Positions 1 to 60,706 of a stretch of DNA of 60,706 nucleotides are shown in pieces. Source of the DNA: Acidobacteria bacterium Ga0077553 (lineage in GTDB: Bacteria; Acidobacteriota; Terriglobia; Bryobacterales; Bryobacteraceae). Where the stretch lies: assembly GCA_001464575.1 (NCBI GenBank), contig LNFE01000266.1, positions 1 to 60,706 of the forward strand. The letters run 5' to 3'. Each line of letters begins with the position of its first letter. Positions within the stretch are counted from its first letter, which is position 1. The notes beneath the pieces are model-generated. The model made no database searches, was not told the DNA's origin, and saw nothing but the letters and a program-made list of their open reading frames with translations. The translations under genes were made by a program, and so were the position numbers.

Positions 1-321
1 CTGCGCCGAGATGCGGCCCAGGGCTTCGGTCTTCAATTTCGTGCGCACTTCCCCGCCCACGGCGGCGCGCGGGTCCTGCAGCAGCGCGTCGTTCAGGCTG
101 ATCTCCCGCACCTTGTCGGTTACTTCCTCGACGATCTTTTTGACCCCGAAGATCAGGATCATGCCGGTCTTCTCGTCCATTTCGGCAACCAGTTCATCGT
201 TGGTCTTGAACTGTTTGCGCGCGGCAACCAGCATGGCGTCCTTGACGGCATCAATGATGACCTGCGGATCGATGCCCTTTTCCTTGCTGAGCATCTCGAT
301 GGATTGATAAATCGTACCCAA
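1..321 (-). CDS. nusA: Transcription termination/antitermination factor NusA, N-terminal part (truncated by window)
   Basis: NusA binds RNA polymerase and nascent RNA and modulates pausing, termination and antitermination. The first about 107 residues are visible. They begin with the typical NusA N-terminal helix (IEMLSKEKGIDPQVIIDAVKDA) and continue through the RNAP-binding N-terminal domain; the S1 and KH domains lie beyond the window edge. I chose a TTG start at 319-321 because no ATG precedes the conserved helix in frame and an AGGAAGG ribosome-binding site sits about 10 nt upstream. It lies 13 nt downstream of rimP on the same strand, the conserved rimP-nusA(-infB) order, so the two are almost certainly co-transcribed. 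Confidence 0.93.
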   Translation of the reverse strand, partial: MGTIYQSIEMLSKEKGIDPQVIIDAVKDAMLVAARKQFKTNDELVAEMDEKTGMILIFGVKKIVEEVTDKVREISLNDALLQDPRAAVGGEVRTKLKTEALGRISAQ

Positions 322-334
322 GGTGTTTTCCTTC

Positions 335-799
335 CTACCACTCGAACTTCAAATTGGCTTTGCTAATCAGATCAAACGGAATCGCCACCGGCTTGTCCGG
401 TGTTTCCAGCATTACGATGCCGTCAACAAAGGATGTCAGCACACCCTCATATCGTTTCGCCCCGTCGACCGGCTCCCGCAGGCTGATCTTCACCTTCTGC
501 CCGGCGAACCGCTCAAAATCACGCGGGCGGCTGAGCTTGCGCTCAACGCCAGGGGAGCTCACTTCCAGGTGATAGCCCGCTTCTCCGGGAATGATGTCGC
601 CGGCGTCGAGTTCGGCGCCTAACTCGCGCGAGATGAGCTCGCAATCGGCGTGCGACACCCCGCCTTCCTTGTCAATATAGACGCGTAACAGGCGGGCCGC
701 GCCGCCGCCGAGCAACTCCACCTCGACAATATCGAGGCCGGCTGCACGGGCCAGGCGATCGGCAATTTCGTAAATTTTATCAACCAGCGGCTGTTTCAT
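335..799 (-). CDS. rimP: Ribosome maturation factor RimP
   Basis: RimP helps assemble the 30S subunit in the cytoplasm. The 154-residue product matches the family length. It contains the hallmark central segment with EVSSPGVERKL followed by R-P-x-D-F-x-R and a C-terminal SH3-like barrel (GVLTSFVDGIVMLETPDKPVAIPFDLISKANL). The frame is open to a TTG at 808, but ATG at 799 fits family N-termini (MKQPLVDKIYEIA). It is followed 13 nt later by nusA. A strong intrinsic terminator ends only about 11 nt before the ATG, so the promoter either lies upstream and is subject to read-through, or the hairpin belongs to the leader. Confidence 0.93.
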   Translation of the reverse strand: MKQPLVDKIYEIADRLARAAGLDIVEVELLGGGAARLLRVYIDKEGGVSHADCELISRELGAELDAGDIIPGEAGYHLEVSSPGVERKLSRPRDFERFAGQKVKISLREPVDGAKRYEGVLTSFVDGIVMLETPDKPVAIPFDLISKANLKFEW

Positions 800-809
800 C
801 TCGACCAAT

Positions 810-832
810 AAAAAAGTGGGCTTTCGCCCACT
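810..832 (-). terminator. Intrinsic terminator downstream of the response regulator gene
   Basis: Read on the minus strand, a perfect 7-bp stem AGTGGGC/GCCCACT with a GAAA tetraloop is followed directly by six T residues. It lies 44 nt after the response-regulator stop codon and 11 nt before the rimP ATG. It should end the kinase/regulator transcript. Its closeness to rimP also allows a role as a leader attenuator for rimP-nusA. Confidence 0.85.
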
Positions 833-875
833 GCTCGTCGTTCGTCGACAATTTCAGTGTACACCCGTCCGGCCG

Positions 876-1562
876 CTAAACGGAGAAGCGGTAGCCCACC
901 CCCCGGACGGTGAATATATGGCGGGGGTTCTGGGGGTTGTCTTCGAGCTTCTGCCGGAGCCAGGCGACATGGACGTCAATGGTTCGCGAAGATACGGCCG
1001 ATTGATACTCCCAGACGTTCTCAAGCAGCTCTTCGCGGGAGACGACTTTGCCCCGCCGCTCGATGAGATACTGCAGCAGTTGCAGCTCCTTGCCGGCCAG
1101 GTTGAGAGGCGTGCCATTCTTCTTAACGTCCCCTTTCTCGAAGTCCACTTCGACGTTTCCGAAGGAAAAGCCACGTACGGGCGCCAGATTGTCGTGCTTC
1201 ACGCGGCGGAGCAGCGCTTCGACGCGGGCGACGAGTTCGGCGGGGTGAAACGGTTTGGTCAGGTAGTCGTCGGCGCCCAGCTTCAGGCCGACAACGCGGT
1301 CCACCACTTGGGTTTTCGCGGTGAGCATGAGCACGGCGACGTCGCGGCCCTGCTGCCGGAGTTCGCGGCAGACTTCGAAGCCATTTTTGCCGGGCAGCAT
1401 GACGTCGAGCACGATCAGGTCAAACTTCTCGGCCAGCGCCCGCGCGAGTCCAGAGGGGCCATCGGTGGCCGACTGGACCTCGAAGCCTTCGGCAGTCAGC
1501 AGGTCGGTAACCGTCAGCACCAGCCCGGGCTCATCTTCAACTAGTAGAATCCGTGAACTCAT
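876..1562 (-). CDS. OmpR/PhoB-family two-component response regulator
   Basis: This is a DNA-binding response regulator. The N-terminal receiver domain shows the acidic pair in LLVEDEPG, the phospho-acceptor Asp in IVLDVMLPGKNG (about residue 53), and a conserved Lys in YLTKPFHPAEL. The C-terminal winged helix (about residues 130-228) shows the OmpR pattern LLQYLIERRGKVVSREELLENVW and RTIDVHVAWLRQKLEDNP, ending VRGVGYRF. The frame overlaps the 3' end of the upstream histidine-kinase gene, so the two are translationally coupled. An in-frame ATG at 1574 is an alternative start. Direct repeats upstream of the kinase gene are a plausible autoregulatory site. The signal sensed is unknown. Confidence 0.93.
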   Translation of the reverse strand: MSSRILLVEDEPGLVLTVTDLLTAEGFEVQSATDGPSGLARALAEKFDLIVLDVMLPGKNGFEVCRELRQQGRDVAVLMLTAKTQVVDRVVGLKLGADDYLTKPFHPAELVARVEALLRRVKHDNLAPVRGFSFGNVEVDFEKGDVKKNGTPLNLAGKELQLLQYLIERRGKVVSREELLENVWEYQSAVSSRTIDVHVAWLRQKLEDNPQNPRHIFTVRGVGYRFSV

Positions 1563-3216
1563 CCTGATATCCATCCGGAGCGGCGGGAAGCAGGATCCGA
1601 AACTCGGTCCCTTGGCCCGGCGCGCTCTTCACTGTAACTGTTCCGCCATGGGCTTCCACGATGCCTTTGACGAGGTTGAGGCCCAGGCCCGTGCCGTGCA
1701 CCTGATCTTCCACTGCCCGGCGGCCGCGAAAGAAGGCGTCGAAAATGTGCGCCTGCTCGGCGGCGGGAATGCCGGCGCCGCGGTCGGCGACGCGGATCTC
1801 CACCCCGCCGCCGGGGTCCTTGGCGGCATAGAGGCCCACCCATTTGCCGTCCGCGCCGTACTTGGCGGCGTTCGCCAGCAGGTTATTGACGGCGCGTTCA
1901 AGCGCCAAGGCATCGCCGAGCACCAGCGGCAGGCCGGGGGCGATCTGGACTTCGAACTCGCAGCCGGCCTCGCGAATCGTGGCTTCATTGGCCGCGCCGC
2001 AGGCCTCGACGAGAGACTCGATCGCCACCGGCTCTTTGGCCGCCTGAATGGTTTTTCCGGCGCGCGCGCTGGCGTACTGCATCACCTGCTCCACCAGGGC
2101 CGTCAGCTTCTCGCTCTCCTGCTGAATCAGGCCGCCGTAGCGTTCCACCTGCGCCGGGTTGGCCGCGATTTTGCCGCGCAGGTTGTAGGCCGCGGTCCGG
2201 ATGACCGTCAGCGGCGTGCGGAGTTCGTGGGAGACGCCGGCGACGAAGTCGATCTGCATTTCGGCCAGGCGCTGGGATTCGCGGGTGGTGCGGAGGACGA
2301 TGCCCACCGCGGCCAGGAGCAGGCCCAGGATGCCGCCCATGACCCCGAGGTTCCGCCAGCGCGTCCGGGCGACGACGCCTTCGAGCGAGCCGGCTTCATT
2401 CCGCACCGCTAGCGTCCAACGGCCTTCGGCAGCGTTGGGCGGCGGGCCGCGACGCCCTGGGGGCCCGCCGCCGCGCCGGAAGATCGTCTCAAACTGAGGT
2501 TGAAACAGCGCGACCTGGGCGTCTGGCACGCCGACGGCATCGCCGGCGATGAGGCGCGAGGCGTCGTTGCGGGCGAAGACGCCGTACAGGTATTCGGCGG
2601 CGGCGGGTTCCCCGAGGTGCCGGGCGAGGAGTTCGGGAACTAGCACGGTCGAGAGGTACTGGGCGTCCATATCGAGCAGCACCCACTCCAGTTCGCGGCC
2701 GGGCGGGCCGCCTGGGCCGGGTCCGCGGCCGAACCGCGGCAGATCGATCAGGGTCAAGTCGCCCCGGGCGCCGACGCCGCCGCGCGTGCGTTCCCCGGCC
2801 ACCCGGGCGAGCATCTGCCGTCGCATCCCTTCCCACTCCGGCGGCCAAGGGACCAGGTCTTCACTTTCGGTATCCGCCTGCAGCCGGAGCAGTTGCATAT
2901 CGCCATTCCCCGGCCGGGCAACGAAGGCCCCGCGCAACATGCCGACGTGCCGGCCGCCTTCCTGCCAGAGTTTCAACCGGGTGAGATAGGCCGAATCGTC
3001 GCCCCGCATCACCGCCCGGCAGAGCAGCGAGATCTCTTCATTGAAATCCTGGCTCAGGCGGTTCAAGCCGGACTGCAGACTGGCTTGCAAGCGTTCCCGC
3101 TCGGCGACGCTGACTTCTCCAATCCAGCGGTATTGCAGAGCGCCGAGGACACCGCACAGCGCGACCATCGCCCCAATTTCGAGCCACCCCCGCCAGCGCT
3201 GTCTGCTGTTCTGCAT
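1537..3216 (-). CDS. Membrane sensor histidine kinase with Gly/Pro-rich periplasmic domain
   Basis: This 559-residue kinase is the cognate partner of the overlapping response regulator. A first membrane helix (WLEIGAMVALCGVLGALQY) is followed by a large periplasmic segment of roughly 260 residues. That segment has two Gly/Pro/Arg-rich stretches, RFGRGPGPGGPPGRELEW and a GGGPPGRRGPPP tract. A second helix (LGVMGGILGLLLAAVGIVL) leads to a HisKA domain (VAGVSHELRTPL, His about 330). The HATPase follows, with N box LLANAAKYGADG, G1 DRGAGIP and G2 GTGLGLNLVKGIVEAHGG. I start at the ATG at 3216, directly before the first helix; the open frame reaches 3288, but those extra residues look non-coding. 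Confidence 0.9.
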   Translation of the reverse strand: MQNSRQRWRGWLEIGAMVALCGVLGALQYRWIGEVSVAERERLQASLQSGLNRLSQDFNEEISLLCRAVMRGDDSAYLTRLKLWQEGGRHVGMLRGAFVARPGNGDMQLLRLQADTESEDLVPWPPEWEGMRRQMLARVAGERTRGGVGARGDLTLIDLPRFGRGPGPGGPPGRELEWVLLDMDAQYLSTVLVPELLARHLGEPAAAEYLYGVFARNDASRLIAGDAVGVPDAQVALFQPQFETIFRRGGGPPGRRGPPPNAAEGRWTLAVRNEAGSLEGVVARTRWRNLGVMGGILGLLLAAVGIVLRTTRESQRLAEMQIDFVAGVSHELRTPLTVIRTAAYNLRGKIAANPAQVERYGGLIQQESEKLTALVEQVMQYASARAGKTIQAAKEPVAIESLVEACGAANEATIREAGCEFEVQIAPGLPLVLGDALALERAVNNLLANAAKYGADGKWVGLYAAKDPGGGVEIRVADRGAGIPAAEQAHIFDAFFRGRRAVEDQVHGTGLGLNLVKGIVEAHGGTVTVKSAPGQGTEFRILLPAAPDGYQDEFTDSTS

Positions 3217-3223
3217 CGTCCCT

Positions 3224-3282
3224 CTTAACGGTAACCGCACTTCCCGGCCAGCGGCAGTAAAACCTCTGTTAAGAACGTTAAG
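3224..3282. promoter_or_regulatory. GTTAAG repeats in the divergent intergenic region; candidate response-regulator operator
   Basis: Two direct copies of GTTAAG start 9 nt apart (3268 and 3277), and an inverted CTTAACG occurs at 3224-3230. All lie immediately upstream of the kinase/regulator operon and 150-210 nt before the divergent gene at 3435. OmpR-family regulators typically bind direct repeats spaced 10-11 bp, so autoregulation is plausible. This is inference from spacing only. Confidence 0.4.
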
Positions 3283-3434
3283 GTTCAAAGGAATACGGTG
3301 GGATGTGCGCCGCTCTCTTTTCCTCTCCCGGCCTTTTCGCAGAACCCGAGGCCAAACGCGCCCTGCGCCCCGCTGCCCGGTACCCGTTGCCCGGTAAATG
3401 ATACGGCTCGGGATGGGATGCCGAGAGTGAAGGT

Positions 3435-4655
3435 ATGCGGTTATTCCTACTTCTTGTACCCGTCACATTGGTTACTCTCTCCGCGGCCATTTCTCCCGAT
3501 GGCGCTCGCACCGTGCAACGCGTGAACGCCATGCTCGACCAGTTGCAGATTGATCCCGCCTTCGCGGCCGGGAACGTTTCCGGCCGGGAGGCCGACGCGC
3601 GAGCGACCGTGAACCGGCTCCGCTCTGCCTACAACGACTGCAACATGCAGCTTCGCCTGCTTATTCGCGATAGCCGCGAACCGGAGGTGGCGGCCGCGCG
3701 CCGGCGCTGTGACGGCGTGGCTGCCAGCCAGGAGCAACTGCAGGCCGCCCTCAGTTCCGCGGGCGCCTCCGCCGAACAAAACAAGGCGCTGCTATACGAT
3801 TTCTATTCCAAATTCACCGGCGGCTTACCGGACGCGCAGACCATCAGCTTTCGGCAACTGCACCTGAAGATCAACCCGGCCGCCACGGCGCCAACGGACA
3901 TCAACGAGTTCCGCGCCGCCATCGCCGTGCTTGCCAATGTGGACGCCGCGTGCAAGGGTTCGCACAAAGCGATTGCGCAGGCCACCGAGCCCCACGGCCC
4001 CGGCAGCGAGCAGGCGGCGGCCACCTGGTGCGCCACGGCAGCCCGCCGCGACGAACTCGGCCGCGTGATGGCCATGAATACCGCCGCCGGGCCTGCGCGT
4101 ATCTGGGGCAACGAAATCGCCAAGCTGAAGGACCAACTCGAATCGAACGAAGGCTTTCTGACCACGGACGTTACCCCGGTTCGCCGAGCGCTCTTCGACC
4201 GGGAAGCCTTGGTACAGGAAGCGGCTAGCCGTCATCAGGCGTTGTTGGACGCGGCCGGGGTGAAGGATACATCCGGCGTTCTCGGCGCCTTGCAACCGTC
4301 AATCGATAGCCTGATGGCGGAGGTCGACCGGTTGGCGCCGCGCTGGAAGTTCCCGGCGGGAAATCCGCGCGATGCCGCGATTGAGGGCTATGGCCGTCGC
4401 GCCGTGGCGAAGGTCTACCCCGGCTCGGTGGTGAAGGCTTCAGTGATGCAGACCGCGGCGTTCTCTATCCGGAAGAACGCCCTCGGCGTGCCGCTCGACC
4501 GGAACCGCGACGGCTTCCTCCTCTACAAGATGCCCAACGAAAAGTACTGCCGCCAGCAATCGTTCTCCTATACGGAGACCTACTCCGGCGGCGGGACCTA
4601 TCAGAAGCCGGACGGCGTCCGGCTAAACTACATTCGCTACCAGCCCTGCCAGTAG
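3435..4655 (+). CDS. Secreted protein of unknown function, predicted alpha-helical
   Basis: I do not recognise this 406-residue protein. It starts with a clear Sec signal peptide (MRLFLLLVPVTLVTLSAA), so it should act outside the cytoplasm. The mature part is rich in Ala, Arg, Gln and Glu and looks mostly helical up to about residue 300. A more polar, Tyr-rich tail follows, with FSYTETYSGGGTYQKPDGVRLNY near the end. Six cysteines are visible (two in NDCNMQ and RRRCDG, two in DAACKG and TWCATA, two near the C terminus in KYCRQQ and YQPCQ), which suggests disulfides. It is divergent from the two-component operon. Its last 33 nt overlap the convergent peptidase gene. Confidence 0.75.
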   Translation: MRLFLLLVPVTLVTLSAAISPDGARTVQRVNAMLDQLQIDPAFAAGNVSGREADARATVNRLRSAYNDCNMQLRLLIRDSREPEVAAARRRCDGVAASQEQLQAALSSAGASAEQNKALLYDFYSKFTGGLPDAQTISFRQLHLKINPAATAPTDINEFRAAIAVLANVDAACKGSHKAIAQATEPHGPGSEQAAATWCATAARRDELGRVMAMNTAAGPARIWGNEIAKLKDQLESNEGFLTTDVTPVRRALFDREALVQEAASRHQALLDAAGVKDTSGVLGALQPSIDSLMAEVDRLAPRWKFPAGNPRDAAIEGYGRRAVAKVYPGSVVKASVMQTAAFSIRKNALGVPLDRNRDGFLLYKMPNEKYCRQQSFSYTETYSGGGTYQKPDGVRLNYIRYQPCQ

Positions 4656-5765
4656 CGCCGTACGATCGGCGATGCGGTCGATGAAGAGCGATTCGTTGAC
4701 CGCATGAGCCCCTTCGCCCACTGCCCCCAAACCGTCGAGCGTCGGCACCCCGAGCGCCGCCGTGAAGTTGCCATCCGAGCCGCCTCCGGTCGACGACTCC
4801 TCGAGGTCGACGCCCATCTGCGCGGCCAGTTTCCGCGCCTCGGCGAACCAGGCGCCAATCGCCTTCGTCCGTTCCATGGGCGGCCGGTTCAGACCCCCGG
4901 AGACGGTCACGGCGCAGCGGGGGTCCACCGGCTTCAGGGCCCGGAACTTCTTTTCAAGTGGCCCGGCGTCCTTCAGCCGGGCGATGCGGATGTCGACAGC
5001 GACCGTGGCTTGATCGGGCACGACGTTGCTCCGGGTGCCGCCTTCGATCACCCCGGGGTTCACTGTCAGGCCGATCGAAAGATCCGTGAAGCCGGCGATC
5101 TTTTCAATTTGCCGGGCCAGTTCGACGATCGCGTTGGCGCCGTTCGTGAAATCGACGCCCGCATGCGCGGCCCGGCCGAGGACCTTGACTTCATAACCGC
5201 CCACCCCTTTCCGCGCAGTCTTTAGCTTGCCGGTGAACCCCGTGCCGGGCTCCAGCACCAATACGCCGGCGCTCTTCCCGGCTTGCGCTTCGATGAGCGG
5301 CCGCGAGGCTGGGCTGCCGATCTCTTCGTCCGAGCCGAGCAGCAGGACCACCTTCCGCGTCACCGGGACCTCCAGTTCGCGCAGCGCCTCCATGGCGTAC
5401 AGGAAGAACGCGATGCCCCCCTTCATGTCATAAACCCCGGGACCCCAAAGGCGGCCGGCGTCTTCACGCCACGGCATCCGCTTCAGCGTCCCCATCGGCC
5501 ACACGGTATCGGTATGGCCGAGGGCGAGCAGCTGGCCGGACTTTTTCTTGCCGGGTAGGGCGAACTCCAGCAGGAGATGGTCGCCGTAACCTTTGGCTTT
5601 CTTGCGGGTGACTTTAGCGACTTTGCCCCAGCGGTCGGCGATCTGCTCCACTTGGCGGTTGATCGCCGCCGGGTCGTCACTTGGCGACTCGCACTCCACC
5701 ATTTCGCGAATCGTTGCTACGATGCGGCGCTCGTTGGCGCGCGCCCAGGAAAGAAAAGAGTCCAT
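4623..5765 (-). CDS. M20-family metallopeptidase (glutamate carboxypeptidase G2/ArgE-DapE-like)
   Basis: This zinc-dependent exopeptidase or deacylase has 380 residues, the usual M20 size. Metal-site motifs are present: LALGHTDTVWPMG (His and Asp), YDMKGG, GSDEEIGSP (general-base and ligand Glu), LVLEPG and, near the C terminus, GAVGEGAHAVNESL. The lid/dimerisation domain occupies about residues 180-290 (VGGYEVKVLGRAAHAGVDFTNGANAI). It resembles the CPG2 branch more than DapE. No signal peptide is seen, so it is likely cytoplasmic; the substrate is unknown. Its 3' end overlaps the secreted-protein gene, and its start is only 24 nt from the divergent fabZ start. Confidence 0.87.
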   Translation of the reverse strand: MDSFLSWARANERRIVATIREMVECESPSDDPAAINRQVEQIADRWGKVAKVTRKKAKGYGDHLLLEFALPGKKKSGQLLALGHTDTVWPMGTLKRMPWREDAGRLWGPGVYDMKGGIAFFLYAMEALRELEVPVTRKVVLLLGSDEEIGSPASRPLIEAQAGKSAGVLVLEPGTGFTGKLKTARKGVGGYEVKVLGRAAHAGVDFTNGANAIVELARQIEKIAGFTDLSIGLTVNPGVIEGGTRSNVVPDQATVAVDIRIARLKDAGPLEKKFRALKPVDPRCAVTVSGGLNRPPMERTKAIGAWFAEARKLAAQMGVDLEESSTGGGSDGNFTAALGVPTLDGLGAVGEGAHAVNESLFIDRIADRTALLAGLVANVV

Positions 5766-5789
5766 CGTTTGTTAGACTAACTAATTCTC

Positions 5790-6233
5790 ATGGCAATTCT
5801 TGATATTGATGCGATTCGCGATATTCTTCCGCACCGGTACCCGTTTCTCCTGGTCGATCGCATTATCGAACTGGAAGAGGAACGGATCGTCGGCATCAAG
5901 AACGTAACCGCGAATGAACCCTTTTTCGTTGGGCATTTTCCCGAATTTCCGGTGATGCCCGGGGTGCTGATCACTGAGAGCATGGCCCAGGTGGCCGGCG
6001 TGCTGGTGCTGAAGAGCATTCCGGATCGCCATTCGAAGCTGGTGCTGCTGGCGTCAGTGGACGGAGCGAAGTTTCGCCGCCCGGTGCGTCCGGGCGACCA
6101 GTTACGCATTGAAATGACGATGGTCAGCCGCAAATCCACCATCTGCAAGATGACCGGCACGGCGACCGTGGACGGCGTCGTGGTGGCCGAAGCGACGCTG
6201 ATGTGCGTCCTCCGCGATAAGCCGGCGGTGTAG
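5790..6233 (+). CDS. fabZ: 3-hydroxyacyl-[acyl-carrier-protein] dehydratase FabZ
   Basis: FabZ dehydrates (3R)-hydroxyacyl-ACP in type II fatty-acid synthesis and draws on the same acyl pool used for lipid A. The 147-residue hot-dog fold carries the HRYPFLLVDRI N-terminal motif, the catalytic His49 in VGHFPEFPVMPGVL and Glu63 in ESMAQVAG. Length and motifs are normal. It is the first gene of fabZ-lpxA-lpxI, a common lipid A cluster, and lpxA begins 1 nt after its stop codon. A TAACTA-like hexamer lies only about 9 nt before the ATG, so the mRNA may be nearly leaderless. Confidence 0.96.
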   Translation: MAILDIDAIRDILPHRYPFLLVDRIIELEEERIVGIKNVTANEPFFVGHFPEFPVMPGVLITESMAQVAGVLVLKSIPDRHSKLVLLASVDGAKFRRPVRPGDQLRIEMTMVSRKSTICKMTGTATVDGVVVAEATLMCVLRDKPAV

Positions 6234-6234
6234 C

Positions 6235-7011
6235 ATGCCCATCCATCCGACCGCCATTGTCGACCCCTCCGCGCAGATCGACGAGACGGCTGTCATCGGC
6301 CCGTTCTGCGTGATCGGCTCCGACGTGACCATCGGCGCCCATACGGGGCTGAAGGCGCACGTTTTTGTCGAAGGGCCGACGACCATCGGCGAGGAGAACA
6401 TTTTTTACCCATACTCCACCGTCGGCGTGGCACCGCAGGACTTGAAGTATCACGGGGAGCGGGCCGAGACCCACATCGGCAACCGGAACAAGATCCGCGA
6501 GTTCGTGACGATCCACCGCGGCACCACCGGCGGTGGCCTGCTGACGAGCATCGGCAACGATAATCTGCTGATGGCCTATTCGCACATTGCCCACGATGTG
6601 CGAGTAGGTTCGCATTGCGTTCTCGCCAATGGGGTGACGCTGGCGGGTCACGTGATGATTGGCGATTGGGCGGTGATCGGCGCCTTCACCGGGGTGCATC
6701 AGTTCTGCCGCATCGGCAAGCATTCGATGGTGGGGGGCTACAGCGTCATTACGCAGGATGTGATGCCGTTCGCGACAACGGTGAGCAAACGGGAGAACTC
6801 CGTGTTCGGCGCCAATGCCACGGGCCTCGAACGCCGCGGCTTCGATCCGGTGGCGATCGAGCACCTGCAGAACGCCTTGCGCATTTTGACGCGGGCCAAT
6901 CTCAACACCTCCCAGGCGATCGCCCGCATTGAAGCGGAGATCCCGGCCACCGAGGAGATCGCCGATCTGCTCGCCTTTATCCGCTCGTCCGAGCGCGGCG
7001 TTATCAAATAA
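6235..7011 (+). CDS. lpxA: Acyl-ACP--UDP-N-acetylglucosamine O-acyltransferase LpxA
   Basis: LpxA performs the first committed step of lipid A synthesis in the cytoplasm. The 258 residues form a left-handed beta-helix of hexapeptide repeats. The signature SHIAHD places the catalytic His at residue 120, corresponding to H125 of E. coli LpxA. It is followed by LAGHVMIGDWAVIG, VHQFCRIGKHSMVGG and a helical C-terminal domain. The start 1 nt after fabZ indicates translational coupling. The downstream Gfo/Idh dehydrogenase raises the possibility that the acceptor is a 3-amino sugar nucleotide, giving an amide-linked acyl chain. The sequence alone does not decide this. Confidence 0.96.
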   Translation: MPIHPTAIVDPSAQIDETAVIGPFCVIGSDVTIGAHTGLKAHVFVEGPTTIGEENIFYPYSTVGVAPQDLKYHGERAETHIGNRNKIREFVTIHRGTTGGGLLTSIGNDNLLMAYSHIAHDVRVGSHCVLANGVTLAGHVMIGDWAVIGAFTGVHQFCRIGKHSMVGGYSVITQDVMPFATTVSKRENSVFGANATGLERRGFDPVAIEHLQNALRILTRANLNTSQAIARIEAEIPATEEIADLLAFIRSSERGVIK

Positions 7012-7015
7012 AGTC

Positions 7016-7828
7016 ATGCCCTACGGCCTCATTGCCGGCAATGGCCGCTTCCCCATTTTGGCGCTCGAAACCGCGCGGGAGCTGGGCGTGGCGGTAGTAG
7101 CGATTGGGATCAAGGAAGAGGCCGCGCCGGAAATTGAAGCCTTGGCGACGAAGACGTATTGGATATCGCTGGGCGCGCTCGGCAAGCTGATCGACATCTG
7201 CAAGGCCGAAGGCATCACCGAGCTGATGATGGCCGGACAGGTGAAGCACGCGTCGATCTTTTCTTCGATTGCGCCGGACTGGCGGCTGGCGAAGCTGCTG
7301 TTTACGCTTAAGGAAAAGAATACGGAGGCGCTGATCGGCGGGGTGGCCGGGGTGTTGGCCGCCGAGGGGATTCGGCTGGTGGATTCGACGCTGCTGCTGA
7401 AGCCGCTGCTGGCCGGCGAAGGGGTGCTGACCAAACGGAAGCCGAATGCGGACGAAGAGAAGGAGGTGCGCTACGGGCGCCGCATCGCCGCCGCGCTGGC
7501 GGAGTTCGACGTCGGCCAAGCGGTAGTGATCAGCAACCGCGCCTGTGTCGCGCTGGAGGCAATGGAGGGTACGGACGCCATGCTCCGCCGGGCCGCATCG
7601 CTTTCGAATGGTCATCCGCTACGGCTCATCAAGAGTTCGCGCCGCCGTCAACACATGCTTTTTGACGTGCCCGTGGCCGGCCTCGGCACCATCGCGACGA
7701 TGCGGGAAGCCAACGCCACCATCCTCGCCTGCGACGCCGACCGCACATTGCTGCTGGATAAGGGCGAAATGATCGCCCAGGCCAACGCTGCGGGCATCTG
7801 CATAGTAGGCTACAAAACAGATGAGTAA
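7016..7828 (+). CDS. lpxI: UDP-2,3-diacylglucosamine pyrophosphatase LpxI (DUF1009)
   Basis: LpxI hydrolyses UDP-2,3-diacylglucosamine to lipid X, replacing LpxH in many alphaproteobacteria and acidobacteria. The 270-residue product begins YGLIAGNGRFPILALETARE, typical of the family. It includes ELMMAGQVKHASIF and the C-terminal domain with IGGVAGVLAAEGIRLVDSTLLL, GQAVVISNRACVALEAMEGTDAML and MLFDVPVAGLGTIATM. I use the ATG at 7016, 4 nt after the lpxA stop; the open frame further upstream only shadows lpxA. Its stop overlaps the next start by 8 nt. The adjacency of lpxA and lpxI makes the assignment firm. Confidence 0.93.
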   Translation: MPYGLIAGNGRFPILALETARELGVAVVAIGIKEEAAPEIEALATKTYWISLGALGKLIDICKAEGITELMMAGQVKHASIFSSIAPDWRLAKLLFTLKEKNTEALIGGVAGVLAAEGIRLVDSTLLLKPLLAGEGVLTKRKPNADEEKEVRYGRRIAAALAEFDVGQAVVISNRACVALEAMEGTDAMLRRAASLSNGHPLRLIKSSRRRQHMLFDVPVAGLGTIATMREANATILACDADRTLLLDKGEMIAQANAAGICIVGYKTDE

Positions 7829-8783
7829 ACTACGAATTGCCGTCGTCGGCGCGGGCGCCTTCGGCCGCAATCACATGCGGGTGATCCGTTCCCTGCCGAA
7901 CGCGGAACTCGCCGCCGTCTGCGATGCCGACCTCGAACGAGCCAGCGCCGCGGCGGCCGAGTTCGAAACCCGCGCGCTGCCGCTGGCTGAACTGGCCGGG
8001 GCCGTGGACGCGGCTATCGTCGCCGTGCCGACGTCCGTCCATGCGGAAGTGGGTTGCCGGCTGCTTGAAGCTGGGATCGATGTCCTGGTGGAAAAGCCGA
8101 TCGCCCCGACGCTGGCCGAAGCCGACGCCCTGATTGACGCCGCCGCGCGGAATGGGCGCATTCTGCAGGTGGGGCACCTCGAACGCTTTAATCCGGCGAT
8201 TATGGCGCTGTCGGAACGCATCAGCGTGCCGCTGTTTTTCGAGATCCACCGGTTGAGCATGTTCACGCCGCGGGCGTTGGACGTGGATGTGGTGCTCGAC
8301 CTGATGATCCACGACATCGACATCCTGCTCGCGCTCACCGGCAAAATGCCGGAAGAGGTACGGGCGGCCGGCATCTCGATTCTGTCGGAGAAGGTGGATA
8401 TCGCCAATGTCCGGCTGGCTTTCCCGGGCGGCTGCGTGGCGAATGTCACCGCCAGCCGGGTCTATACCGAGCGCGTCCGCAAGATGCGTCTCTTCCAGCC
8501 GCATCAATACATTTCGCTCGACTACCACAAGCAGGAGGCCGTCGCGTTCTCCGTCTCCGGCGACCGGCAGATCGGCTACGACCCGTTCCGCATCACCAAG
8601 GCCGAGCCGCTCGCACTGGAGCTGGCCCATTTTGTCGATTGTGTAACCGACCGGAGCACTCCCCGCGTCGATGGTGCAGAGGCCCGCAAAGCGCTCGCCG
8701 TTTCCATCGACATCCTGCACCATATCGACGTTCACGCCCGCACAATCCAGGAAACGCTCGCCGCACACCAGATTCAACCGTGA
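7821..8783 (+). CDS. Gfo/Idh/MocA-family NAD(P)-dependent oxidoreductase of the lipid A cluster (possible GnnA-like)
   Basis: This 320-residue protein has an N-terminal Rossmann fold (VVGAGAFGRNHMRVI), the EKP motif (VLVEKPIAPT) and the GHLERFNPA segment typical of sugar-nucleotide Gfo/Idh enzymes. A histidine cluster, LMIHDIDILLALTG, lies in the C-terminal domain. It overlaps lpxI by 8 nt and is followed by the TonB-like gene with a 4-nt overlap. In Acidithiobacillus and Leptospira the homologous enzyme GnnA oxidises the 3-OH of UDP-GlcNAc so that GnnB can aminate it. No GnnB-like aminotransferase is in this window, so that role is a hypothesis. An oxidoreductase of sugar nucleotides is the safe call. 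Confidence 0.85.
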   Translation: MSKLRIAVVGAGAFGRNHMRVIRSLPNAELAAVCDADLERASAAAAEFETRALPLAELAGAVDAAIVAVPTSVHAEVGCRLLEAGIDVLVEKPIAPTLAEADALIDAAARNGRILQVGHLERFNPAIMALSERISVPLFFEIHRLSMFTPRALDVDVVLDLMIHDIDILLALTGKMPEEVRAAGISILSEKVDIANVRLAFPGGCVANVTASRVYTERVRKMRLFQPHQYISLDYHKQEAVAFSVSGDRQIGYDPFRITKAEPLALELAHFVDCVTDRSTPRVDGAEARKALAVSIDILHHIDVHARTIQETLAAHQIQP

Positions 8784-9838
8784 TTGTTCCATCCGATTCG
8801 AGGCCGCTCCAAAACGAGTTACCCACGCTCTATGGGGTCGATTCGCGCCTGGAGCCGCGGCCTTGGGGCAAGATCATCGGCGCTTCGGTGGGGCTGCACT
8901 TGGCCTTGGCGTTTCTGATGCGGGATGTGCCCATCTTTGCGGCCCGCAGCGCCCGGGTTTACGAGACCCAGGTCGCCCGCACCGTGACGCCGCTGTACCT
9001 GCCGAATCTCGAACCCACGCAGACCGATCCCAATAAGAACAAGATCAACCGGACGTTTGATGAGAACAGCCTGAAGCCGCGGCCGAACATTCAGATACCG
9101 CAGGGGCAGCCCTCCACCACCCGGGCCGCCGCACGCATCCCCGCGCCAGTGACCGGCCAACCGGAACCGGCCCGCCTGCCGGAGCCGCCCAAGATCGAGG
9201 CCGAGGCGCAGCAGACCAAGGTGATCGCCCCCGGTGCGGTGGGCCTGCCCGCGGCCCCACCGCCGCCGGAGAAACCGAAGATTCAGTTTGAGTCCGTCGG
9301 ATCGATGAACTCCTCCGGGGTCAGCCCCGGCTCTGGCGCGGGAACCGTTCCGTTACCACCCTCCCGGTCCATCACGGAGGTCGCCCGGAACTCCAACCGG
9401 ACCGGCGGCGGAGTCGTGGTGGGCGATAGCGCGGGGGAAGGGGTTGGGGGCGTGGGCCCGGGCTTGAACCTTCCCCCGTCACCCGGCCGCACCGGCAGCA
9501 ACCTTGAGCTGCTGAGCGATCCTATGGGCGTTGACTTCCGGCCGTACCTGATTCGCATTCTGGCGGCCGTGCGGCGGAACTGGCAGGCGGTGATTCCCGA
9601 AAGCGCCCGCATGGGCCAGCGCGGTCGGGTGGTGGTTCAGTTCGCCGTCGATCGGGATGGAAAGGTGCCCAAGTTGGTGATTGCCGCGCCCTCCGGAGCA
9701 CCGCCGCTTGATCGCGCAGCGGTTGCGGGCATCAGCGCCTCGAACCCCTTTCCCCCGCTGCCCGCCGAGTTTAAGGGCGAACAGATCCGGCTACAGTTCA
9801 CTTTCACGTATAACCAGCAGAATAGCGGGATTCGCTAA
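8780..9838 (+). CDS. TonB-like energy-transducing protein
   Basis: This 352-residue protein has a short cytoplasmic N terminus and one membrane helix (KIIGASVGLHLALAFLM, about residues 28-45). A long Pro/Gln/Gly-rich periplasmic spacer follows, and then a C-terminal TonB fold (about residues 255-345, with YLIRILAAVRRNW and GRVVVQFAVDRDGKVPKLVI). Such proteins transmit proton-motive force to outer-membrane receptors. I chose the GTG at 8780, which overlaps the previous stop (GTGA), because the remaining upstream frame shadows the preceding gene. It ends 2 nt before a convergent gene. No ExbB/ExbD lies nearby, so it would use partners encoded elsewhere. Confidence 0.85.
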   Translation: MIVPSDSRPLQNELPTLYGVDSRLEPRPWGKIIGASVGLHLALAFLMRDVPIFAARSARVYETQVARTVTPLYLPNLEPTQTDPNKNKINRTFDENSLKPRPNIQIPQGQPSTTRAAARIPAPVTGQPEPARLPEPPKIEAEAQQTKVIAPGAVGLPAAPPPPEKPKIQFESVGSMNSSGVSPGSGAGTVPLPPSRSITEVARNSNRTGGGVVVGDSAGEGVGGVGPGLNLPPSPGRTGSNLELLSDPMGVDFRPYLIRILAAVRRNWQAVIPESARMGQRGRVVVQFAVDRDGKVPKLVIAAPSGAPPLDRAAVAGISASNPFPPLPAEFKGEQIRLQFTFTYNQQNSGIR

Positions 9839-9840
9839 GG

Positions 9841-10149
9841 TTATTTCTTCTGGCCGTCGTGCTTCTGGCGCGCGAGGTCGCGGCTGATCTGGTCCTGGCG
9901 CTGCTCAATGCGGGCGCGCTCGGCGGGAGTCAGACCGGGGCCGTCCTGCCGATCCTGCCGGATTTTCCGGTTCAGATTCGCCTGCCGCGCCTTCAAACGG
10001 GCAGCCTCTTTATCGGTCAATTCGCCGGAGCGGATGCCCTGGTTGGTGCGGGCTGCCTGCCGGTCCTTGCGGTTCTCAATGCGCTGCGCCAGGCTCCCGG
10101 TGCTTCCGAGGGCCAGCGCGAAGGTAACTGCCAAAAGTAGAGGTTTCAT
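9841..10149 (-). CDS. Small secreted, highly charged helical protein of unknown function
   Basis: This 102-residue protein has a clear signal peptide (MKPLLLAVTFALALGSTGSLAQ) followed by an Arg/Lys/Gln/Asp-rich, Pro-poor segment that should form amphipathic helices. A repeated pattern is visible, with RIENRKDRQAARTNQGIRSGELTDKEAARLKARQ resembling the later ARIEQRQDQISRDLARQ. It is probably periplasmic. No enzymatic motif is seen. It is convergent with the TonB-like gene, with 2 nt between their stops. I know similar small Arg/Gln-rich exported proteins only as hypothetical. Confidence 0.75.
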   Translation of the reverse strand: MKPLLLAVTFALALGSTGSLAQRIENRKDRQAARTNQGIRSGELTDKEAARLKARQANLNRKIRQDRQDGPGLTPAERARIEQRQDQISRDLARQKHDGQKK

Positions 10150-10206
10150 AGCTGTCGGTCTAAACTCTCTCTCGGGGAAACAGTTGCGGCAGTATCCTGA
10201 AATTTG

Positions 10207-10398
10207 ATGCGGAAGAAGTTTTTGATCGCGCAGGCGGCGTATGCGGTGCTGGCCGGTATCGCGGCATTCACCTTAGACGAATCGCGGATTCGCGCGGCGG
10301 TGTTGGTGCTGCTGGCGGCCTTAGCTGTGAAGACTTGGATTGCGGAGATGCAACATCGGCAAGCCGAGCGGGAAAGGCTGACCGGGGAACAAGAATAG
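10207..10398 (+). CDS. Small membrane protein of unknown function
   Basis: The predicted protein has 63 residues: a basic N terminus (MRKKFL), two likely membrane helices (about residues 6-21 and 29-45, the second rich in Ala, Leu and Val), and a charged C-terminal tail (EMQHRQAERERLTGEQE). A TTG immediately before the ATG is an alternative start. It is divergent from the small secreted protein, with starts 57 nt apart. Function unknown; the coding call rests on residue composition and a sensible membrane topology. Confidence 0.55.
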   Translation: MRKKFLIAQAAYAVLAGIAAFTLDESRIRAAVLVLLAALAVKTWIAEMQHRQAERERLTGEQE

Positions 10399-10460
10399 TC
10401 CGGAAGTACAGGAAATACCCCCATTTGCGTACTCCGGCACCCCTCCTGGCGCCAGTTTTT

Positions 10461-10537
10461 CTAAGGTGAAATTCCCCCTCTAAGGCAGCACTCTTACTCG
10501 CAGGTTAAACCCGCCTTAGCTGTTACGATCGCCTTAG
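10461..10537. promoter_or_regulatory. Symmetric array of two CTAAGG and two CCTTAG hexamers upstream of the sigma gene
   Basis: CTAAGG occurs at 10461-10466 and 10480-10485 (19-nt period), and its reverse complement CCTTAG at 10514-10519 and 10532-10537 (18-nt period). The whole forms a nested dyad. It lies in a 457-bp region without a convincing gene (10399-10855), about 320 nt before the sigma-factor start. Such an arrangement fits cooperative binding of a dimeric regulator on one DNA face, or an RNA stem if transcribed. Function inferred only. Confidence 0.45.
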
Positions 10538-10571
10538 TCAACGAAATATCGGCTCTAGAAGTACTAGGCTG

Positions 10572-10619
10572 TTCCGCTCTGAAACTTCCGGGTACCGAAC
10601 TGGCAACGGCTCAGCGGAA
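10572..10619 (+). other. Candidate leader stem-loop before the sigma-factor gene
   Basis: A 7-bp complementary pair TTCCGCT (10572-10578) and AGCGGAA (10613-10619) encloses a 34-nt segment that itself contains the near-palindrome TTCCGGGTACCGAA. The sigma gene starts about 240 nt downstream, so a long 5' leader is possible. I could not match it to a known riboswitch class. The rest of 10399-10855 holds nothing else I can support. Confidence 0.25.
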
Positions 10620-10855
10620 ACCCGTTTCAAATCGGAACACGCACAGCACTCGCGCCCGATCCGCGCGTTGGCTTCCGGGCGGCGATCCGCGCCCATAACC
10701 CCAACATTGTCATTTGTTTGGCTTCGATTCCTATGAGCACCTTACCGTCCTCTCCTCGCGCTACTTCGGAATGGTTCGACGGATGCATTAGTCCAAGCAT
10801 CCCGCTGCCAACACAGCGAGAACCTAAACCCGAAACACCGCCTGAGGAACGATCG

Positions 10856-11626
10856 ATGACCACTGCCGCTGCTCCCGCCAAGTCCCGCTCGACGGTAAAG
10901 CCCAATAAGAACGCCAAACGGGATGCCATCATCCTGGAGCATCTTCCGCTCGTGAAGGCTATTGCCGTCCGCGTCCACGAGAACCTTCCGGTTCACGTGG
11001 ATCTTGACGATCTGGTCCACGCGGGCATCCTGGGCCTGTTCGACGCCGCCACCAAATTTGACGACCAGAAGATGGTCTCGTTTTCGAGCTACGCCAAGCA
11101 CCGCATTAAGGGCGCGATCCTCGACAGCCTGCGCCAGTTGGACTGGGCGAGCCGCGATCTCCGTCGCCGTCACAAGCAGATTGAGAGCGTTACGCGCGAA
11201 CTGACCGGCGAACTGCAGCGCTCTCCTTCGGAAGCCGAACTCGCCAACCGCATGGGAGTGGAAGTGGACCGGTGGCGCCAAATGGTTCTCGACCTGCGCA
11301 ACGTCGGCCTTATCTCCGCCTCCACCCGCCCGGTTGAGCAGGAGGACATGCCGGCCCCTGACTTCCCGGCCAAGCCCGAGAGCCAGCCCGATCGCATCTG
11401 TGCCCACGAAGAGCTGCGTGGCGTGCTCTCCACGGCCATGAAGACTCTGCCGGAGCGCTACCAGAAGGTCGTCTTCCTCTACTACTCGAACGAAATGACG
11501 ATGAAAGAGATCGGCGGCATGCTCGGAATCAACGAAAGCCGCGTCTCGCAGATCCACAAGACGGCGCTCGAGAAGATGGCGAACGTCCTGCAGGAAGCCG
11601 GAATCCGCTCGAGCCGCGCGTTCTAA
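10856..11626 (+). CDS. FliA/WhiG-family RNA polymerase sigma factor (sigma-28 type)
   Basis: This 256-residue alternative sigma factor lacks region 1. Region 2 shows HLPLVKAIAVRVHENLPVHVDLDDLVHAGILGL and FSSYAKHRIKGAILDSLRQLDWASR, the diagnostic FliA/WhiG signature. Region 3 contains ELQRSPSEAELANRMGV. Region 4 contains LPERYQKVVFLYYSNEMTMKEIGGMLGINESRVSQIH. I take the ATG at 10856 with GAGGAA about 8 nt upstream; the frame is open further upstream, but that stretch is Ser/Pro-rich and unlike sigma factors. No flagellar genes or anti-sigma factor FlgM are in view, so the regulon cannot be inferred here. It is convergent with sppA, 7 nt apart. Confidence 0.92.
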   Translation: MTTAAAPAKSRSTVKPNKNAKRDAIILEHLPLVKAIAVRVHENLPVHVDLDDLVHAGILGLFDAATKFDDQKMVSFSSYAKHRIKGAILDSLRQLDWASRDLRRRHKQIESVTRELTGELQRSPSEAELANRMGVEVDRWRQMVLDLRNVGLISASTRPVEQEDMPAPDFPAKPESQPDRICAHEELRGVLSTAMKTLPERYQKVVFLYYSNEMTMKEIGGMLGINESRVSQIHKTALEKMANVLQEAGIRSSRAF

Positions 11627-11633
11627 GGCCTAC

Positions 11634-13361
11634 CTACCGGACAGTAATCCGGTACGGCATCAGCTTCATCATGCCGCCCTGTTGCAGCAGTTCGAGCGGC
11701 AGGCCGCCGGTCAGTTCTCGAATGGCCGCCCGCGTCATCCGCAGTTCCACCGACGGGCTATTCTGGCTCAGCAGCTGCTCCAGCAACGTCCGCTTCTGCG
11801 GATAAACCACCACGCGAACCTTTTCATCTTTGGCGATCTTCGCGCGGTCCTTCACCATGGCGACGGCCTTGTCCAGCCCGCCGAGTTCATCCACCAGCGC
11901 CCGGTCCTTCGCCTGGCTCCCGAGCCAGACCCGTCCCTGCGCCAGTTCGTGAATCTCTTCGAACTTCTTCTTCCGGCTCTCGGCCACGATGCCGACGAAG
12001 GACTTGTAGACCTCGTCGACCCCCTCGCGGAGCTTTTTCCGGCCGCCGGGCGTCAGTTCGTAGTACTCGGAGTCGATCGCGGCGTTCTCGCCACGCTGAA
12101 TCAGGTCCTTGGTCAGGCCGAGCTTGTCATACAGGCCCTTGAGGTTCACCTTTCCGTAAATAACGCCAATGGAACCAGTTATCGTATTGGAATACGCCAG
12201 TACGGGGTCGCCGGTCATCGAAATGTAGTACCCGCCGGAGGCCGCGACGTCGGACATCGAGATCACCATCGGCTTCTTCTTGCTGAGCAGCTTCACTTCC
12301 CGCAGAATTTCGTCGGAGGCCACCGCATCGCCGCCGGGAGAATCCACCCGTAGGATCACGCCCTTAATCGACTCGTTCTCGCCCACCTCGCGCAACACCT
12401 TCACGGAGTTAGCTACCGTGATCGACTCGTCCTCGCCGAAGGCGTTCCCGCTGGAGCTCCCCCGGATAATGGTGCCGTCGGTGACGATGATGGCGACCTT
12501 GCTCTTGCCTTCGCTGCCGCCGGACCGGAGATAGTCCCGCAGGGCCACCTTCTTCACTTCCGCCCCGCCGATCGCCTTCTTCACTTCGTCAAAGAACTGG
12601 TCCTCGTACAGCACCGCGTCGGCCAGTTTCAGCTTCACGGCCTGTTCGGCCAGGAAAGGCCCCTGGTCGATGGCGGCCTTGGCCTCCTCCACGCTCATCT
12701 TCCGGGCTCCGCTGATCGTTTCGACCAGATGGCCATAGAGCCCATCGAGCACCGAGTTCAACACCTCGCGGGTCTCCGGGGTCATCCCCGTCCGCGTGTA
12801 GGTATCGAGCGCATCCTTATACTTGCCGGCGTGCTCGGCCTCCATCTTGGCGCCGATCTTATCGAGCGCCCCCTTAAAGTAAGTCACTTCCGCCCGCACG
12901 CCCTTCATGTCGAGCATGTCTTCCGGCACCAGGTAGATCTTGTCCGCCGCCGTCGCCAGATAATACTCCGGCGTCCGCGGCGCCCGCAGAAACACGAGCA
13001 GCGGTTTACCTGACTTCTTAAACTCGAGTAAGTCGCCCCGCAGCTCCTGCAGCTTCGCCCACCCCACGGCCATATCCCGCGGCATCAGCACGACGGCCTT
13101 GATCTTCGGATCGACGGCCGCCCGCTGCAAACTCTGCCAGATGTCGATCACCGTCGCCGGCGGGGCATCCTGCAGGAACGGAATCCCCATGTCGAGCGGC
13201 GCCTTTTCGGGGATCTCCCCTTCCAGGCGCAGCACGAGCGTCGCATCCTTCGCCACCGTTGGCTTCTGATCGCCCAGTTTTGCCATCGCCAGCACCGCAA
13301 TCAAAACAAACATGCCCGCCAGCGCCAGGCCAACCACTAACCCGATCAGAAATTTCTTCAT
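11634..13361 (-). CDS. sppA: Signal peptide peptidase SppA, long (67K) type
   Basis: SppA is a membrane-anchored serine protease that degrades released signal peptides. The 575-residue protein has an N-terminal membrane helix (FLIGLVVGLALAGMFVLIAVLAMA) and two tandem S49/ClpP-like domains. In the first, the general-base Lys is likely in HAGKYKDALDTY. In the second, the catalytic Ser lies in DVAASGGYYISMTGD, following the oxyanion segment RVDSPGGDAVASDEI. Both halves are present, as in E. coli SppA. Its start is 3 nt from the end of the upstream isomerase-like gene, suggesting one transcript. Confidence 0.92.
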   Translation of the reverse strand: MKKFLIGLVVGLALAGMFVLIAVLAMAKLGDQKPTVAKDATLVLRLEGEIPEKAPLDMGIPFLQDAPPATVIDIWQSLQRAAVDPKIKAVVLMPRDMAVGWAKLQELRGDLLEFKKSGKPLLVFLRAPRTPEYYLATAADKIYLVPEDMLDMKGVRAEVTYFKGALDKIGAKMEAEHAGKYKDALDTYTRTGMTPETREVLNSVLDGLYGHLVETISGARKMSVEEAKAAIDQGPFLAEQAVKLKLADAVLYEDQFFDEVKKAIGGAEVKKVALRDYLRSGGSEGKSKVAIIVTDGTIIRGSSSGNAFGEDESITVANSVKVLREVGENESIKGVILRVDSPGGDAVASDEILREVKLLSKKKPMVISMSDVAASGGYYISMTGDPVLAYSNTITGSIGVIYGKVNLKGLYDKLGLTKDLIQRGENAAIDSEYYELTPGGRKKLREGVDEVYKSFVGIVAESRKKKFEEIHELAQGRVWLGSQAKDRALVDELGGLDKAVAMVKDRAKIAKDEKVRVVVYPQKRTLLEQLLSQNSPSVELRMTRAAIRELTGGLPLELLQQGGMMKLMPYRITVR

Positions 13362-13364
13362 GAA

Positions 13365-14264
13365 TTACTCGCCGTTCAGGATCAGATCCACCCGGTTACT
13401 CACTTCGCGCAAATACTTCGCGTCGCCGCCCGGTAATTCCACTGTCGCATAGCTGGAGAACCCAATTTCGCCCAGCGCCTTGTGGACTTCCTTCCAATCG
13501 AGGTCGCCCTCGCGCAGATCGACGAACTCCGGCACCCGTTTCCGGATCAAGGCATTGTTCTGGTTTTTGAAGTCCTTGAAATGCACCTTCGCAATCCGCT
13601 TGCCCAGCGTCCGGATCCAGTCCTGTGGGTAGCCATAAAGCAGAATATTCCCGACGTCGAAGTAGGCCGCCACGTAGGGGCTCTTGAACTGGTCCACGTA
13701 CTGCGCGAACTCCATCGGCGAAAGCAGGAACTTGTTCCACACGTTCTCGATACAGATCTTCACCTTCAGTTTTTCGGCCAAGGGGATCAACTTCTTCACC
13801 TGCACCACGCTCCGCGCATAGGCATCGCTGTACCGCACGTTCTCGTTCACGACGGCCGGCACGAGCAGCACAGTATCTGCGCCCCAGGCGGCGGCGTTGC
13901 GCAGGCTGGTTTCCATACCCTTCATGCTGGTATCGACCGCGGCCGGGTCCGGCGACGAGAGCGGATAGTTCCAGTGGGCCATGTTCATCACGGAGTGAAT
14001 CTTCACGCCGGTCTTCTCGGACGCCTTCCGGATAGCGTCCACTTCGGCCGGATCCTCCGTCGTGCGTCCTTCCACGGCATCAAAGCCCACGTCCTTCGCC
14101 ATCTGGAACCGTTCATCATAAGTCAGCTTCGAAGGAAGCATATTGATCAGCACCCCCTTCTTGATGGGCAGCCGATTGGCCGCCGCCAGAGGGGTCGCAG
14201 CCAGGGCTGCGGATGCGCTGAGGAGTGTTCGCCGGGTCATGCCACGATCATATCGCTTCTCCAT
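13365..14264 (-). CDS. Sugar phosphate isomerase/epimerase-like TIM barrel protein with Tat-type leader
   Basis: This 299-residue protein belongs to the xylose-isomerase-like AP endonuclease 2/TIM barrel superfamily. The leader, MTRRTLLSASAALAATPLAAA, has a twin-arginine motif, so export by Tat is likely. The barrel shows typical strand ends: GFDAVEGRTTEDP, GVKIHSVMNMAHW, KICIENVWNKFLLSPMEF, PYVAAYFDVGNILLYGY, RIAKVHFKDFK and a final YATVELPGGD. Glu, Asp and His at these positions could bind a metal. Starts at 14264 or 14240 are both possible. The frame stays open to 15179, but that part is antisense to the PmoA-like gene and not convincing. Substrate unknown, probably a carbohydrate. Confidence 0.85.
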   Translation of the reverse strand: MEKRYDRGMTRRTLLSASAALAATPLAAANRLPIKKGVLINMLPSKLTYDERFQMAKDVGFDAVEGRTTEDPAEVDAIRKASEKTGVKIHSVMNMAHWNYPLSSPDPAAVDTSMKGMETSLRNAAAWGADTVLLVPAVVNENVRYSDAYARSVVQVKKLIPLAEKLKVKICIENVWNKFLLSPMEFAQYVDQFKSPYVAAYFDVGNILLYGYPQDWIRTLGKRIAKVHFKDFKNQNNALIRKRVPEFVDLREGDLDWKEVHKALGEIGFSSYATVELPGGDAKYLREVSNRVDLILNGE

Positions 14265-14285
14265 TCCTTCCTCACCTGTGATCCA

Positions 14286-15242
14286 ATGACGTTGATGCAC
14301 TTCCGGATTGGACTCCTCTCTCTCGCCCTCGTCACGGCCGCCTTCTCGCAGGTCAAGTTGAAGCAAGCTTCGGATCGAATCTCCGTCGAGATCGATGGCA
14401 AGCCCTTCACCGAGTTTTTTGTCGGTTCGGACGTTCCGAAGCCTTATCTCCACCCGCTCCGCGCCGTCAGCGGCAAGGTCGTCACGCGTTCTTTTCCCAT
14501 GGATGTCGTAGAAGGCGAGGCCAAGGACCACCCGCATCACCGGGGCCTCTGGTTCACCCATGGTCTCTTGAATCAGTACGACTTCTGGGCCAACGAAAAG
14601 AACCAGAAAGGCGCGGGGACCAACGGCCGGGGCGTGGTCATCACCCGCCGCATCACCGACGTGAAGAGCGGCAAGAAGAGCGGCACCATCGGCTCCGCAT
14701 TCTCCTGGCAGGATTTGAAGGGCACCACGCTCCTCGAAGAGACCCGCACGATGACCTTCTACTCGCACCCCACGGAACGCTGGATCGACTTCGACATCAC
14801 GCTCACCGCCGCGGCGCCCGTCACGTTTGGCGATACCAAGGAAGGTACTTTTGCGATCCGGCTCACCACCGATCTGGAAGAAAAGCACACCGGCAAGATG
14901 CGCACCGCCGATGGCAAGATTGGCGAAAAGGCCGTCTGGGGCAAGCGGTCGCCCTGGGTCGATTACGCCGGCACCGTCAGCGGCGAGGCGCTCGGAGTGG
15001 CCATCTTCGATCACCCCACCAACCCGCGCCACCCCACCTACTGGCACTCCCGCGCCTACGGCTTGTTCGCCGCGAACCCCTTTGGCGTGCATGATTTCGA
15101 GAACGATAAAACCAAGAACGGCGACCTGCAGTTGGCCGCCGGCGAGAAGCTGCGCTTCCGCTATCGCGTAGTCATCCACCCCGGCGACGCCGACTCCGCC
15201 AAGCTCGCCGACAACTATAAGAAGTGGTCGTCCGCTAAGTAG
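14286..15242 (+). CDS. Secreted PmoA-like (DUF6807) protein
   Basis: This 318-residue protein has a signal peptide (MHFRIGLLSLALVTAAFS; start ATG at 14286, alternative at 14295). The body matches the family often annotated methane oxygenase PmoA, with PYLHPLRAVSGKVVTRSFPMD, KDHPHHRGLWFTHG, GEALGVAIFDHPTNPRHPTYWHSRAYGLFAANPFG and the C-terminal LRFRYRVVIHPGD. Despite the name these proteins are not methane monooxygenase subunits; they are common in carbohydrate-degrading bacteria, and their role is not settled. It diverges from the TIM-barrel gene with only 21 nt between starts, which suggests a shared function in extracytoplasmic sugar metabolism. Confidence 0.85.
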   Translation: MTLMHFRIGLLSLALVTAAFSQVKLKQASDRISVEIDGKPFTEFFVGSDVPKPYLHPLRAVSGKVVTRSFPMDVVEGEAKDHPHHRGLWFTHGLLNQYDFWANEKNQKGAGTNGRGVVITRRITDVKSGKKSGTIGSAFSWQDLKGTTLLEETRTMTFYSHPTERWIDFDITLTAAAPVTFGDTKEGTFAIRLTTDLEEKHTGKMRTADGKIGEKAVWGKRSPWVDYAGTVSGEALGVAIFDHPTNPRHPTYWHSRAYGLFAANPFGVHDFENDKTKNGDLQLAAGEKLRFRYRVVIHPGDADSAKLADNYKKWSSAK

Positions 15243-15520
15243 TTACGCCCGCTTCTGGAACCTGCCGTCCATGGCTGGCAGTTGAAACGACGTCGAAAGA
15301 CCTATCGGCAACGGCTGCTACCTGGGCCGCCGCTCTGCCCGGAGGTCTTCGCTTCAACGGCGATGCCCGCTTCCGGAACCAGCCGTCCATTGCCGGCAGT
15401 TGAAACGACGTCCACAATCGTCAGCGGGCGCTGCACCGCAGGGCCCGCTGCCGTCGAAAGAGCCATCGGCAGCGGCCGCGATCTGGCCGCCGCTCTGCCC
15501 CGAGGTCGACGACCAAACGG
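15243..15520 (-). repeat. Two decayed tandem copies of the 3' end of the adjacent RND efflux gene
   Basis: The last stretch of the RND gene (about 15524-15665) recurs twice downstream of its stop, at about 15365-15500 and 15246-15345. On the minus strand all three encode a similar tail: LFLLPAMYGWFRKRA in the gene, SFQLPAMDGWFRKRA in the middle copy, and SFQLPAMDGRFQKRA followed by TAA in the outer copy. Further blocks such as GTCGAAAGAGCCATCGGCAG are shared, with internal deletions: the middle copy lacks about 35 nt and the outer copy lacks more. The copies share 3' flanks with each other that the gene lacks. They are not functional genes. Confidence 0.8.
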
Positions 15521-18500
15521 CTAAGCCCGCTTCCGGAACCAACCGTACATCGCCGGCAGCAGGAACAACGTCAACACCGTCGACGAAGCCAACCCACCAA
15601 TCACCACCGTCGCCAGCGGGCGCTGCACCTCAGAGCCCGCTGACGTCGAAAGAGCCATCGGCAGAAACCCCAGCGCCGCCACCAGCGCCGTCATCAGCAC
15701 CGGTCGCAATCTCGCCGCCGCCCCCGCCCGGATCGCGTGTTCCACATCCCCCCCGCTCTCCTCCAGCAGCCGGTTAATCTGGCTCACCATCACAATCCCG
15801 TTCAGCACCGCCACCCCGAATAGCGCGATGAAGCCAATCGACGCAGACAGGTTCAGGTTCATCTCACGCAGCCACAACGCTGCCACGCCGCCCACCAGGG
15901 CAAACGGTACGTTGGCGAGAATGAGCATCGCCTGCCGGAACGAATTGAACGTCAGGTAGAGCAACCCGAAGATCAAGGCGAGCGAAGCCGGCAGCACCAG
16001 GGCCAGCCGTTTGGTGGCACGCTCCTGATTCTCGAACTGTCCGCCCCAATCGACAAAGTACCCGGCGGGCACCGGCATCGCGGCTTCCACTTTCTGCTTG
16101 GCTTCGGCGACAAAGCTGCCGAGGTCCCGGCCGCGCACGTTCGATTGGACAACGATGCGGCGTTGCCCGTTCTCCCGGTTGATCATCTCCGGTCCTCGCG
16201 CCACGCTCACTTTGGCCACTTGCCCCAGCGTCACCCGCTCGCCGCCCGGGGCGCGCATCCGAATGTGGTTCAGCGCGTCCGGGGTCCGGCGATACTCTTC
16301 CGGCAGCTTGATCACAATCGGAAAGCGCCGCTGCCCTTCAATCAACTCGGAAACATGCTGCCCGCTGACAGCGGACTCGACGACCGCCCGTACGTCGGAA
16401 ACGTTCATCCCATAACGCGCGAGCGCCACCACGTCCGGCTCCACGCGGAGCTCCGCCGTGCCCGAGATCACTTCCATCTGCGTATCCGCCGCGCCGGGCG
16501 TCTGCTCCAGCGCCCGCAGCGCTTTCTGCGCCAATTGCTCCAGCACCGCCGGGTTCTCGCCAAAGATCTTCACGGCCACGTCGGCTTTGATGCCGGAGAT
16601 GGTCTCGTCGAGGCGCATCGCCATCGGCTGCGTGAAGTTGTAGGCGACGCCCGGCACGGCCTGCAGCCGTTCATCGAGCTTGGCGATGAGTCCCTCTTTG
16701 GTCTTGGCCGTGGTCCACTGCTCCACCGGCTTCAGCAGAATGTAAACGTCCCCTTCGCTGATGCTCATCGCGTCCAGCGCCAGGTCGCTGCGGCCCAGCT
16801 TGGTCACCACGCCCGTCACCTCCGGGAACGTCATCACGACCTTCTCCACCTGCGTGCTCAACGCCACGGACTCGCTCAGCGAGATCCCGGGCAGCTTCTT
16901 CGACTGAATCAGAATCGAGCCTTCTTCGAGCTTCGGCATGAACTCGGTGCCGATGAAGGCCAGGGACCCAATCGCCGTGATCGCCAGCAGCGCGCCAAAG
17001 GCCACCGTGAGATACCGGTGGTGCAGCACGACGTCTAGAATGCGCGAGTAGAGCCGGCGGGCTTTTTCAAACCAGCCCTCTTCCGAATGCGGCTTCACCC
17101 CGCCGGCGAGCACAAAACTCGCGAGCACCGGCATCGCCACCAGCGCCAACAACAGGCTGCCGAGCAGCGCGGAACAGACCGTCACCGCCATCGGCCGAAA
17201 CAAGCGCCCTTCCAACCCTTCGAGGAAAAAGAGCGGCAGATACACCGCGATAATGATGCCCACGGCGAACACGATCGGCCGCGCTACGTCCTGCGCCGCG
17301 TGGCGCAAGGTATCGATCACCGACTCGTGCTCCCGCAACGCCAATCGCGCCACCGCGCTCTCCATCATCACGACGGCGCCATCGACAATCATGCCGAAGT
17401 CCACCGCGCCCAGGCTCATCAGGTTGGCCGAGATGCCAAAGTAGCGCATGCCGATGAAACCGATCAACATCGAAATCGGAATCACCAGGGCCACCAGAAG
17501 CGCCGCCCGCACGTTGCCTAGAAACACGAGCAACACCAGAATCACCAGCACGCCGGCTTCGGTCAGGTTCCGCCGCACGGTGGAGATGGTCCGGTTGATC
17601 ACTTCGCTTTGGTCGTAGAACGGCACCAGCTTAACGCTCTCCGGCACCCGGATCTGCGCCAGCCGCTGCTTCACCCGCTCAATCACGTTGCGGCCGTTCT
17701 CACCTTTCAGCATCACGGCCACGCCGCCCACCGTTTCGCCTTTGCCGTCCCGCGTGATCGCGCCCTGCCGCTGCATGCCGCTGGTCTTGATTTGCGCCAC
17801 GCTGCCGAGCAGGACCGGCGTTCCGGCCATCGTCTTCAGCACAATCTTGCTCAGGTTCTCGCGCTGTTGCACGCGGCCCAAGCCAATGATCGTGTACTGC
17901 TCGGAGGCGTGTTCAATGTAGCCGCCGCCGAAGTTTTCGTTGTTCTCGGTGATGCGGTCGAAGACTTCCTTCACGGTGAGCCCGTACTGTTCAAGCGCGC
18001 GCGGGTCCACCTCTACTTGCACCTGCTCGGTCTTCCCGCCCCAGGAGTCGACCTCGTTGATGCCGCGGACGCTGCGCAACTGCGGCTTGATCTGCCACTC
18101 CTGCAGCGTCTTGCGCGCGAGCGGCGATAGCTTGTCGGTCTCCACCGTGTACTGATAGACCTCGCCGAACACGGTGGCCATCGGGCCCAGCCCGGGCTCC
18201 AAGCCCTTCGGCAGCCGCGTCCGCACCTCCTGGAGGCGCTCGTTGATGAACTGCCGGGCCACCAGGGTGTTCACGTCGTCTTCGAACATCACGGTGACAA
18301 TCGAGAGGCCAAACTTCGAGACGCTGCGCACCCCGTTGTTCCGCGGAATGCCCAGCAGCGTGGTTTCAATCGGGTAGCTCACCATCTGCTCCACTTCGGC
18401 CGCGGCCATGGCCGGGCACTCAGTGATGACGCTCACCTGATTGTTCGTCAGGTCGGGGAAGGCTTCAATCGGAATTTCGGTGAGGCAGTAGAGGCCATAG

Positions 18501-18571
18501 CCCGTGATGGCCAACAGGAACCCCAGCACCAGCAGGCGGTTCCGCAGGGCAAAGTCGATGAGTGCCGCCAC
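15521..18571 (-). CDS. Heavy-metal efflux RND transporter, CusA/CzcA family
   Basis: This inner-membrane proton/metal antiporter has 1016 residues, normal for the family. There are about 12 membrane helices in two clusters (around residues 10-30, 335-535 and 860-1005) and two large periplasmic loops. Family marks are the N-terminal FALRNRLLVLGFLLAITGYGLYCL, the IPIEAFPDLTNNQVSV motif, and GAVDFGMIVDGAVVMMES in the proton-relay helix, where the DFG..DGAVV pattern separates HME-RND pumps from drug RND pumps. It is the last gene of an outer-membrane factor/adaptor/pump operon, 2 nt after the adaptor. Metal specificity (Cu/Ag versus Co/Zn/Cd) cannot be set from sequence inspection. Its tail has been duplicated downstream. 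Confidence 0.94.
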   Translation of the reverse strand: MAALIDFALRNRLLVLGFLLAITGYGLYCLTEIPIEAFPDLTNNQVSVITECPAMAAAEVEQMVSYPIETTLLGIPRNNGVRSVSKFGLSIVTVMFEDDVNTLVARQFINERLQEVRTRLPKGLEPGLGPMATVFGEVYQYTVETDKLSPLARKTLQEWQIKPQLRSVRGINEVDSWGGKTEQVQVEVDPRALEQYGLTVKEVFDRITENNENFGGGYIEHASEQYTIIGLGRVQQRENLSKIVLKTMAGTPVLLGSVAQIKTSGMQRQGAITRDGKGETVGGVAVMLKGENGRNVIERVKQRLAQIRVPESVKLVPFYDQSEVINRTISTVRRNLTEAGVLVILVLLVFLGNVRAALLVALVIPISMLIGFIGMRYFGISANLMSLGAVDFGMIVDGAVVMMESAVARLALREHESVIDTLRHAAQDVARPIVFAVGIIIAVYLPLFFLEGLEGRLFRPMAVTVCSALLGSLLLALVAMPVLASFVLAGGVKPHSEEGWFEKARRLYSRILDVVLHHRYLTVAFGALLAITAIGSLAFIGTEFMPKLEEGSILIQSKKLPGISLSESVALSTQVEKVVMTFPEVTGVVTKLGRSDLALDAMSISEGDVYILLKPVEQWTTAKTKEGLIAKLDERLQAVPGVAYNFTQPMAMRLDETISGIKADVAVKIFGENPAVLEQLAQKALRALEQTPGAADTQMEVISGTAELRVEPDVVALARYGMNVSDVRAVVESAVSGQHVSELIEGQRRFPIVIKLPEEYRRTPDALNHIRMRAPGGERVTLGQVAKVSVARGPEMINRENGQRRIVVQSNVRGRDLGSFVAEAKQKVEAAMPVPAGYFVDWGGQFENQERATKRLALVLPASLALIFGLLYLTFNSFRQAMLILANVPFALVGGVAALWLREMNLNLSASIGFIALFGVAVLNGIVMVSQINRLLEESGGDVEHAIRAGAAARLRPVLMTALVAALGFLPMALSTSAGSEVQRPLATVVIGGLASSTVLTLFLLPAMYGWFRKRA

Positions 18572-18573
18572 GC

Positions 18574-19779
18574 TTATTCCTCCGCCAGCGACGACTTGAA
18601 CATCTGCGATTTCAAAACGAACCCACCGCGGCTGACGACCCGCTCCCCGGCTGCGAGGCCTTCGAGGACCTCTACATTGCCACCTTGAATCCGTCCCGTC
18701 CGCACCGGGCGCACGGCATATTTCCCTTCGCCTTTATCCAGGAACACCACGGCCTGCCCGTTCAGATCCTGCAGCGCCGATTGCGGCATGAAGAGCGCGT
18801 CCTCCGCTCCGCCCGCGGCGATCTCGGCCACGCCGTACATCTCCGGCCGCAGCTTCTGCCCCGGGTTGGCCAGCACGATGCGCACGGGAACCGTCCGCGT
18901 CTCGGCGTCCAGCTGGTCACCAAGGCGCGCGATCTTCCCCGTGAAGACTTCGTCCGGGTAAGCCTGCACCCGGACCGTCGCCGTCATCCCGACTTTCACT
19001 TTGCCGAGCATGTCCTCGGGCAGCGCCGCGATCATCCAGACGGTCGCAAGGTCACTCACCTCCAGCACCATATCGGCGGCCTTCACGACGGCGCCGACCG
19101 AAGTCTCCCGTTTCGTTACCACGCCGCCGTTGCGCGACTTCACCGGCACCAGGTCTTCCTCGTGAATGAACTCGCCCGGCTTGTGATCCGGATGATCGTC
19201 GGCGGACACGTCCAGGAATTCCACCAGGTGCACGCGCGTTCGTTCGAGCTCGATTTCCGCGTTCTTGACGGCAGACAGCGCGTCCCGCAGTTGCGACTCG
19301 GCTTGCTCGGTCTGTTCGAGCGATGCCGCTTTCAAGTCATACAAGCGCTTCAGACGGTCTCGCGTCCGTTCGGCAAAGCTGCGCTGGGACTGCGCCTTGG
19401 CCAGGTCTGTCTTCGCCCGTTGATATTCGCTCCGGGCCTCGTGGACTTCGTGGGAGTGCATTTGGGCGACGGTCTGGCCAGCGCTAACGCGATCGCCGAC
19501 GTTGACCATCAGCTTCAGGACGCGCCCGTCGACGAAGGAGTCGACGTGCCAGGTGCGCTCCTCGTTGACGGTCAGCCGCCCGTTCGCCCTCACCACCGCC
19601 GGTTGGCTCCGCGTCTCTACGGCCACCGAGACGATGTTGCCGCTTTTCACCATGGCCGCATCCAGGTGTACTTCGCCCGGCGCCCGCTTCTCTTCGGCCT
19701 TGGCAGGCTCGGGTGGCTTCGGCGCCTCCTTCGTGCAGCCCGCCAGGCTCAGCGCCGCCGCCAGCCACAGATACTTCAT
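18574..19779 (-). CDS. RND efflux periplasmic adaptor lipoprotein (CusB/CzcB family)
   Basis: This 401-residue membrane-fusion protein links the RND pump to the outer-membrane channel. The N terminus is a lipoprotein signal with lipobox LSLAGC, followed by a charged Pro/Glu/Lys-rich linker. A barrel-sandwich half-motif (VDSFVDGRVLKLMVNVGDRVSAGQTVAQMHS) precedes a long coiled-coil hairpin (about residues 120-205, ARSEYQRAKTDLAKAQSQRSF onward). The second lipoyl half and beta-barrel follow (RNGGVVTKRETSVGAVVKAADMVLEVSDLATVW). Its start overlaps the TolC-like gene stop by 4 nt. It has no His/Met-rich N-terminal metal-binding segment. Confidence 0.93.
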   Translation of the reverse strand: MKYLWLAAALSLAGCTKEAPKPPEPAKAEEKRAPGEVHLDAAMVKSGNIVSVAVETRSQPAVVRANGRLTVNEERTWHVDSFVDGRVLKLMVNVGDRVSAGQTVAQMHSHEVHEARSEYQRAKTDLAKAQSQRSFAERTRDRLKRLYDLKAASLEQTEQAESQLRDALSAVKNAEIELERTRVHLVEFLDVSADDHPDHKPGEFIHEEDLVPVKSRNGGVVTKRETSVGAVVKAADMVLEVSDLATVWMIAALPEDMLGKVKVGMTATVRVQAYPDEVFTGKIARLGDQLDAETRTVPVRIVLANPGQKLRPEMYGVAEIAAGGAEDALFMPQSALQDLNGQAVVFLDKGEGKYAVRPVRTGRIQGGNVEVLEGLAAGERVVSRGGFVLKSQMFKSSLAEE

Positions 19780-20984
19780 TGGTTCGCCCCCATTGCCGTT
19801 TCCAGGTTCACCACCGCTAGCCTATACTCCACCAGCGCCTGCACAAAGACCAGTTGGGTTTCGAGCTGGAGCCGTTGGGCGTCCAGGAGGCGGAGCAGGT
19901 CCGTCCCACCCTCGCGGTAGGCCGCCTCGGCAATCCGCGCCGTTTCGGCAGCCTGCTGGCGCAGCGGCCCCAAGGTCTCGTCCACCTGCTTCCGGCGCAT
20001 GCGGACTTCAATTTCCGCCGTCTTCAGTTCGGCCTTCACCAGCGCTTCGCCGGCCTTCAGATCGTTTTCGGCCACGCGGATCTCGGCTACGGCCGCGGCC
20101 ACGTTGCCCTGATTCCGATTGTTAAACGGGAGATCGATCTGCAGGCCCACCAGCGCCGTCTCCTGCCCCATCGTGTGTTTATAGCCACCCAAAACGTCGT
20201 AGTTCGGCCGCGCCTGCGCCACTTGCACCTGTTGATTCGCCCGCGCCGCCGCGATCACCCGCCGGGCCACGGCCAACTCGCCGCGGTCGTTCAGCGCCTT
20301 TTCCGCGTCGGCCAAAGGGGACGAGGCCATCGCTTCCAGTTCGTCCACCAGCTCGACCGGGCCGAATTCGCTCCGCCCCATCTCCCGGAGCAGCGATATT
20401 TTGGCCTTTTCCGCCGTCAGTTCGGCGTTGTTCGCCGCCAAGGCAAACCGCTCGGCTTCGAGGCGCACCCGGATCAGGTCGGCTTCCGCCATGGCGCCTT
20501 CGCGGACGCGGATCTGGTGATACTCCACAATTTGCGCAAACGTCCGGCGCGTTTCGCCGTAGACGCGCCGCGCCCGCTCCGCGCCAATCGCGGACCACCA
20601 CGCCTGCTTCACCCGCGCCACCAACTGCTGGCGCAGCAATAGGCGGGCGCTTTCGGCCACTTGCCGGTTCACGCTCGCCAGCTCTGTGCGGTGCTGACGT
20701 TTCTTCGCCGTTTCAATGGTTTGCTGCACCCAGACGAAGTTATCCGTGTCCCGGGCGTAATTGAACGGCCCCTGCCAACTGCCGCGTAAGTTCTCGACTT
20801 GAAACGCTAACTTGGGGTTGGGCCGCAGCGCGGCCTGCTCCAGCAGCCCCTGCGCCGTCGAAATGCGCCCGTCCGCGGCGGCGAGCAGCGGATGCCGCTC
20901 GATCGTCTCGGCGATGGCTTGGGGCAGAGACAGAGGCTCACCCCAACAGACGGTAGTAGTAAAGAGCAGAACGAGGGCGCGCAA
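19776..20984 (-). CDS. TolC-family outer-membrane efflux protein (CusC/CzcC type)
   Basis: This 402-residue outer-membrane channel subunit has a signal peptide (MRALVLLFTTTVCWG). Two homologous halves of long Ala/Gln/Glu-rich helices follow, each preceded by membrane beta-strand segments such as NPKLAFQVENLRG and NYDVLGGYKH...LVGLQIDLPF. The ending DLLRLLDAQRLQLETQLVFVQALVEYRLAVVNLETAMG is characteristic of CzcC-type proteins. It is first in the operon and overlaps the adaptor gene by 4 nt (ATGA). The start at 20984 directly precedes the signal peptide. No metalloregulator lies beside the operon. Confidence 0.92.
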   Translation of the reverse strand: MRALVLLFTTTVCWGEPLSLPQAIAETIERHPLLAAADGRISTAQGLLEQAALRPNPKLAFQVENLRGSWQGPFNYARDTDNFVWVQQTIETAKKRQHRTELASVNRQVAESARLLLRQQLVARVKQAWWSAIGAERARRVYGETRRTFAQIVEYHQIRVREGAMAEADLIRVRLEAERFALAANNAELTAEKAKISLLREMGRSEFGPVELVDELEAMASSPLADAEKALNDRGELAVARRVIAAARANQQVQVAQARPNYDVLGGYKHTMGQETALVGLQIDLPFNNRNQGNVAAAVAEIRVAENDLKAGEALVKAELKTAEIEVRMRRKQVDETLGPLRQQAAETARIAEAAYREGGTDLLRLLDAQRLQLETQLVFVQALVEYRLAVVNLETAMGANQ

Positions 20985-21087
20985 TGACCCGATCTTACCA
21001 AACCGTTAAAATCACCTTAGGCGGAGAAACTCCTGGACGCATTTCGGGTTCGGACCCCTAGACTGAGTAGTAGACGGGGATTTTCGT

Positions 21088-23010
21088 ATGAAGCGAATGC
21101 ACTGGGCCACGGCCCTTCTTTTCACCTCGGCCCTTTCCGGGCAAGAGCTTTCCGGCCAAGCGATGGACGATCATCTCTCGGTCGAACACGCCGAATGCAG
21201 CTACTTCAGCCCGCACGGGATGAAGTTGCGGGCCGATCGCAGCAATGCGGCGCGCGTGGGCCGGTTGGGGCAGGAGACGGCGTCGATAGCCGCCCTGCTC
21301 AGCAAGAGCGCCGCGCCGGGCCGGCCGGCCGCGGGCGCGAGCGACAATCTGGTGGACCGCAACATCTTCGGCGTCCTGCGGGAGAAGGGCATCACCCCCG
21401 CCGCGCGAACCAACGACTATGAGTTCCTCCGCCGCGTGAGCCTCGATTTGACCGGCCGTGTCCCCACCACCGCCCGGCTCACCGCCTTCGTCGCCGACCC
21501 GGACCCGAACAAGCGGGCCAAGGTCATCGACGAACTGCTGGCCGCGCCGGAGTGGGCGGACAAATGGACCATGTTCTTCGGCGATCTTTACCGGAACACG
21601 GATATCGTGCGGGCCACCAACACCAACCGCTTCGCCGACGGGCGGGAGGCGTTCTACCGCTGGATCCACTACGCGCTCTCCTCGAACACCCCGTACAGCC
21701 AGATGGCCACGGAATTGATCAGCGCTCAGGGGCAGAACTCGTTTGAGCGCGGGGAGCTCAACTGGCAGGTGGGCAACCGGGTCACCAACGGCCCCGCCCA
21801 GGATATGTACGACCAGATGGCGTCGACCACGGCGGACACGTTCCTGGGCGTGAGCCACTTCAATTGCATCATGTGTCACAACGGCCGGGGGCACGTCGAT
21901 ACGCTTTCGCTGTGGGGCCGCAGCGCCTCCCGCGCCCAGGCGTACGGCTTCGCGGCTTACTTCTCGCAAACAGCCCTCGCGCAGGTTCGCCCGGTTCCCG
22001 GCGTGAACTACTTCTCCTGGAACGTGAACTTTAATCCGCGCGGTACCTACGCCCTGGGCACGACCACCGGTAACCGCCCGGCGCGGACGCAGTTCGGCCC
22101 GAGCCGGACGGTGGCGCCGGAGTATCCGTTCACGGCGGAAGCAGCTGTGCCCGTCGCCGCCGGCGACAATTGGTCCGCGGCGGCGGCCCGCAGCGTGGTT
22201 CGCGATCCGCTCTTTGCCAAGGCCACGGTGAACTATCTGTGGCGCGAACTGATGGTTCGCGGTCTCGTCGAGCCGGTAAATCAGTTGGATCCCGCTCGTC
22301 TCGATCCGGACAATCCGCCGCCGGACCCGTGGACGCTGCAGCCGACCAACGCCCGGCTGCTTAAAGAGCTCGGCCAGTTCTTCGCCGACAGTAATTTCGA
22401 CTTGAAGGCCGTCATGCGGCTGATCACGAACTCGGAGGCTTACCAGTTGTCGGCCCGTTATGACGGCGAATGGAACCCTTCCTGGGACACGCTCCACGCC
22501 CGGCGCCTCGTTCGCCGCTTGACCGCCGAGGAGTTGCACGACGCCATCGCGCAGACCAGCAACATCCCGGCGACGATTACATTTGGGATCAACTCGAATG
22601 ATCGTACGCTCACACGGACCGTTAACTGGGCGATGCAGACTCCGGCTCCCAACGCCCGCGGCGGATCGGCCGGCTTCTTGAACATCTTCTACCCCGGCGA
22701 CCGTGAGGACAACGAACGCCGCCGCGACGGCTCCGATCAGCAGGCGCTGGCCCTGATGAACAACAACTTCGTCATGACCCGCGCGCGGGCCTCCGGCGCC
22801 GGACCCACCGCCAGCCTGCTCCGGCAGGTTCTGAATCTGGATGAGCGGCAGATGGTGGATACCCTCTTCCTCACCGTTCTCTCCCGCTACCCCAACGAGA
22901 CCGAGCGCGCGGCTGCCATCAGCGCCCTGAGCAACGGCAACCGCGGCCAGCAGGCGGAAAACCTCCTGTGGACCCTCTACAACAAAGTGGACTTCACCTT
23001 TAACTACTAA
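21088..23010 (+). CDS. DUF1549/DUF1553 domain protein, secreted, with a CxxCH motif
   Basis: This 640-residue protein has a signal peptide (MKRMHWATALLFTSALSG). The DUF1549 signature is clear at about residues 85-170: DNLVDRNIF, GITPAARTNDYEFLRRVSLDLTGRVPTTARL and KRAKVIDELLAAPEWADKW. The C-terminal DUF1553 has NYLWRELMVRGLVEP, LGQFFADSNFDLKAVMRLITNSEAYQLS and RRLTAEELHDAIAQTSN. A CIMCH motif at about residue 265 could attach c-type heme; classical PSCyt1 domains are absent. These families are abundant in planctomycetes and acidobacteria and are usually paired with DUF1501, as here. Their function is not established, though extracytoplasmic polysaccharide metabolism has been proposed. Confidence 0.88.
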   Translation: MKRMHWATALLFTSALSGQELSGQAMDDHLSVEHAECSYFSPHGMKLRADRSNAARVGRLGQETASIAALLSKSAAPGRPAAGASDNLVDRNIFGVLREKGITPAARTNDYEFLRRVSLDLTGRVPTTARLTAFVADPDPNKRAKVIDELLAAPEWADKWTMFFGDLYRNTDIVRATNTNRFADGREAFYRWIHYALSSNTPYSQMATELISAQGQNSFERGELNWQVGNRVTNGPAQDMYDQMASTTADTFLGVSHFNCIMCHNGRGHVDTLSLWGRSASRAQAYGFAAYFSQTALAQVRPVPGVNYFSWNVNFNPRGTYALGTTTGNRPARTQFGPSRTVAPEYPFTAEAAVPVAAGDNWSAAAARSVVRDPLFAKATVNYLWRELMVRGLVEPVNQLDPARLDPDNPPPDPWTLQPTNARLLKELGQFFADSNFDLKAVMRLITNSEAYQLSARYDGEWNPSWDTLHARRLVRRLTAEELHDAIAQTSNIPATITFGINSNDRTLTRTVNWAMQTPAPNARGGSAGFLNIFYPGDREDNERRRDGSDQQALALMNNNFVMTRARASGAGPTASLLRQVLNLDERQMVDTLFLTVLSRYPNETERAAAISALSNGNRGQQAENLLWTLYNKVDFTFNY

Positions 23011-23021
23011 GGAGCCCCGCC

Positions 23022-24380
23022 ATGATTCCCTCCCATCCGCATATTCCCTTCTTCCGCCGCCCGTTCGCTTCCCGCCGCGAGTTCTTCCGCCTGTTGGGCG
23101 CTGGGGTCTCGGGTTCGTTTTTGGCCGGGAACGCGCAAGCCGAGCTCATACGCAGCCTCGACGTCACGACGAAGAACACCGCCAAGAACGTCATTTTCAT
23201 CCTGCTGACCGGCGCGCCATCCCACGTCGATACCTTCGACTTCAAATACCTCGAAGGCACCACGCCCTCGGCTTTCCAGCCGGAGACGATCAAGGGCCTG
23301 CAGTTCAACACCGGGGTGTTTCCGAAGATCGCCGCCCAGCTTGACGATATCGCGATCGTCCGCAGCGTCCGGGCTTGGGCCGCGCAGCATACGCTGTCCC
23401 AGACCTGGGTGCAGATCGGGCGCAGCCCGGCGGCGGTGCTGGGTGACATTGCGCCGAACATCGGCTCGATCGTGGCGATCGAAAAGCGTCCGGAGCGGAC
23501 CCCGGGCCAACTGTTCCCGACGTTCTTGGCTTTGAATGCTGATAACGCGGTCGGCTCCGGCTACCTGCCGGCCACCTATGAGCCGTTCAAGACGGCGCCC
23601 AACGCCAACGGTTTGGCCAATACGACCAATCCCGACGGGGCAACTCGGTTCAGCGCCAAATACAATCTGCTCGAAAGCCTCGATACGCCACTCCGGGTGA
23701 ACTCGCCCTACGCGGAGGTGATGGAGGATTACGGCGACTTCTACAAATCGGCCCGGGGGCTGATGTACAACCCGACGGTGGACCAGGCGTTCCGGTACAC
23801 CGCGGCGGAAAGCGCCCGCTATGGGAATACGGCGTTTGGGAATGCCTTGCTAACGGCCAAGCAGGTGTTGACAGCGAACTCCGGGACGCGGTACATCCAG
23901 GTGACGCTCGGCGGCTGGGATATGCACTCCGGCATCTACGCCGCGGCGGGCAACAGCATGTTTACCTTGGGGCGCACGCTCGACAACGGCTATGCGACGT
24001 TGATTGCCGATTTGAAGGCGGCCGGTTTGCTCGACGAGACGCTGGTGGTGATGATGGGCGAGTTCGGCCGGACGGTGGGCCGGTTGAATGACCAGGCGGG
24101 CCGGGATCACTACACGCAACAGTTCGCGGTGTTCGCGGGTGGCGGCGTGAAGGGGGGCCGGGCGATTGGCGAAACGGACGCGCAGGGCGCGCGGACGACG
24201 GAGTTTGGCTGGGCGGAAGAGCGGGATATCCGGATGGAGGATATCGAGGCGACGATCTACTCGGCGTTGGGGATCAACTGGACGAATGTGCGGTACGACG
24301 ATCCGTTTGGCCGGGGATTTGAGTACGTGCCGTACGCGAGCGAAGGGTTGTACAAACCGATTCACGAGTTGTGGGGCTAA
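23022..24380 (+). CDS. DUF1501 protein, Tat-exported
   Basis: This 452-residue protein starts 11 nt after its DUF1549 partner with a good AAGGAG site. A twin-arginine leader, SRREFFRLLGAGVSGSFLAGNAQA, predicts Tat export. The body has the alkaline-phosphatase-like (sulfatase superfamily) pattern of DUF1501: NVIFILLTGAPSHVDTFDFK, DDIAIVRSVRAWAAQHTLSQTWVQIGR, YIQVTLGGWDMHSGIY, LVVMMGEFGRTV and a late GRDHYTQQFAVFAGGGVKGGRAIGETD. Metal-binding Asp/His positions appear retained, so hydrolase activity is possible but unproven. It is encoded in the same genome as tatA/B and tatC at 50.6-52.3 kb. Confidence 0.9.
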   Translation: MIPSHPHIPFFRRPFASRREFFRLLGAGVSGSFLAGNAQAELIRSLDVTTKNTAKNVIFILLTGAPSHVDTFDFKYLEGTTPSAFQPETIKGLQFNTGVFPKIAAQLDDIAIVRSVRAWAAQHTLSQTWVQIGRSPAAVLGDIAPNIGSIVAIEKRPERTPGQLFPTFLALNADNAVGSGYLPATYEPFKTAPNANGLANTTNPDGATRFSAKYNLLESLDTPLRVNSPYAEVMEDYGDFYKSARGLMYNPTVDQAFRYTAAESARYGNTAFGNALLTAKQVLTANSGTRYIQVTLGGWDMHSGIYAAAGNSMFTLGRTLDNGYATLIADLKAAGLLDETLVVMMGEFGRTVGRLNDQAGRDHYTQQFAVFAGGGVKGGRAIGETDAQGARTTEFGWAEERDIRMEDIEATIYSALGINWTNVRYDDPFGRGFEYVPYASEGLYKPIHELWG

Positions 24381-24391
24381 AATCGTTAGAG

Positions 24392-24655
24392 ATGACCCGC
24401 GTCCAACTTCGCTACCAGCTTTTGAAACCGGTTGATGAGGCTCTGATGAAGAGCATCAACAATGCCCACGCGATCTACGGCATTGAGCAGATCAAACTGC
24501 AGCCTTCGCTGGAGGAGATCCTGGTGGAGTACGATGCTTCGCGGCTCTCGATTGATAAGGTGGAAAACAGCTTGAAGCGGGCGGGGATCCCGGCGACGCG
24601 GATCCTTCCGACGCCGCCCGCCCCTCCTGCGCCCCCCGCCGCGCCGCCGGCGTAG
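24392..24655 (+). CDS. Small HMA-like fold protein without metal-binding cysteines
   Basis: This 87-residue protein starts 11 nt after the DUF1501 stop. The pattern (VQLRYQLLKPVDEALMKSINNAHAIYGIEQIKLQPSLEEILVEYDASRLSIDKVENSLKRAG) looks like a beta-alpha-beta-beta-alpha-beta ferredoxin-like fold, as in heavy-metal-associated domains. The CxxC metal site is missing. A Pro/Ala tail (PPAPPAPPAAPPA) ends it. It is probably cytoplasmic; function unknown. The next 161 nt (24656-24816) hold no gene I can support. Confidence 0.65.
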   Translation: MTRVQLRYQLLKPVDEALMKSINNAHAIYGIEQIKLQPSLEEILVEYDASRLSIDKVENSLKRAGIPATRILPTPPAPPAPPAAPPA

Positions 24656-24816
24656 GGTGCAACTTCGCCTGTTCACAGAAAGCGAGATCGCTGAATAGCT
24701 CGCTCGGGCGCTGTCGTTTCCAGGACCTGTTGCCGGAGCCACCACCGACGCCTATTTGGCATTCGGCTGTTCGACAAGTACCGCACCCATCTCAGGACTC
24801 GCTTCGGCGGGCAGCC

Positions 24817-25470
24817 CTATCGCACCGGCGAGTACGCCGCCGCGCGCCAAAGGGTGATCTCCATCCATTGCGAGATCTGCCCGCCGCGCTCCACGCTCTC
24901 GGCTCGTACCTGATGCCACTCGGGATCGGCCATGAACGCCGCCCAGGCCCGCTCCCGCTCCCCAAGATCGGCGAACGGGGTGACATACACCAAATTGGGT
25001 AGATGCTTCCCCGCCAGCGTGCTGCTGTACAGCACCGGCCGAATCCCCAGCCGGTGAAAGATCCCGATCTCCGGCCCGGCGAAGCGCTCGTGCAACAGCT
25101 CCAACTGCGGCCACGACGGCGAATGGTAGAGCCGCATCTCGAAGATCCGGCCCTTTTCGCCGCCACCGAGCTCCAGCTCCGGCGAATAGCTGGTCGGCTG
25201 CAGCAGCGTCACCGAGGAATCGGCCGTGGCCGGCGCCTCCACGCGGCTGTCGAGCCACTCCTGCACGGAACCGTATCCGCGGATGGTCGCCACCTGCGGC
25301 ATCTGCGACGCTACGACCGCATCGAGCACCATGGCCGGACCCGGATGCGCCGGCAGCCAGGTCTCCTGAATCCACTGGTGCACCGACGGACCCTGCGGCC
25401 CCTGATGCAGGACGAACTGCTCCAGCACATAAAGCTGAGTCTTCTGATTTGGCGAAGTTTGGCTAAGCAC
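24817..25470 (-). CDS. NIPSNAP family protein
   Basis: This 217-residue protein has two ferredoxin-like NIPSNAP modules. The first starts at LYVLEQFVLHQGPQGPSVHQW; the second carries the family signature FEMRLYHSPSWPQLELLHERF, GIFHRLGIRPVLYSSTLAG and LVYVTPFADLGERERAWAAFMADPEWHQV. Such proteins are widespread, and their biochemical role in bacteria is unclear. No signal peptide is visible. The start is a GTG at 25470 only 22 nt from the divergent phosphoesterase start, with a TATTAT hexamer immediately before the GTG. Either the message is leaderless or translation starts further in. Confidence 0.85.
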   Translation of the reverse strand: MLSQTSPNQKTQLYVLEQFVLHQGPQGPSVHQWIQETWLPAHPGPAMVLDAVVASQMPQVATIRGYGSVQEWLDSRVEAPATADSSVTLLQPTSYSPELELGGGEKGRIFEMRLYHSPSWPQLELLHERFAGPEIGIFHRLGIRPVLYSSTLAGKHLPNLVYVTPFADLGERERAWAAFMADPEWHQVRAESVERGGQISQWMEITLWRAAAYSPVR

Positions 25471-25492
25471 GATAATAATTGAGATTACCTCT

Positions 25493-28165
25493 ATGCGCGC
25501 CGCAATTGGACTTCTTCTCCCCCTCGCCCTTTTCGCGGCGGACTACCGCACCCCCGCCGGCACGCGCTACGCCGTTCGCCGGCCTGGCGGGGAGACCGTT
25601 CTGCCCGGCGGCCGCATGCTTGCCCCCCTCGGCCGGCAGTTCCAAACCGGCCCCGGCATCTGGGGTCTCGCCGTTTCGCCCGACGGCCGCCACGTGGTCT
25701 CCGCCGACGGCGGGCCGAATCGCTACTCGCTCACCGTGCTGGACCAGGGTGCCGGTACCTATCGCATCCACACCCTCGAAGCCCTCGGCTCCCGGCCCAA
25801 GCCGGAGGACGATGACGACGAGTTCCGCAGCGTCTTCATGGGCCTGGCTTTCGAAAACAACCACGAGATCTGGGCCAGCGAAGGCAACTCCGGGCGCGTC
25901 CGCCTCGTCGACATCGCCAGCGGTAAACGGAAGCAGCTCTTCGAGCTGAACGGGAACGGCTTCGCCGACTCCTACTCCGGCGACCTCGCCCTCGATTCCG
26001 CCCGCGGCCTGCTCTACGTTGTCGACCAAGCCAACTTCCGCGTCGTCATCTTCGATACGAAGAAACGGCGAACGGTGGGTTCGTTTCGTACCGGGCGTCT
26101 TCCGTTCGCCATCACCCTATCGCCGGACGCCCGCCGCGCCTACGTCACCAATATTGGCATGTTCGAATACAGCGCCGTTCCGGGCGCCGACGCGAAAGCC
26201 GCTCGGCTGACCGGCCTGCCGTTCCCCGCCTTCGGCTTCCCCAGCACCGAGGCGGAGCAGGGGGCGACGCGACAGAACGCCGGCGGCGCACCAGTGGCGG
26301 TACCCGGTCTCGGCAGCCCCAACGTGAAGGAGGCGAACTCGCTGACCGTGGTCGATATTGCCGACCCGGCCGCGCCGAAGGTGCTGCAGTTCATCCCCAC
26401 CGGCAAGCCGTTCGGCAAGGGCATCAACGGCGGGTCGAGCCCCAGCGGTGTCCTCGCGCACGGCGACTTTGTCTATGTCGCCAATGGCCACAACGACTCG
26501 ATCACGGTAATCAACGCGAAGTCGCTTGCGGTGGAGCAGGAGATTGAAATCCGGATTCCGGGCCTCGAGTCGCTTCGGGGCGTACTGCCCACGGGGATGG
26601 CTATTCAGGGAGACTATCTGCTGGTGGCGGAGTCGGGGATTAACGCCATCGGGGTTATCGATCTGAAGCAGCAGAAGCACATCGCCCACCTGCCGGCGGG
26701 CTGGTTCCCCACGCGGGTGGTGGCCCGCGAAGGAGTGCTGCATGTGGGCAACGCCAAGGGCCACGGGACCGGACCCAACGCGTCGATGACCAAAGCGTTT
26801 GACCGCAGCTTCAACGCCGAACTCCGGCGCGGCACCATCTCCGTCTATCCTTTTCCGGCGGCCAACGAGTTCGCCAAGCATTCGGCGAAGGTGATGCAGC
26901 TGAACGGGTTCGTTCCGCAGCAGGCGGAGGCGCCGCCGCTGCCGAAGGAGATCCGTTACGTCGTCGTGATCGTGAAGGAGAACCGCACGTTCGACGAAGT
27001 TTTCGGTGACGTGGTGACCGCCTCGAACGGAGCGGTGAACTCGGCTTGGGACTTGGCGCGTTTGGGGCAGTACGCTGTCGTGCAGTCCGAGCGCGGGACG
27101 CTGCAGAGCCGGGCCGAACTGCGGAACATCGCTGTGACCCCGAACCACCGGTCGCTGATCGACCGCTACGCGTTCTCCGATAACTTCTATGCGGATTCCG
27201 AGGTCTCCGTCGATGGTCACCACTGGATCGCCGGCTCCTATCCCAACGCCTGGACCGAGTCCACGCTGATGGCCGCCTATGGGGGCCAAAAGAACTTCCG
27301 GTTCCCGACGGCCGCGCCGGGACGCCTGCTGTTCACCGGCAGCAACTCGTCGGTTCATCCGGAGGAGCAGCTCGAAGCCGGGGCGATCTGGCACCACCTC
27401 GAAAAGCACAACATCCGCTTCCGGAATTTCGGCGAAGGATTCGAACTCGCCGGGGGCGACGAGGGCGAAGGCCTGAAGCCGACCGGCGTGCGGTTCCTGA
27501 CCAATGTGCCGATGCCGGACCCGCTTTACCGCAATACGTCGCGCGAGTACCCGAACTACAACACGAACATCCCGGACCAGTTCCGCGCTACGCAATTCAT
27601 CAAGGAAGTGGAACGGCTCTACATCGAAGGGCACGAGGAGTTCCCCCGGTTCCTGTTTATCCATCTGCCGAACGACCACATGGCGAAGCCGCGGCCGGAG
27701 GACGGCTACCCCTATCAGGCCTCCTATGTGGCCGACAACGACATCGCGCTGGGCCGGATCATGGAGTTCTTGTCGAAGAGCCCGTGGTGGAAGCAGATGG
27801 CCGTGCTGATCACGGAGGACGACTCGCAAGGCGGAGTCGACCACGTCGATTCCCACCGCACGGTGATGATGGTCGCCAGTCCCTACGCTAAGAAGAACTA
27901 TGTCTCCAAGGTCAACACCAGCTTCCCGGGGCTATTGAAGACCGCGTTTCGTTTGCTGGGCATGCCTCCGCTGAACTTATACGATGCGGCCGCGGCCGAC
28001 CTGTCCGATTGCTTTTCGAGCGCCAACCCGGACTTCGCCCCGTATAAACTGCTTCCGGTGCGTCCCGAATTGTTCGACCCGGCCAAGGCGCGGGAGCCGC
28101 TCGATCCCAAGCCGGGACCCAAAATGGATGACCCCCGCGCGCTGAAGGAGCTGCAGAAGCCGTAA
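25493..28165 (+). CDS. Secreted YncE-type beta-propeller fused to a phosphoesterase (alkaline-phosphatase fold)
   Basis: This 890-residue protein has a signal peptide (MRAAIGLLLPLALFAA). Residues about 30-460 form a seven-bladed propeller with YVTN-like repeats (GLAVSPDGRHVVSADG, ALDSARGLLYVVDQANFRVVIFDTKKRRTVGSF, AITLSPDARRAYVTNIG). From about residue 485 a phosphoesterase domain begins at YVVVIVKENRTFDEVFGDV. It includes FYADSEVSVDGHHWIAGSYPN, FLFIHLPNDH and LITEDDSQGGVDHVDSHRTVMMVASPYAK, the metal and active-site segments of the phospholipase C/acid phosphatase family. This architecture recurs in acidobacteria and planctomycetes. The substrate may be an extracellular phosphate ester. Confidence 0.9.
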   Translation: MRAAIGLLLPLALFAADYRTPAGTRYAVRRPGGETVLPGGRMLAPLGRQFQTGPGIWGLAVSPDGRHVVSADGGPNRYSLTVLDQGAGTYRIHTLEALGSRPKPEDDDDEFRSVFMGLAFENNHEIWASEGNSGRVRLVDIASGKRKQLFELNGNGFADSYSGDLALDSARGLLYVVDQANFRVVIFDTKKRRTVGSFRTGRLPFAITLSPDARRAYVTNIGMFEYSAVPGADAKAARLTGLPFPAFGFPSTEAEQGATRQNAGGAPVAVPGLGSPNVKEANSLTVVDIADPAAPKVLQFIPTGKPFGKGINGGSSPSGVLAHGDFVYVANGHNDSITVINAKSLAVEQEIEIRIPGLESLRGVLPTGMAIQGDYLLVAESGINAIGVIDLKQQKHIAHLPAGWFPTRVVAREGVLHVGNAKGHGTGPNASMTKAFDRSFNAELRRGTISVYPFPAANEFAKHSAKVMQLNGFVPQQAEAPPLPKEIRYVVVIVKENRTFDEVFGDVVTASNGAVNSAWDLARLGQYAVVQSERGTLQSRAELRNIAVTPNHRSLIDRYAFSDNFYADSEVSVDGHHWIAGSYPNAWTESTLMAAYGGQKNFRFPTAAPGRLLFTGSNSSVHPEEQLEAGAIWHHLEKHNIRFRNFGEGFELAGGDEGEGLKPTGVRFLTNVPMPDPLYRNTSREYPNYNTNIPDQFRATQFIKEVERLYIEGHEEFPRFLFIHLPNDHMAKPRPEDGYPYQASYVADNDIALGRIMEFLSKSPWWKQMAVLITEDDSQGGVDHVDSHRTVMMVASPYAKKNYVSKVNTSFPGLLKTAFRLLGMPPLNLYDAAAADLSDCFSSANPDFAPYKLLPVRPELFDPAKAREPLDPKPGPKMDDPRALKELQKP

Positions 28166-28220
28166 GATTAAATAAATAAAGGGGTTATGAATTGGCCCGG
28201 CGCTTGCATTCGAACATTGC

Positions 28221-28871
28221 ATGAAAGCTTTGTTTGCGATTGCGATCGCAATTTCCCCCTGTTTTGCGCTGACGATCACTCCGGATGGCTCGCTTCCCGC
28301 GTTGCATCAGCAGATTGATCTCTCTTTGGATGGCATTTCTACTTCTTACTACGCCGGAGAAATCGGCGTTCGATTTGACGATGGCTCGCCCGCTCTGCTC
28401 TTTTGCGCCGATCCATTCATCTGGCTGCGGAACGAGGCGGTGGCGGTGACGGCGGTGCCCTCGGGCTCGTTGTCGTATGGGCCACGCTTGGCTTGGTTGC
28501 TGCAGAACTACAGCAGCGGTATCACGACGGGCTGGCAGGCGGCGGCGCTGCAGTTTACGGCCTGGGAGATCGTCCTCGATGGCGGCGACGGCTTCACGGC
28601 GGGACGGATGCAGGCGCGGCCCTCGACCGACTCCGGCGTGTTGGCGCTCGCCAACATCATGCTGACGGCGAGTGCGGGACAGTCGTCTTCCGGCGTTAGC
28701 TTCTACGTGCCCGATCTGGGTCCGAGCTACTCGCAGACCCTGTTTGGCTTTACCCCGCTGGCGGCCCGAGTGGTTAACGAGACGCCGGAACCGGCGTCTC
28801 TGCTGCTGATGGGCGCGGGACTGTTTCTGGTTGGGGTATGGCGGCGAGGAGGAACCGGCCGGTCAGAATAA
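28221..28871 (+). CDS. PEP-CTERM sorting-domain protein
   Basis: This 216-residue exported protein has a signal peptide (MKALFAIAIAISPCFA) and a C-terminal sorting tag. The tag comprises TPEPASLLLMGAGLFLVGVWRRGG, the PEP motif, a membrane helix and an Arg cluster. The tag directs exosortase-dependent processing and attachment to the surface or extracellular matrix; no exosortase is in this window. The body is of unknown fold and contains AWLLQNYSSGITTGWQAAALQFTAWEIVLDGG, a pattern common in PEP-CTERM proteins. The whole sorting tag is encoded antisense to the 3' end of the MFS gene (98-nt convergent overlap). Confidence 0.88.
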   Translation: MKALFAIAIAISPCFALTITPDGSLPALHQQIDLSLDGISTSYYAGEIGVRFDDGSPALLFCADPFIWLRNEAVAVTAVPSGSLSYGPRLAWLLQNYSSGITTGWQAAALQFTAWEIVLDGGDGFTAGRMQARPSTDSGVLALANIMLTASAGQSSSGVSFYVPDLGPSYSQTLFGFTPLAARVVNETPEPASLLLMGAGLFLVGVWRRGGTGRSE

Positions 28872-29985
28872 ATCCGAAGGTTGCCAGCAACGGGACCGTA
28901 TAGCTGCCGGTGGCGGACCACAGGAGGGTCAGGAGCGAGGGGAACCACGTCTGGCCCACAACGTTCACTGGCACAATCACCCCCAGGACTCGCGGGAGCG
29001 AACGGCTGCCGAAGTGCTCGGCAGCCAGGATGGGGAGGAGGAGCGAATCGACACTCATGCCGAGGCCGAAAATCAGGGCGAACACATAGGGCACCTTGTC
29101 CGGCGACCAGTCGAGGACCAGCAGCAGTGGCATCGACCCGGCCATGAGGCCGAAGGCGATGGTGAGGACTGGGCGTTTCGGAAAGCGATCCACGCTCCAG
29201 GCGAAGAGAAAGCGGCCGATGGACCCGGTGAGGAGCATGAGCAGAACGGTGAAGCCGAAGACGGCGTCGAGGCGGGCCTGGGAGGAATAGTTGGCCTCCA
29301 GCAGGATCAGCTTCAGATGCTGGCTAATGCCGCCGACGCCAGCGATCGAGATCGTCGTGCCCACGAGCAGCAGCCAGAACGTGCGGTTGCGGGGAAAGGG
29401 CGCGGGGGCGGAGGAGGGCGAGTGGTCCGGCTCTGTGGCCGGAAGGCCCCAATGGGAGAGCGGCACAGCGAGCGCGATGAGCGCGCCGAGCAGAAGCAGC
29501 GCGGTTTGGTAGCCGAATGCCTGGGTCAAAGGCCGGGCGAGGGCGGCGACAGAGAGAGCGCCCAGGAAGCTGATGCCAAAGTAAGCGACGGCGAGCGCGG
29601 AGCCACGTTTTTCGGCGAACAGATGGGTCAACAGGATCTGGTGGGCGAGCGGGCCAGCGAAAGTCCAGCCGGCCATGTAGAGGATCCAGAGGGCGTAGTA
29701 GGCGAGGATGTTCGGCGGCATCAGGCCGAAACCGGCCAGGGAGGCGGCAACGAGAACCGAGCCCCCGGTAATGGAGTGACGCGGGGAGAGGCGGCGGACG
29801 TAGAGCGGGCCGAGGGCGAGGGTGACCAGGGTGCCGAGGGGCAGGCCGAGCATGATGGCGGCGCGGGACCAGCCGTAGCCGGTCTCCCAATAGTCGTAAA
29901 AGTACGGAATGGCGTAATAGGGCAGGCCGACGGTGAGGCCGAGGAGGACGGACGAGATTACGGCGACGCGCCACGGACTGTTCAT
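28774..29985 (-). CDS. Major facilitator superfamily transporter
   Basis: This 403-residue inner-membrane transporter has about 12 helices. The first (WRVAVISSVLLGLTVGLPYYAIPYFYDYWE) is followed by GWSRAAIMLGLPLGTLVTLALGPLYVRRLSPRH, a modified MFS motif A. The central loop is Pro/Ser-rich (EPDHSPSSAPAPFPRN). Its ATG overlaps the stop of the upstream ROK-like kinase gene by 4 nt, so a sugar or related small molecule is the likely substrate. The open frame extends beyond 29985 without membrane character. The last 32 codons overlap the PEP-CTERM gene antisense. Confidence 0.87.
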   Translation of the reverse strand: MNSPWRVAVISSVLLGLTVGLPYYAIPYFYDYWETGYGWSRAAIMLGLPLGTLVTLALGPLYVRRLSPRHSITGGSVLVAASLAGFGLMPPNILAYYALWILYMAGWTFAGPLAHQILLTHLFAEKRGSALAVAYFGISFLGALSVAALARPLTQAFGYQTALLLLGALIALAVPLSHWGLPATEPDHSPSSAPAPFPRNRTFWLLLVGTTISIAGVGGISQHLKLILLEANYSSQARLDAVFGFTVLLMLLTGSIGRFLFAWSVDRFPKRPVLTIAFGLMAGSMPLLLVLDWSPDKVPYVFALIFGLGMSVDSLLLPILAAEHFGSRSLPRVLGVIVPVNVVGQTWFPSLLTLLWSATGSYTVPLLATFGFILTGRFLLAAIPQPETVPRPSAAETPVPASR

Positions 29986-30770
29986 GCGTGGCGACCCGCG
30001 AGAAGTGCGCCCCGCGCCACGATCAGTTCGGGTTGCGGCGCGAGTTCGACACGGCAAGCCGAACGAAGCGCCGGCAGGGCGCGGCGATCGACGGCAGAAA
30101 GGGCGGCGGTGAGGTAGCCGCGGTAAGAAAGGGTGCCCCCGTAGAGGCCGATGCGTTCGGGACGGACGAGGTTGATGAGAGTGGCGAGACCGGCTCCAAA
30201 GGCGTCGCCGGCGGCGCGGACGGCGGAGACGGCGGCGGGGTCGTGGCGGCTGAGGCGCTCGGCGAGTTCGGGGGCGGAAAGGTTCAGGCGGGCGAGGAGC
30301 GCGACGCCGGAGGCGGCATCGTCGAGCGTGCCTTGGGGGCCGTAGGGGACGTAGCCGAGTTCAGTAGCGGGAAGGCGACGGCCAGCTACTTGAATGGCGG
30401 CGGCGATGGCGGTGCCGGAGCCGACAATGGCGACCGTCGCGTCGGGCGCGGCGTTGGCGGCGTAGGCGGTGAGGGCGGCCTGGCCGTCGTTCAGGACGGC
30501 GGCAGCGCTAGGGCGCCAGCCATCGAAGAGCGGGAGGACGTCGCAAGGGCCGATGGTTCCATCGGCGGCTACGAGGCCGGGGACGGCGAGGCCATAGACG
30601 GCTTCGGCGGGGGCGAGTTCGGCGAAGACCTCCGCCAAGTGAGCCATGAGGTGATCGGGCGTGAAGCCGGGGCCGGTGGGGAACTTCCAGGTGCGTTCGC
30701 CCGCAGGTGTTTCGGCGAGCACGAGCAGCTTGGTGCCGCCGAGGTCGACGCCGAGGGAGATAGGGGGCAT
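29982..30770 (-). CDS. ROK-like/ASKHA sugar kinase lacking the zinc motif
   Basis: This 262-residue protein has the phosphate-1 motif VDLGGTKLLVLAE at the N terminus, VYGLAVPGLVA, an LNDGQAALTAYAA segment with the catalytic Asp, and phosphate-2 IVGSGTAIAAAI. Near residue 140 it has TELGYVPYG, where standard ROK proteins have ExGH. It completely lacks the CxCGxxGCxE zinc motif seen in the second ROK kinase of this window. It may therefore phosphorylate an unusual substrate or be an N-acetylhexosamine-type kinase. It heads a kinase-MFS operon divergent from a LysR gene, whose box lies between. ATG at 30770 chosen by motif position. Confidence 0.75.
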   Translation of the reverse strand: MPPISLGVDLGGTKLLVLAETPAGERTWKFPTGPGFTPDHLMAHLAEVFAELAPAEAVYGLAVPGLVAADGTIGPCDVLPLFDGWRPSAAAVLNDGQAALTAYAANAAPDATVAIVGSGTAIAAAIQVAGRRLPATELGYVPYGPQGTLDDAASGVALLARLNLSAPELAERLSRHDPAAVSAVRAAGDAFGAGLATLINLVRPERIGLYGGTLSYRGYLTAALSAVDRRALPALRSACRVELAPQPELIVARGALLAGRHA

Positions 30771-30827
30771 ATTTCTATTGTCGGGGCAGCGCGTGATAGC
30801 GTCCAATGCGATGTCCGACGACGTTCG

Positions 30828-30842
30828 ATAACCTTTGGTTAT
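30828..30842. promoter_or_regulatory. LysR-type box overlapping the start codon of its own regulator
   Basis: ATAACC-TTT-GGTTAT is a perfect 6-bp dyad with a 3-nt spacer and contains the LysR consensus T-N11-A. It lies between the divergent kinase and lysR-type genes, 58 nt before the kinase ATG. Its last two bases are part of the regulator's ATG. Regulator binding here should repress its own gene and could control the kinase/MFS operon. Confidence 0.65.
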
Positions 30843-31731
30843 GACGGGACTCGATCTCGATGATTTACGAGCGGTGGCGGCGCTGGCCGAACAATCGCAT
30901 TTCGGACGGGCGGCGGAGCGACTGGGCGTTTCGCAGCCGGCGTTGACGAAGCGGATCCGGCTGGTGGAGGAGCGGATGGGCGGGCGGCTGTTTGAGCGGT
31001 TGCCGCGAGGGGTGCGGCTGACGGCGGCGGGGGCGGTGTTGGCGGAGCGGGCGCGGGTGGTGCTGGCGGAGGCGGAGGCCGCCGTCGAGAAGACGCGAGG
31101 TGTTCTGCGGGGGACGAGCGGCGAATTGCGGATCGGGGCGGGATTGACAACGCTGTTCGCGGGGTTGCCGGAGGTGTTGGGCGCGTTTCACCGGCGGTAT
31201 CCCGAGGTGCGGCTGACGGTGCGGGACATGGCGAGCGGGGAGCAGGCGGAGGCGCTGCGGCGCGGCGATTTGGACGTAGGGTTTCTGCGCCAGGACGCGG
31301 CGGGGCCGGGCCTGGAAGTGGAGGCGATGCGGCGGGAGGAGCTGCGGCTGGTGGCTCCGGCGAAGGGCCCGCGGAGCCGGCGGGCGCTGTGGGAGAGCCC
31401 GTTCGTGATGCTGGCGCGAAGCGTTTCGCCAACGTTCCACGACCATGTGCAGGCCACCTGCCGGGCGGTGGGGGTGACACCGCGCGTGGGGCAGGAGACC
31501 AACCAGTTGCTGACGGTGTTGACGCTGGTGCAGGCGGGGATTGGGGTGAGTCTGGTGCCGAGCTCGGTGGCGGCATTGGGCATCGGGGGCTTGCGGATTG
31601 TGGAGGTGGGCGTCGCCGAGGCGGCCTGGACGGTGGCCATGGCGTGGCGCAGGGAGGCGGTGGAGGGGACGCCGCTGCGCCACTTTCTGGGATTGGCGCG
31701 GCGGCGCTGGGTTAGCGAAGCTGGGCGATGA
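30841..31731 (+). CDS. LysR-family transcriptional regulator
   Basis: This 296-residue regulator has an N-terminal winged helix-turn-helix (LDDLRAVAALAEQSHFGRAAERLGVSQPALTKRIRLVEERMGGRLFERLPRGVRLTAAG). A linker helix and a periplasmic-binding-protein-like effector domain (about residues 90-290; LRIGAGLTTLFAGLPEVLGAFHRRYPEVRLTV) follow. It diverges from the kinase/MFS operon and has a T-N11-A dyad over its own start codon. The inducer is unknown but may be the transported compound. The 3' end overlaps the convergent membrane-protein gene by 20 nt. A TTG at 30835 is a less likely start. Confidence 0.92.
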   Translation: MTGLDLDDLRAVAALAEQSHFGRAAERLGVSQPALTKRIRLVEERMGGRLFERLPRGVRLTAAGAVLAERARVVLAEAEAAVEKTRGVLRGTSGELRIGAGLTTLFAGLPEVLGAFHRRYPEVRLTVRDMASGEQAEALRRGDLDVGFLRQDAAGPGLEVEAMRREELRLVAPAKGPRSRRALWESPFVMLARSVSPTFHDHVQATCRAVGVTPRVGQETNQLLTVLTLVQAGIGVSLVPSSVAALGIGGLRIVEVGVAEAAWTVAMAWRREAVEGTPLRHFLGLARRRWVSEAGR

Positions 31732-32260
31732 CGCGTTGGAGGTGATCGCGTTGGGGGAGCAGTTGGCCGCGCCGGTACCAGATGCGGGCGGCATTGCCGA
31801 GATAGACGCCGGCGAGCATGAGGCTCAGACTGAAGACCGCGTTCTGGTTCATTTTGCCGGCGGCGTGGAGCTGATAGAGGAGCACGGCGAAGAGAGGGAC
31901 GGTGAGGGCGGCGTAGAGGCCGAGCGTCTTCTGGCTGGTGAGTTCCTGGTCGACTTCCCGCAGGGACAGATGGAGGGCGTCGGCGACCGCCTCGGTGGAT
32001 TGGCGCCAGGCTTGGCGGAGATGGAGTTGGCGGCGAATGAGGATGGCCAGGACTCCGAGGGCGAGCAGCGGGAGGGCCAGGGTGAGCGGGGAGAATGAGG
32101 CGTTGGCAATGGCGACGCCGGTGGCGACCAGGGTATTCACCGTGGCGAGGCCGAGGATGAGGAAGCGGCCGCGATGGGCGCGACGGGCACGGCGGGCGAG
32201 GTCGGCCGGGGTGGGGGCGGCCTGGTTGCGCCAAGCGGCTTCGTATGATTCGAGGTTCAT
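31712..32260 (-). CDS. Membrane protein downstream of an ECF sigma factor; possible non-canonical anti-sigma factor
   Basis: The 182-residue protein has a charged cytoplasmic N terminus (MNLESYEAAWRNQAAPTPADLARRARRAHRG). Two membrane helices (about 33-52 and 55-75) follow, then an amphipathic stretch (RRQLHLRQAWRQSTEAVADALHLSLREVDQEL), two more helices (about 113-130 and 138-158) and a basic tail. It overlaps the ECF sigma gene by 4 nt (ATGA), the usual sigma/anti-sigma arrangement. No zinc anti-sigma motif (HxxxCxxC) is present. The role in sigma control is inferred from context only. Confidence 0.7.
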   Translation of the reverse strand: MNLESYEAAWRNQAAPTPADLARRARRAHRGRFLILGLATVNTLVATGVAIANASFSPLTLALPLLALGVLAILIRRQLHLRQAWRQSTEAVADALHLSLREVDQELTSQKTLGLYAALTVPLFAVLLYQLHAAGKMNQNAVFSLSLMLAGVYLGNAARIWYRRGQLLPQRDHLQRVIAQLR

Positions 32261-32718
32261 GTGAGCATCTCCTTGAGGCGTTGGCGGAGCCGCGTGAGGC
32301 GGGCTCCGATGTTGGTTTCGGTGAGGCCGAGGACCTGCGCGATTTCGGCGTAGGTGAGGCCGTCGAGGTGGAGCAGGATCAGAGATCGATCGAGCTCAGG
32401 AAGTTGGGCGATGGCGGCGTAGAGTTGGTCGAGTTGGTCCGTGTCCCGAGTGGGCGCGGGGAGGTCGGGTAGCGGGACGTGGGGCCGGCGGGTGCGGGTC
32501 CAGTTGAGGGCGCGGTTGAGGGCGACGCGGTAGATGAAGGTTTGGGGTTGGGCTTCGGCGCGGTAGAAGGGGAGGGCGTCCCAGAGGGCGAGGAGGAGGT
32601 CCTGGTGGAGGTCGTCGCGATCGGTGGGGGTTGCGTAGGCCCGCGCGATTTTGTGGAGGATGGCGCCGTTCTGGAGGAGCCAGGCTTCGAAGGTCGCGAG
32701 TCGGGGCGGGGTAGGCAC
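32257..32718 (-). CDS. ECF-type RNA polymerase sigma factor
   Basis: This 153-residue sigma-70-like factor has region 2 (LHKIARAYATPTDRDDLHQDLLLALWDALPFYRAEAQPQTFIYRVALNRALNWTR) and region 4 (AAIAQLPELDRSLILLHLDGLTYAEIAQVLGLTETNIGARLTRLRQRLKEML). I choose the GTG at 32718, which gives the usual ECF length; the longer open frame is low-complexity and runs through the divergent gene. The minus-strand sequence upstream contains GTAAGGAATC, a possible ECF -35 element for autoregulation, at low confidence. It is coupled to the downstream membrane protein. Confidence 0.88.
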   Translation of the reverse strand: MPTPPRLATFEAWLLQNGAILHKIARAYATPTDRDDLHQDLLLALWDALPFYRAEAQPQTFIYRVALNRALNWTRTRRPHVPLPDLPAPTRDTDQLDQLYAAIAQLPELDRSLILLHLDGLTYAEIAQVLGLTETNIGARLTRLRQRLKEMLT

Positions 32719-32815
32719 GTTCGCAGGATTAGGAACGGGCGGGGGGCGATTCCTTACACGGCGGTACGATTTCAGTGTATGGCGCGGCGGAGGCAAATAG
32801 AGGCGGAGCCGGTAT

Positions 32816-33244
32816 ATGGAGTTTGCCCGGCAGTTTCGGATTCTAGCGACGGCGATGATTCGGGAGAGAGCAGCCGGGACACCGACGCGGAATGTTCTGG
32901 GGCGGGTGATGACGGCGGCCGATGCCGGTGTCGCGGCTTGTGTGGAGTTGCTGGTCGAGTTCATCCCCGAGGACCGGAAGATGTTTGCGGGCAAGGGGTA
33001 TTCGGCGAGCGCGGCGCGGACGCTGAAGCGGGCGGCGCTGAACTATGGGCAGGAGGACCGGATCCGGCGGCGGGTGGTGAAGATGCTGCTAGCGGGGAAT
33101 GTGCCGCACGAGTTTAAGGAATATGCCAAGTTATTGCGGCGGGTGGGGTTAGGGGAGTGGGGTCCGGTGATTGAACGGGAGGCTCCAGTGGAGAATCCGT
33201 GGGTGGCGCGTTATGTACGGTATTTCCGTCTCCACGCGAAGTAG
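32816..33244 (+). CDS. Hypothetical protein, small and basic, helical
   Basis: This 142-residue protein is not recognised. It is rich in Arg, Lys, Ala and Val, with likely helical segments (FARQFRILATAMIRERAAG, AACVELLVEFIPEDRKMFAGKGYSASAARTLKRAALNYG, EDRIRRRVVKMLLAGNVPHEFKEYAKLLRRVGLG). No signal peptide or membrane helix is present. A purine-rich site (AGGCGGAG) sits about 9 nt before the ATG. It diverges from the ECF sigma gene, 97 nt between starts, and its last 34 nt overlap the convergent membrane-protein gene. Confidence 0.6.
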   Translation: MEFARQFRILATAMIRERAAGTPTRNVLGRVMTAADAGVAACVELLVEFIPEDRKMFAGKGYSASAARTLKRAALNYGQEDRIRRRVVKMLLAGNVPHEFKEYAKLLRRVGLGEWGPVIEREAPVENPWVARYVRYFRLHAK

Positions 33245-34182
33245 GCGATCGGGGAGAGAAGGCCCAGGAAGAGGAGGGAGAGGGCCCAGGCGCGGTCGGC
33301 GTTGCCTTCCCAGTGGGAGTGGGCACCAATGTAGCCGAGCATGGCAGCGAGGGCGGCGGGCCAGAGGGTGTGAAGGAGGCGGTGACCAGGCGGGAGCAAT
33401 TCCTGGATCACGATGGCGGCGGGGAGCATGGGCCAGGCAGTCGAGAGATTGATGGCAGCGAAATACCACTCCTCGAGTCCAGCCGGCGGGAGAAGCGCCC
33501 AGGTGAAGCCAAGATACAGCTTCGAGCGAGCATGCAGCTCCCAACCCGCGTTCAGTGCCGCCATTGCGGTGGCGCAGGAGAAGCTCAAAGGGAGCCCAAC
33601 GCCAGAGAGTCCCGTGAGCCAGATCGTTTTCCTTTCCGCGGTCCTTCTGCCAATCATCCAGGCCAACGGAAGCGCGGGCGCTGCCGCGAGCAGCAGTTCC
33701 AGAATCAACTCTCCGCCCCATTGCATGCGCGGCATATGACCGTTGGGAACCGTCCAGTAGCCGAGTCCCTCGCGCTTATCGTAGAGAGCCCAAAGGAGCA
33801 GCACCAGCCCGCAAGCGAGAAAGAGCAGGGCGAGGACGCGGCGCAGCGGTGCGATTCCGGCGGCGACCAGAATTCCCAGGATAATGAGACCGGCGGGGTA
33901 GTCGAGCCGGAACGCCAAGAGGCCGATCACCAGCAGATTGCCCAGGATGATCCAAAGATCCAGGCCGGACGACAACCATTGGGGCGGGCGCCAATGGGCA
34001 GCGAGAGTGGCGGGGCCGACGTGGCAGATGACGGTCGCCGCGATAGCAGCGAAGCCCAGTTGCAGCCCGAAGTCATCGGGGCTGGCGTAGGCCGTGACCC
34101 GTTCCCAGACTGGGAAGTTGAGGAACAAGAGCGCCTCCAGAACGACCAGGAGCGAGATGTTGGCTGGCGCGGGGGAGAGCAT
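33211..34182 (-). CDS. Polytopic membrane protein of unknown function
   Basis: This 323-residue protein has about nine hydrophobic helices (for example ISLLVVLEALLFLNFPVW, AAIAATVICHVGPATLA, LWIILGNLLVIGLLAF, VLALLFLACGLVLLLWAL, ELILELLLAAAPALPLAWMIG, AWALSLLFLGLLSPIAYF). A conserved-looking GLEEWYFAAINLSTAWP lies between helices. The ATG at 34182 lies 1 nt after the nitrilase-family stop, so the two are probably co-transcribed. Weak resemblance to integral membrane proteins in lipid or apolipoprotein modification is not enough to name a family. Confidence 0.65.
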   Translation of the reverse strand: MLSPAPANISLLVVLEALLFLNFPVWERVTAYASPDDFGLQLGFAAIAATVICHVGPATLAAHWRPPQWLSSGLDLWIILGNLLVIGLLAFRLDYPAGLIILGILVAAGIAPLRRVLALLFLACGLVLLLWALYDKREGLGYWTVPNGHMPRMQWGGELILELLLAAAPALPLAWMIGRRTAERKTIWLTGLSGVGLPLSFSCATAMAALNAGWELHARSKLYLGFTWALLPPAGLEEWYFAAINLSTAWPMLPAAIVIQELLPPGHRLLHTLWPAALAAMLGYIGAHSHWEGNADRAWALSLLFLGLLSPIAYFAWRRKYRT

Positions 34183-34183
34183 G

Positions 34184-34933
34184 CTATTCGATGGGTCTAT
34201 AGCGGCGGGCGAGGAGCCCGGTGGCTTTGGCAAGGTCGAGGTCGGCGAGTAGGAGGCTGTGTTCGCCAGAGGGATTGCTGGCAATCACGGTGCCGTCCGG
34301 AGCGGCGACAGCGGAGTGGGTCGGCGCGCCGGGGAAGGCGTAGTTCACTGTGGCGAAGTAGCAGGTGTTCTCCGCCGCTCGGCAGGCAACGGCGCTTTGG
34401 TGAAAGGACGCGGTGGGGCTGGGCGCATGGTACTGCTGATGGAAGACCACATGCGCGCCGTGGCGGGCGGCCCAGCGCACCGTCTCCGGATAGCGCCATC
34501 CTTCGTGGCAGATCGTGACGCCGAAGGTTAGAGGTCCGGCGTGGAAGAGTTGACGGCCAGCGGCGGGCGTATAGAGGCCCTCTTCGGAGGGGTCGATTTG
34601 CACCTTGTCCTGGAAGCCGGCGCGGGTACCGTCCGAGTTCAGCACGAGCGCGGTGGCAAAGAGGGCGTCGCCTTCGAGGCGTTCGGTTCCGAGGATGACA
34701 GTAATCTTTGCGCGGGCCGCTGCGGCGGCGAGCGTGGTCCAGGTGGATTCGAGGAACTGGGGGGCGGGAGGAGGAACGGCGCGGGAAGGGTCGCGGTAAC
34801 CGGGGAGGTAGCACTCGGGGAAACAGAGGACGTGGGCTTGGGCTTGCGCAGCCTGCGCGATGGCTTGCTCGGCGAGGGCGACCGATTCAGCGGGAGAGGC
34901 GGCGAAGGGGAGGGTCGCCAGAGCGATACGCAT
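34184..34933 (-). CDS. Carbon-nitrogen hydrolase (nitrilase superfamily)
   Basis: This 249-residue amidase-like enzyme has the full catalytic triad: Glu after AEQAIAQAAQ in the VLCFPECYLPGY region, Lys in FQDKVQIDPSEEG, and Cys in FGVTICHEGWRYPE. The sandwich-fold strands are typical (RIALATLPFAAS at the N terminus, VIASNPSGEHSLLLADLDL near the end). It probably hydrolyses an amide or carbamoyl substrate; the exact branch (amidase, omega-amidase or N-carbamoylase) is not clear. It is followed 1 nt later by the polytopic membrane protein gene. Confidence 0.87.
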   Translation of the reverse strand: MRIALATLPFAASPAESVALAEQAIAQAAQAQAHVLCFPECYLPGYRDPSRAVPPPAPQFLESTWTTLAAAAARAKITVILGTERLEGDALFATALVLNSDGTRAGFQDKVQIDPSEEGLYTPAAGRQLFHAGPLTFGVTICHEGWRYPETVRWAARHGAHVVFHQQYHAPSPTASFHQSAVACRAAENTCYFATVNYAFPGAPTHSAVAAPDGTVIASNPSGEHSLLLADLDLAKATGLLARRYRPIE

Positions 34934-34956
34934 AGCCAGGATTACAGTTTAAAGCG

Positions 34957-34981
34957 GGACGGCCGGAGGCCGGCCGTCCCA
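34957..34981 (-). terminator. Perfect GC-rich hairpin after the DUF1559 gene
   Basis: An 11-bp perfect inverted repeat (GGGACGGCCGG / CCGGCCGTCCC) with a 3-nt loop lies 9 nt after the DUF1559 stop and 24 nt before the next start on the same strand. The following minus-strand bases GCTTTAAACTG give only a weak U-tract, so termination may be inefficient. It could also be a dispersed intergenic palindrome. Confidence 0.6.
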
Positions 34982-34990
34982 ATGTTCTGC

Positions 34991-36061
34991 CTAATGGTGG
35001 GTCCGCAGAGACACCTGATACGGAAACTGAACTTGAGCGCCAAGGCGGAGTGTTTCCGCGCCCACAGGGCTGAGCAATGACGCCGGAAGCGAGGCAATGC
35101 TTTGGAGGTAGGCCGTCAGGGCAGCTTCCTCCGCCGGCCGGTTCTGCTGCTCACGGGCCAAATCAGCGGCGGTGAGGAATCGGCCGTTGAAGTGCGCGGT
35201 CGGGGCATCAGCGATGAAGTGCGACGTGAGGCCGATGAGACTGGGGTAGTCAAACAGCGCCGTAGCGGAGGGTGGATTTGGTCCGAGGGACACGAGAGTG
35301 ATACCGGGGCGAGTCTCCCACTTTTCGCCGTAGGCGCCGAGTTGGAGGTCGGCCTGGAGGGAGGTCCAGAAGCCATTGACGATGGCGGCGAGGGTGGGGT
35401 CGTTCCAAGAGACCTTACCCATGCTTTGGCCAGCTGAGCCAAGCGAGACGCGGCCGTCGGGGCCTCTCATAGCTTGAAAGGCTTCGCCGATCGCATTCGG
35501 GCGGCTGAGCGCGGGACGGATGGCGCCAGTGAGTTCGGCTCGCTCGTCATTGGTGGCGAGAAGGCCGATCAACCGCGCGATGGCAGAGACGCCGCTGGCG
35601 TTAATCTTGACGAACATGTCGGCGCGGGCTTGGTCGGCGCCGGGCGCGGGGGACCAGGATACGGTTAGCTTGCCATCCGGGGTGCCGGTGGCCCGGGCGA
35701 TCTCGGCGCCGGTGACGCCGGGGAGCGGGTTCATGGCGATGGTCCAGCTGCGGCTGTCGCCTTGGTAGGACGAGGCTTTGAAGCCGTCAACATCGCCGTT
35801 GGCGGGAAGGCCCGCGGCTTGTAGAGCGGCGGCAAGGGTGGTGGGGTAAGCACGGGACTGGTTGTGGTAGTTGTGCAGCGCCAAGCCCATTTGCTTGAGG
35901 TTGTTGGCGCAGTTTATTTTTGCTGCAGCTTCGCGGACCTTCTGGACGGCGGGAAGAAGCAAGCCGATCAGGATGGCGGCCGTCGAGATGACGACGAGCA
36001 GTTCGATGAGGGTGAAGCCGGATTCCCGCGAAGGGCGGCCGGTTTTTGCAGTGGTGTTCAT
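34991..36061 (-). CDS. DUF1559-like protein with type IV prepilin/pseudopilin leader
   Basis: This 356-residue protein begins with a class III prepilin signal: a basic leader, then [33 protein letters not shown], with Glu at position 5 of the mature protein. It is followed by [28 protein letters not shown], the H-x-Y-H pattern typical of DUF1559 proteins. The rest of the C-terminal region is not recognised. A prepilin peptidase would process it and it may join a type II/IV filament, but no pilus genes are nearby. DUF1559 proteins occur in large numbers in planctomycetes; function unknown. A GC-rich hairpin follows the gene. Confidence 0.85.
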
Positions 36062-36145
36062 GATGATTCTCCTGTGGAACCGGGGCGGTAATTCGGGATC
36101 CCGCTGGGCTCACCGGGATAGGGTGAGATTCGATGGAGAATTCCG

Positions 36146-36950
36146 TCAGGGGAAAATGATATAGGCGCGGGTATGGCGATAGTGGCGGGTGAGGCTGGGG
36201 TCGCCGGTGACGCAGATGGCGGTATCTAGGGCGTCGGCGATGAGGCCCGTGGGGGCGATGGCGGTGACCTGGCGGGGCGTCGAGAGAGGCCGGCGGGTGC
36301 GGGGGTCGAGGATGTGGGAGTAGCGCTGGCCGTCAATGACGGTGTACTGCTCGGCGTCGCCGGCAGTGGAGACTGCGGCGTGCTTGAACGTGACCGCAGA
36401 CGATGTCGCCGCTGATGGCGATGAGGGCGCGGGGGAGGCCGAGCGCCTTTAGCGCTTCGTCGGCGATGTAGCCTTTGCCGAGGCCGCCGGCGTCGAGGCG
36501 GATGCCGGGGTCGTCGAGCCAGGCGGTGTTGCCTTTGAGGTGAAGATGCTGGTAGCCAGAGGGCAGGTTAGCGGGCGGGAAGGTCTTGGTCTGCCGCCAA
36601 TGGCGGATCAGCGCTCCGGCGGTGATGTCGAAGGCGCCTTGGGTTCGTTGCGCTACCTGCTGGGCGGTGTGGAGAACACGGGAGAGTTCGGGGGAGACGG
36701 GGCGGGGCGTGGTCGAGATCTGATTGAGTTCAGAGTGGGGAAGGTAGTCCGAGAGGATCTGGTTCAGGGCCGCGATGCGGGCATAGGCGCGGCGGAAGGC
36801 CGCGCGGGCCTCGTCGACATTGCGGGCATAGGCCGTGATGCCGACGAGGGTGCCAAGATGCGGCTCCACCGCTTCGAACCGTTCGAGCGCCGGGGCGGCG
36901 CTACTCGCGCTCGACGCCGTTATTCCAATAACGAAACATCTGCGCAGCAC
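36146..36950 (-). pseudogene. apbE: FAD:protein FMN transferase (ApbE), frameshifted with internal deletion
   Basis: ApbE attaches FMN to threonines of exported flavoproteins. The first frame (36950 to about 36395) encodes a signal-like leader, HLGTLVGITAYA, LNQILSDYLPHSELNQI, GAFDITAGALIRHW, RLDAGGLGKGYIADEAL and ISGDIV. Near 36390-36400 the reading shifts by one frame and continues as KHAAVSTAGDAEQYTVIDG, RYSHILDPRTRRPL, TAIAPTGLIADALDTAICV, to a stop at 36146. About 20-30 residues expected between SGDI and KHAA are missing. A deletion not divisible by three therefore broke the gene, although a sequencing error adding to a real deletion cannot be excluded. The GTG start lies inside the upstream gene's end. 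Confidence 0.75.
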
Positions 36951-38121
36951 TGGGAACCTTCAGCGGACGGACGAGGCGGAAGCCGAGGAACTGCGCATCG
37001 GTGAGATACCAGATGGACTTGGGCAACTGCGGATCCTGCATCTTCCACTGCGGGTCGGACCAGATGCGCTGGCCGCAGCCGAGTTTTTCGGCCGGATCGG
37101 ACCAGGCGCCACCCTTCGCTACGTGGGGATAGGGTTTGGTCGAGACGATGTAGCCTTCCGGTGGCAACGGCTTGCCGTAGGCCTTCTCGTCGTACTGGTC
37201 GAGCGTCCATTCGGCGACGTTGCCGAGCATGTCGTAGATGCCGAGCTTGTTCGGCTTCTTCTTGCCGACCTGCTCGTACTTCTCGGGCGCGTTGTCGGTG
37301 TACCAGGAGCGCTCGTTGATGGGCGTTGCTTCGGTGTCGCCGAGGCGGCAGGCGTGCTCCCATTCGGCCTCGGTGGGCAGGCGGTAGAACTGGCCGGTTT
37401 TGGCCGAGAGCCACTGGGCGTACTTGTTCGCCGCATGCTGGGTCATCGAGATGGCCGGGTAGCCGTTGATGCCCATGCCGAACGACATTTCGACGTACGG
37501 CTTGGTGGGGCGGGAGATGGCTTCCACCACGGGATTTTCGCCGCGGACTTCGTTGGCGAGATTCTGGAACATGAAGAGGCGGTACTCGTCCCAGGTGACT
37601 TCGCGGGCGGCCATCCAGAAGGGACCGACCTTGGCATCGCCGGGGACGGGCAGCATTTCAAACTCGACGGTGGAGTTGGGGATGGTGCGCTTGTAGGGCT
37701 TCAGTTCGGTGGCCTGCTCCATCTTCGGATGGATACGGGCGACGAGGGCTTGGTCGTCCTTGACTTTGGGGACCGGAAGCTTGAGGGTGAGGGTTTCCGG
37801 CCACGGGGCGCCGGCGGCGATCCAGGCTTTGAGGATGGCGCGCTGGGCCGCGGGGATCTGTTGGCCGCCGGGCGGCATGGCGAGCGAGGTGCCGGGCGCG
37901 AGTTCCGTCGTCGTGTACAGCAGGGACTTGGCGGGGTCGCCGGGGACGAGCGCCGGACCGCGCGTGCCGCCTTTAAGGGCGGCGGCGCGGGTGTGGAGCC
38001 GAAGGCCGGAGAGGCCCCGTTCGGCTCCGTGACAGGAGAGGCACTGCTGCTCCAGGACCTGGCCGAACTCGGGCGTCTGTGCCAAGGCGAGGAGCGGGAG
38101 GAAGAAGAGACTCAGTCGCAT
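36901..38121 (-). CDS. Cytochrome c domain fused to SUMF1 (formylglycine-generating-enzyme-like) domain
   Basis: This 406-residue exported protein has a signal peptide (MRLSLFFLPLLALAQ). A planctomycete-type cytochrome c domain follows with heme motif CLSCH, and GDPAKSLLYTTTELAPG, MPPGG and LKAWIAAGAPWP. The SUMF1-like domain begins at about residue 150 and includes REVTWDEYRLF, RLPTEAEWEHACR, IYDMLGNVAEWTLDQY and FLGFRLVRP. True formylglycine-generating enzymes need a Cys pair that I do not see, so a structural or other catalytic role is more likely. It is coupled (TAATG) to the upstream Gfo/Idh gene, and its end overlaps the broken apbE. Confidence 0.85.
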   Translation of the reverse strand: MRLSLFFLPLLALAQTPEFGQVLEQQCLSCHGAERGLSGLRLHTRAAALKGGTRGPALVPGDPAKSLLYTTTELAPGTSLAMPPGGQQIPAAQRAILKAWIAAGAPWPETLTLKLPVPKVKDDQALVARIHPKMEQATELKPYKRTIPNSTVEFEMLPVPGDAKVGPFWMAAREVTWDEYRLFMFQNLANEVRGENPVVEAISRPTKPYVEMSFGMGINGYPAISMTQHAANKYAQWLSAKTGQFYRLPTEAEWEHACRLGDTEATPINERSWYTDNAPEKYEQVGKKKPNKLGIYDMLGNVAEWTLDQYDEKAYGKPLPPEGYIVSTKPYPHVAKGGAWSDPAEKLGCGQRIWSDPQWKMQDPQLPKSIWYLTDAQFLGFRLVRPLKVPSAAQMFRYWNNGVERE

Positions 38122-39386
38122 TAGAGGAACTTGGTGCGGCCGGGGAGCGGCATCGGTTCGTTCTGGACGGTGCCAGACCATTCGACTTTGTCGGGGAAGA
38201 TGCGGTGCTGGGAGGCCATGAGCTGATCCCAGGTGATCTGCTGGCCGGTGTAGGCGGCCATGCGGCCCATGATGCCTAGGAGGGTCGACGTGCACATGCG
38301 TTCGCCGTCGTTGAGCGGGGCGCCTTTGCGGATGCCGGCGAACAGGTCGTCGTGCTCCTTCTGGTACATGTCGTACTTCTGGCCGGAGAAGGTCCAGGGG
38401 TTTTCGCCGACGATGCGGGGGTTGGGCCCGCGGCCGATGATGGCCTGGCCTTTGGTGCCCATGATGTAGTCGGCGTTTTCGTTGTAGCAGCCTTCCATTT
38501 GGCGGTTGGAGACGAAGGCGCGGACGTTATTGGGATAGAGGTAGTTGACCGAGAAGTGGTCGTAGATGTTGCCGCCTTCGGCGGGAATCTGGCGGCCGCC
38601 GGTGGCGACGCAGGAGACGGGGGGCTGGTCGTTGAAGGCCCAGGCGACCTTGTCGACGGTGTGGATGGCCTGTTCGACTAGCGAATCGCCGCAGAGCCAC
38701 TGGAAGTTGTACCAGTTGCGGATCTGCCATTCGACGTCGGACATGCCGGCGGGCCGGGTGTCGGCCGGGGGCATGGGCTTCACCGGGTTGGTGTAGTAGG
38801 TGCCGTAGTAGGAGACGATGTCGCCGATGGAACCGCCCTTGATCTTGTTGAACGTTTCGACGATGTAGTTCGAGTAGCGCCAACAGAAGCCGGCCACGAG
38901 GGAGAGGTTCTTCTCCTTGGCCATCTTCGAGGTTTCCATGACGTGGCGGATGCCGGGGACGTCAACGGCCATGGGCTTTTCGCAGAAGACGTGCTTGCCC
39001 TTTTCGATGGCGTAGCGGAGCTGGGCGGGGCGGAAGCCGGGAGGGGTGGCGAGGAGGACGACGTCGACGTCGGAGTTGATGAGCTTTTCGTAGGCATCGA
39101 GGCCGACGAACATATTGGCCTTTTCGACTTTGACTTTGTCGCCGTGGATCTTCTTCAGGCGGTCGACGGACTCGTCGATGCGTTCCTGGAACACGTCGGC
39201 CATGACGGTGAGGTTGGCGAAGTCATCGGCTTTGAGGGCTTGGGAGGCGGCACCGGTGCCGCGTCCGCCGCAGCCGACGAGGCCGACTTTGATGGACTTG
39301 GAGCCCTGGAGGGCGGAGAGGACGGCGGGGGCGCCGAGGATGAGGGCTCCGGACTTCAGGAAGTCACGGCGAGGGTTCTGTTCCAT
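38121..39386 (-). CDS. Tat-exported Gfo/Idh/MocA-family oxidoreductase
   Basis: This 421-residue protein has a twin-arginine leader (PRRDFLKSGALILGAPAVL). The Rossmann core shows VGLVGCGGRGTGAASQAL, VDVVLLATPPGFRP and the EKP motif (VFCEKPMAVD). The C-terminal alpha/beta domain includes DSLVEQAIHTVDKVAWAF, with a likely catalytic His. It resembles periplasmic Gfo/Idh proteins common in planctomycetes and acidobacteria that may act on sugars or glycosides, with a tightly bound nicotinamide cofactor folded before export. ATGs at 39386 and 39392 are both possible. The following cytochrome/SUMF1 gene overlaps by 1 nt, so they may share a pathway. Confidence 0.9.
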   Translation of the reverse strand: MEQNPRRDFLKSGALILGAPAVLSALQGSKSIKVGLVGCGGRGTGAASQALKADDFANLTVMADVFQERIDESVDRLKKIHGDKVKVEKANMFVGLDAYEKLINSDVDVVLLATPPGFRPAQLRYAIEKGKHVFCEKPMAVDVPGIRHVMETSKMAKEKNLSLVAGFCWRYSNYIVETFNKIKGGSIGDIVSYYGTYYTNPVKPMPPADTRPAGMSDVEWQIRNWYNFQWLCGDSLVEQAIHTVDKVAWAFNDQPPVSCVATGGRQIPAEGGNIYDHFSVNYLYPNNVRAFVSNRQMEGCYNENADYIMGTKGQAIIGRGPNPRIVGENPWTFSGQKYDMYQKEHDDLFAGIRKGAPLNDGERMCTSTLLGIMGRMAAYTGQQITWDQLMASQHRIFPDKVEWSGTVQNEPMPLPGRTKFL

Positions 39387-39421
39387 ACCCATTAGAATAT
39401 ACCGGCACCCAGAGAGTTGCG

Positions 39422-41887
39422 TCATTCCCAACGAAGGGCCGTCGCCGGGTCCACGCGGGCGGCGCGAGCACTGGGCCACCAAGCGGCGAGCAGAGCAGTT
39501 AATGCGAGCACGGCAGCCGTGAGGGCCAGGCTTTGCTGGAGTTGAAGCGCGACGGCGGCCGCAGAGCCCAGGCCGAGGCCGAGGGCCGTCCAGAGCAGGG
39601 CCTGGCGGAGGACGAGGCCGCGAACCTGCGACGGCGTGGCGCCGAGGGCCAGGCGGACGGCGATTTCCCGGGCGCGCCGGGCCACAAGAAAGGCAAGGAC
39701 GCCGTAGAGCCCGATGGCGGCGAGGAGCAGACCGGCGAGGGCGAAGCCGCTCAGCAGGGCCGACTGGAAGCGAGGCTGGGCGGTGAGGGCGTCAATCTTA
39801 CGGGTGAGCGGGTAGATTTCGGCCGGAAGATGAGGATCGAGCTGCCGGAGCTCGTGGCGGACGGCGGCATTGAGTTTGGCGGGGTCGGCGGTGGATTGCA
39901 GCAGGATCTGCGAATGGCCGCGGCCGGCGGAGGGGTGGTGGCGCCGGAGTTCGTAGTATTCCGGGTCGTCCTTTCCGGTGAGCCCCGCGTTGCGCACATC
40001 GGCGACGACCCCGACGATGGGGCGGAAGGGCCCTTCGAAAGCGCGCATCCGTTGGCCGATAGGGTTTCGCTGGGGAAAGAGGCGGCGGGCGAGGGATTCG
40101 CTGATGATGACCAGATCCTCCGGGCCGCGCCGGTCTTCTTCGGTGAAGGCGCGGCCGCGGACCACGGGGATGCCAAGGATGGAGAAGTAGTGCGGCGTGA
40201 TCTGACGGTGGACGACCATGCCCCCGGTGGGGGCGCCGGTGTTCGCGGGGCGGCCTTCCACTTGGAGTGTGGAGAATATGGTGGTCATGAGCCGGCCGTG
40301 CGGCGGCAGGGCATCGGCAAGCGCGACGGCTTGCACGCCGGGGATGGCTGCCAGGCGCTCTTCGAGGGCTTCGAAGAACTGAAGCTGTTGCTCGCGTTGC
40401 GGGTAGCGATCCCGATGGAGGCCCACTTCCGCCACCAGCAGGCCTTCCGGGCGGAGGCCCAACGGGATCTGCAGTTGGGTGATGAGCGACTGGAGCAGGT
40501 TGACGGCCGAGGCCAGCAGGACCACCGTCACGGCGATTTGCGCGACCACGAGGCCGGAGCGGAACCACTGGCCGCGTTGGAGAAGGAGAGGGGCGAGGCC
40601 GAACAGGAGACTGCAGGCGATGGTGATGGCGCTGGCGGCGAGGAGCACCCGAAGGTCAATGGTTGCTTCGGCTAGGCGCGGGATGCCGTTGGGGGCAAAG
40701 TGGGCGAACAGGGCCAGCAGTGCGCGCGCGACGACCAGACCGGCGGCGGTGCCGAGGCCCGCCAGAAGCAGGCTTTCGGTGATCGACTGACGCAGAAGTC
40801 GGCCGTGGCTGGCGCCGATGGCTTGGCGGATGGACCATTCGCGTTGGCGGGCATGGGCGCGCGCCAGCAGCAGGTTGGCGACATTGGCGCAGGCGATGAG
40901 CAGCATCAACCCGACGGCGCCGAGGAGGAGGAGGGCAGAGCGACGGGAGTCCCGGGTTTGGCGGTCGCGGAGCGAGTGGACTTTGAGGGAGACCTCGTTG
41001 CGGAACTGGGGTGGAACGGATTTCAGCGCCTCGGCAAAGAGGGGTTGGAGCTGGTCGCGCGTTTGGGAGGCGGTCTGGCCGGGGCGGAGGCGGCCAAAGG
41101 CGGTGAGGAAGAACATCGCCCGGCTCTGCGAAGTCTGGCGGATCGTCATCCGCTGGAGGAGATCGAAGGGTTGCAAGGTGGGGAGTTCAAAGCCGGGGGG
41201 CAGGACGCCGACGATGCGGACCGGTTGGCGGTTGATCTCGATCGTCTGGTTAAGCAGGCCGGGGTTGGCGGCGTAGCGGGAGAGCCAGAGGTGGTGCGAA
41301 ATCAGGGCGGTTTCGGCGCCGTCGGACTCCTGCAGGTCGCGACCAAGCAGCGGACGGACGCCGAGTGTGGAGAGAAAGTTGTCGTCCACTTGGGCGCAAC
41401 GGTAGCGGACGGGATCGCCACTCGTGAGGTCGCAATCGGTGTTGCCGCGCGTGGCGGTCAGCTGGGTGAGTACCGTTTGCGATTTGCGCCAGGTGAGGTA
41501 GTCGGGACTGAGGAGGAACTCGTTGGTTTCGATGGGCGCGGCCATGCCGAGCCAGACGAGGCGGTCCGGTTCGGCGTAAGGGAGGGGCCGGAAGAGGATG
41601 CGGTCAACGACGGAGAAGACCGCGGTGGAGGCGCCAAGGCCGAGCGCCAAGGTGAGCAAAGCGGCGGCAGTGAACAGGGGGCTATGGCGGAGGCCGCGGA
41701 GGGCGTAGCGGAGGTCCTGCTGGAGGTGATCGAGGTAGACCGGGACGTGGACGGCGCGGACGGCTTCCGAGATTTGCAGGCGGTTGCCGAAGCGGCGACG
41801 GGCTTCGTCGGGCGTTGCGCCGTGGTCGGCGCGGAGGGCGAGGTGAGACTCGAGTTCTTGCTTCCAATCGTCGTCGTGCTTGCTCAT
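39422..41887 (-). CDS. ADOP-family (MacB/FtsX-like) permease
   Basis: This 821-residue permease begins with a short cytoplasmic domain ([30 protein letters not shown]) characteristic of acidobacterial duplicated orphan permeases. A helix ([35 protein letters not shown]) leads to a MacB periplasmic domain and an FtsX block. A second copy of this arrangement follows, giving eight helices in all. Such genes lack their own ATPase and occur in many copies in acidobacterial genomes, almost always behind a PadR gene. Function is not established; export or lipid-related mechanotransmission is assumed by homology to MacB. Overlaps padR by 4 nt. Confidence 0.92.
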
Positions 41888-42192
41888 TGGGCGAACCTCA
41901 GAAGTTTCGAGACGCCTTTGGCGGTTTGGAGCCAGGACTCCTCGGCTTGGATGAGACGCTTGCGGCCGGCGGGAGTGAGCTTGTAGAACTTGGCCTTACG
42001 GGCGTTGGGGGTGACGCCCCATTCGCTCGAAAGCAACCCCTCTCGCTCCAGGCGATGGAGGGCGGGATAAAGGGACCCTTCCTCAACCGAAAGGAGACCG
42101 GAGGAGGCTTGCTGGATATGCAGCGTGATGCCGAAGCCATGGTTGGCGGCTCGGGCGAGGGTTTTTAGAATCAGGAGTTCGAGTGGTGGCAT
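41884..42192 (-). CDS. PadR-family transcriptional regulator
   Basis: This 102-residue winged-helix regulator matches the short acidobacterial PadR type: [76 protein letters not shown], with a short dimerisation helix. Its stop overlaps the ADOP permease start (ATGA), so the two are co-transcribed. A perfect 20-bp palindrome directly abuts its start codon and is the likely operator for autorepression. Confidence 0.94.
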
Positions 42193-42212
42193 TACCCTAG
42201 TGCTCTAGGGTA
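42193..42212. promoter_or_regulatory. Palindromic PadR operator
   Basis: TACCCTAG-TGCT-CTAGGGTA is a perfect 8-bp dyad with a 4-nt spacer, starting at the base next to the padR ATG. A third half-site, CTAGGG, follows at 42218-42223. PadR proteins bind such dyads over their own promoters. The divergent SDR gene starts 54 nt beyond, so it could be co-regulated. Confidence 0.65.
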
Positions 42213-42265
42213 GAAGTCTAGGGCAGATGACTCTGGGAGTCAAGCGATATACTGCTGGGAGAGTT

Positions 42266-43042
42266 ATGGCAAAGAATTTTATGGATTTGACGGGCCGCGT
42301 GGCGGTCGTGATGGGCGGGACGTCGGGCATCGGCGCCGTGCTGGCCGTGGGATTGGCCGAGGCCGGTGCGACCGTGGTGCCGACGGGACGCCGCGAAGCC
42401 GAACTGAACACGGTTTGCGACCAGATTGAAGCGCTGGGCGGCAAGACGCTGCGGCAGATCTGCGACGTGCAAAAACGGGAATCGATCGATGCGCTGCGCG
42501 ATGCCGTGGTGGCGAAGTTTGGCCGGGTGGACATCCTGCTGAACGTCGCCGGCATGACCTTCCGCAAGAAAACCGCCCAAGTAGAAGAGGCCGAATGGAA
42601 CCGGCTGATGGACGTCAACGTCACCGGCACGCTGCGCGCCTGCCAGAGCTTCTATGAGCCGCTGAAGGCCCACGGCGCGGGCCGCGTGATCAACATCGCC
42701 TCACTGAGCTCCTACGTCGGTTTGCTCGAAGTAACCGCTTACGCCACCTCGAAAGCCGCCGTGCTGCAGTTGACCCGGCAGTTGGCCGTCGAGTGGGCCA
42801 AGGAAGGCATCAACGTCAACGCGATCGCGCCGGGCGTGTTCCGCACCGAGCTGAACGCAGCGCTGCTGGACGGCACCGAGCGCGGCAAAGAGTTCCTGAT
42901 GCGGACGCCGATGAAGCGGTTCGGCCAGCGGCAGGAGCTGCTCGGCGCGGCGCTGCTGCTCGCCTCAGACGCAGCGAGCTACATCACCGGGCAGTGCATC
43001 GCGGTGGACGGTGGCTTCCTGGCGAGCGGCGTTAACCAATAG
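42266..43042 (+). CDS. Short-chain dehydrogenase/reductase (gluconate 5-dehydrogenase-like)
   Basis: This 258-residue SDR has cofactor motif GGTSGIGAVLA, TGRREAEL (Arg suggests NADP preference), NVAG and catalytic S...YATSK (Ser in INIASLSSYVG, Tyr/Lys in AYATSKAAVLQL). The C-terminal part IAPGVFRTELNAALLDGTERGKEFLMRTPMKRFGQRQEL and ITGQCIAVDGGFLASGVN resembles gluconate 5-dehydrogenase and 2-keto-3-deoxygluconate oxidoreductase-like enzymes. The start ATG at 42266 is chosen by alignment to family N-termini. Its 3' end overlaps the propeller gene by 11 nt. Confidence 0.9.
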   Translation: MAKNFMDLTGRVAVVMGGTSGIGAVLAVGLAEAGATVVPTGRREAELNTVCDQIEALGGKTLRQICDVQKRESIDALRDAVVAKFGRVDILLNVAGMTFRKKTAQVEEAEWNRLMDVNVTGTLRACQSFYEPLKAHGAGRVINIASLSSYVGLLEVTAYATSKAAVLQLTRQLAVEWAKEGINVNAIAPGVFRTELNAALLDGTERGKEFLMRTPMKRFGQRQELLGAALLLASDAASYITGQCIAVDGGFLASGVNQ

Positions 43043-44288
43043 CAAAGCAGTGCAGGCGGCGGCCGGTGAGCGCGTAGAGCTCGCCGGCCGAGCCGAGAAT
43101 GGGGCTGGCCACCTGCTCTTCGCCGGGCATGCGGCAGAGCGGCCGGGCTTCGCCTTTGGCGTTGAGCGCGACGACAGCGTCGCCAACGGCGGTAAGGAGT
43201 TGGCCGTCGGCAGAGACCGTGGCGCCGGCGACACGGGCGGGGGCTTCGTACTGCCAGGCGAGTTCGCCGGCGGCTGAATAGCAGAGCACGCGCTGCTGAG
43301 AGAGCAGGTAGACCCGATGGTCGTAGCCGACGATGGGCGGGCGCTGGAAGACGGTCAACCCTTCGGGCAGGCGGCTAGCGACGTACTCGCCGGTGGGAGC
43401 AACGATCCAAAGCTGCTGGCGGTGGTTAACGGCGCAGAGCAGGTAGGAGCGTCCGGTTTCATCGAGGCTCAAGCCGTGGGGCGCCATGTCGATGACGAGG
43501 CGGCGTTGGGAGTTGAGCGAGAGATCGAGGAACTCGAGGACGCCGGGCCGGGCGAGGACGGGAAAGTCCTCATGCATGGCAACGTGCAGCGGGACGTTGA
43601 GACCGTCGCGGGAGGCCGTGGCGTTGCCGGCGGCGTCGAAGACCTGCAGGTACATCACGCGCGTGGGAGCCGGATTATGCGGGCTCGACGATTCGGCGGT
43701 GCTGGCGACGAGGGTGACGCCGCTGGGGCGGCGATGGAAGTACGTCCGCTTGGTGCCGATGCCGCCGGCGGCGCTGAGGACGAGGCCGGCCGCGGCCGTC
43801 GTGAGATTGAAGGACGCGATGCGGCCATAGCGGTCCGGGACGAAGAAGGCGTTGTTGCCGGGCAGGAGCTCCGCGTCCCGGCCGGTGGTGACTCCCTGGG
43901 TGACCGGCTTCTGCGCAACGAAGAGATGGTAGCCGGCCAGGCCGAGGGCGAAGACAGAGGCGCCGGAGGCGAGCAGGCCGGCGGGCTTGATGCCGGGATC
44001 GATGGGAGCGTTCCACGACGCGGTGAACGGGCCGGGGGGAAGCGGGCGGGTAAGGCGGGAGTTGAGGCGTTCGTTAGCGTAGGGCCGGAGGTAACCGGTG
44101 GGGGCGCCGGGCGCGGCGGGAGCAAGCGGGGGCAACGCGCCGGGGCGGGGCGGGACGAGTTTAGCGGCGGATTGTTCGGTGAGCGAGGTCATGGCTTTGG
44201 CCTTCGGGGGTTTGGGGGTCTGACAGGAGGCGCCGTTCGAGCCGAGCGCGGCGGCGAGAGAGACGGAGTGAAACTGCCGCCTATGCAC
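43032..44288 (-). CDS. Exported beta-propeller protein coupled to the large OmpA/metalloprotease gene
   Basis: This 418-residue protein starts at a GTG at 44288, inside the last codons of the upstream 1304-residue gene (8-nt overlap). The leader RRQFHSVSLAAALGSNGASC looks like a twin-arginine signal with a possible lipobox Cys. A Pro/Ala-rich linker and a hydrophobic stretch (GLLASGASVFALGLAGYHLFVA) follow. The rest forms short repeats of propeller type (LSLDETGRSYLLCAVNHRQQLWIVAPTGEYVASRL, VGYDHRVYLLSQQRVLCYSAAGELAWQY, GELYALTGRRLHCF), like PQQ/WD-type blades. No catalytic motif is seen. Coupling suggests a partner or binding role for the upstream protein. Confidence 0.65.
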   Translation of the reverse strand: MHRRQFHSVSLAAALGSNGASCQTPKPPKAKAMTSLTEQSAAKLVPPRPGALPPLAPAAPGAPTGYLRPYANERLNSRLTRPLPPGPFTASWNAPIDPGIKPAGLLASGASVFALGLAGYHLFVAQKPVTQGVTTGRDAELLPGNNAFFVPDRYGRIASFNLTTAAAGLVLSAAGGIGTKRTYFHRRPSGVTLVASTAESSSPHNPAPTRVMYLQVFDAAGNATASRDGLNVPLHVAMHEDFPVLARPGVLEFLDLSLNSQRRLVIDMAPHGLSLDETGRSYLLCAVNHRQQLWIVAPTGEYVASRLPEGLTVFQRPPIVGYDHRVYLLSQQRVLCYSAAGELAWQYEAPARVAGATVSADGQLLTAVGDAVVALNAKGEARPLCRMPGEEQVASPILGSAGELYALTGRRLHCFAIG

Positions 44289-47200
44289 TGGCCACGACCG
44301 TGGCTCCGGGCACGGCCGGACGGACGACGCGCGATTGGACCAGCGCATTCGTCAGGCCGGTGGCCGGGTTCGGAAGGGCGCTACAATCAATGCCGACCAT
44401 GTCGGCGTACCACTTCCAGGCGTCGGCGGCCTGGAGCTGGGCGGGGGTGAGGTGGAGCGTGGTGGCGTTCTGCCAACCGGTGGGCCCGGCGTTGACGACA
44501 CGGATGGTGAAGTGGCGCGGGTGGCTCGCGTCGACCGCGTTGACCGAGGTGGTGTAGGCGGCCTGGTTGGCGGGGTTTCCAACGTTGGCGAGGTAACTGG
44601 TGTTGGCGGCCGTGCCATCGTTGATGAACTTCTCCACCAGCGTGCGCGGCATGAATTGGACCAGGCAGTTCGTGAAGTTGGCGGGGGCGATGGCACCGTT
44701 GAAAACGAACAGGCGATTCATGTTGGTGTCGACGCTGATGAGGAAGCTCTGGATGGGGGTGGTGATGTCGGTGTGGGCCGTGGCGTTCGGGAACTGCCAG
44801 GCGATCTTAACGAGCACGCACTGGATGCCGTCGTACTCCACGCCCGGCTTGAGGCGGTTGGCGTAGGAGTCCTTGCCGAGCATGTAGAGATAAGTATCGA
44901 AGTTGCCGCGGGTGCCGCCGGTGCGGCGGGAGTCGATGATGAGCGGGAAGTACTCGAAGCAGCGGCTGTTATTGGGGGCCGTGGGATGGGGCGGCAGCTT
45001 GTATTGAAAGGCGCCGGACTCGATCTGCAACGGGGTGCTGAGGATGCCGCGGACCCATTCGGCGGAGTGCCAGAAGTAGCGGTTCTCGATGGTGAGGATG
45101 CCTTCCATCATGAGAGCCCCGGAGACGACGGAGAAGGGATCGCCGGGCACCTGGCTACCGAAGCCGGCGAACTCATAGGAGCAGGCGCGGTTGCTCCAAC
45201 GCTCGTTGTATTCGTCGGGTAGGGCGTAGCCGTGGCCGACTTCGTGGGCTGCTACGAAGAAGCCGGTGGGATCGGCGGCCTCGTTGCCGGAGCTGAAGTT
45301 GCCGATGCCGGTGGCGCCGAGCATGTCGGCGCGGGGCTGCACAATGACGTTGAGCCGGAAGTGAGAGCGGGGCTGGGGCACGTCCTGACAGTAGAGGAAG
45401 GGCCGGCAGCGGAACGGCATGGCGCCGGTTTGGGGCTTGTAGAGGAAGTCCCCCGGGTTGGTGACGACGGCGGACCCGTCGGGAAGGGTGATGGTCTCCG
45501 GACCGTTCCACCGCTTCGGCACATTTTCGAGCATCGCCTTCTTATAGTTCCCGTTGTTGAACGGGGTGCCGTCGGGATTGGTGGGCGGCGGGGTGGTGAA
45601 GTCGAAGTGGAACCGGAAGTAGTTGAGGTTGATGGCGAGTTCGTCGGTGCCCTCGAGGTCGCAACAGCGGAGCAGGGCGGTGTCGTAACGTCCAACGAAG
45701 AAGCCGGGATGGGAGGGCACCGGGTTGGTGTTCTCGTTCGTGCGTCCGGCGGGGAGGCAGGCGGTGCGGACGCGATGGATGTCCTGGAAGCAGTAGGGCT
45801 GGATGGAGAAGAAGCGTTGGGTATTGGAAGTGGGACGGGGATTGATCTGGTTCGGGGGAGGCTGGCCGGTGGCAACGGCGTCGATCCAGATCCGGGCGGC
45901 GCGGGCGCCGATGACTTCGTGAGTTCCGGTGTCCGGGGTGCGCTCCGAGAAGGCTTCGTAGAGGTTGCCGTTGACGACGACGAGGCGGGTCCAATCGGCG
46001 TAGTCGTGGACGTAATGCTTCACTGGCATCTTGACTTCGGAGTACGGGAAGAAGGCTTTCGTCACGTCCGTGCCGAGCTTCCAGACGCCCTGATCCTTGA
46101 TATCCGCATTGCCGCCCGTGGGCTTTTTGAACTGATGGAAGAAGATGAGGGCGAGATCGTCGCCGCCGACCGGATGCGGGGCGCCAGTGACATCGACGAG
46201 GATGAGATCGTCGAGCGAGAAGGTGAGCGGCTTGGCGGCGTCCATGGAGGTGAGGACGTCGGCGTCGGTGAGCGCATCGTAGAACTTGTTGGTGGCGGCG
46301 CCGCGGGTGAAGTACTTGTTCGACTTCCAGAGCACCGGCAGATCGTAGAGCTTGATGCGGCTGGGGCTGGGCTGTTGCCGGCCCACATCGGTGATGGTCT
46401 CGATGACGCGGGTGGCGCCGTCGGTGGAGGAGATGAACGTCTCGGCCGGCTGCGTAAACTGCAGCAGCACCTTGGCGAGCGGGCGGGCGTCGGCGGATTT
46501 GTCGGCCTTGCGTTGGACAATCCACGGGAGCGCCTGGGTCTGGTTGGCGGGGTCCGCCGTTTTGATGGTCCAGTTGGAACGAGTGTCGGGATTCGGCACC
46601 ACGCCGCGGGCGGTGGAGCCGTCGCGGAAGCCTTCCAGCAGAATGGGCGGGGCGCTGATACGTTTGCCGTTGTGCGCGGCGTGGCCGAAAGCGCGGTCGA
46701 AGAATTCCAGGCGAACGAACTGCCAGTGGGGATCGAGCTGCATCTCCACCGGGGCGCCGTCGGCACCGAGAGTGGCGGAGGTAGGCGTCAGGTTTTCAAA
46801 GCGGAACTCGGTTTTGTTATAGAGCGGGTCTTCGACCTTGTTCCAGTCCGAGGTGGTGAGCGACCATTCTTTCGGCAGCTTGAAGAGGTGGTAGAAATCT
46901 TTGGCCGCGGCGTCGACATCGGCGGCGGGGATCCAACGATTTTTGTCCGCGTTCTTGGTGGCGGCGGTGGCGACGCCGATGTAATGGTCCGGGTGTTTGA
47001 AGGCGAGGGTGAAGAATCCCTTGGCGCGATCAAAATCGAAGATCAGCAGGCCATCGGCGATGGTCTTCTCTTCCTGGTCGCCGGCCGGGTTGACGACCGT
47101 GACGGGGACGTCCTTCGGGAAGGGCTGGCACTTGCCTTCGGGGTCGAGGTAGACGAGCTTCAGGAAGACGCGGAGCTTGCGGTCGTCGATCGGTACCACC

Positions 47201-48195
47201 GGCCCTTCGCACGGCGAGGAGCCGACCATGCGGTCATAGAAGCGGCAGGCGAAGGTGTCGCGGTCGGCGACGTTGGTGCGGCGCTTGGCTTGGAACTGGC
47301 GGCGGGTGGCGGAGTCGGCCCAGAAGCGTTTGAGGCAGCCGGCCGTACCCTCCGAGGCCCGCGGGCAGGGCCAGCGATCATTATTGATCTTGGCGCCCGC
47401 GCGGAAGAGCAGCGCCATGACGCGGCGGTTGACCGAGTTTTCGGCGTTGCGTTCGGTCTTATCGGCGGAGTTGGTGAAGCGGGTGTTCTCTTCGGCGGAG
47501 AACATCATTTGCGGGTTGAATTCGGAACAACCCTGGTAGTCGGCCTTGCCGCCGGGGTCCTGGCCGCGGCCGAGAAAATCGGTCTTGGCGAGGACGACCG
47601 GGCAGAGGAAATCCATGTAGGCGCGGAAGAGTTTTTCGCGAGTGAGGGGTCCGGCGACGCCGTCGTCGGTGAGGCCGTTCTTCCGCTGAAATTCTTTAAT
47701 GGCGTTGGTGGATTGCGTGGTGGCGGAGCCGGAGGTGTTGCCCGGGTCAAAGCCGACCGCCTTGAGCATCACTTTGAGCTGATTGAGCTTCCAGTCGTCG
47801 CCGGTGCCTTCGGAGTTGTTATAGAGCGCTTCCCAGATGCCGGTGTCCCGCGTGGTGACGGCGTAGACGGCGCGGACGCGGCGACCGGAGAGCACCTTGT
47901 TATAGACTTCGTCGCCAACCGGATCGGCGTGACCGAACATGGTGAGCGGCGAGCCGGGCAGGGCCGATTTCAGGGTGGCGAGTTCCTGAAACTCGGGCTG
48001 CGCTTCCGGCAGCACCATCGACGAATCGAAAGCGAAGCGCAGGTCTTCGAGCTTCCAGCAGCCGACGGGGATGAGCTCCTCACGGATGGTGTTCTTTTCC
48101 TTGCCGGTGGAGGGCGCCACGTGAACGGGCAACACGCTCGCGCCGGGCATGGAAGCGGTGTGGCCACCGTCGGTTTTTTTGTCGCCGTATCCCAA
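44281..48195 (-). CDS. Large multidomain protein: OmpA-like, PG_binding_1, Cys-rich linker, M64-like metalloprotease signature
   Basis: This 1304-residue protein has no signal peptide. Residues about 50-118 are OmpA-like (LRFAFDSSMVLPEAQPEF, FGHADPVGDEVYNKVLSGRRVRAVYA). Residues about 133-192 match PG_binding_1 (IKEFQRKNGLTDDGVAGPLTREKLF). A Cys-rich region, about 205-330, includes ERNAENSVNRRVMALLF, a second OmpA-like end, and WPCPRASEGTAGC...FACRFYDRM...SPC. The C-terminal part has H984-E-V-G-H988 followed by GYALPDEY, resembling the HExxHxxxLxDEY of M64 peptidases. About 20 cysteines are spread along the chain. The N-terminal half resembles a family known to me only as hypothetical peptidoglycan-binding proteins. 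Secretion by a non-Sec route and an effector or wall-associated protease role are inferences. Confidence 0.75.
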   Translation of the reverse strand: MGYGDKKTDGGHTASMPGASVLPVHVAPSTGKEKNTIREELIPVGCWKLEDLRFAFDSSMVLPEAQPEFQELATLKSALPGSPLTMFGHADPVGDEVYNKVLSGRRVRAVYAVTTRDTGIWEALYNNSEGTGDDWKLNQLKVMLKAVGFDPGNTSGSATTQSTNAIKEFQRKNGLTDDGVAGPLTREKLFRAYMDFLCPVVLAKTDFLGRGQDPGGKADYQGCSEFNPQMMFSAEENTRFTNSADKTERNAENSVNRRVMALLFRAGAKINNDRWPCPRASEGTAGCLKRFWADSATRRQFQAKRRTNVADRDTFACRFYDRMVGSSPCEGPVVPIDDRKLRVFLKLVYLDPEGKCQPFPKDVPVTVVNPAGDQEEKTIADGLLIFDFDRAKGFFTLAFKHPDHYIGVATAATKNADKNRWIPAADVDAAAKDFYHLFKLPKEWSLTTSDWNKVEDPLYNKTEFRFENLTPTSATLGADGAPVEMQLDPHWQFVRLEFFDRAFGHAAHNGKRISAPPILLEGFRDGSTARGVVPNPDTRSNWTIKTADPANQTQALPWIVQRKADKSADARPLAKVLLQFTQPAETFISSTDGATRVIETITDVGRQQPSPSRIKLYDLPVLWKSNKYFTRGAATNKFYDALTDADVLTSMDAAKPLTFSLDDLILVDVTGAPHPVGGDDLALIFFHQFKKPTGGNADIKDQGVWKLGTDVTKAFFPYSEVKMPVKHYVHDYADWTRLVVVNGNLYEAFSERTPDTGTHEVIGARAARIWIDAVATGQPPPNQINPRPTSNTQRFFSIQPYCFQDIHRVRTACLPAGRTNENTNPVPSHPGFFVGRYDTALLRCCDLEGTDELAINLNYFRFHFDFTTPPPTNPDGTPFNNGNYKKAMLENVPKRWNGPETITLPDGSAVVTNPGDFLYKPQTGAMPFRCRPFLYCQDVPQPRSHFRLNVIVQPRADMLGATGIGNFSSGNEAADPTGFFVAAHEVGHGYALPDEYNERWSNRACSYEFAGFGSQVPGDPFSVVSGALMMEGILTIENRYFWHSAEWVRGILSTPLQIESGAFQYKLPPHPTAPNNSRCFEYFPLIIDSRRTGGTRGNFDTYLYMLGKDSYANRLKPGVEYDGIQCVLVKIAWQFPNATAHTDITTPIQSFLISVDTNMNRLFVFNGAIAPANFTNCLVQFMPRTLVEKFINDGTAANTSYLANVGNPANQAAYTTSVNAVDASHPRHFTIRVVNAGPTGWQNATTLHLTPAQLQAADAWKWYADMVGIDCSALPNPATGLTNALVQSRVVRPAVPGATVVASA

Positions 48196-48207
48196 GTTCG
48201 CGGTCTC

Positions 48208-48254
48208 CTAGGGTGGTGCGGGTAACTCGACAATCGTTACGTCCGATCTAGGGT
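48208..48254. promoter_or_regulatory. Two CTAGGGT motifs upstream of the large gene
   Basis: CTAGGGT occurs at 48208-48214 and 48248-48254, both in the 90-nt gap before the large OmpA/metalloprotease gene (ATG at 48195). The second extends to CTAGGGTACC. The same half-site CTAGGGTA forms the PadR palindrome at 42193-42212. A PadR-type input is possible but chance cannot be excluded. Confidence 0.3.
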
Positions 48255-48285
48255 ACCGTACCGGGTTGTGGAGCGGAAGCGGCTA

Positions 48286-48909
48286 TTAGAAGCGACGGCC
48301 GAGTTCGTGCTTCCAACTGGCAGAGAGTTCAGGGAGGGCGGCCAGCGCTTGAGCCAAGGCCCCGTTGGTCTTGTCAAAGTGCATCACTTGATTGGCGCGG
48401 GCGACTGTCCATTCCGGATGCGGACGGGCGAGCAGACCAAGGGCGTCGCCGGGGGCGACGGGCCCTTCGGCAAGTACGCGGAAGTACCAGCCGGTACGGC
48501 CGGTTTCGAGAATGCGCACGACAAGGTCCTTGATCTCCCAGCGCTTGGCCTGTTTCCAGCACGGCTGGCGGGGCTGGCTAATTTGCAGCGTAAGCGTTTC
48601 GCCCACCTGCCAAGTGTCTCCGACGCAGACGGTGGATTCGTCGAGGCCGGCAAGAGACAGGTTCTCGCCGAGCGCCCCGGCGGCCCAATCGGGCTTGCCG
48701 GTCTCCTGCCGCCAGAGCGGCACCTGCGAAGCGGCGGCCGCCAGGACGGCCTTATCGACGCCGCCATGATTCTTCCGGTCGGCGGACGCGTCGCCCGTCA
48801 GGCCGAGCGCATGCACAAACACAGGTCCGGCGACTGGAAACTTGTAAGTCGCCGTGGTCCAATCGCCGAGATCCTGCACTTGCCCGATCTGCACCGATTC
48901 GACGCGCAT
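48286..48909 (-). CDS. MOSC domain protein (YiiM-like)
   Basis: This 207-residue protein has the MOSC fold: MRVESVQIGQVQDL, LTGDASADRKNHGGVDKAVLA, GALGENLSLAGLDESTVCVGDTWQVGETLTLQISQPRQPCWKQ with the conserved Cys that binds sulfur or the molybdenum cofactor, and GWYFRVLAEGPVAPGDAL. YiiM-type proteins reduce N-hydroxylated compounds using Moco; whether this one does is not known. The ATG overlaps the deoC stop (TAATG), so it is translated with deoC. Its stop lies 90 nt before the large gene, on the same strand. Confidence 0.9.
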   Translation of the reverse strand: MRVESVQIGQVQDLGDWTTATYKFPVAGPVFVHALGLTGDASADRKNHGGVDKAVLAAAASQVPLWRQETGKPDWAAGALGENLSLAGLDESTVCVGDTWQVGETLTLQISQPRQPCWKQAKRWEIKDLVVRILETGRTGWYFRVLAEGPVAPGDALGLLARPHPEWTVARANQVMHFDKTNGALAQALAALPELSASWKHELGRRF

Positions 48910-49634
48910 TAGTAGCCGGCGACCTCGGCCTTGGTCGATACGATGGGCGGCAGGCCCAGCCGGAGACGGGCGTCGTCGAGCATCGTAGCCGTGCGGGTGG
49001 CGCCGCAGCGAGTGACGCCGAGGGCGCGGACGGCGAGCAGGGCGTCGAGATCGCGGACGCCGCCGGCGGCCTTCACTTGAATATGTGGCGCGGCGTGTTT
49101 GCGCATCAGGATGAGGTCGGCGTGGGTGGCGCCCGTGGGGGCGTAGCCGGTGGAGGTCTTCACCCAATCGGCGCCGATCTCGCTGCAGATTTCGCACAAG
49201 CGGATCTTTTGATCGTCGTTGAGGTAGGCGTTCTCAAAGATCACCTTTACCTTTTGCCCAGCCGCGTGGGTTTCTTCCACCACCGCGCGGATATCCTGCG
49301 CGACGTAGTCCCAATTGCCGGAGAGCACTTGGCTGATGTTGACGACCATGTCGAGCTCTTCGCCGCCGTCGGCCAGCGCCTGCTTCGTTTCGGCGAGCTT
49401 GATGGCCGTCGTGTGGCCGCCGTGGGGGAAGCCGATGGTGGTGCTGGCCTTCACGGTGGTGCCTTGGAGCAACCCGGCGCAGCGCTTGAGGGCGTAGGGG
49501 AGGATGCACACGCTGGCAGCGTCATAATCCTTGGCGAGTTGAATGCCTTGCTCGAGATCCACCGCCGTGAGCGTCGGATTCAGGAGCGAATGATCGATCA
49601 TCTTGGCGACATCAAGGTAGGTAAACGTAGACAT
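48909..49634 (-). CDS. deoC: Deoxyribose-phosphate aldolase
   Basis: DeoC cleaves 2-deoxyribose 5-phosphate to glyceraldehyde 3-phosphate and acetaldehyde during nucleoside salvage. The 241-residue TIM barrel has DHSLLNPTLTAVDLEQG near the N terminus, ASTTIGFPHGGHTTAIKLAET and ELDMVVNISQVLSGNWDYV. The Schiff-base Lys is in DWVKTSTGYAPTGAT, and the phosphate-binding KAAGGVRDLDALLA lies in the C-terminal half. It sits between a ROK glucokinase upstream (6 nt gap) and the MOSC gene downstream, forming a small operon with sugar-related genes. Confidence 0.95.
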   Translation of the reverse strand: MSTFTYLDVAKMIDHSLLNPTLTAVDLEQGIQLAKDYDAASVCILPYALKRCAGLLQGTTVKASTTIGFPHGGHTTAIKLAETKQALADGGEELDMVVNISQVLSGNWDYVAQDIRAVVEETHAAGQKVKVIFENAYLNDDQKIRLCEICSEIGADWVKTSTGYAPTGATHADLILMRKHAAPHIQVKAAGGVRDLDALLAVRALGVTRCGATRTATMLDDARLRLGLPPIVSTKAEVAGY

Positions 49635-49640
49635 ATGCGC

Positions 49641-50516
49641 TTAGGTAAAGTCTAGCGAAGCGAGGGCGAGCGCGCCCAGCAGGCCCGCCTGGTCGCCGAG
49701 CGCCGAGCGCTCCAGACGCACGCCGTCGGCCGGGAACATGCGGACGCGGGCGGCCACAGTGGGGCGGACGGGACCCAGCAGGAGTTCGCCCAGGGCGGAG
49801 AGGCCTCCGCCGAAGACAACCAGCTCCGGGTGGAGCGCGCTGATCATGTTCGCGACGGCGATGCCAAGCGACTCCCCGGCGCGGATGAAGATCGGCCGGC
49901 ACTCCGGCAGCGTGGCCATTTCCGCCACGGTGACCGGCCGGCCGAGCAACGCAGCGCCGGCGCGGGCCAGGGCCGGGCCGCTGACGATGGTTTCCAGACA
50001 CCCCCGGCTGCCACAGTTGCAGAGTTCGCCGTTCGCCTCCATCGTCTGGTGGCCGAGTTCGCCGGCGGCGCCGAAGGCACCGAGGCGGAGGCGGCCCTCG
50101 ACAATCACCCCGCCACCGACCCCGGTGCCGAGCGTATAGAGGAGCATATTGGGCGCGGAGTGGCCGAAGCGGAACTCGCCGAGGGTGGCGGCGCGGGCGT
50201 CGTTGAGGACGCGGACGGGAATGCCGAGTTCGGCTTCGAGACGCCGGGCGAGCGGGACGCCTCGCCACTGCGTTGCCAGGTTGGGCAGGAAGAGCACATC
50301 GCCGGAGGCGCGGTCGACCAGGCCCGGCACACCGATGCCGAGCGCGGCCGGTAACCCGCCGAAACTGCGCACCAGCTCCGCGATGCGGGCGATGACGTGT
50401 TCCGGGCCGCCGTCGGCCTCGGTGGGAATGGTTTGCTCGGCGCTGAGGGAGCCATTGGCCCATCCGAGGGCTCCCGCGATCTTGGTCCCGCCCAGGTCGA
50501 CAGCCGCGTAAAGCAT
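49641..50516 (-). CDS. ROK-family glucokinase
   Basis: This 291-residue kinase has phosphate-1 VDLGGTKIAGALG, VLNDARAATLGEFRFG with the catalytic Asp, LGTGVGGGVIVEGRL, and the ROK ExGH motif (GELGHQTME). It has the full zinc motif CNCGSRGCLE, unlike the ROK-like gene at 29982-30770, and VVFGGGLSALGELLLGP late. It likely phosphorylates glucose or a similar hexose in the cytoplasm. It is first in a kinase-deoC-MOSC operon and diverges from the tat genes (68 nt between starts). Confidence 0.92.
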   Translation of the reverse strand: MLYAAVDLGGTKIAGALGWANGSLSAEQTIPTEADGGPEHVIARIAELVRSFGGLPAALGIGVPGLVDRASGDVLFLPNLATQWRGVPLARRLEAELGIPVRVLNDARAATLGEFRFGHSAPNMLLYTLGTGVGGGVIVEGRLRLGAFGAAGELGHQTMEANGELCNCGSRGCLETIVSGPALARAGAALLGRPVTVAEMATLPECRPIFIRAGESLGIAVANMISALHPELVVFGGGLSALGELLLGPVRPTVAARVRMFPADGVRLERSALGDQAGLLGALALASLDFT

Positions 50517-50584
50517 CGGCTCCAGGATACCCTGTGATAGACTGAAGCAGAATTCTCATTCCTCAAAGGAGGTAACACCAATCC

Positions 50585-51055
50585 ATGGGCTCGCTCGGCA
50601 CTCAGGAGATGATCCTGATTTTCATCCTGGCCCTGCTGGTTTTCGGTCCTAAAAAGTTACCGGAATTGGGCAGGACAGTGGCGAAGGCGATGGGCGAATT
50701 CCGGCGGGCGTCGTCGGAGTTGCGGTCTACGTTTGAGCGCGAAATGAACTCCTTGGAGCGGGATAACGGATCGATGAAGGAGCTGAACGAGCTCCGGGAT
50801 GTAACGCGTGAGTTCCAGAACGAGATCACGAACTACGACGACTCGTCTTATTACGACTACGGGGAATCGACCCCGCAGTTGACAGATTCAACCGCAACCT
50901 CTTCATCCACGGTAAGCGCATCCGCACCTCAGGGCGCTGAACAGACCACCTTAGTTGAGACACCGGCCGACATTGCCGCCACACCCGCCGCGGAAGCCCC
51001 GCTTGTGGTGAAAGCGGCCGAAGGTACCGTGTCGCAAAACTCAGTGGCTAGTTAA
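50585..51055 (+). CDS. Sec-independent translocase subunit TatA/TatB
   Basis: This 156-residue subunit has the N-terminal membrane helix (TQEMILIFILALLVFGPKKLPELGRTVAKAMGEFRRA) with the FGPKKLPE hinge shared by TatA and TatB, then an amphipathic helix. The long acidic C-terminal tail is closer in length to TatB, but the GPKKLPELGR motif fits TatA; I do not decide. A Tyr/Asp patch (YDDSSYYDYGES, about residues 84-95) precedes a Ser/Thr/Ala-rich tail. A strong AAAGGAGGT site lies 11-19 nt before the ATG. tatC follows after 15 nt. Confidence 0.92.
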   Translation: MGSLGTQEMILIFILALLVFGPKKLPELGRTVAKAMGEFRRASSELRSTFEREMNSLERDNGSMKELNELRDVTREFQNEITNYDDSSYYDYGESTPQLTDSTATSSSTVSASAPQGAEQTTLVETPADIAATPAAEAPLVVKAAEGTVSQNSVAS

Positions 51056-51070
51056 TCCAAACCGTACCTT

Positions 51071-52258
51071 ATGTCATCGGAAGAGCAGAAGGGGCCCGTC
51101 CCCGCCAGTGAACTTGTGCCGGTAGAACCGGAAAGCACCCCGGTCGTGAAGACCGACGAGGACCCCTCTGCGTCCGAGACGACGCACGTCTCGCACGAGC
51201 AAACGACCGACGCTGACCACGATTCCCATTATTACGATGGGTACACCTACGACGATCCGTATTCGCAGGTGGACAACGTTCCCGCCACGACTACGGCCGT
51301 AACTGCCCCGCTGGTGCCCGCCTCCTCGGGCGGCGGCACGACTCCGCCTCCCGCTTCGACCCCCGATGAGGAGGACGAGGAAGACGACGGCATGCTCCGG
51401 ATGAGCTTCCTTGAACACCTCGAGGAGTTGCGGAGCCGGTTGATCAAGGCGCTTGGTGGCGTTGCCGTCGCGTTTTTGCTGTCGATGATCTTTGCCAACG
51501 AAATCTGGAAGGCGATCTCCGACCCGGCCGCCGAGGCGCTGGCGCGGCTGGGCTATCCCCCCACGCTGAAGCAGTTGAGCCCGACCGACGCCTTTACCGT
51601 TATTTGGATGAAGGTTCCGCTTTTGACGGCGACGTTCCTATCCTCCCCTTGGATCCTCTTTCAGGTTTGGTCATTCATCTCGCCGGGCCTGTACAAGAAA
51701 GAGCGACGGTTCGCCGCTCCGTTTATCATCTGTACCGCCGGGCTGTTCGTGATGGGCGGTTTGTTTGCTTACTTCGTGGCCTTCCGGTTCGGCTTGGAGT
51801 TTCTGCTGGGCATGGGCAAGGACATTAACGTGGAACCGGCCATCAACCTGGTCGATTACTTCGATCTGTTCGTGAACGTATCCCTGGGAATTGGGCTTGT
51901 CTTTGAAATGCCGGTGGCCGTGTTCTTCCTCACGTTCCTCCGGATTACGACCGCGAAATTCCTGCTGGCGAATTCGCGTTACGCCATTCTGATCATCGTG
52001 ATTCTGGCTGCGGTGGTTACGCCGACGCCGGACATCTTCAACCTGATGATCTTCTCCGTGCCGATGGTTTTCCTCTACTTCGTTGGGGTGTTCGCGAGCT
52101 ATCTGCTCGAACTGCGCCGCAACGATGAGAGCTTCCCGTGGGCTTCGGTGCTCGTGATTGTGGCTTCTTTGGCGGCGGTTGTCGCGGGACTTATGTTTGT
52201 CGCCGTGACGCGTTATGGCTATAAACTAGTCCCCACGTGGCCGTTCCTATTGCGCTGA
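51071..52258 (+). CDS. tatC: Sec-independent translocase TatC with long N-terminal extension
   Basis: TatC recognises twin-arginine signals. The 395-residue protein is longer than the usual 250 because of an N-terminal extension of about 108 residues, rich in Glu, Asp, Thr and Pro. The extension contains SHYYDGYTYDDPYSQ at about 52-66 and an acidic run DEEDEEDDG just before the core. The core starts at SFLEHLEELRSRL, with six membrane helices. PTDAFTVIWMKVPL, PWILFQVWSFISPGLYKKERR, VNVSLGIGLVFEMPVAVFFL and VVTPTPDIFNLMIFSVPM are classical TatC segments. It likely forms an operon with the upstream TatA/B gene and serves several Tat substrates in this window. Confidence 0.94.
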   Translation: MSSEEQKGPVPASELVPVEPESTPVVKTDEDPSASETTHVSHEQTTDADHDSHYYDGYTYDDPYSQVDNVPATTTAVTAPLVPASSGGGTTPPPASTPDEEDEEDDGMLRMSFLEHLEELRSRLIKALGGVAVAFLLSMIFANEIWKAISDPAAEALARLGYPPTLKQLSPTDAFTVIWMKVPLLTATFLSSPWILFQVWSFISPGLYKKERRFAAPFIICTAGLFVMGGLFAYFVAFRFGLEFLLGMGKDINVEPAINLVDYFDLFVNVSLGIGLVFEMPVAVFFLTFLRITTAKFLLANSRYAILIIVILAAVVTPTPDIFNLMIFSVPMVFLYFVGVFASYLLELRRNDESFPWASVLVIVASLAAVVAGLMFVAVTRYGYKLVPTWPFLLR

Positions 52259-52372
52259 ATTACCCCCTCCGTTTAGTACTAACTCGTTAAAGAATAAGTA
52301 CTTTCCGGCCATGTAAATTTGTTTAAGCCGGGTTATCCTGCAAGGGAATCGCCTACGCCGCGGTGCACCCTG

Positions 52373-52579
52373 ATGGACCTATATCAAGCAATCCAAGAGC
52401 TGTACGAGGAGAAGCGCCGCCTCGACCAAGCCATCGCGGCGCTCGAAAGCCAAGGGATTGCTTCGGTTCCTGCGCCCCGCCGCCGGGGCCGGAAATCGAT
52501 GAACGAAGAGGAGCGCAAGCAGGTTTCCGAGCGGATGCGGAAATACTGGGAGAGCCGGCGAGGGCCGGCCGAAGGGTAG
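52373..52579 (+). CDS. Small basic coiled-coil protein of unknown function
   Basis: This 68-residue protein has a short N-terminal helical segment (MDLYQAIQELYEEKRRLDQAIAALES) likely to form a coiled coil, a linker (VPAPRRRGRKSM) and a basic helix (NEEERKQVSERMRKYWESRRG). The basic RRRGRKSM core resembles an AT-hook-like or nucleic-acid-binding patch. Comparable small proteins occur in many acidobacterial genomes; none is characterised to my knowledge. ATG at 52373 is chosen because the upstream frame is atypical. It ends 3 nt before the convergent methyltransferase stop. The 114 nt before it hold no further gene. Confidence 0.6.
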   Translation: MDLYQAIQELYEEKRRLDQAIAALESQGIASVPAPRRRGRKSMNEEERKQVSERMRKYWESRRGPAEG

Positions 52580-52582
52580 CCG

Positions 52583-53248
52583 TTAGCGCTTAAAGAACCA
52601 GAGCCAGAAATACTGCTGCCCGGCGCCGTGCCGGTAGCGAGGTTCAAAGCCGCAGCGCTCCGCCATGGCGACCGCTTGTTCATCGGAAAACGGAACGCCG
52701 AGCCAGGTGTCCTCGGGCGTCGTATCGACGGTAACGTCACCCTGAACCTGAAACTTGAACAAGGCGCCTGGCCGGAGCAGACGGGAGACCTCGCGCACAT
52801 AGTTTTCAATCACTTCCCGGCTGGGGATGTGCTGAAAGACGATGGTCGAGAAGGCAAAATCGAACTCGGCCACCGGGACCACGGCGAGGTCGGTTCCATT
52901 GTTCTGGTAGACGTGGGCGTGCGGGAAGTTCGCCAACGCCTTGGTGGCTTGGGCCACCATTTCCGGGCTGATATCGACGGCGTGCACCTCGCCGAACAGA
53001 CCGGCGAGCGCACGGGTGACCCGGGCGGCACCGCATCCGATTTCGAGCACCCGCATCGCTTTCGGGTCCTTTCCCTGACAGATGTTCGTCATGTCGGTCA
53101 GGATTTCTTCGGCCACTGTCCGCTCGCCGGACTGGAAAAACTCATCGTCGGTCCAATTCTCATTGGCGGTGTTGACGTAGTAGCGGGCGTTTTCGCGGGC
53201 GCGGGCGTCCCATTCGGCCCGCATTTTCGAGAGGATGTTGTCAGCCAT
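52583..53248 (-). CDS. Class I SAM-dependent methyltransferase
   Basis: This 221-residue enzyme has motif I MRVLEIGCGAARVTRALAGLF, the acidic loop EVHAVDISPEMVAQATKAL, FDFAFSTIVFQHIPSREVIENYV and LRPGALFKFQVQGDV. The last, with a C-terminal PEDTWLGVPFSDEQAVAMAERCGFEPRYRHGAGQQYFWLWF, suggests a small-molecule or quinone/sugar methyltransferase. The target is not known. It is transcribed away from tRNA-Ala and converges on the small basic protein gene. Confidence 0.88.
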   Translation of the reverse strand: MADNILSKMRAEWDARARENARYYVNTANENWTDDEFFQSGERTVAEEILTDMTNICQGKDPKAMRVLEIGCGAARVTRALAGLFGEVHAVDISPEMVAQATKALANFPHAHVYQNNGTDLAVVPVAEFDFAFSTIVFQHIPSREVIENYVREVSRLLRPGALFKFQVQGDVTVDTTPEDTWLGVPFSDEQAVAMAERCGFEPRYRHGAGQQYFWLWFFKR

Positions 53249-53292
53249 CGGAAAAGTTTATTGTACCGTGCCCACGGCGGGCTTCTGTTTTG

Positions 53293-53298
53293 TATACT
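53293..53298 (+). promoter_or_regulatory. Probable -10 element of the tRNA-Ala gene
   Basis: TATACT, within TTTTGTATACTGG, lies 14 nt before the tRNA, close to the bacterial -10 consensus and suitably placed for a short 5' leader. I see no matching -35 at 16-18 nt. Confidence 0.5.
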
Positions 53299-53312
53299 GG
53301 TAAAAGTCGCGT

Positions 53313-53388
53313 GGGCGACTAGCTCAGTTGGGAGAGCACCACGTTCGCATCGTGGGGGTCGTGGGTTCGAGTCCCATGTCGTCCACCA
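53313..53388 (+). tRNA. tRNA-Ala (anticodon CGC), CCA encoded
   Basis: The 76-nt cloverleaf has acceptor stem GGGCGAC/GTCGTCC with the alanine identity pair G3-T70, D-arm CTAGCTCAGTTGGGAGAG, anticodon stem CCACG/CGTGG with loop TTCGCAT (anticodon CGC, reading GCG), and T-loop GGTTCGAGTCC. Discriminator A and CCA follow at 53385-53388. Confidence 0.95.
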
Positions 53389-53406
53389 AACACTCCGGCA
53401 TTTGAC

Positions 53407-53991
53407 ATGGTCCTTTCGGACATCGATATCAAGCGTTACATGGCGGAGGGCAAGATCCGGATTGAACCGGAACTGCCAGCGGAACAGTACGGATCCTGTT
53501 CGGTGGATTTTCGTCTCGGCAACGAATTCAGCGTTTTCGAACACTCTCGGTTCGCCTTCATCGATCCGCGGGATCGGGGAGCGATTCAGGATATGATGCG
53601 GACCATTATTGTTCCGCCGGGTGAACCGTTTATCCTGCAGCCGCGCGATTTCTGTCTGGCGATTACGGAAGAGCGGCTCGACTTGGCCGACGACGTTTTG
53701 GGACGCCTCGAGGGGCGGTCGAGCCTGGGCCGCATCGGCATCATTGTACACGGCACAGCGGGGTTGTTCGATCCCGGCTGGACCGGCAAGGCGACGCTGG
53801 AACTGTCGAATCTGGGCCGGGTGCCGGTGGCGCTCTATCCCGGGATGCGCATCTGCTCGTTCACCTTTGAACAACTGACGACGCCCGTTTCGGTGCCTTA
53901 CCGGGCCAAGCCGGGGAACAAGTATTCGGGTCAGACCAGCCCCTTGGCGTCGCGGCTTTCGGGCGAAGTCAGCAAAGTTAACGAGCCCTAA
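53407..53991 (+). CDS. dcd: dCTP deaminase
   Basis: Dcd deaminates dCTP to dUTP, or in bifunctional forms on to dUMP, supplying thymidylate synthesis. The 194-residue product has SVDFRLGNEF, RLEGRSSLGRIGI (Ser and Arg of the active site), VHGTAGLFDPGWTG and KATLELSN, with the catalytic Glu in that segment. KPGNKYSGQ closes the triphosphate at the C terminus. The start is the ATG at 53407, 18 nt after the tRNA. The HGTAGLFDPGW segment resembles both mono- and bifunctional enzymes, so I leave open whether it also cleaves dUTP. Confidence 0.94.
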   Translation: MVLSDIDIKRYMAEGKIRIEPELPAEQYGSCSVDFRLGNEFSVFEHSRFAFIDPRDRGAIQDMMRTIIVPPGEPFILQPRDFCLAITEERLDLADDVLGRLEGRSSLGRIGIIVHGTAGLFDPGWTGKATLELSNLGRVPVALYPGMRICSFTFEQLTTPVSVPYRAKPGNKYSGQTSPLASRLSGEVSKVNEP

Positions 53992-54040
53992 CCGCCGGTT
54001 TTCCTATTGGGAGCGCCCTCTTGGTCGATACCCGATTTAA

Positions 54041-56065
54041 GTGATGGGTTCTTCGCCGGATGTGTCGATTGTCATTGGGGCCGCTCTCCTCCTGCTCTTC
54101 GGCGGGATGAGATGCTCGCGGCTGCGCCAACACCTGCTCAGCCAGACGAAGCTGCTCGAAGACGCTCTCGCCGCCCAGCGCCACGCCCGCGAACGCTACG
54201 GCGAGCTTTTCGCCAACGCCAGTGATGCGATTCTGCACATGAACCTGGACGGCCGTGTGGTCGCCGCGAATCGCGCCGCCCACGAACTTTTGGCCCAGGG
54301 CGGGGCGAGCCTGATGACGCACTTCATTGAAGAGCTATTCGCCACAGACGATCCCGGATGGTACTTCGACATTCTGGACCAGGTCCGGCAATCCGGGGCC
54401 GTCCGCGTGGAACGGGAACTGGTCGGCCCGGAGGGCGACCGGCTCACCCTCGAACTGAACTGCCGGATGCAGACGGACCATGGCTTCGAGACTGGGTTGC
54501 TGGCGATTGGCCGCGACATTACGCAGCGAGTCCGGCTGCAACAGGAGTTGGAGCGGGCCCGGCTGGCTGCGGAGTCCAATGCCTTGGCGAAGAGTATCTT
54601 TCTCGCCAATATGAGCCACGAGATTCGAACACCGATGAATGGAATTCTCGGCATGACTCGACTTTTGCTGGACACGCCGTTGAATCTCGAGCAGCGCGAC
54701 CAGGCATCGACCATTCAACATTCCGCCGAAGCGCTGTTGGGAATCCTGAACGATATCCTGGACCTGAGCCGGATCGAGGCTGGTAAGTTGGAACTGGTGC
54801 AGGAGAGCTTTGACCTGCCCGCGGTGTTTGAAGAGGTGATGGACCTCCTGGCGCCAATTGCCCGGACCAAGGATCGCGAGTTCCTCTTCGATTTCCCATC
54901 ACGCCTGCCCTCTCGCTACCTTGGCGACGCGGGACGTCTCCGGCAGGTTGTCCTGAATCTGGTGGGCAACGCGCTGAAGTTTACCGAACAGGGATTTATC
55001 GAAATTCGCGTTACCGGCATGCCGAACGATTTGTTCTGCGAGTTTCTGATTGAAGTGGAGGACTCCGGCATCGGCATGACGAACGCGCAAGCGGCTCGTT
55101 TGTTCCAGCCGTTCGAGCAGGCCGAGCCCGGCACCCAACGGCGGTTTGGCGGGACTGGTTTGGGGTTGGCGCTAACGAAGAAGATTGTCGATGCGATGGG
55201 TGGGGAGATTGGAGTCCGGAGTTCTCCGGGCGCGGGGTCTGTGTTCTGGGTCATCATCCGGTTAGGCGTAGACCGCGCGGCGAAAACGGAGTTTGTTCCC
55301 CGGCTGCCTGGGGTGCGCGTCTGGTGGGATATCGAGTCCCCTCGCCTGGGTCCGGTCATCGGCCGTTGGCTCGCCGCGCACGGAGCCGTTGCGACGGAAG
55401 TGGCGCCAGAACTGTGGATCTCCGACTTGCCCGTAATCCCGGCGCCAGGGCTCCGCAGCGCCCGCAGGCTGCTGTTGAGCCGGGACCCGAGTCCTTCGGT
55501 GGCCGAGGTGGCCGAGCGTCTCGGATTCCAAGGTTGGCTCCGGCAGCCGCTCCGGCAGCGGGAGCTGCTGGAAACGCTGGCGGCCATGCGACTGACCACG
55601 GCCGCGACGGCGATTCTCGGCCCGGGGGCGTTGCGCGAGCAGCGCGGTTTCGTGTCCATCCCCATCAGTCTCGAAGGCCTGCGCGTCCTGTTGGCGGAAG
55701 ATAACCGCGTCAATCAGAAAGTGGTGACCGGAATTTTGCAACGAACCGGTTGTACGTTGGCGGTGGTGGAGAACGGCGCCCTAGCGGTGGAAGCGATGCA
55801 ACGGAATCAGTTCGACGTGGTTTTGATGGATTGCCACATGCCGGTGATGGACGGTTTCACAGCTGCCCGGCGCATCCGGTGCCTGGAGGGCGCAGCCGGC
55901 AGCGTCCCCATCGTGGCGCTGACAGCCGGGGCTCTGGCGGAGGACCGGGACCGTTGCGGCGAAGCCGGGATGGATCATTTCCTCGCCAAGCCTTTCCGCG
56001 CCGAAGATCTGCTGAACCTGCTGCGGGCGCTGCAACCCTGCTCGAGCGCGGCCGCTCTGCGATGA
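54041..56065 (+). CDS. Hybrid sensor histidine kinase with PAS and C-terminal receiver domain
   Basis: This 674-residue protein starts at GTG 54041 (ATG at 54044 also possible), with one N-terminal membrane helix (VSIVIGAALLLLFGG). A PAS domain (about 48-160; FANASDAILHMNLDGRVVAANRAAHELL) leads to HisKA (FLANMSHEIRTPMNGILG, His about 193) and an HATPase (GTGLGLALTKKIVDAMGGEIG). A degenerate receiver-like spacer follows. The final receiver (LRVLLAEDNRVNQKVV, Asp about 597 in VVLMDCHMPVMDG, Lys in FLAKPF) starts a phosphorelay. No HPt domain or separate regulator lies nearby. The next gene starts 7 nt after the stop. Confidence 0.92.
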   Translation: MMGSSPDVSIVIGAALLLLFGGMRCSRLRQHLLSQTKLLEDALAAQRHARERYGELFANASDAILHMNLDGRVVAANRAAHELLAQGGASLMTHFIEELFATDDPGWYFDILDQVRQSGAVRVERELVGPEGDRLTLELNCRMQTDHGFETGLLAIGRDITQRVRLQQELERARLAAESNALAKSIFLANMSHEIRTPMNGILGMTRLLLDTPLNLEQRDQASTIQHSAEALLGILNDILDLSRIEAGKLELVQESFDLPAVFEEVMDLLAPIARTKDREFLFDFPSRLPSRYLGDAGRLRQVVLNLVGNALKFTEQGFIEIRVTGMPNDLFCEFLIEVEDSGIGMTNAQAARLFQPFEQAEPGTQRRFGGTGLGLALTKKIVDAMGGEIGVRSSPGAGSVFWVIIRLGVDRAAKTEFVPRLPGVRVWWDIESPRLGPVIGRWLAAHGAVATEVAPELWISDLPVIPAPGLRSARRLLLSRDPSPSVAEVAERLGFQGWLRQPLRQRELLETLAAMRLTTAATAILGPGALREQRGFVSIPISLEGLRVLLAEDNRVNQKVVTGILQRTGCTLAVVENGALAVEAMQRNQFDVVLMDCHMPVMDGFTAARRIRCLEGAAGSVPIVALTAGALAEDRDRCGEAGMDHFLAKPFRAEDLLNLLRALQPCSSAAALR

Positions 56066-56072
56066 TCGGCAG

Positions 56073-56273
56073 ATGCCCTATATCAATCTACAGATCACCC
56101 GCGGCGCCACGCGCGAACAGAAGGCCCGTATCGTTGCCGAGTTCACTGATACGCTGGTGCGCGTCCTGAACAAGCGGCCGGAGCACACCCATATCGTGAT
56201 CCAGGAGATCGCCGAGGAAGATTGGGGCTTTGCCGGAATGCTCACGGACGAATTCCGCAAGTCTCAAGGCTAA
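56073..56273 (+). CDS. 4-oxalocrotonate tautomerase-family enzyme
   Basis: This 66-residue protein starts with the catalytic N-terminal Pro after Met removal (MPYINLQITRGATREQKARIVAEFTDTLVRVLNKRPEHTHIVIQEI). The family length is 60-70 residues, forming hexamers in the cytoplasm. The substrate is unknown; such enzymes tautomerise small 2-oxo acids or act promiscuously. It follows the hybrid kinase by 7 nt and may be co-transcribed with it. Confidence 0.88.
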   Translation: MPYINLQITRGATREQKARIVAEFTDTLVRVLNKRPEHTHIVIQEIAEEDWGFAGMLTDEFRKSQG

Positions 56274-56329
56274 TCCGATTGCTCCGCCCGTCTGCCGGGT
56301 GCCCGTCCGCCGGGTGTATGATACGGCCC

Positions 56330-57322
56330 ATGAAACTGTCCTGCGCCCTGCTCCCTTTGCTCGCCTGGTCCGCGAGCGCCCAGGAGCCCTCCGGCTGGTA
56401 TCCACACGAAGGCGGCCGCCTGGAATATCGGGTGGGCATCCGCTTTGGCGAGGAGCCGGACACCATGCCGGAGGGTTGGAAGTTTGGGCGCGTTTCCGCG
56501 GTCGCCGTCGACGCGGCCGGCGAGGTCTACGTCTATCAGCGCGGAAAGAAGGCCGATCCCATTGTGGTGTTCGATGCCAAGGGCAAGTATCTCCGCTCCT
56601 GGGGCAAAGGGCTGTTCGGCAATCCCCATGGCCTGCGGGTGGATCCGCTAGGGAAGATCTGGGTGACCGACAATGGCGACCACCAAGTGATGCGCTTTTC
56701 CCGGGACGGTCAACTCGAGCTGACCCTGGGAATCAAAAAGCAGCCGGGGACGACTCCCGCGACGTTCAATCGCCCTACCGATGTCGCCTTCTCGCCGGAC
56801 GGCCGCCACGTGTACGTGAGCGATGGGTATGGCAACGCCCGCGTCGTGCGTTTTTCCTATGACGGCAAGTACGAACTCACCTGGGGCGCGCCCGGAAAGG
56901 GGCCGGGGCAATTCAACACGGTGCATAACCTGGCCGTCGACAGCGCCGGCGACGTCTATGTCAGCGACCGCGAGAACAATCGGATTCAGATCTTCTCCGC
57001 CGATGGCAAGTTTCGCCGCATGTGGAAACACCTTGGCGCCACGCAGGGCATCTTCATTACCCCGAAGGACGAGGTTTGGGTCGTAACCCATCGCGACAAC
57101 ATTGAGAATTTGACCTATGACACCCTGGCCGGCCGCATCATGCGGGTGGACCGGAAGTCGGGCAAGATCCTCGGCGCGATGGAGTCTCCCGGCCATTGGA
57201 TCTGCGTCACGCCCGACAACGTGATCTTCATCGGCAGCCTCACCGGCAACGTCTTCCGCTGGTACCCCGGCTGGTTAAGCAAGGGCCTGGGCCCGGACGA
57301 GGGGCTGACCCCGCAGAGATAG
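56330..57322 (+). CDS. Secreted NHL-repeat six-bladed beta-propeller protein
   Basis: This 330-residue protein has a signal peptide (MKLSCALLPLLAWSASA) and NHL repeats at about residues 50-300, for example RVSAVAVDAAGEVYVYQRG, GNPHGLRVDPLGKIWVTDNGDHQVMRFSRDG and NTVHNLAVDSAGDVYVSDRENNRIQIFSADG. The architecture resembles peptidyl-alpha-hydroxyglycine alpha-amidating lyase-like proteins; catalytic activity is uncertain. ATG at 56330 is the start nearest the signal peptide; the open frame extends back into the tautomerase gene. It ends 6 nt before the convergent TolC-like gene. Confidence 0.83.
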   Translation: MKLSCALLPLLAWSASAQEPSGWYPHEGGRLEYRVGIRFGEEPDTMPEGWKFGRVSAVAVDAAGEVYVYQRGKKADPIVVFDAKGKYLRSWGKGLFGNPHGLRVDPLGKIWVTDNGDHQVMRFSRDGQLELTLGIKKQPGTTPATFNRPTDVAFSPDGRHVYVSDGYGNARVVRFSYDGKYELTWGAPGKGPGQFNTVHNLAVDSAGDVYVSDRENNRIQIFSADGKFRRMWKHLGATQGIFITPKDEVWVVTHRDNIENLTYDTLAGRIMRVDRKSGKILGAMESPGHWICVTPDNVIFIGSLTGNVFRWYPGWLSKGLGPDEGLTPQR

Positions 57323-57328
57323 CCCGCC

Positions 57329-58648
57329 TCACGGCTGCGGCCAACCGCCCGCCAACGCCTTAAAGAGCGCTACCGATTCGACAAACGCCTGTGTCCGCGC
57401 CGTCGACCGCTGAAACTCGGCGTCGAGCGCTGCCCGCTCCGCATCAAGGACGGCCAGGAAGTCGGTGAGTCCGGCCCGTTGCAAGTCAGCCGCGAGATCG
57501 AGCGAGCGCCGTGCGGCATCGACAGCGTTGGCGAGTTTCGCTTCCCGCTCCTGCTGCCGCTGGACGGCGGCCAAGGCGTTCGCGGCCTCCTCGATCGCCG
57601 CCACGATCTGCTGACGGTAAGCTATACGCTCCTGCTCCACGCGGGATTCCTGCGTGGCGATGTTCGCCTTGATCCGGCCCGAGTTGAAGATCGGCAACTG
57701 CAGTTGCGGCCCGAGACTGAAGAAGTTGCCCCCGCCGAACGAGATGTTGCTGAGGGCGGTGCCCTGCCGGCCCACCAGGCCGTTCAGCGTGATTTTGGGG
57801 TAGAGGTCCGTGCGAGCTTGCTTCAGGCGGGACATCGCGGCGTTCAGCCGGGCCTCGGCCGCCCGCACGTCGGGGCGGCGCTTCAAGAGTTCGCTTGAAT
57901 AGGTCCCGGTCACGTTTGGCATCGCCGCCGCAGACGCCGAAGCGACTTGATACGCGGCGTCCTCGGTCAACAGCGCAAGCCGGTGGCGGTGAGCGGCGAG
58001 CTCGCTTTCAAGCGGCGGGACGGCCGCCTCGGTGGTTGCCAGCAGCGTGCGTTGCCGCTCAATGTCCAATTGCGAGGCTAGTCCCGCGCGGGTTCGTTCC
58101 TCGGTCAGGCTCAACAGGTCCTTCTGGGCGGCGATGTTGCGCCGGGTGATCGCCAAACGCTCTTCAATACCGCGCAGCTCGAGATAGTAGCGGGCCGCTT
58201 CGGCGGTAACCGTGATCAGCAGATCCTCGCGCCGCTCCTGCGAAGCGAGCACGTCCGCGCGAGCCGCCGCCAGCGCGGCCCGGTTCGAGCCGAACAGATC
58301 CATCTCCCACCGCATATCGAGGCCGGCCTGCAGGATGCCCGTCTCGAAAGGCGCGACAAACGAGCCCGTGGGCTGCTGGCCGGACGGCGTGGGGATTCGC
58401 GCCACGCCTTGGGTGAAGCCGCCGCGCAGCCGCTGGCCGCCGCCGGTTAAGTTGATCTCCGGGCCCAGCTTACTGCGGGACTGCCCCGTCGCGGCCCGCG
58501 CCTCGGCGATGCGCTCGGCCGCCGTTAACAGGTCCAGATTGCGCGCCGCGACGGTCTCGATCAACCGGTCGAGTTCGGGATCCTGGTATACCTTCCACCA
58601 ACTCGCCGGATCGACGGCGAGGGCGCAGAGAAGGAGCGAGAACAGCAT
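57329..58648 (-). CDS. TolC/NodT-family outer-membrane efflux protein
   Basis: This 439-residue protein is an outer-membrane factor with two TolC repeats. A short signal (MLFSLLLCALAVDPASW) precedes WWKVYQDPELDRLIETVAARNLDLLTAAERIAEARA. Later segments KRRPDVRAAEARLNAAMSRLKQARTDLYPKITLNGL and YRQQIVAAIEEAANALAAVQRQQEREAKLANAVDAARRSLDLA are typical of the NodT subgroup. A clear NodT lipobox is not obvious. It ends the ABC efflux operon with the adaptor (1-nt gap), ATPase and permease upstream. It is distinct from the CusC-type channel at 19776-20984. Confidence 0.9.
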   Translation of the reverse strand: MLFSLLLCALAVDPASWWKVYQDPELDRLIETVAARNLDLLTAAERIAEARAATGQSRSKLGPEINLTGGGQRLRGGFTQGVARIPTPSGQQPTGSFVAPFETGILQAGLDMRWEMDLFGSNRAALAAARADVLASQERREDLLITVTAEAARYYLELRGIEERLAITRRNIAAQKDLLSLTEERTRAGLASQLDIERQRTLLATTEAAVPPLESELAAHRHRLALLTEDAAYQVASASAAAMPNVTGTYSSELLKRRPDVRAAEARLNAAMSRLKQARTDLYPKITLNGLVGRQGTALSNISFGGGNFFSLGPQLQLPIFNSGRIKANIATQESRVEQERIAYRQQIVAAIEEAANALAAVQRQQEREAKLANAVDAARRSLDLAADLQRAGLTDFLAVLDAERAALDAEFQRSTARTQAFVESVALFKALAGGWPQP

Positions 58649-58649
58649 C

Positions 58650-59702
58650 CTAGTGGGCCTCCTCTTGAGCCTTAATCGAAAGGTCCATCTGCTGACCGGG
58701 GTAGAGCGGCGCCCCCTTGGGCAGGGCGTAAATCGCCTGGAGAACCCGCGTGTCTACACGTTCGGTGGCGTCGCCCGTCAGATTCTTCTTGGGCACCACA
58801 TAGGGCTCCAGGCGAACGAAGGTCAACTCGTACTTCAACTGCGCATTCCCCCTCACCGAAGCGCTGGCCTCGGTGTCCGGGGCGAACCGCCAGGCTTCTT
58901 TTTCGTCAATGTCGGCCCGCAGATGCAGTTGGTCGACACGGCCCATCAGAATCAAGGGCTGCGCCAGGGTGCCGCTGGCCGCGTACTCGCCGGGCCGCAC
59001 TTTGCACTGCAGAATCTTCCCGCTGATCGGGGCCCTCACCTTCAGCCGATCGAGGTCCGCCTGAACCCGCGCCACCTGTGCCTGCGCCTGCCGGAGTTCG
59101 GCGCGCGCCACTTCCAGGTCCGGCTTCCACGTGCCGGCGAGCAGCAGCTTCATGTTCGATTCCGCCTGTCGTACCCGCGCCGCCGCGCTCTCCACCGCCC
59201 GGCGCCGCCGCAGCAGATCTTCCTGCTTGATCGCCCGGGGATCCTTCACAGACTCCATCAGCCGCAGCTGCAAGGCAGCGTCTTCGAGCTGCGCCTTCGC
59301 TTCATCGATGCGCGACTGCGCCGGCGGAATCTCCTCCGGCCGCGGCGAGGCCTCGAGCTTGGCGAGGCGCGACTGCGCCAGGGCAACGGCCGATTCCCGC
59401 AGCGTCAATTCCGCGCGCAGATCGCGGTCATCGAGCGAGAAGAGCAGTTGCCCCGCCTTCACGTCGTCCCCGGCTTTGACGGCCACTTGGGTGACCAAGC
59501 CCGGCACCGGCAAGCTGACAGCGATGTTCTCGCTGGCCGCCTCCACCAAGCCGACCGCGCCGAGCTGGTTGGTGTAGGCCGCCACCGGCGGCGGGGCGGG
59601 TGGTTCCGCATAGACCACCTTCGGCGTGGCGCGATTCGTGGAGATAATGGCAAACGCAAGCGCAAGAATGGCGAGGACGGGCATTCCGTAGCGGACTAGC
59701 AT
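58650..59702 (-). CDS. HlyD/DevB-family periplasmic adaptor of an ABC efflux system
   Basis: This 350-residue adaptor has an N-terminal membrane anchor ([20 protein letters not shown]). A lipoyl half-motif (VSLPVPGLVTQVAVKAGDDVKAGQLLFSLDDRDL) precedes a long coiled-coil hairpin (about residues 115-225) and the second half-motif (LKVRAPISGKILQCKVRPGEYAASG). A C-terminal beta-barrel region follows. Together with the ATPase and FtsX-like permease upstream this is a DevBCA/MacA-type arrangement. The start overlaps the ATPase gene end by 7 nt. Confidence 0.9.
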   Translation of the reverse strand: MLVRYGMPVLAILALAFAIISTNRATPKVVYAEPPAPPPVAAYTNQLGAVGLVEAASENIAVSLPVPGLVTQVAVKAGDDVKAGQLLFSLDDRDLRAELTLRESAVALAQSRLAKLEASPRPEEIPPAQSRIDEAKAQLEDAALQLRLMESVKDPRAIKQEDLLRRRRAVESAAARVRQAESNMKLLLAGTWKPDLEVARAELRQAQAQVARVQADLDRLKVRAPISGKILQCKVRPGEYAASGTLAQPLILMGRVDQLHLRADIDEKEAWRFAPDTEASASVRGNAQLKYELTFVRLEPYVVPKKNLTGDATERVDTRVLQAIYALPKGAPLYPGQQMDLSIKAQEEAH

Positions 59703-60403
59703 GGTAAGGCTCCTGGGTTGAGTTCAATCTTGTCCACCAGACCGTCGTTCATGTGAGCGATGCGGTCGGCAAAGGGAAAAATACGGCTGTCGTGGGTCAC
59801 CACCAACACGGCGCGCCCGGGGCGCACGGCCACGGTCCGCAGCAGCTCCATCACGTGATGGCCGGTCTCGGCGTCGAGCGCCGAGGTAGGTTCGTCGCAG
59901 ACGATGAGCTGCGGCTCATGGATCAAGGCCCGGGCAAATGCCACCCGCTGCTGCTGGCCGCCGGAAAGCTGATTCGGCATCGCGCGGGAGCGCGCGGCCA
60001 GGCCGAGGTCGGCAAGGATGGCTTCAGCCTTCTCGACGGCGGCCCTGCGCTTCCACCCGGCGGCCAACAACGGCACTGCGGCGTTTTCCGCTGCCGTCAG
60101 CGCCGGCAACAGGTTGAACTGCTGGAACACGAAACCCAGGTTCTTCCGCCGAAACTCCACCGCCGCCGAGCCCTTCAACTGCGCCAGCGGCGTGCCGAGT
60201 ACTTCGAGCTCACCCTGCGTCGGGTTCAGCAGGCCGGCGATGACGCTCAACAGCGTCGTTTTGCCGCACCCGGAAGGGCCAACCAGAAACGTCATCTCCC
60301 CTCGCGGCACTTCAAAATTGACCCCCCGCAACACCTTCACCGCATCGTCGCCGGTTCCAAAGGTCTTGTGTAAATCGCGGCACTGCACAGCTGTTTCGGT
60401 CAT
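59696..60403 (-). CDS. ABC transporter ATP-binding protein (DevA/LolD/MacB type)
   Basis: This 235-residue ATPase has Walker [14 protein letters not shown]-loop [13 protein letters not shown], signature [15 protein letters not shown], Walker [13 protein letters not shown] and the switch His in VVTHDSRI. It closely fits the LolD/MacB/DevA group. The start at 60403 (ATG) follows the permease stop by 4 nt. The cargo is not identified; glycolipid or another envelope component is possible for DevBCA systems. Confidence 0.93.
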
Positions 60404-60407
60404 GGGA

Positions 60408-60706
60408 TTAGCCTCGGAATACAACCGCGGGTTCGAGCACGATGACGCGGCGAACGCTGACGGCGCTCGCCAAAAACACGATCAGGAAAACCGCGGCGGC
60501 GGTGCCCATCATGATCTCCGGCAGCATCCGGAAGCCGCGCAGGTCGAGATTATCCGCCGTGGCGGCGAAGAAGCCCGCCGTCATCGCGATGCCCAGCCCG
60601 TAACCCACGGCGCCCACGATCACGGCCTGCATCAGAATCATCCCCACAATGCGCCAGTCGCTGACGCCAATCGCCTTCAGCGCTCCGAACTGCTTGAGGT
60701 TTTCGA
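60408..60706 (-). CDS. FtsX-like ABC transporter permease, C-terminal end (truncated by window)
   Basis: The C-terminal part of a DevC/MacB-type permease: about 99 codons to a stop at 60408. The visible FtsX block reads ENLKQFGALKAIGVSDWRIVGMILMQAVIVGAVGYGLGIAMTAG, then a loop and MMGTAAAVFLIVFLASAVSVRRVIVLEPAVVFRG. The EFGVLRAIG-like sequence (here QFGALKAIG) is diagnostic. It forms an operon with the following ATPase, adaptor and outer-membrane factor. The N-terminal helices lie outside the window. Confidence 0.9.
   Translation of the reverse strand, partial: ENLKQFGALKAIGVSDWRIVGMILMQAVIVGAVGYGLGIAMTAGFFAATADNLDLRGFRMLPEIMMGTAAAVFLIVFLASAVSVRRVIVLEPAVVFRG

What the first reader, a model, noticed from the sequence alone, without database searches (positions are those of the whole stretch)
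44281..48195. 1304-residue OmpA/PG-binding protein with a C-terminal HExxH...PDEY metalloprotease signature and no signal peptide
Seen: OmpA-like motif (about 50-118), PG_binding_1 (about 133-192), Cys-rich linker, second OmpA-like end (NRRVMALLF), and H984-E-V-G-H988 followed by GYALPDEY. About 20 cysteines occur although no Sec/Tat leader is visible. Known: OmpA and PG_binding_1 bind peptidoglycan; M64 peptidases use HExxHxxxLxDEY. Inference: a wall-anchored or wall-targeted protease delivered by a non-classical route, such as an effector of a contractile or other secretion system, with a conserved N-terminal targeting half and a variable C-terminal toxic half.
Basis: partly seen in the sequence, partly recalled or inferred. 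Interest (0 to 1): 0.75.

Follow-up and report, generated by a model that had tools for sequence, protein, structure and literature searches.

The report
Injected zinc-protease toxin with wall-binding head
A bacterium related to Acidobacteria appears to make a large protein-cutting toxin that its molecular spear gun (type VI secretion system) fires into neighbouring cells; the toxin's cell-wall-binding head is reused on different toxins in many bacterial phyla, and a second, exported protein probably protects the producer.

Summary
The ORF is real, at the stated place but on the minus strand (TTG start, AGGAG ribosome site, only four more codons of open frame upstream, so no room for a leader). 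Residues 1-335 form one confidently predicted module (pLDDT 93.5): an OmpA domain with a PG_binding_1 domain inserted before its last helix and strand, then a conserved Cys-rich end. This head recurs on different C-termini in ten phyla. Of 33 long fused tails, 29 carry HExxH. The own tail type keeps HExGH-x5-D-x-Y in all 11 aligned rows.

Delivery is most likely by type VI secretion (T6SS). A small LysM/PG_binding_1 protein directly follows VgrG in 15 of 25 vgrG genes examined, sits directly upstream of the head in 18 of 76 loci, and matches in 50 of 50 head-positive against 3 of 20 head-negative genomes. The own genome has T6SS core genes and no eCIS-type sheath match.

In 10 of 10 readable loci the tail gene overlaps the start of a gene for an exported-looking, propeller-like protein, whatever the N-terminus: a likely immunity partner. 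Secretion, protease activity and immunity are inferred. The tail model was poor; M64 membership failed its test; a minority of head-bearing genomes lack T6SS markers.

The parts
44281..48195 (-). CDS, 1304 aa: head (1-335) fused to a zincin-motif tail (336-1304); predicted T6SS effector
48205..48209 (-). AGGAG ribosome-binding site, 9 nt before the TTG start
47191..48195 (-). Head module, residues 1-335, no leader
   Evidence: AlphaFold2 pLDDT 93.5, pTM 0.92; 68-row alignment; homologues on other C-termini
47836..48069 (-). OmpA domain, first part (residues 43-120); D91 and R106 invariant in 68 rows
47629..47781 (-). PG_binding_1 domain (residues 139-189) inserted in the OmpA domain
47404..47457 (-). 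OmpA domain, last helix and strand (residues 247-264, ...NRRVMALLF)
47191..47403 (-). Cys-rich end of the head (residues 265-335): C277, C287, C317 invariant, C329 nearly so
44284..47190 (-). Tail (residues 336-1304), predicted zinc metallopeptidase; also found with a diverged head (G049), another N-terminus (G081) or none (G106)
   Evidence: no confident structure
45208..45246 (-). HEVGHGYALPDEY (residues 984-996); H984, E985, G987, H988, D994, Y996 invariant in 11 rows
43032..44288 (-). CDS of 418 aa from GTG 44288 (start chosen by comparison), overlapping the effector stop by 8 nt; Tat/Sec-like N-terminus (by eye), PQQ-like propeller below Pfam's cut-off; predicted immunity protein

Best explanation
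The ORF encodes a T6SS cargo effector. Step 1 (inferred): its head docks, folded and in the cytoplasm, on the VgrG spike, probably through the small LysM/PG_binding_1 adaptor encoded after VgrG; in this genome vgrG and adaptor lie on another contig, so docking would be in trans. Step 2 (inferred): sheath contraction injects it into a neighbouring cell, most likely into a Gram-negative rival's periplasm. Step 3 (inferred): the OmpA and PG_binding_1 parts hold it at the peptidoglycan and the C-terminal zincin cuts envelope proteins. Step 4 (inferred, strong genetic pattern): the producer is protected by the exported-looking, propeller-like protein whose gene overlaps the effector's stop. Shown by sequence: no leader, modular head, swapped tails, conserved HExGH-D-Y, adaptor linkage and co-occurrence, T6SS core genes in the genome, constant tail/partner coupling.
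For: Head on different C-termini, in open frames of about 400 to 1935 aa. 76 tails in 20 sequence clusters. On the head tree the 19 tail classes need 30 changes, 18 being the minimum and 50.1 the shuffled mean. No hydrophobic leader: n=73, median best 12-residue hydropathy 0.92, maximum 1.86. HExxH in 29 of 33 long tails (25 of 29 groups at 80% identity, 5 of 8 clusters), 1 of 43 short ones, 20 of 460 neighbouring genes; shuffles give 0.6 of 33. Adaptor directly after VgrG in 15 of 25 vgrG genes and directly upstream of the head in 18 of 76 head loci; adaptor match in 50 of 50 head-positive and 3 of 20 head-negative genomes (Fisher 1.4e-13). Direct linkage: VgrG, adaptor and two head-cargo pairs on one strand in L153; a VgrG-like gene upstream of a head with the own type of tail in L108; PAAR beside adaptor and head in two Gemmatimonadetes. 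Own genome: TssA, TssB, TssC, Hcp, TssE/F, TssG, ClpV-like, VgrG, PAAR, TssM. Partner protein in 10 of 10 readable tail loci.
Against: No T6SS gene was recognised near the ORF in the window, and the second head gene of this genome also stands without VgrG or adaptor on its 18.7-kb contig (L141). Of 50 head-positive genomes 9 lack a VipB match, 4 a Phage_base_V match and 11 a PAAR match; G204 and G224 lack all three. G093 (98% complete) has only a phage-type sheath. G002 (93% complete) has no VgrG match and only the divergent VipB paralogue. VipB alone is a weak associate (41 of 50 against 10 of 20, p 0.015). In G215 the adaptor match is partial. VgrG lies within the flanks of only 2 of 80 head loci. 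The tail fold is unknown.
Confidence: 0.75

Rival explanations
1. Cargo of an extracellular contractile injection system (eCIS) or phage-tail-like particle rather than of a T6SS.
For: No leader; LysM is a core part of eCIS (PMC10673891, passage); 10 of 50 head-positive genomes have a PF04984 match, G093 without VipB.
Against: PF04984 is as common in head-negative genomes (4 of 20), and the own genome (93% complete) has none. The adaptor follows VgrG in the own T6SS cluster with ClpV-like and TssG genes.
Confidence: 0.08
2. The protein is a structural or accessory spike/baseplate part, not a toxin; the head binds peptidoglycan to help the machine cross the wall, and the tail is an envelope-remodelling protease used at home.
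For: OmpA and PG_binding_1 are wall-binding folds; both head genes of this genome stand away from the T6SS cluster; 42 of 43 short tails have no HExxH.
Against: Tails differ widely and move between head lineages. Some short-tail heads are followed by phospholipase D, tyrosinase, amidase or M15-type genes. The tail, not the head, tracks an exported-looking partner.
Confidence: 0.07
3. A T6SS- or otherwise-secreted nutritional or predation protease acting outside, with the exported-looking neighbour as an activator, inhibitor or scaffold rather than immunity.
For: No toxicity shown; large proteases and a tyrosinase could serve digestion; the partner family is diverse (24-69% identity to the window's).
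Against: Overlapping genes and constant pairing in 10 of 10 readable loci fit effector-immunity; the known analogue VgrG2bC-ter/PA0261 has a similar layout (PMC6899460, passages).
Confidence: 0.1

Closest known systems
RIX-domain T6SS effectors and secreted adaptors (PMC10435454, passages read)
   Same: N-terminal delivery domain on polymorphic C-termini; both fused effectors and adaptor forms that carry a separately encoded cargo; genes orphan.
   Different: RIX is about 55 residues and confined to marine Gammaproteobacteria in that paper; this head is about 330 residues, an OmpA fold with a PG_binding_1 insert, in ten phyla. No homology claimed or tested.
LysM and PG_binding_1 conserved domains of vgrG loci (PMC10673891, passages read)
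   Same: The adaptor here has PG_binding_1 in 18 of 18 members and LysM in 6 of 18; LysM proteins there bridge VgrG and effector.
   Different: That paper's main text does not contain the word OmpA and reports PG_binding_1 only from Gammaproteobacteria; the OmpA-plus-insert head is not among its six domains.
VgrG2bC-ter / Tpe-Tpi periplasmic metallopeptidase effector-immunity pairs (PMC6899460, passages read)
   Same: HExxH effector encoded upstream of an exported immunity gene; acts in the periplasm.
   Different: That solved structure is not among the sequence matches of this tail; the partner here is a propeller-like protein of about 420 aa.
WHIX T6SS domain (PMC12135965, passages read)
   Same: Delivery domain mostly joined to periplasm-acting toxins.
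   Different: 'OmpA' and 'LysM' do not occur in its main text; sequences not compared here.
Tox-OmpA of PVC-delivered toxins (PMC3482391, passages read)
   Same: OmpA fold in an injected toxin.
   Different: There always at the extreme C-terminus; here N-terminal, interrupted by PG_binding_1.

Membership tests
T6SS polymorphic delivery-domain class (MIX/RIX/PIX/WHIX type) | One N-terminal domain on unrelated C-termini | tested here: met
T6SS polymorphic delivery-domain class (MIX/RIX/PIX/WHIX type) | No Sec/Tat leader on the effector | tested here: met
   (hydropathy only; no dedicated signal-peptide program)
T6SS polymorphic delivery-domain class (MIX/RIX/PIX/WHIX type) | Occurs in genomes with a T6SS | tested here: inconclusive
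   VipB 41 of 50, VgrG 46 of 50, PAAR 39 of 50; 2 of 50 with none of the three
T6SS polymorphic delivery-domain class (MIX/RIX/PIX/WHIX type) | Gene linkage to VgrG, PAAR or a VgrG-linked adaptor | tested here: met
   adaptor directly upstream in 18 of 76 head loci; VgrG in 2 of 80 loci; not at the window locus itself
T6SS polymorphic delivery-domain class (MIX/RIX/PIX/WHIX type) | Domain necessary and sufficient for T6SS-dependent secretion | not testable with these tools
   needs bench work
OmpA fold (PF00691) | Match over the curated cut-off | tested here: inconclusive
   own protein 20.7 bits, cut-off 27.2; 6 of 9 relatives over it; Foldseek's best hits include OmpA domains but at E about 0.01
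   no M64 model at E<=1 nor in 11 tails at E<=0.1
Peptidase M6 (TIGR03296 / PF05547) | Match over the curated cut-off | tested here: not met
   18.8 bits, cut-off 110.8; PF05547 in 2 of 11 tails, best E 0.025
Snapalysin M7 | HExxH-x5-D zinc site and homology | tested here: inconclusive
   profile E 0.0034 to 1c7k over 61 positions; PF02031 in 1 of 11 tails, E 0.098; D994 invariant; that Asp is the third ligand is recalled
Tpe/Tpi (VgrG2bC-ter) | Exported immunity gene directly downstream | tested here: inconclusive
   an exported-looking partner in 10 of 10 readable loci; export judged by eye, immunity untested
Tpe/Tpi (VgrG2bC-ter) | Sequence homology to the solved effector domain | tested here: not met
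   not among the matches
eCIS cargo | eCIS/phage-type sheath in the genome | tested here: not met
   no PF04984 match in G000, 93% complete

The most novel reading that the evidence does not exclude
The OmpA-with-inserted-PG_binding_1 head is a cross-phylum T6SS delivery domain with a second job: after injection it clamps its cargo to the victim's peptidoglycan (D91 and R106, which I recall as the diaminopimelate contacts of OmpA domains, are invariant in 68 heads), so that bacteria of ten phyla share one 'wall-tethered' warhead design. When the head is fused to a large cargo, that cargo is nearly always a zinc protease, drawn from several sequence families.
Probability: 0.3. Interest if true: 0.82.

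Novelty: new variant of a known kind. Interest (0 to 1): 0.66.

Why it matters
T6SS effectors lack a common signal, and those outside Proteobacteria are little known. A head that can be searched for gives a handle on effector repertoires in Acidobacteriota, Planctomycetota, Gemmatimonadota and other phyla, names candidate cargo, adaptor and immunity genes, and poses a testable question: does a wall-binding fold serve docking on the spike, or tethering in the victim? Named strains that bear the head exist (Bryobacterales F-183, two Aquabacterium strains).

Tried and rejected
M64 was rejected on the model searches. An eCIS origin was tested with PF04984, which is no more common with the head than without. 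VipB as sole evidence was judged too weak (p 0.015). A first gene-calling script missed the partner gene in L108 and L162; reading all ORFs found it. My gene caller also lost the head in 4 of the 80 loci (L073, L079, L121, L127), so those counts use 76. In one search only up to 3 candidates per genome were scored for the long query, so its copy numbers are lower bounds; one search repeated it with the head (up to 16 scored). In one search, 80 of 131 genomes match at E<=0.001, but most of those matches cover only the OmpA or PG_binding part; at E<1e-20 the head is in 21 of 131, among them 18 of the 19 genomes of the genus (G007, 62% complete, has none).

Limits of the counts. The 25 vgrG genes come from 20 neighbourhoods that I picked; those of G003, G006 and G010 were picked partly because the head query hit a neighbour weakly, which favours the 15 of 25. 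17 of the 50 head-positive genomes gave rows to the adaptor model, genomes are related, and the 20 head-negative ones are all from the own family, so the Fisher values are guides only. In G215 the adaptor match covers only positions 80-214 of 214. Rows G006 and G013 of the tail are nearly identical (2 differences in 976).

Paper searches for a prior description of such a head: (open-licence PMC only, no preprints). I saw the listings, and passages of six papers; none describes it.
Full report
Observation. The ORF lies at 44281-48195 on the minus strand. It starts at TTG behind AGGAG; the open frame is only four codons longer, and five relatives checked have a start codon (ATG, GTG or TTG) at the same aligned place. 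It therefore has no leader. Full-length orthologues exist at 81% and 73% identity.

The head. Residues 1-335 recur without the tail. In 131 genomes the head query gives strong matches (E<1e-20) in 21, including 18 of 19 of the genus, in open frames of about 400 to 1935 aa, with several copies in some genomes; this genome has two. A scan of named genomes found 133 relatives, the best 80 kept. By record title the rows in the tree fall in ten phyla: Acidobacteriota, Armatimonadota, Planctomycetota, Zixiibacteriota, Eiseniibacteriota, Pseudomonadota, Nitrospirota, Fibrobacterota, Gemmatimonadota and Myxococcota; most are MAGs, so single cases may be binning errors. AlphaFold2 on 68 rows gives one compact fold, pLDDT 93.5 and pTM 0.92. 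Foldseek's best hits are OmpA domains aligned over some 220-230 columns and, separately, PG_binding domains over about 57-59, at modest E-values (about 0.01). I read this as a PG_binding_1 domain inserted between the second helix of the OmpA fold and its last helix and strand. G88, H89, D91, R106, R257, R258, C223, C277, C287 and C317 are among the invariant positions. That D91 and R106 are the wall-binding pair of OmpA domains is recalled; one search aligns both with identical residues of OprF.

The tails. 76 tails fall into 20 sequence clusters. On a quick head tree the tail classes need 30 changes (minimum 18, shuffled mean 50.1), so tails are partly inherited and partly exchanged; the own tail type and two other zincin types each need more than one change (2, 8 and 2). 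Of 33 tails of 300 aa or more, 29 hold HExxH, against 1 of 43 short tails, 20 of 460 neighbouring genes and 0.6 of 33 in shuffles; at 80% identity this is 25 of 29 groups, and 5 of the 8 clusters that hold long tails. Many short-tail heads are instead followed at once by a separate large gene: phospholipase D (L085) and tyrosinase (L060), Amidase_2 (L122, L074) and M15-type (L116, L074), a matrixin-like match below cut-off (L090). Of the 20 neighbours scanned had no Pfam match at E<=0.01. A lipase-like gene comes second or third after some long-tail heads.

The own tail. Eleven aligned rows (the window and ten other genomes) keep H984, E985, G987, H988, D994 and Y996 down to 31% identity. The tail occurs with the same head, a diverged OmpA/PG-binding head (G049), a different N-terminus (G081) and no head (G106). 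Library matches are weak: M6, M7 and M12-like, none over a cut-off that was shown; M64 gave none. The structure prediction failed (pLDDT 52). 'Zinc protease' thus rests on the motif and its conservation.

The partner. In all ten loci whose downstream side can be read (window, G003, G005, G006, G013, G016, G049, G081, G106, G210), the tail gene overlaps the start of a gene for a family of propeller-like proteins, by 4 to 23 bases depending on the start chosen; G018 ends at its contig edge. Five of the ten were not in the profile and matched at 3e-45 or better. N-termini look like lipoprotein or Tat/Sec signals by eye, the window's own among the less clear; PQQ_2 matches 6 of 9 members at E<=0.01, the window's own below the curated cut-off. 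The partner follows the tail whatever the head, which is the pattern of effector and immunity.

The delivery system. A family of about 210 aa (PG_binding_1 in 18 of 18, LysM in 6 of 18) stands directly upstream of the head in 18 of 76 loci and directly after VgrG in 15 of 25 vgrG genes of 20 neighbourhoods that I chose. Its PG_binding_1 domain resembles that of the head, which explains some likeness but not the gene order. It matches in 50 of 50 head-positive and 3 of 20 head-negative genomes. In a Zixibacteria genome VgrG, a 606-aa gene, adaptor and two head-cargo pairs lie on one strand within about 12 kb, with one opposite-strand ORF called between. In a Chthonomonadales genome a VgrG-like gene lies upstream of a head with the own type of tail and its partner gene. 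In two Gemmatimonadetes a PAAR match lies next to adaptor and head (by coordinates). In the own genome TssB, TssC, Hcp, TssA, TssE/F, TssG, a ClpV-like ATPase and VgrG are over cut-off, with the adaptor behind VgrG, a PAAR match two genes on (the match runs over a stop) and TssM elsewhere.

Against. No T6SS gene was recognised beside the ORF. VipB is missing in 9 of 50 head-positive genomes, Phage_base_V in 4 and PAAR in 11. G204 and G224 have none of them; G093 has only a phage-type sheath; G002 has just the divergent VipB paralogue and no VgrG match. Incomplete assemblies may explain some but not surely all.

Known and new. The class 'N-terminal T6SS delivery domain with polymorphic C-termini' is known (MIX, FIX, RIX, PIX, WHIX; passages), LysM and PG_binding_1 proteins in vgrG loci are known, and so is a periplasmic metallopeptidase effector with exported immunity. 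I found no description of this OmpA-plus-insert head, its spread over phyla or its bias to HExxH tails. I therefore rate it a new variant of a known kind.

Noticed in passing
L141 (G000:C134), 581-3466 minus: Second head gene of the own genome, 961 aa, with a different HExxH tail (HEAAH; 90% to L059 and L072), followed by a lipoprotein-like gene cut by the contig end.
   Followed up: partly
L163, L164 (G000:C146, C76): Further adaptor copies in the own genome stand before large unidentified genes without a head: perhaps other effector loci. In L165 (C244) the adaptor stands alone.
   Followed up: no
L171 (G000:C180), 5312-6767 minus: A second, divergent VipB-like sheath gene, seen in 18 of the 19 genomes of the genus searched; in the own genome and G005 it is split over two frames.
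   Followed up: no
G216, G217 (L119, L120, L155): Gemmatimonadetes with VgrG, PAAR, adaptor and head but no VipB match: a divergent T6SS or another contractile system.
   Followed up: no
L160 (G049:C112), 7105-17166 minus: Effector island: own-type tail on a diverged head, partner gene, adaptor-like genes, then a second head gene followed by a lipoprotein-like gene.
   Followed up: partly
L140, 6200-8194 minus: 664-aa gene between adaptor and PAAR in the own T6SS cluster with no Pfam match; homologues of 53-95% in seven other vgrG neighbourhoods and 28% in L156.
   Followed up: partly
window 57329-60424 minus: ABC transporter, membrane-fusion protein and TolC-like genes in a row: a tripartite efflux cluster by reading of the ORFs; not searched.
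   Followed up: no
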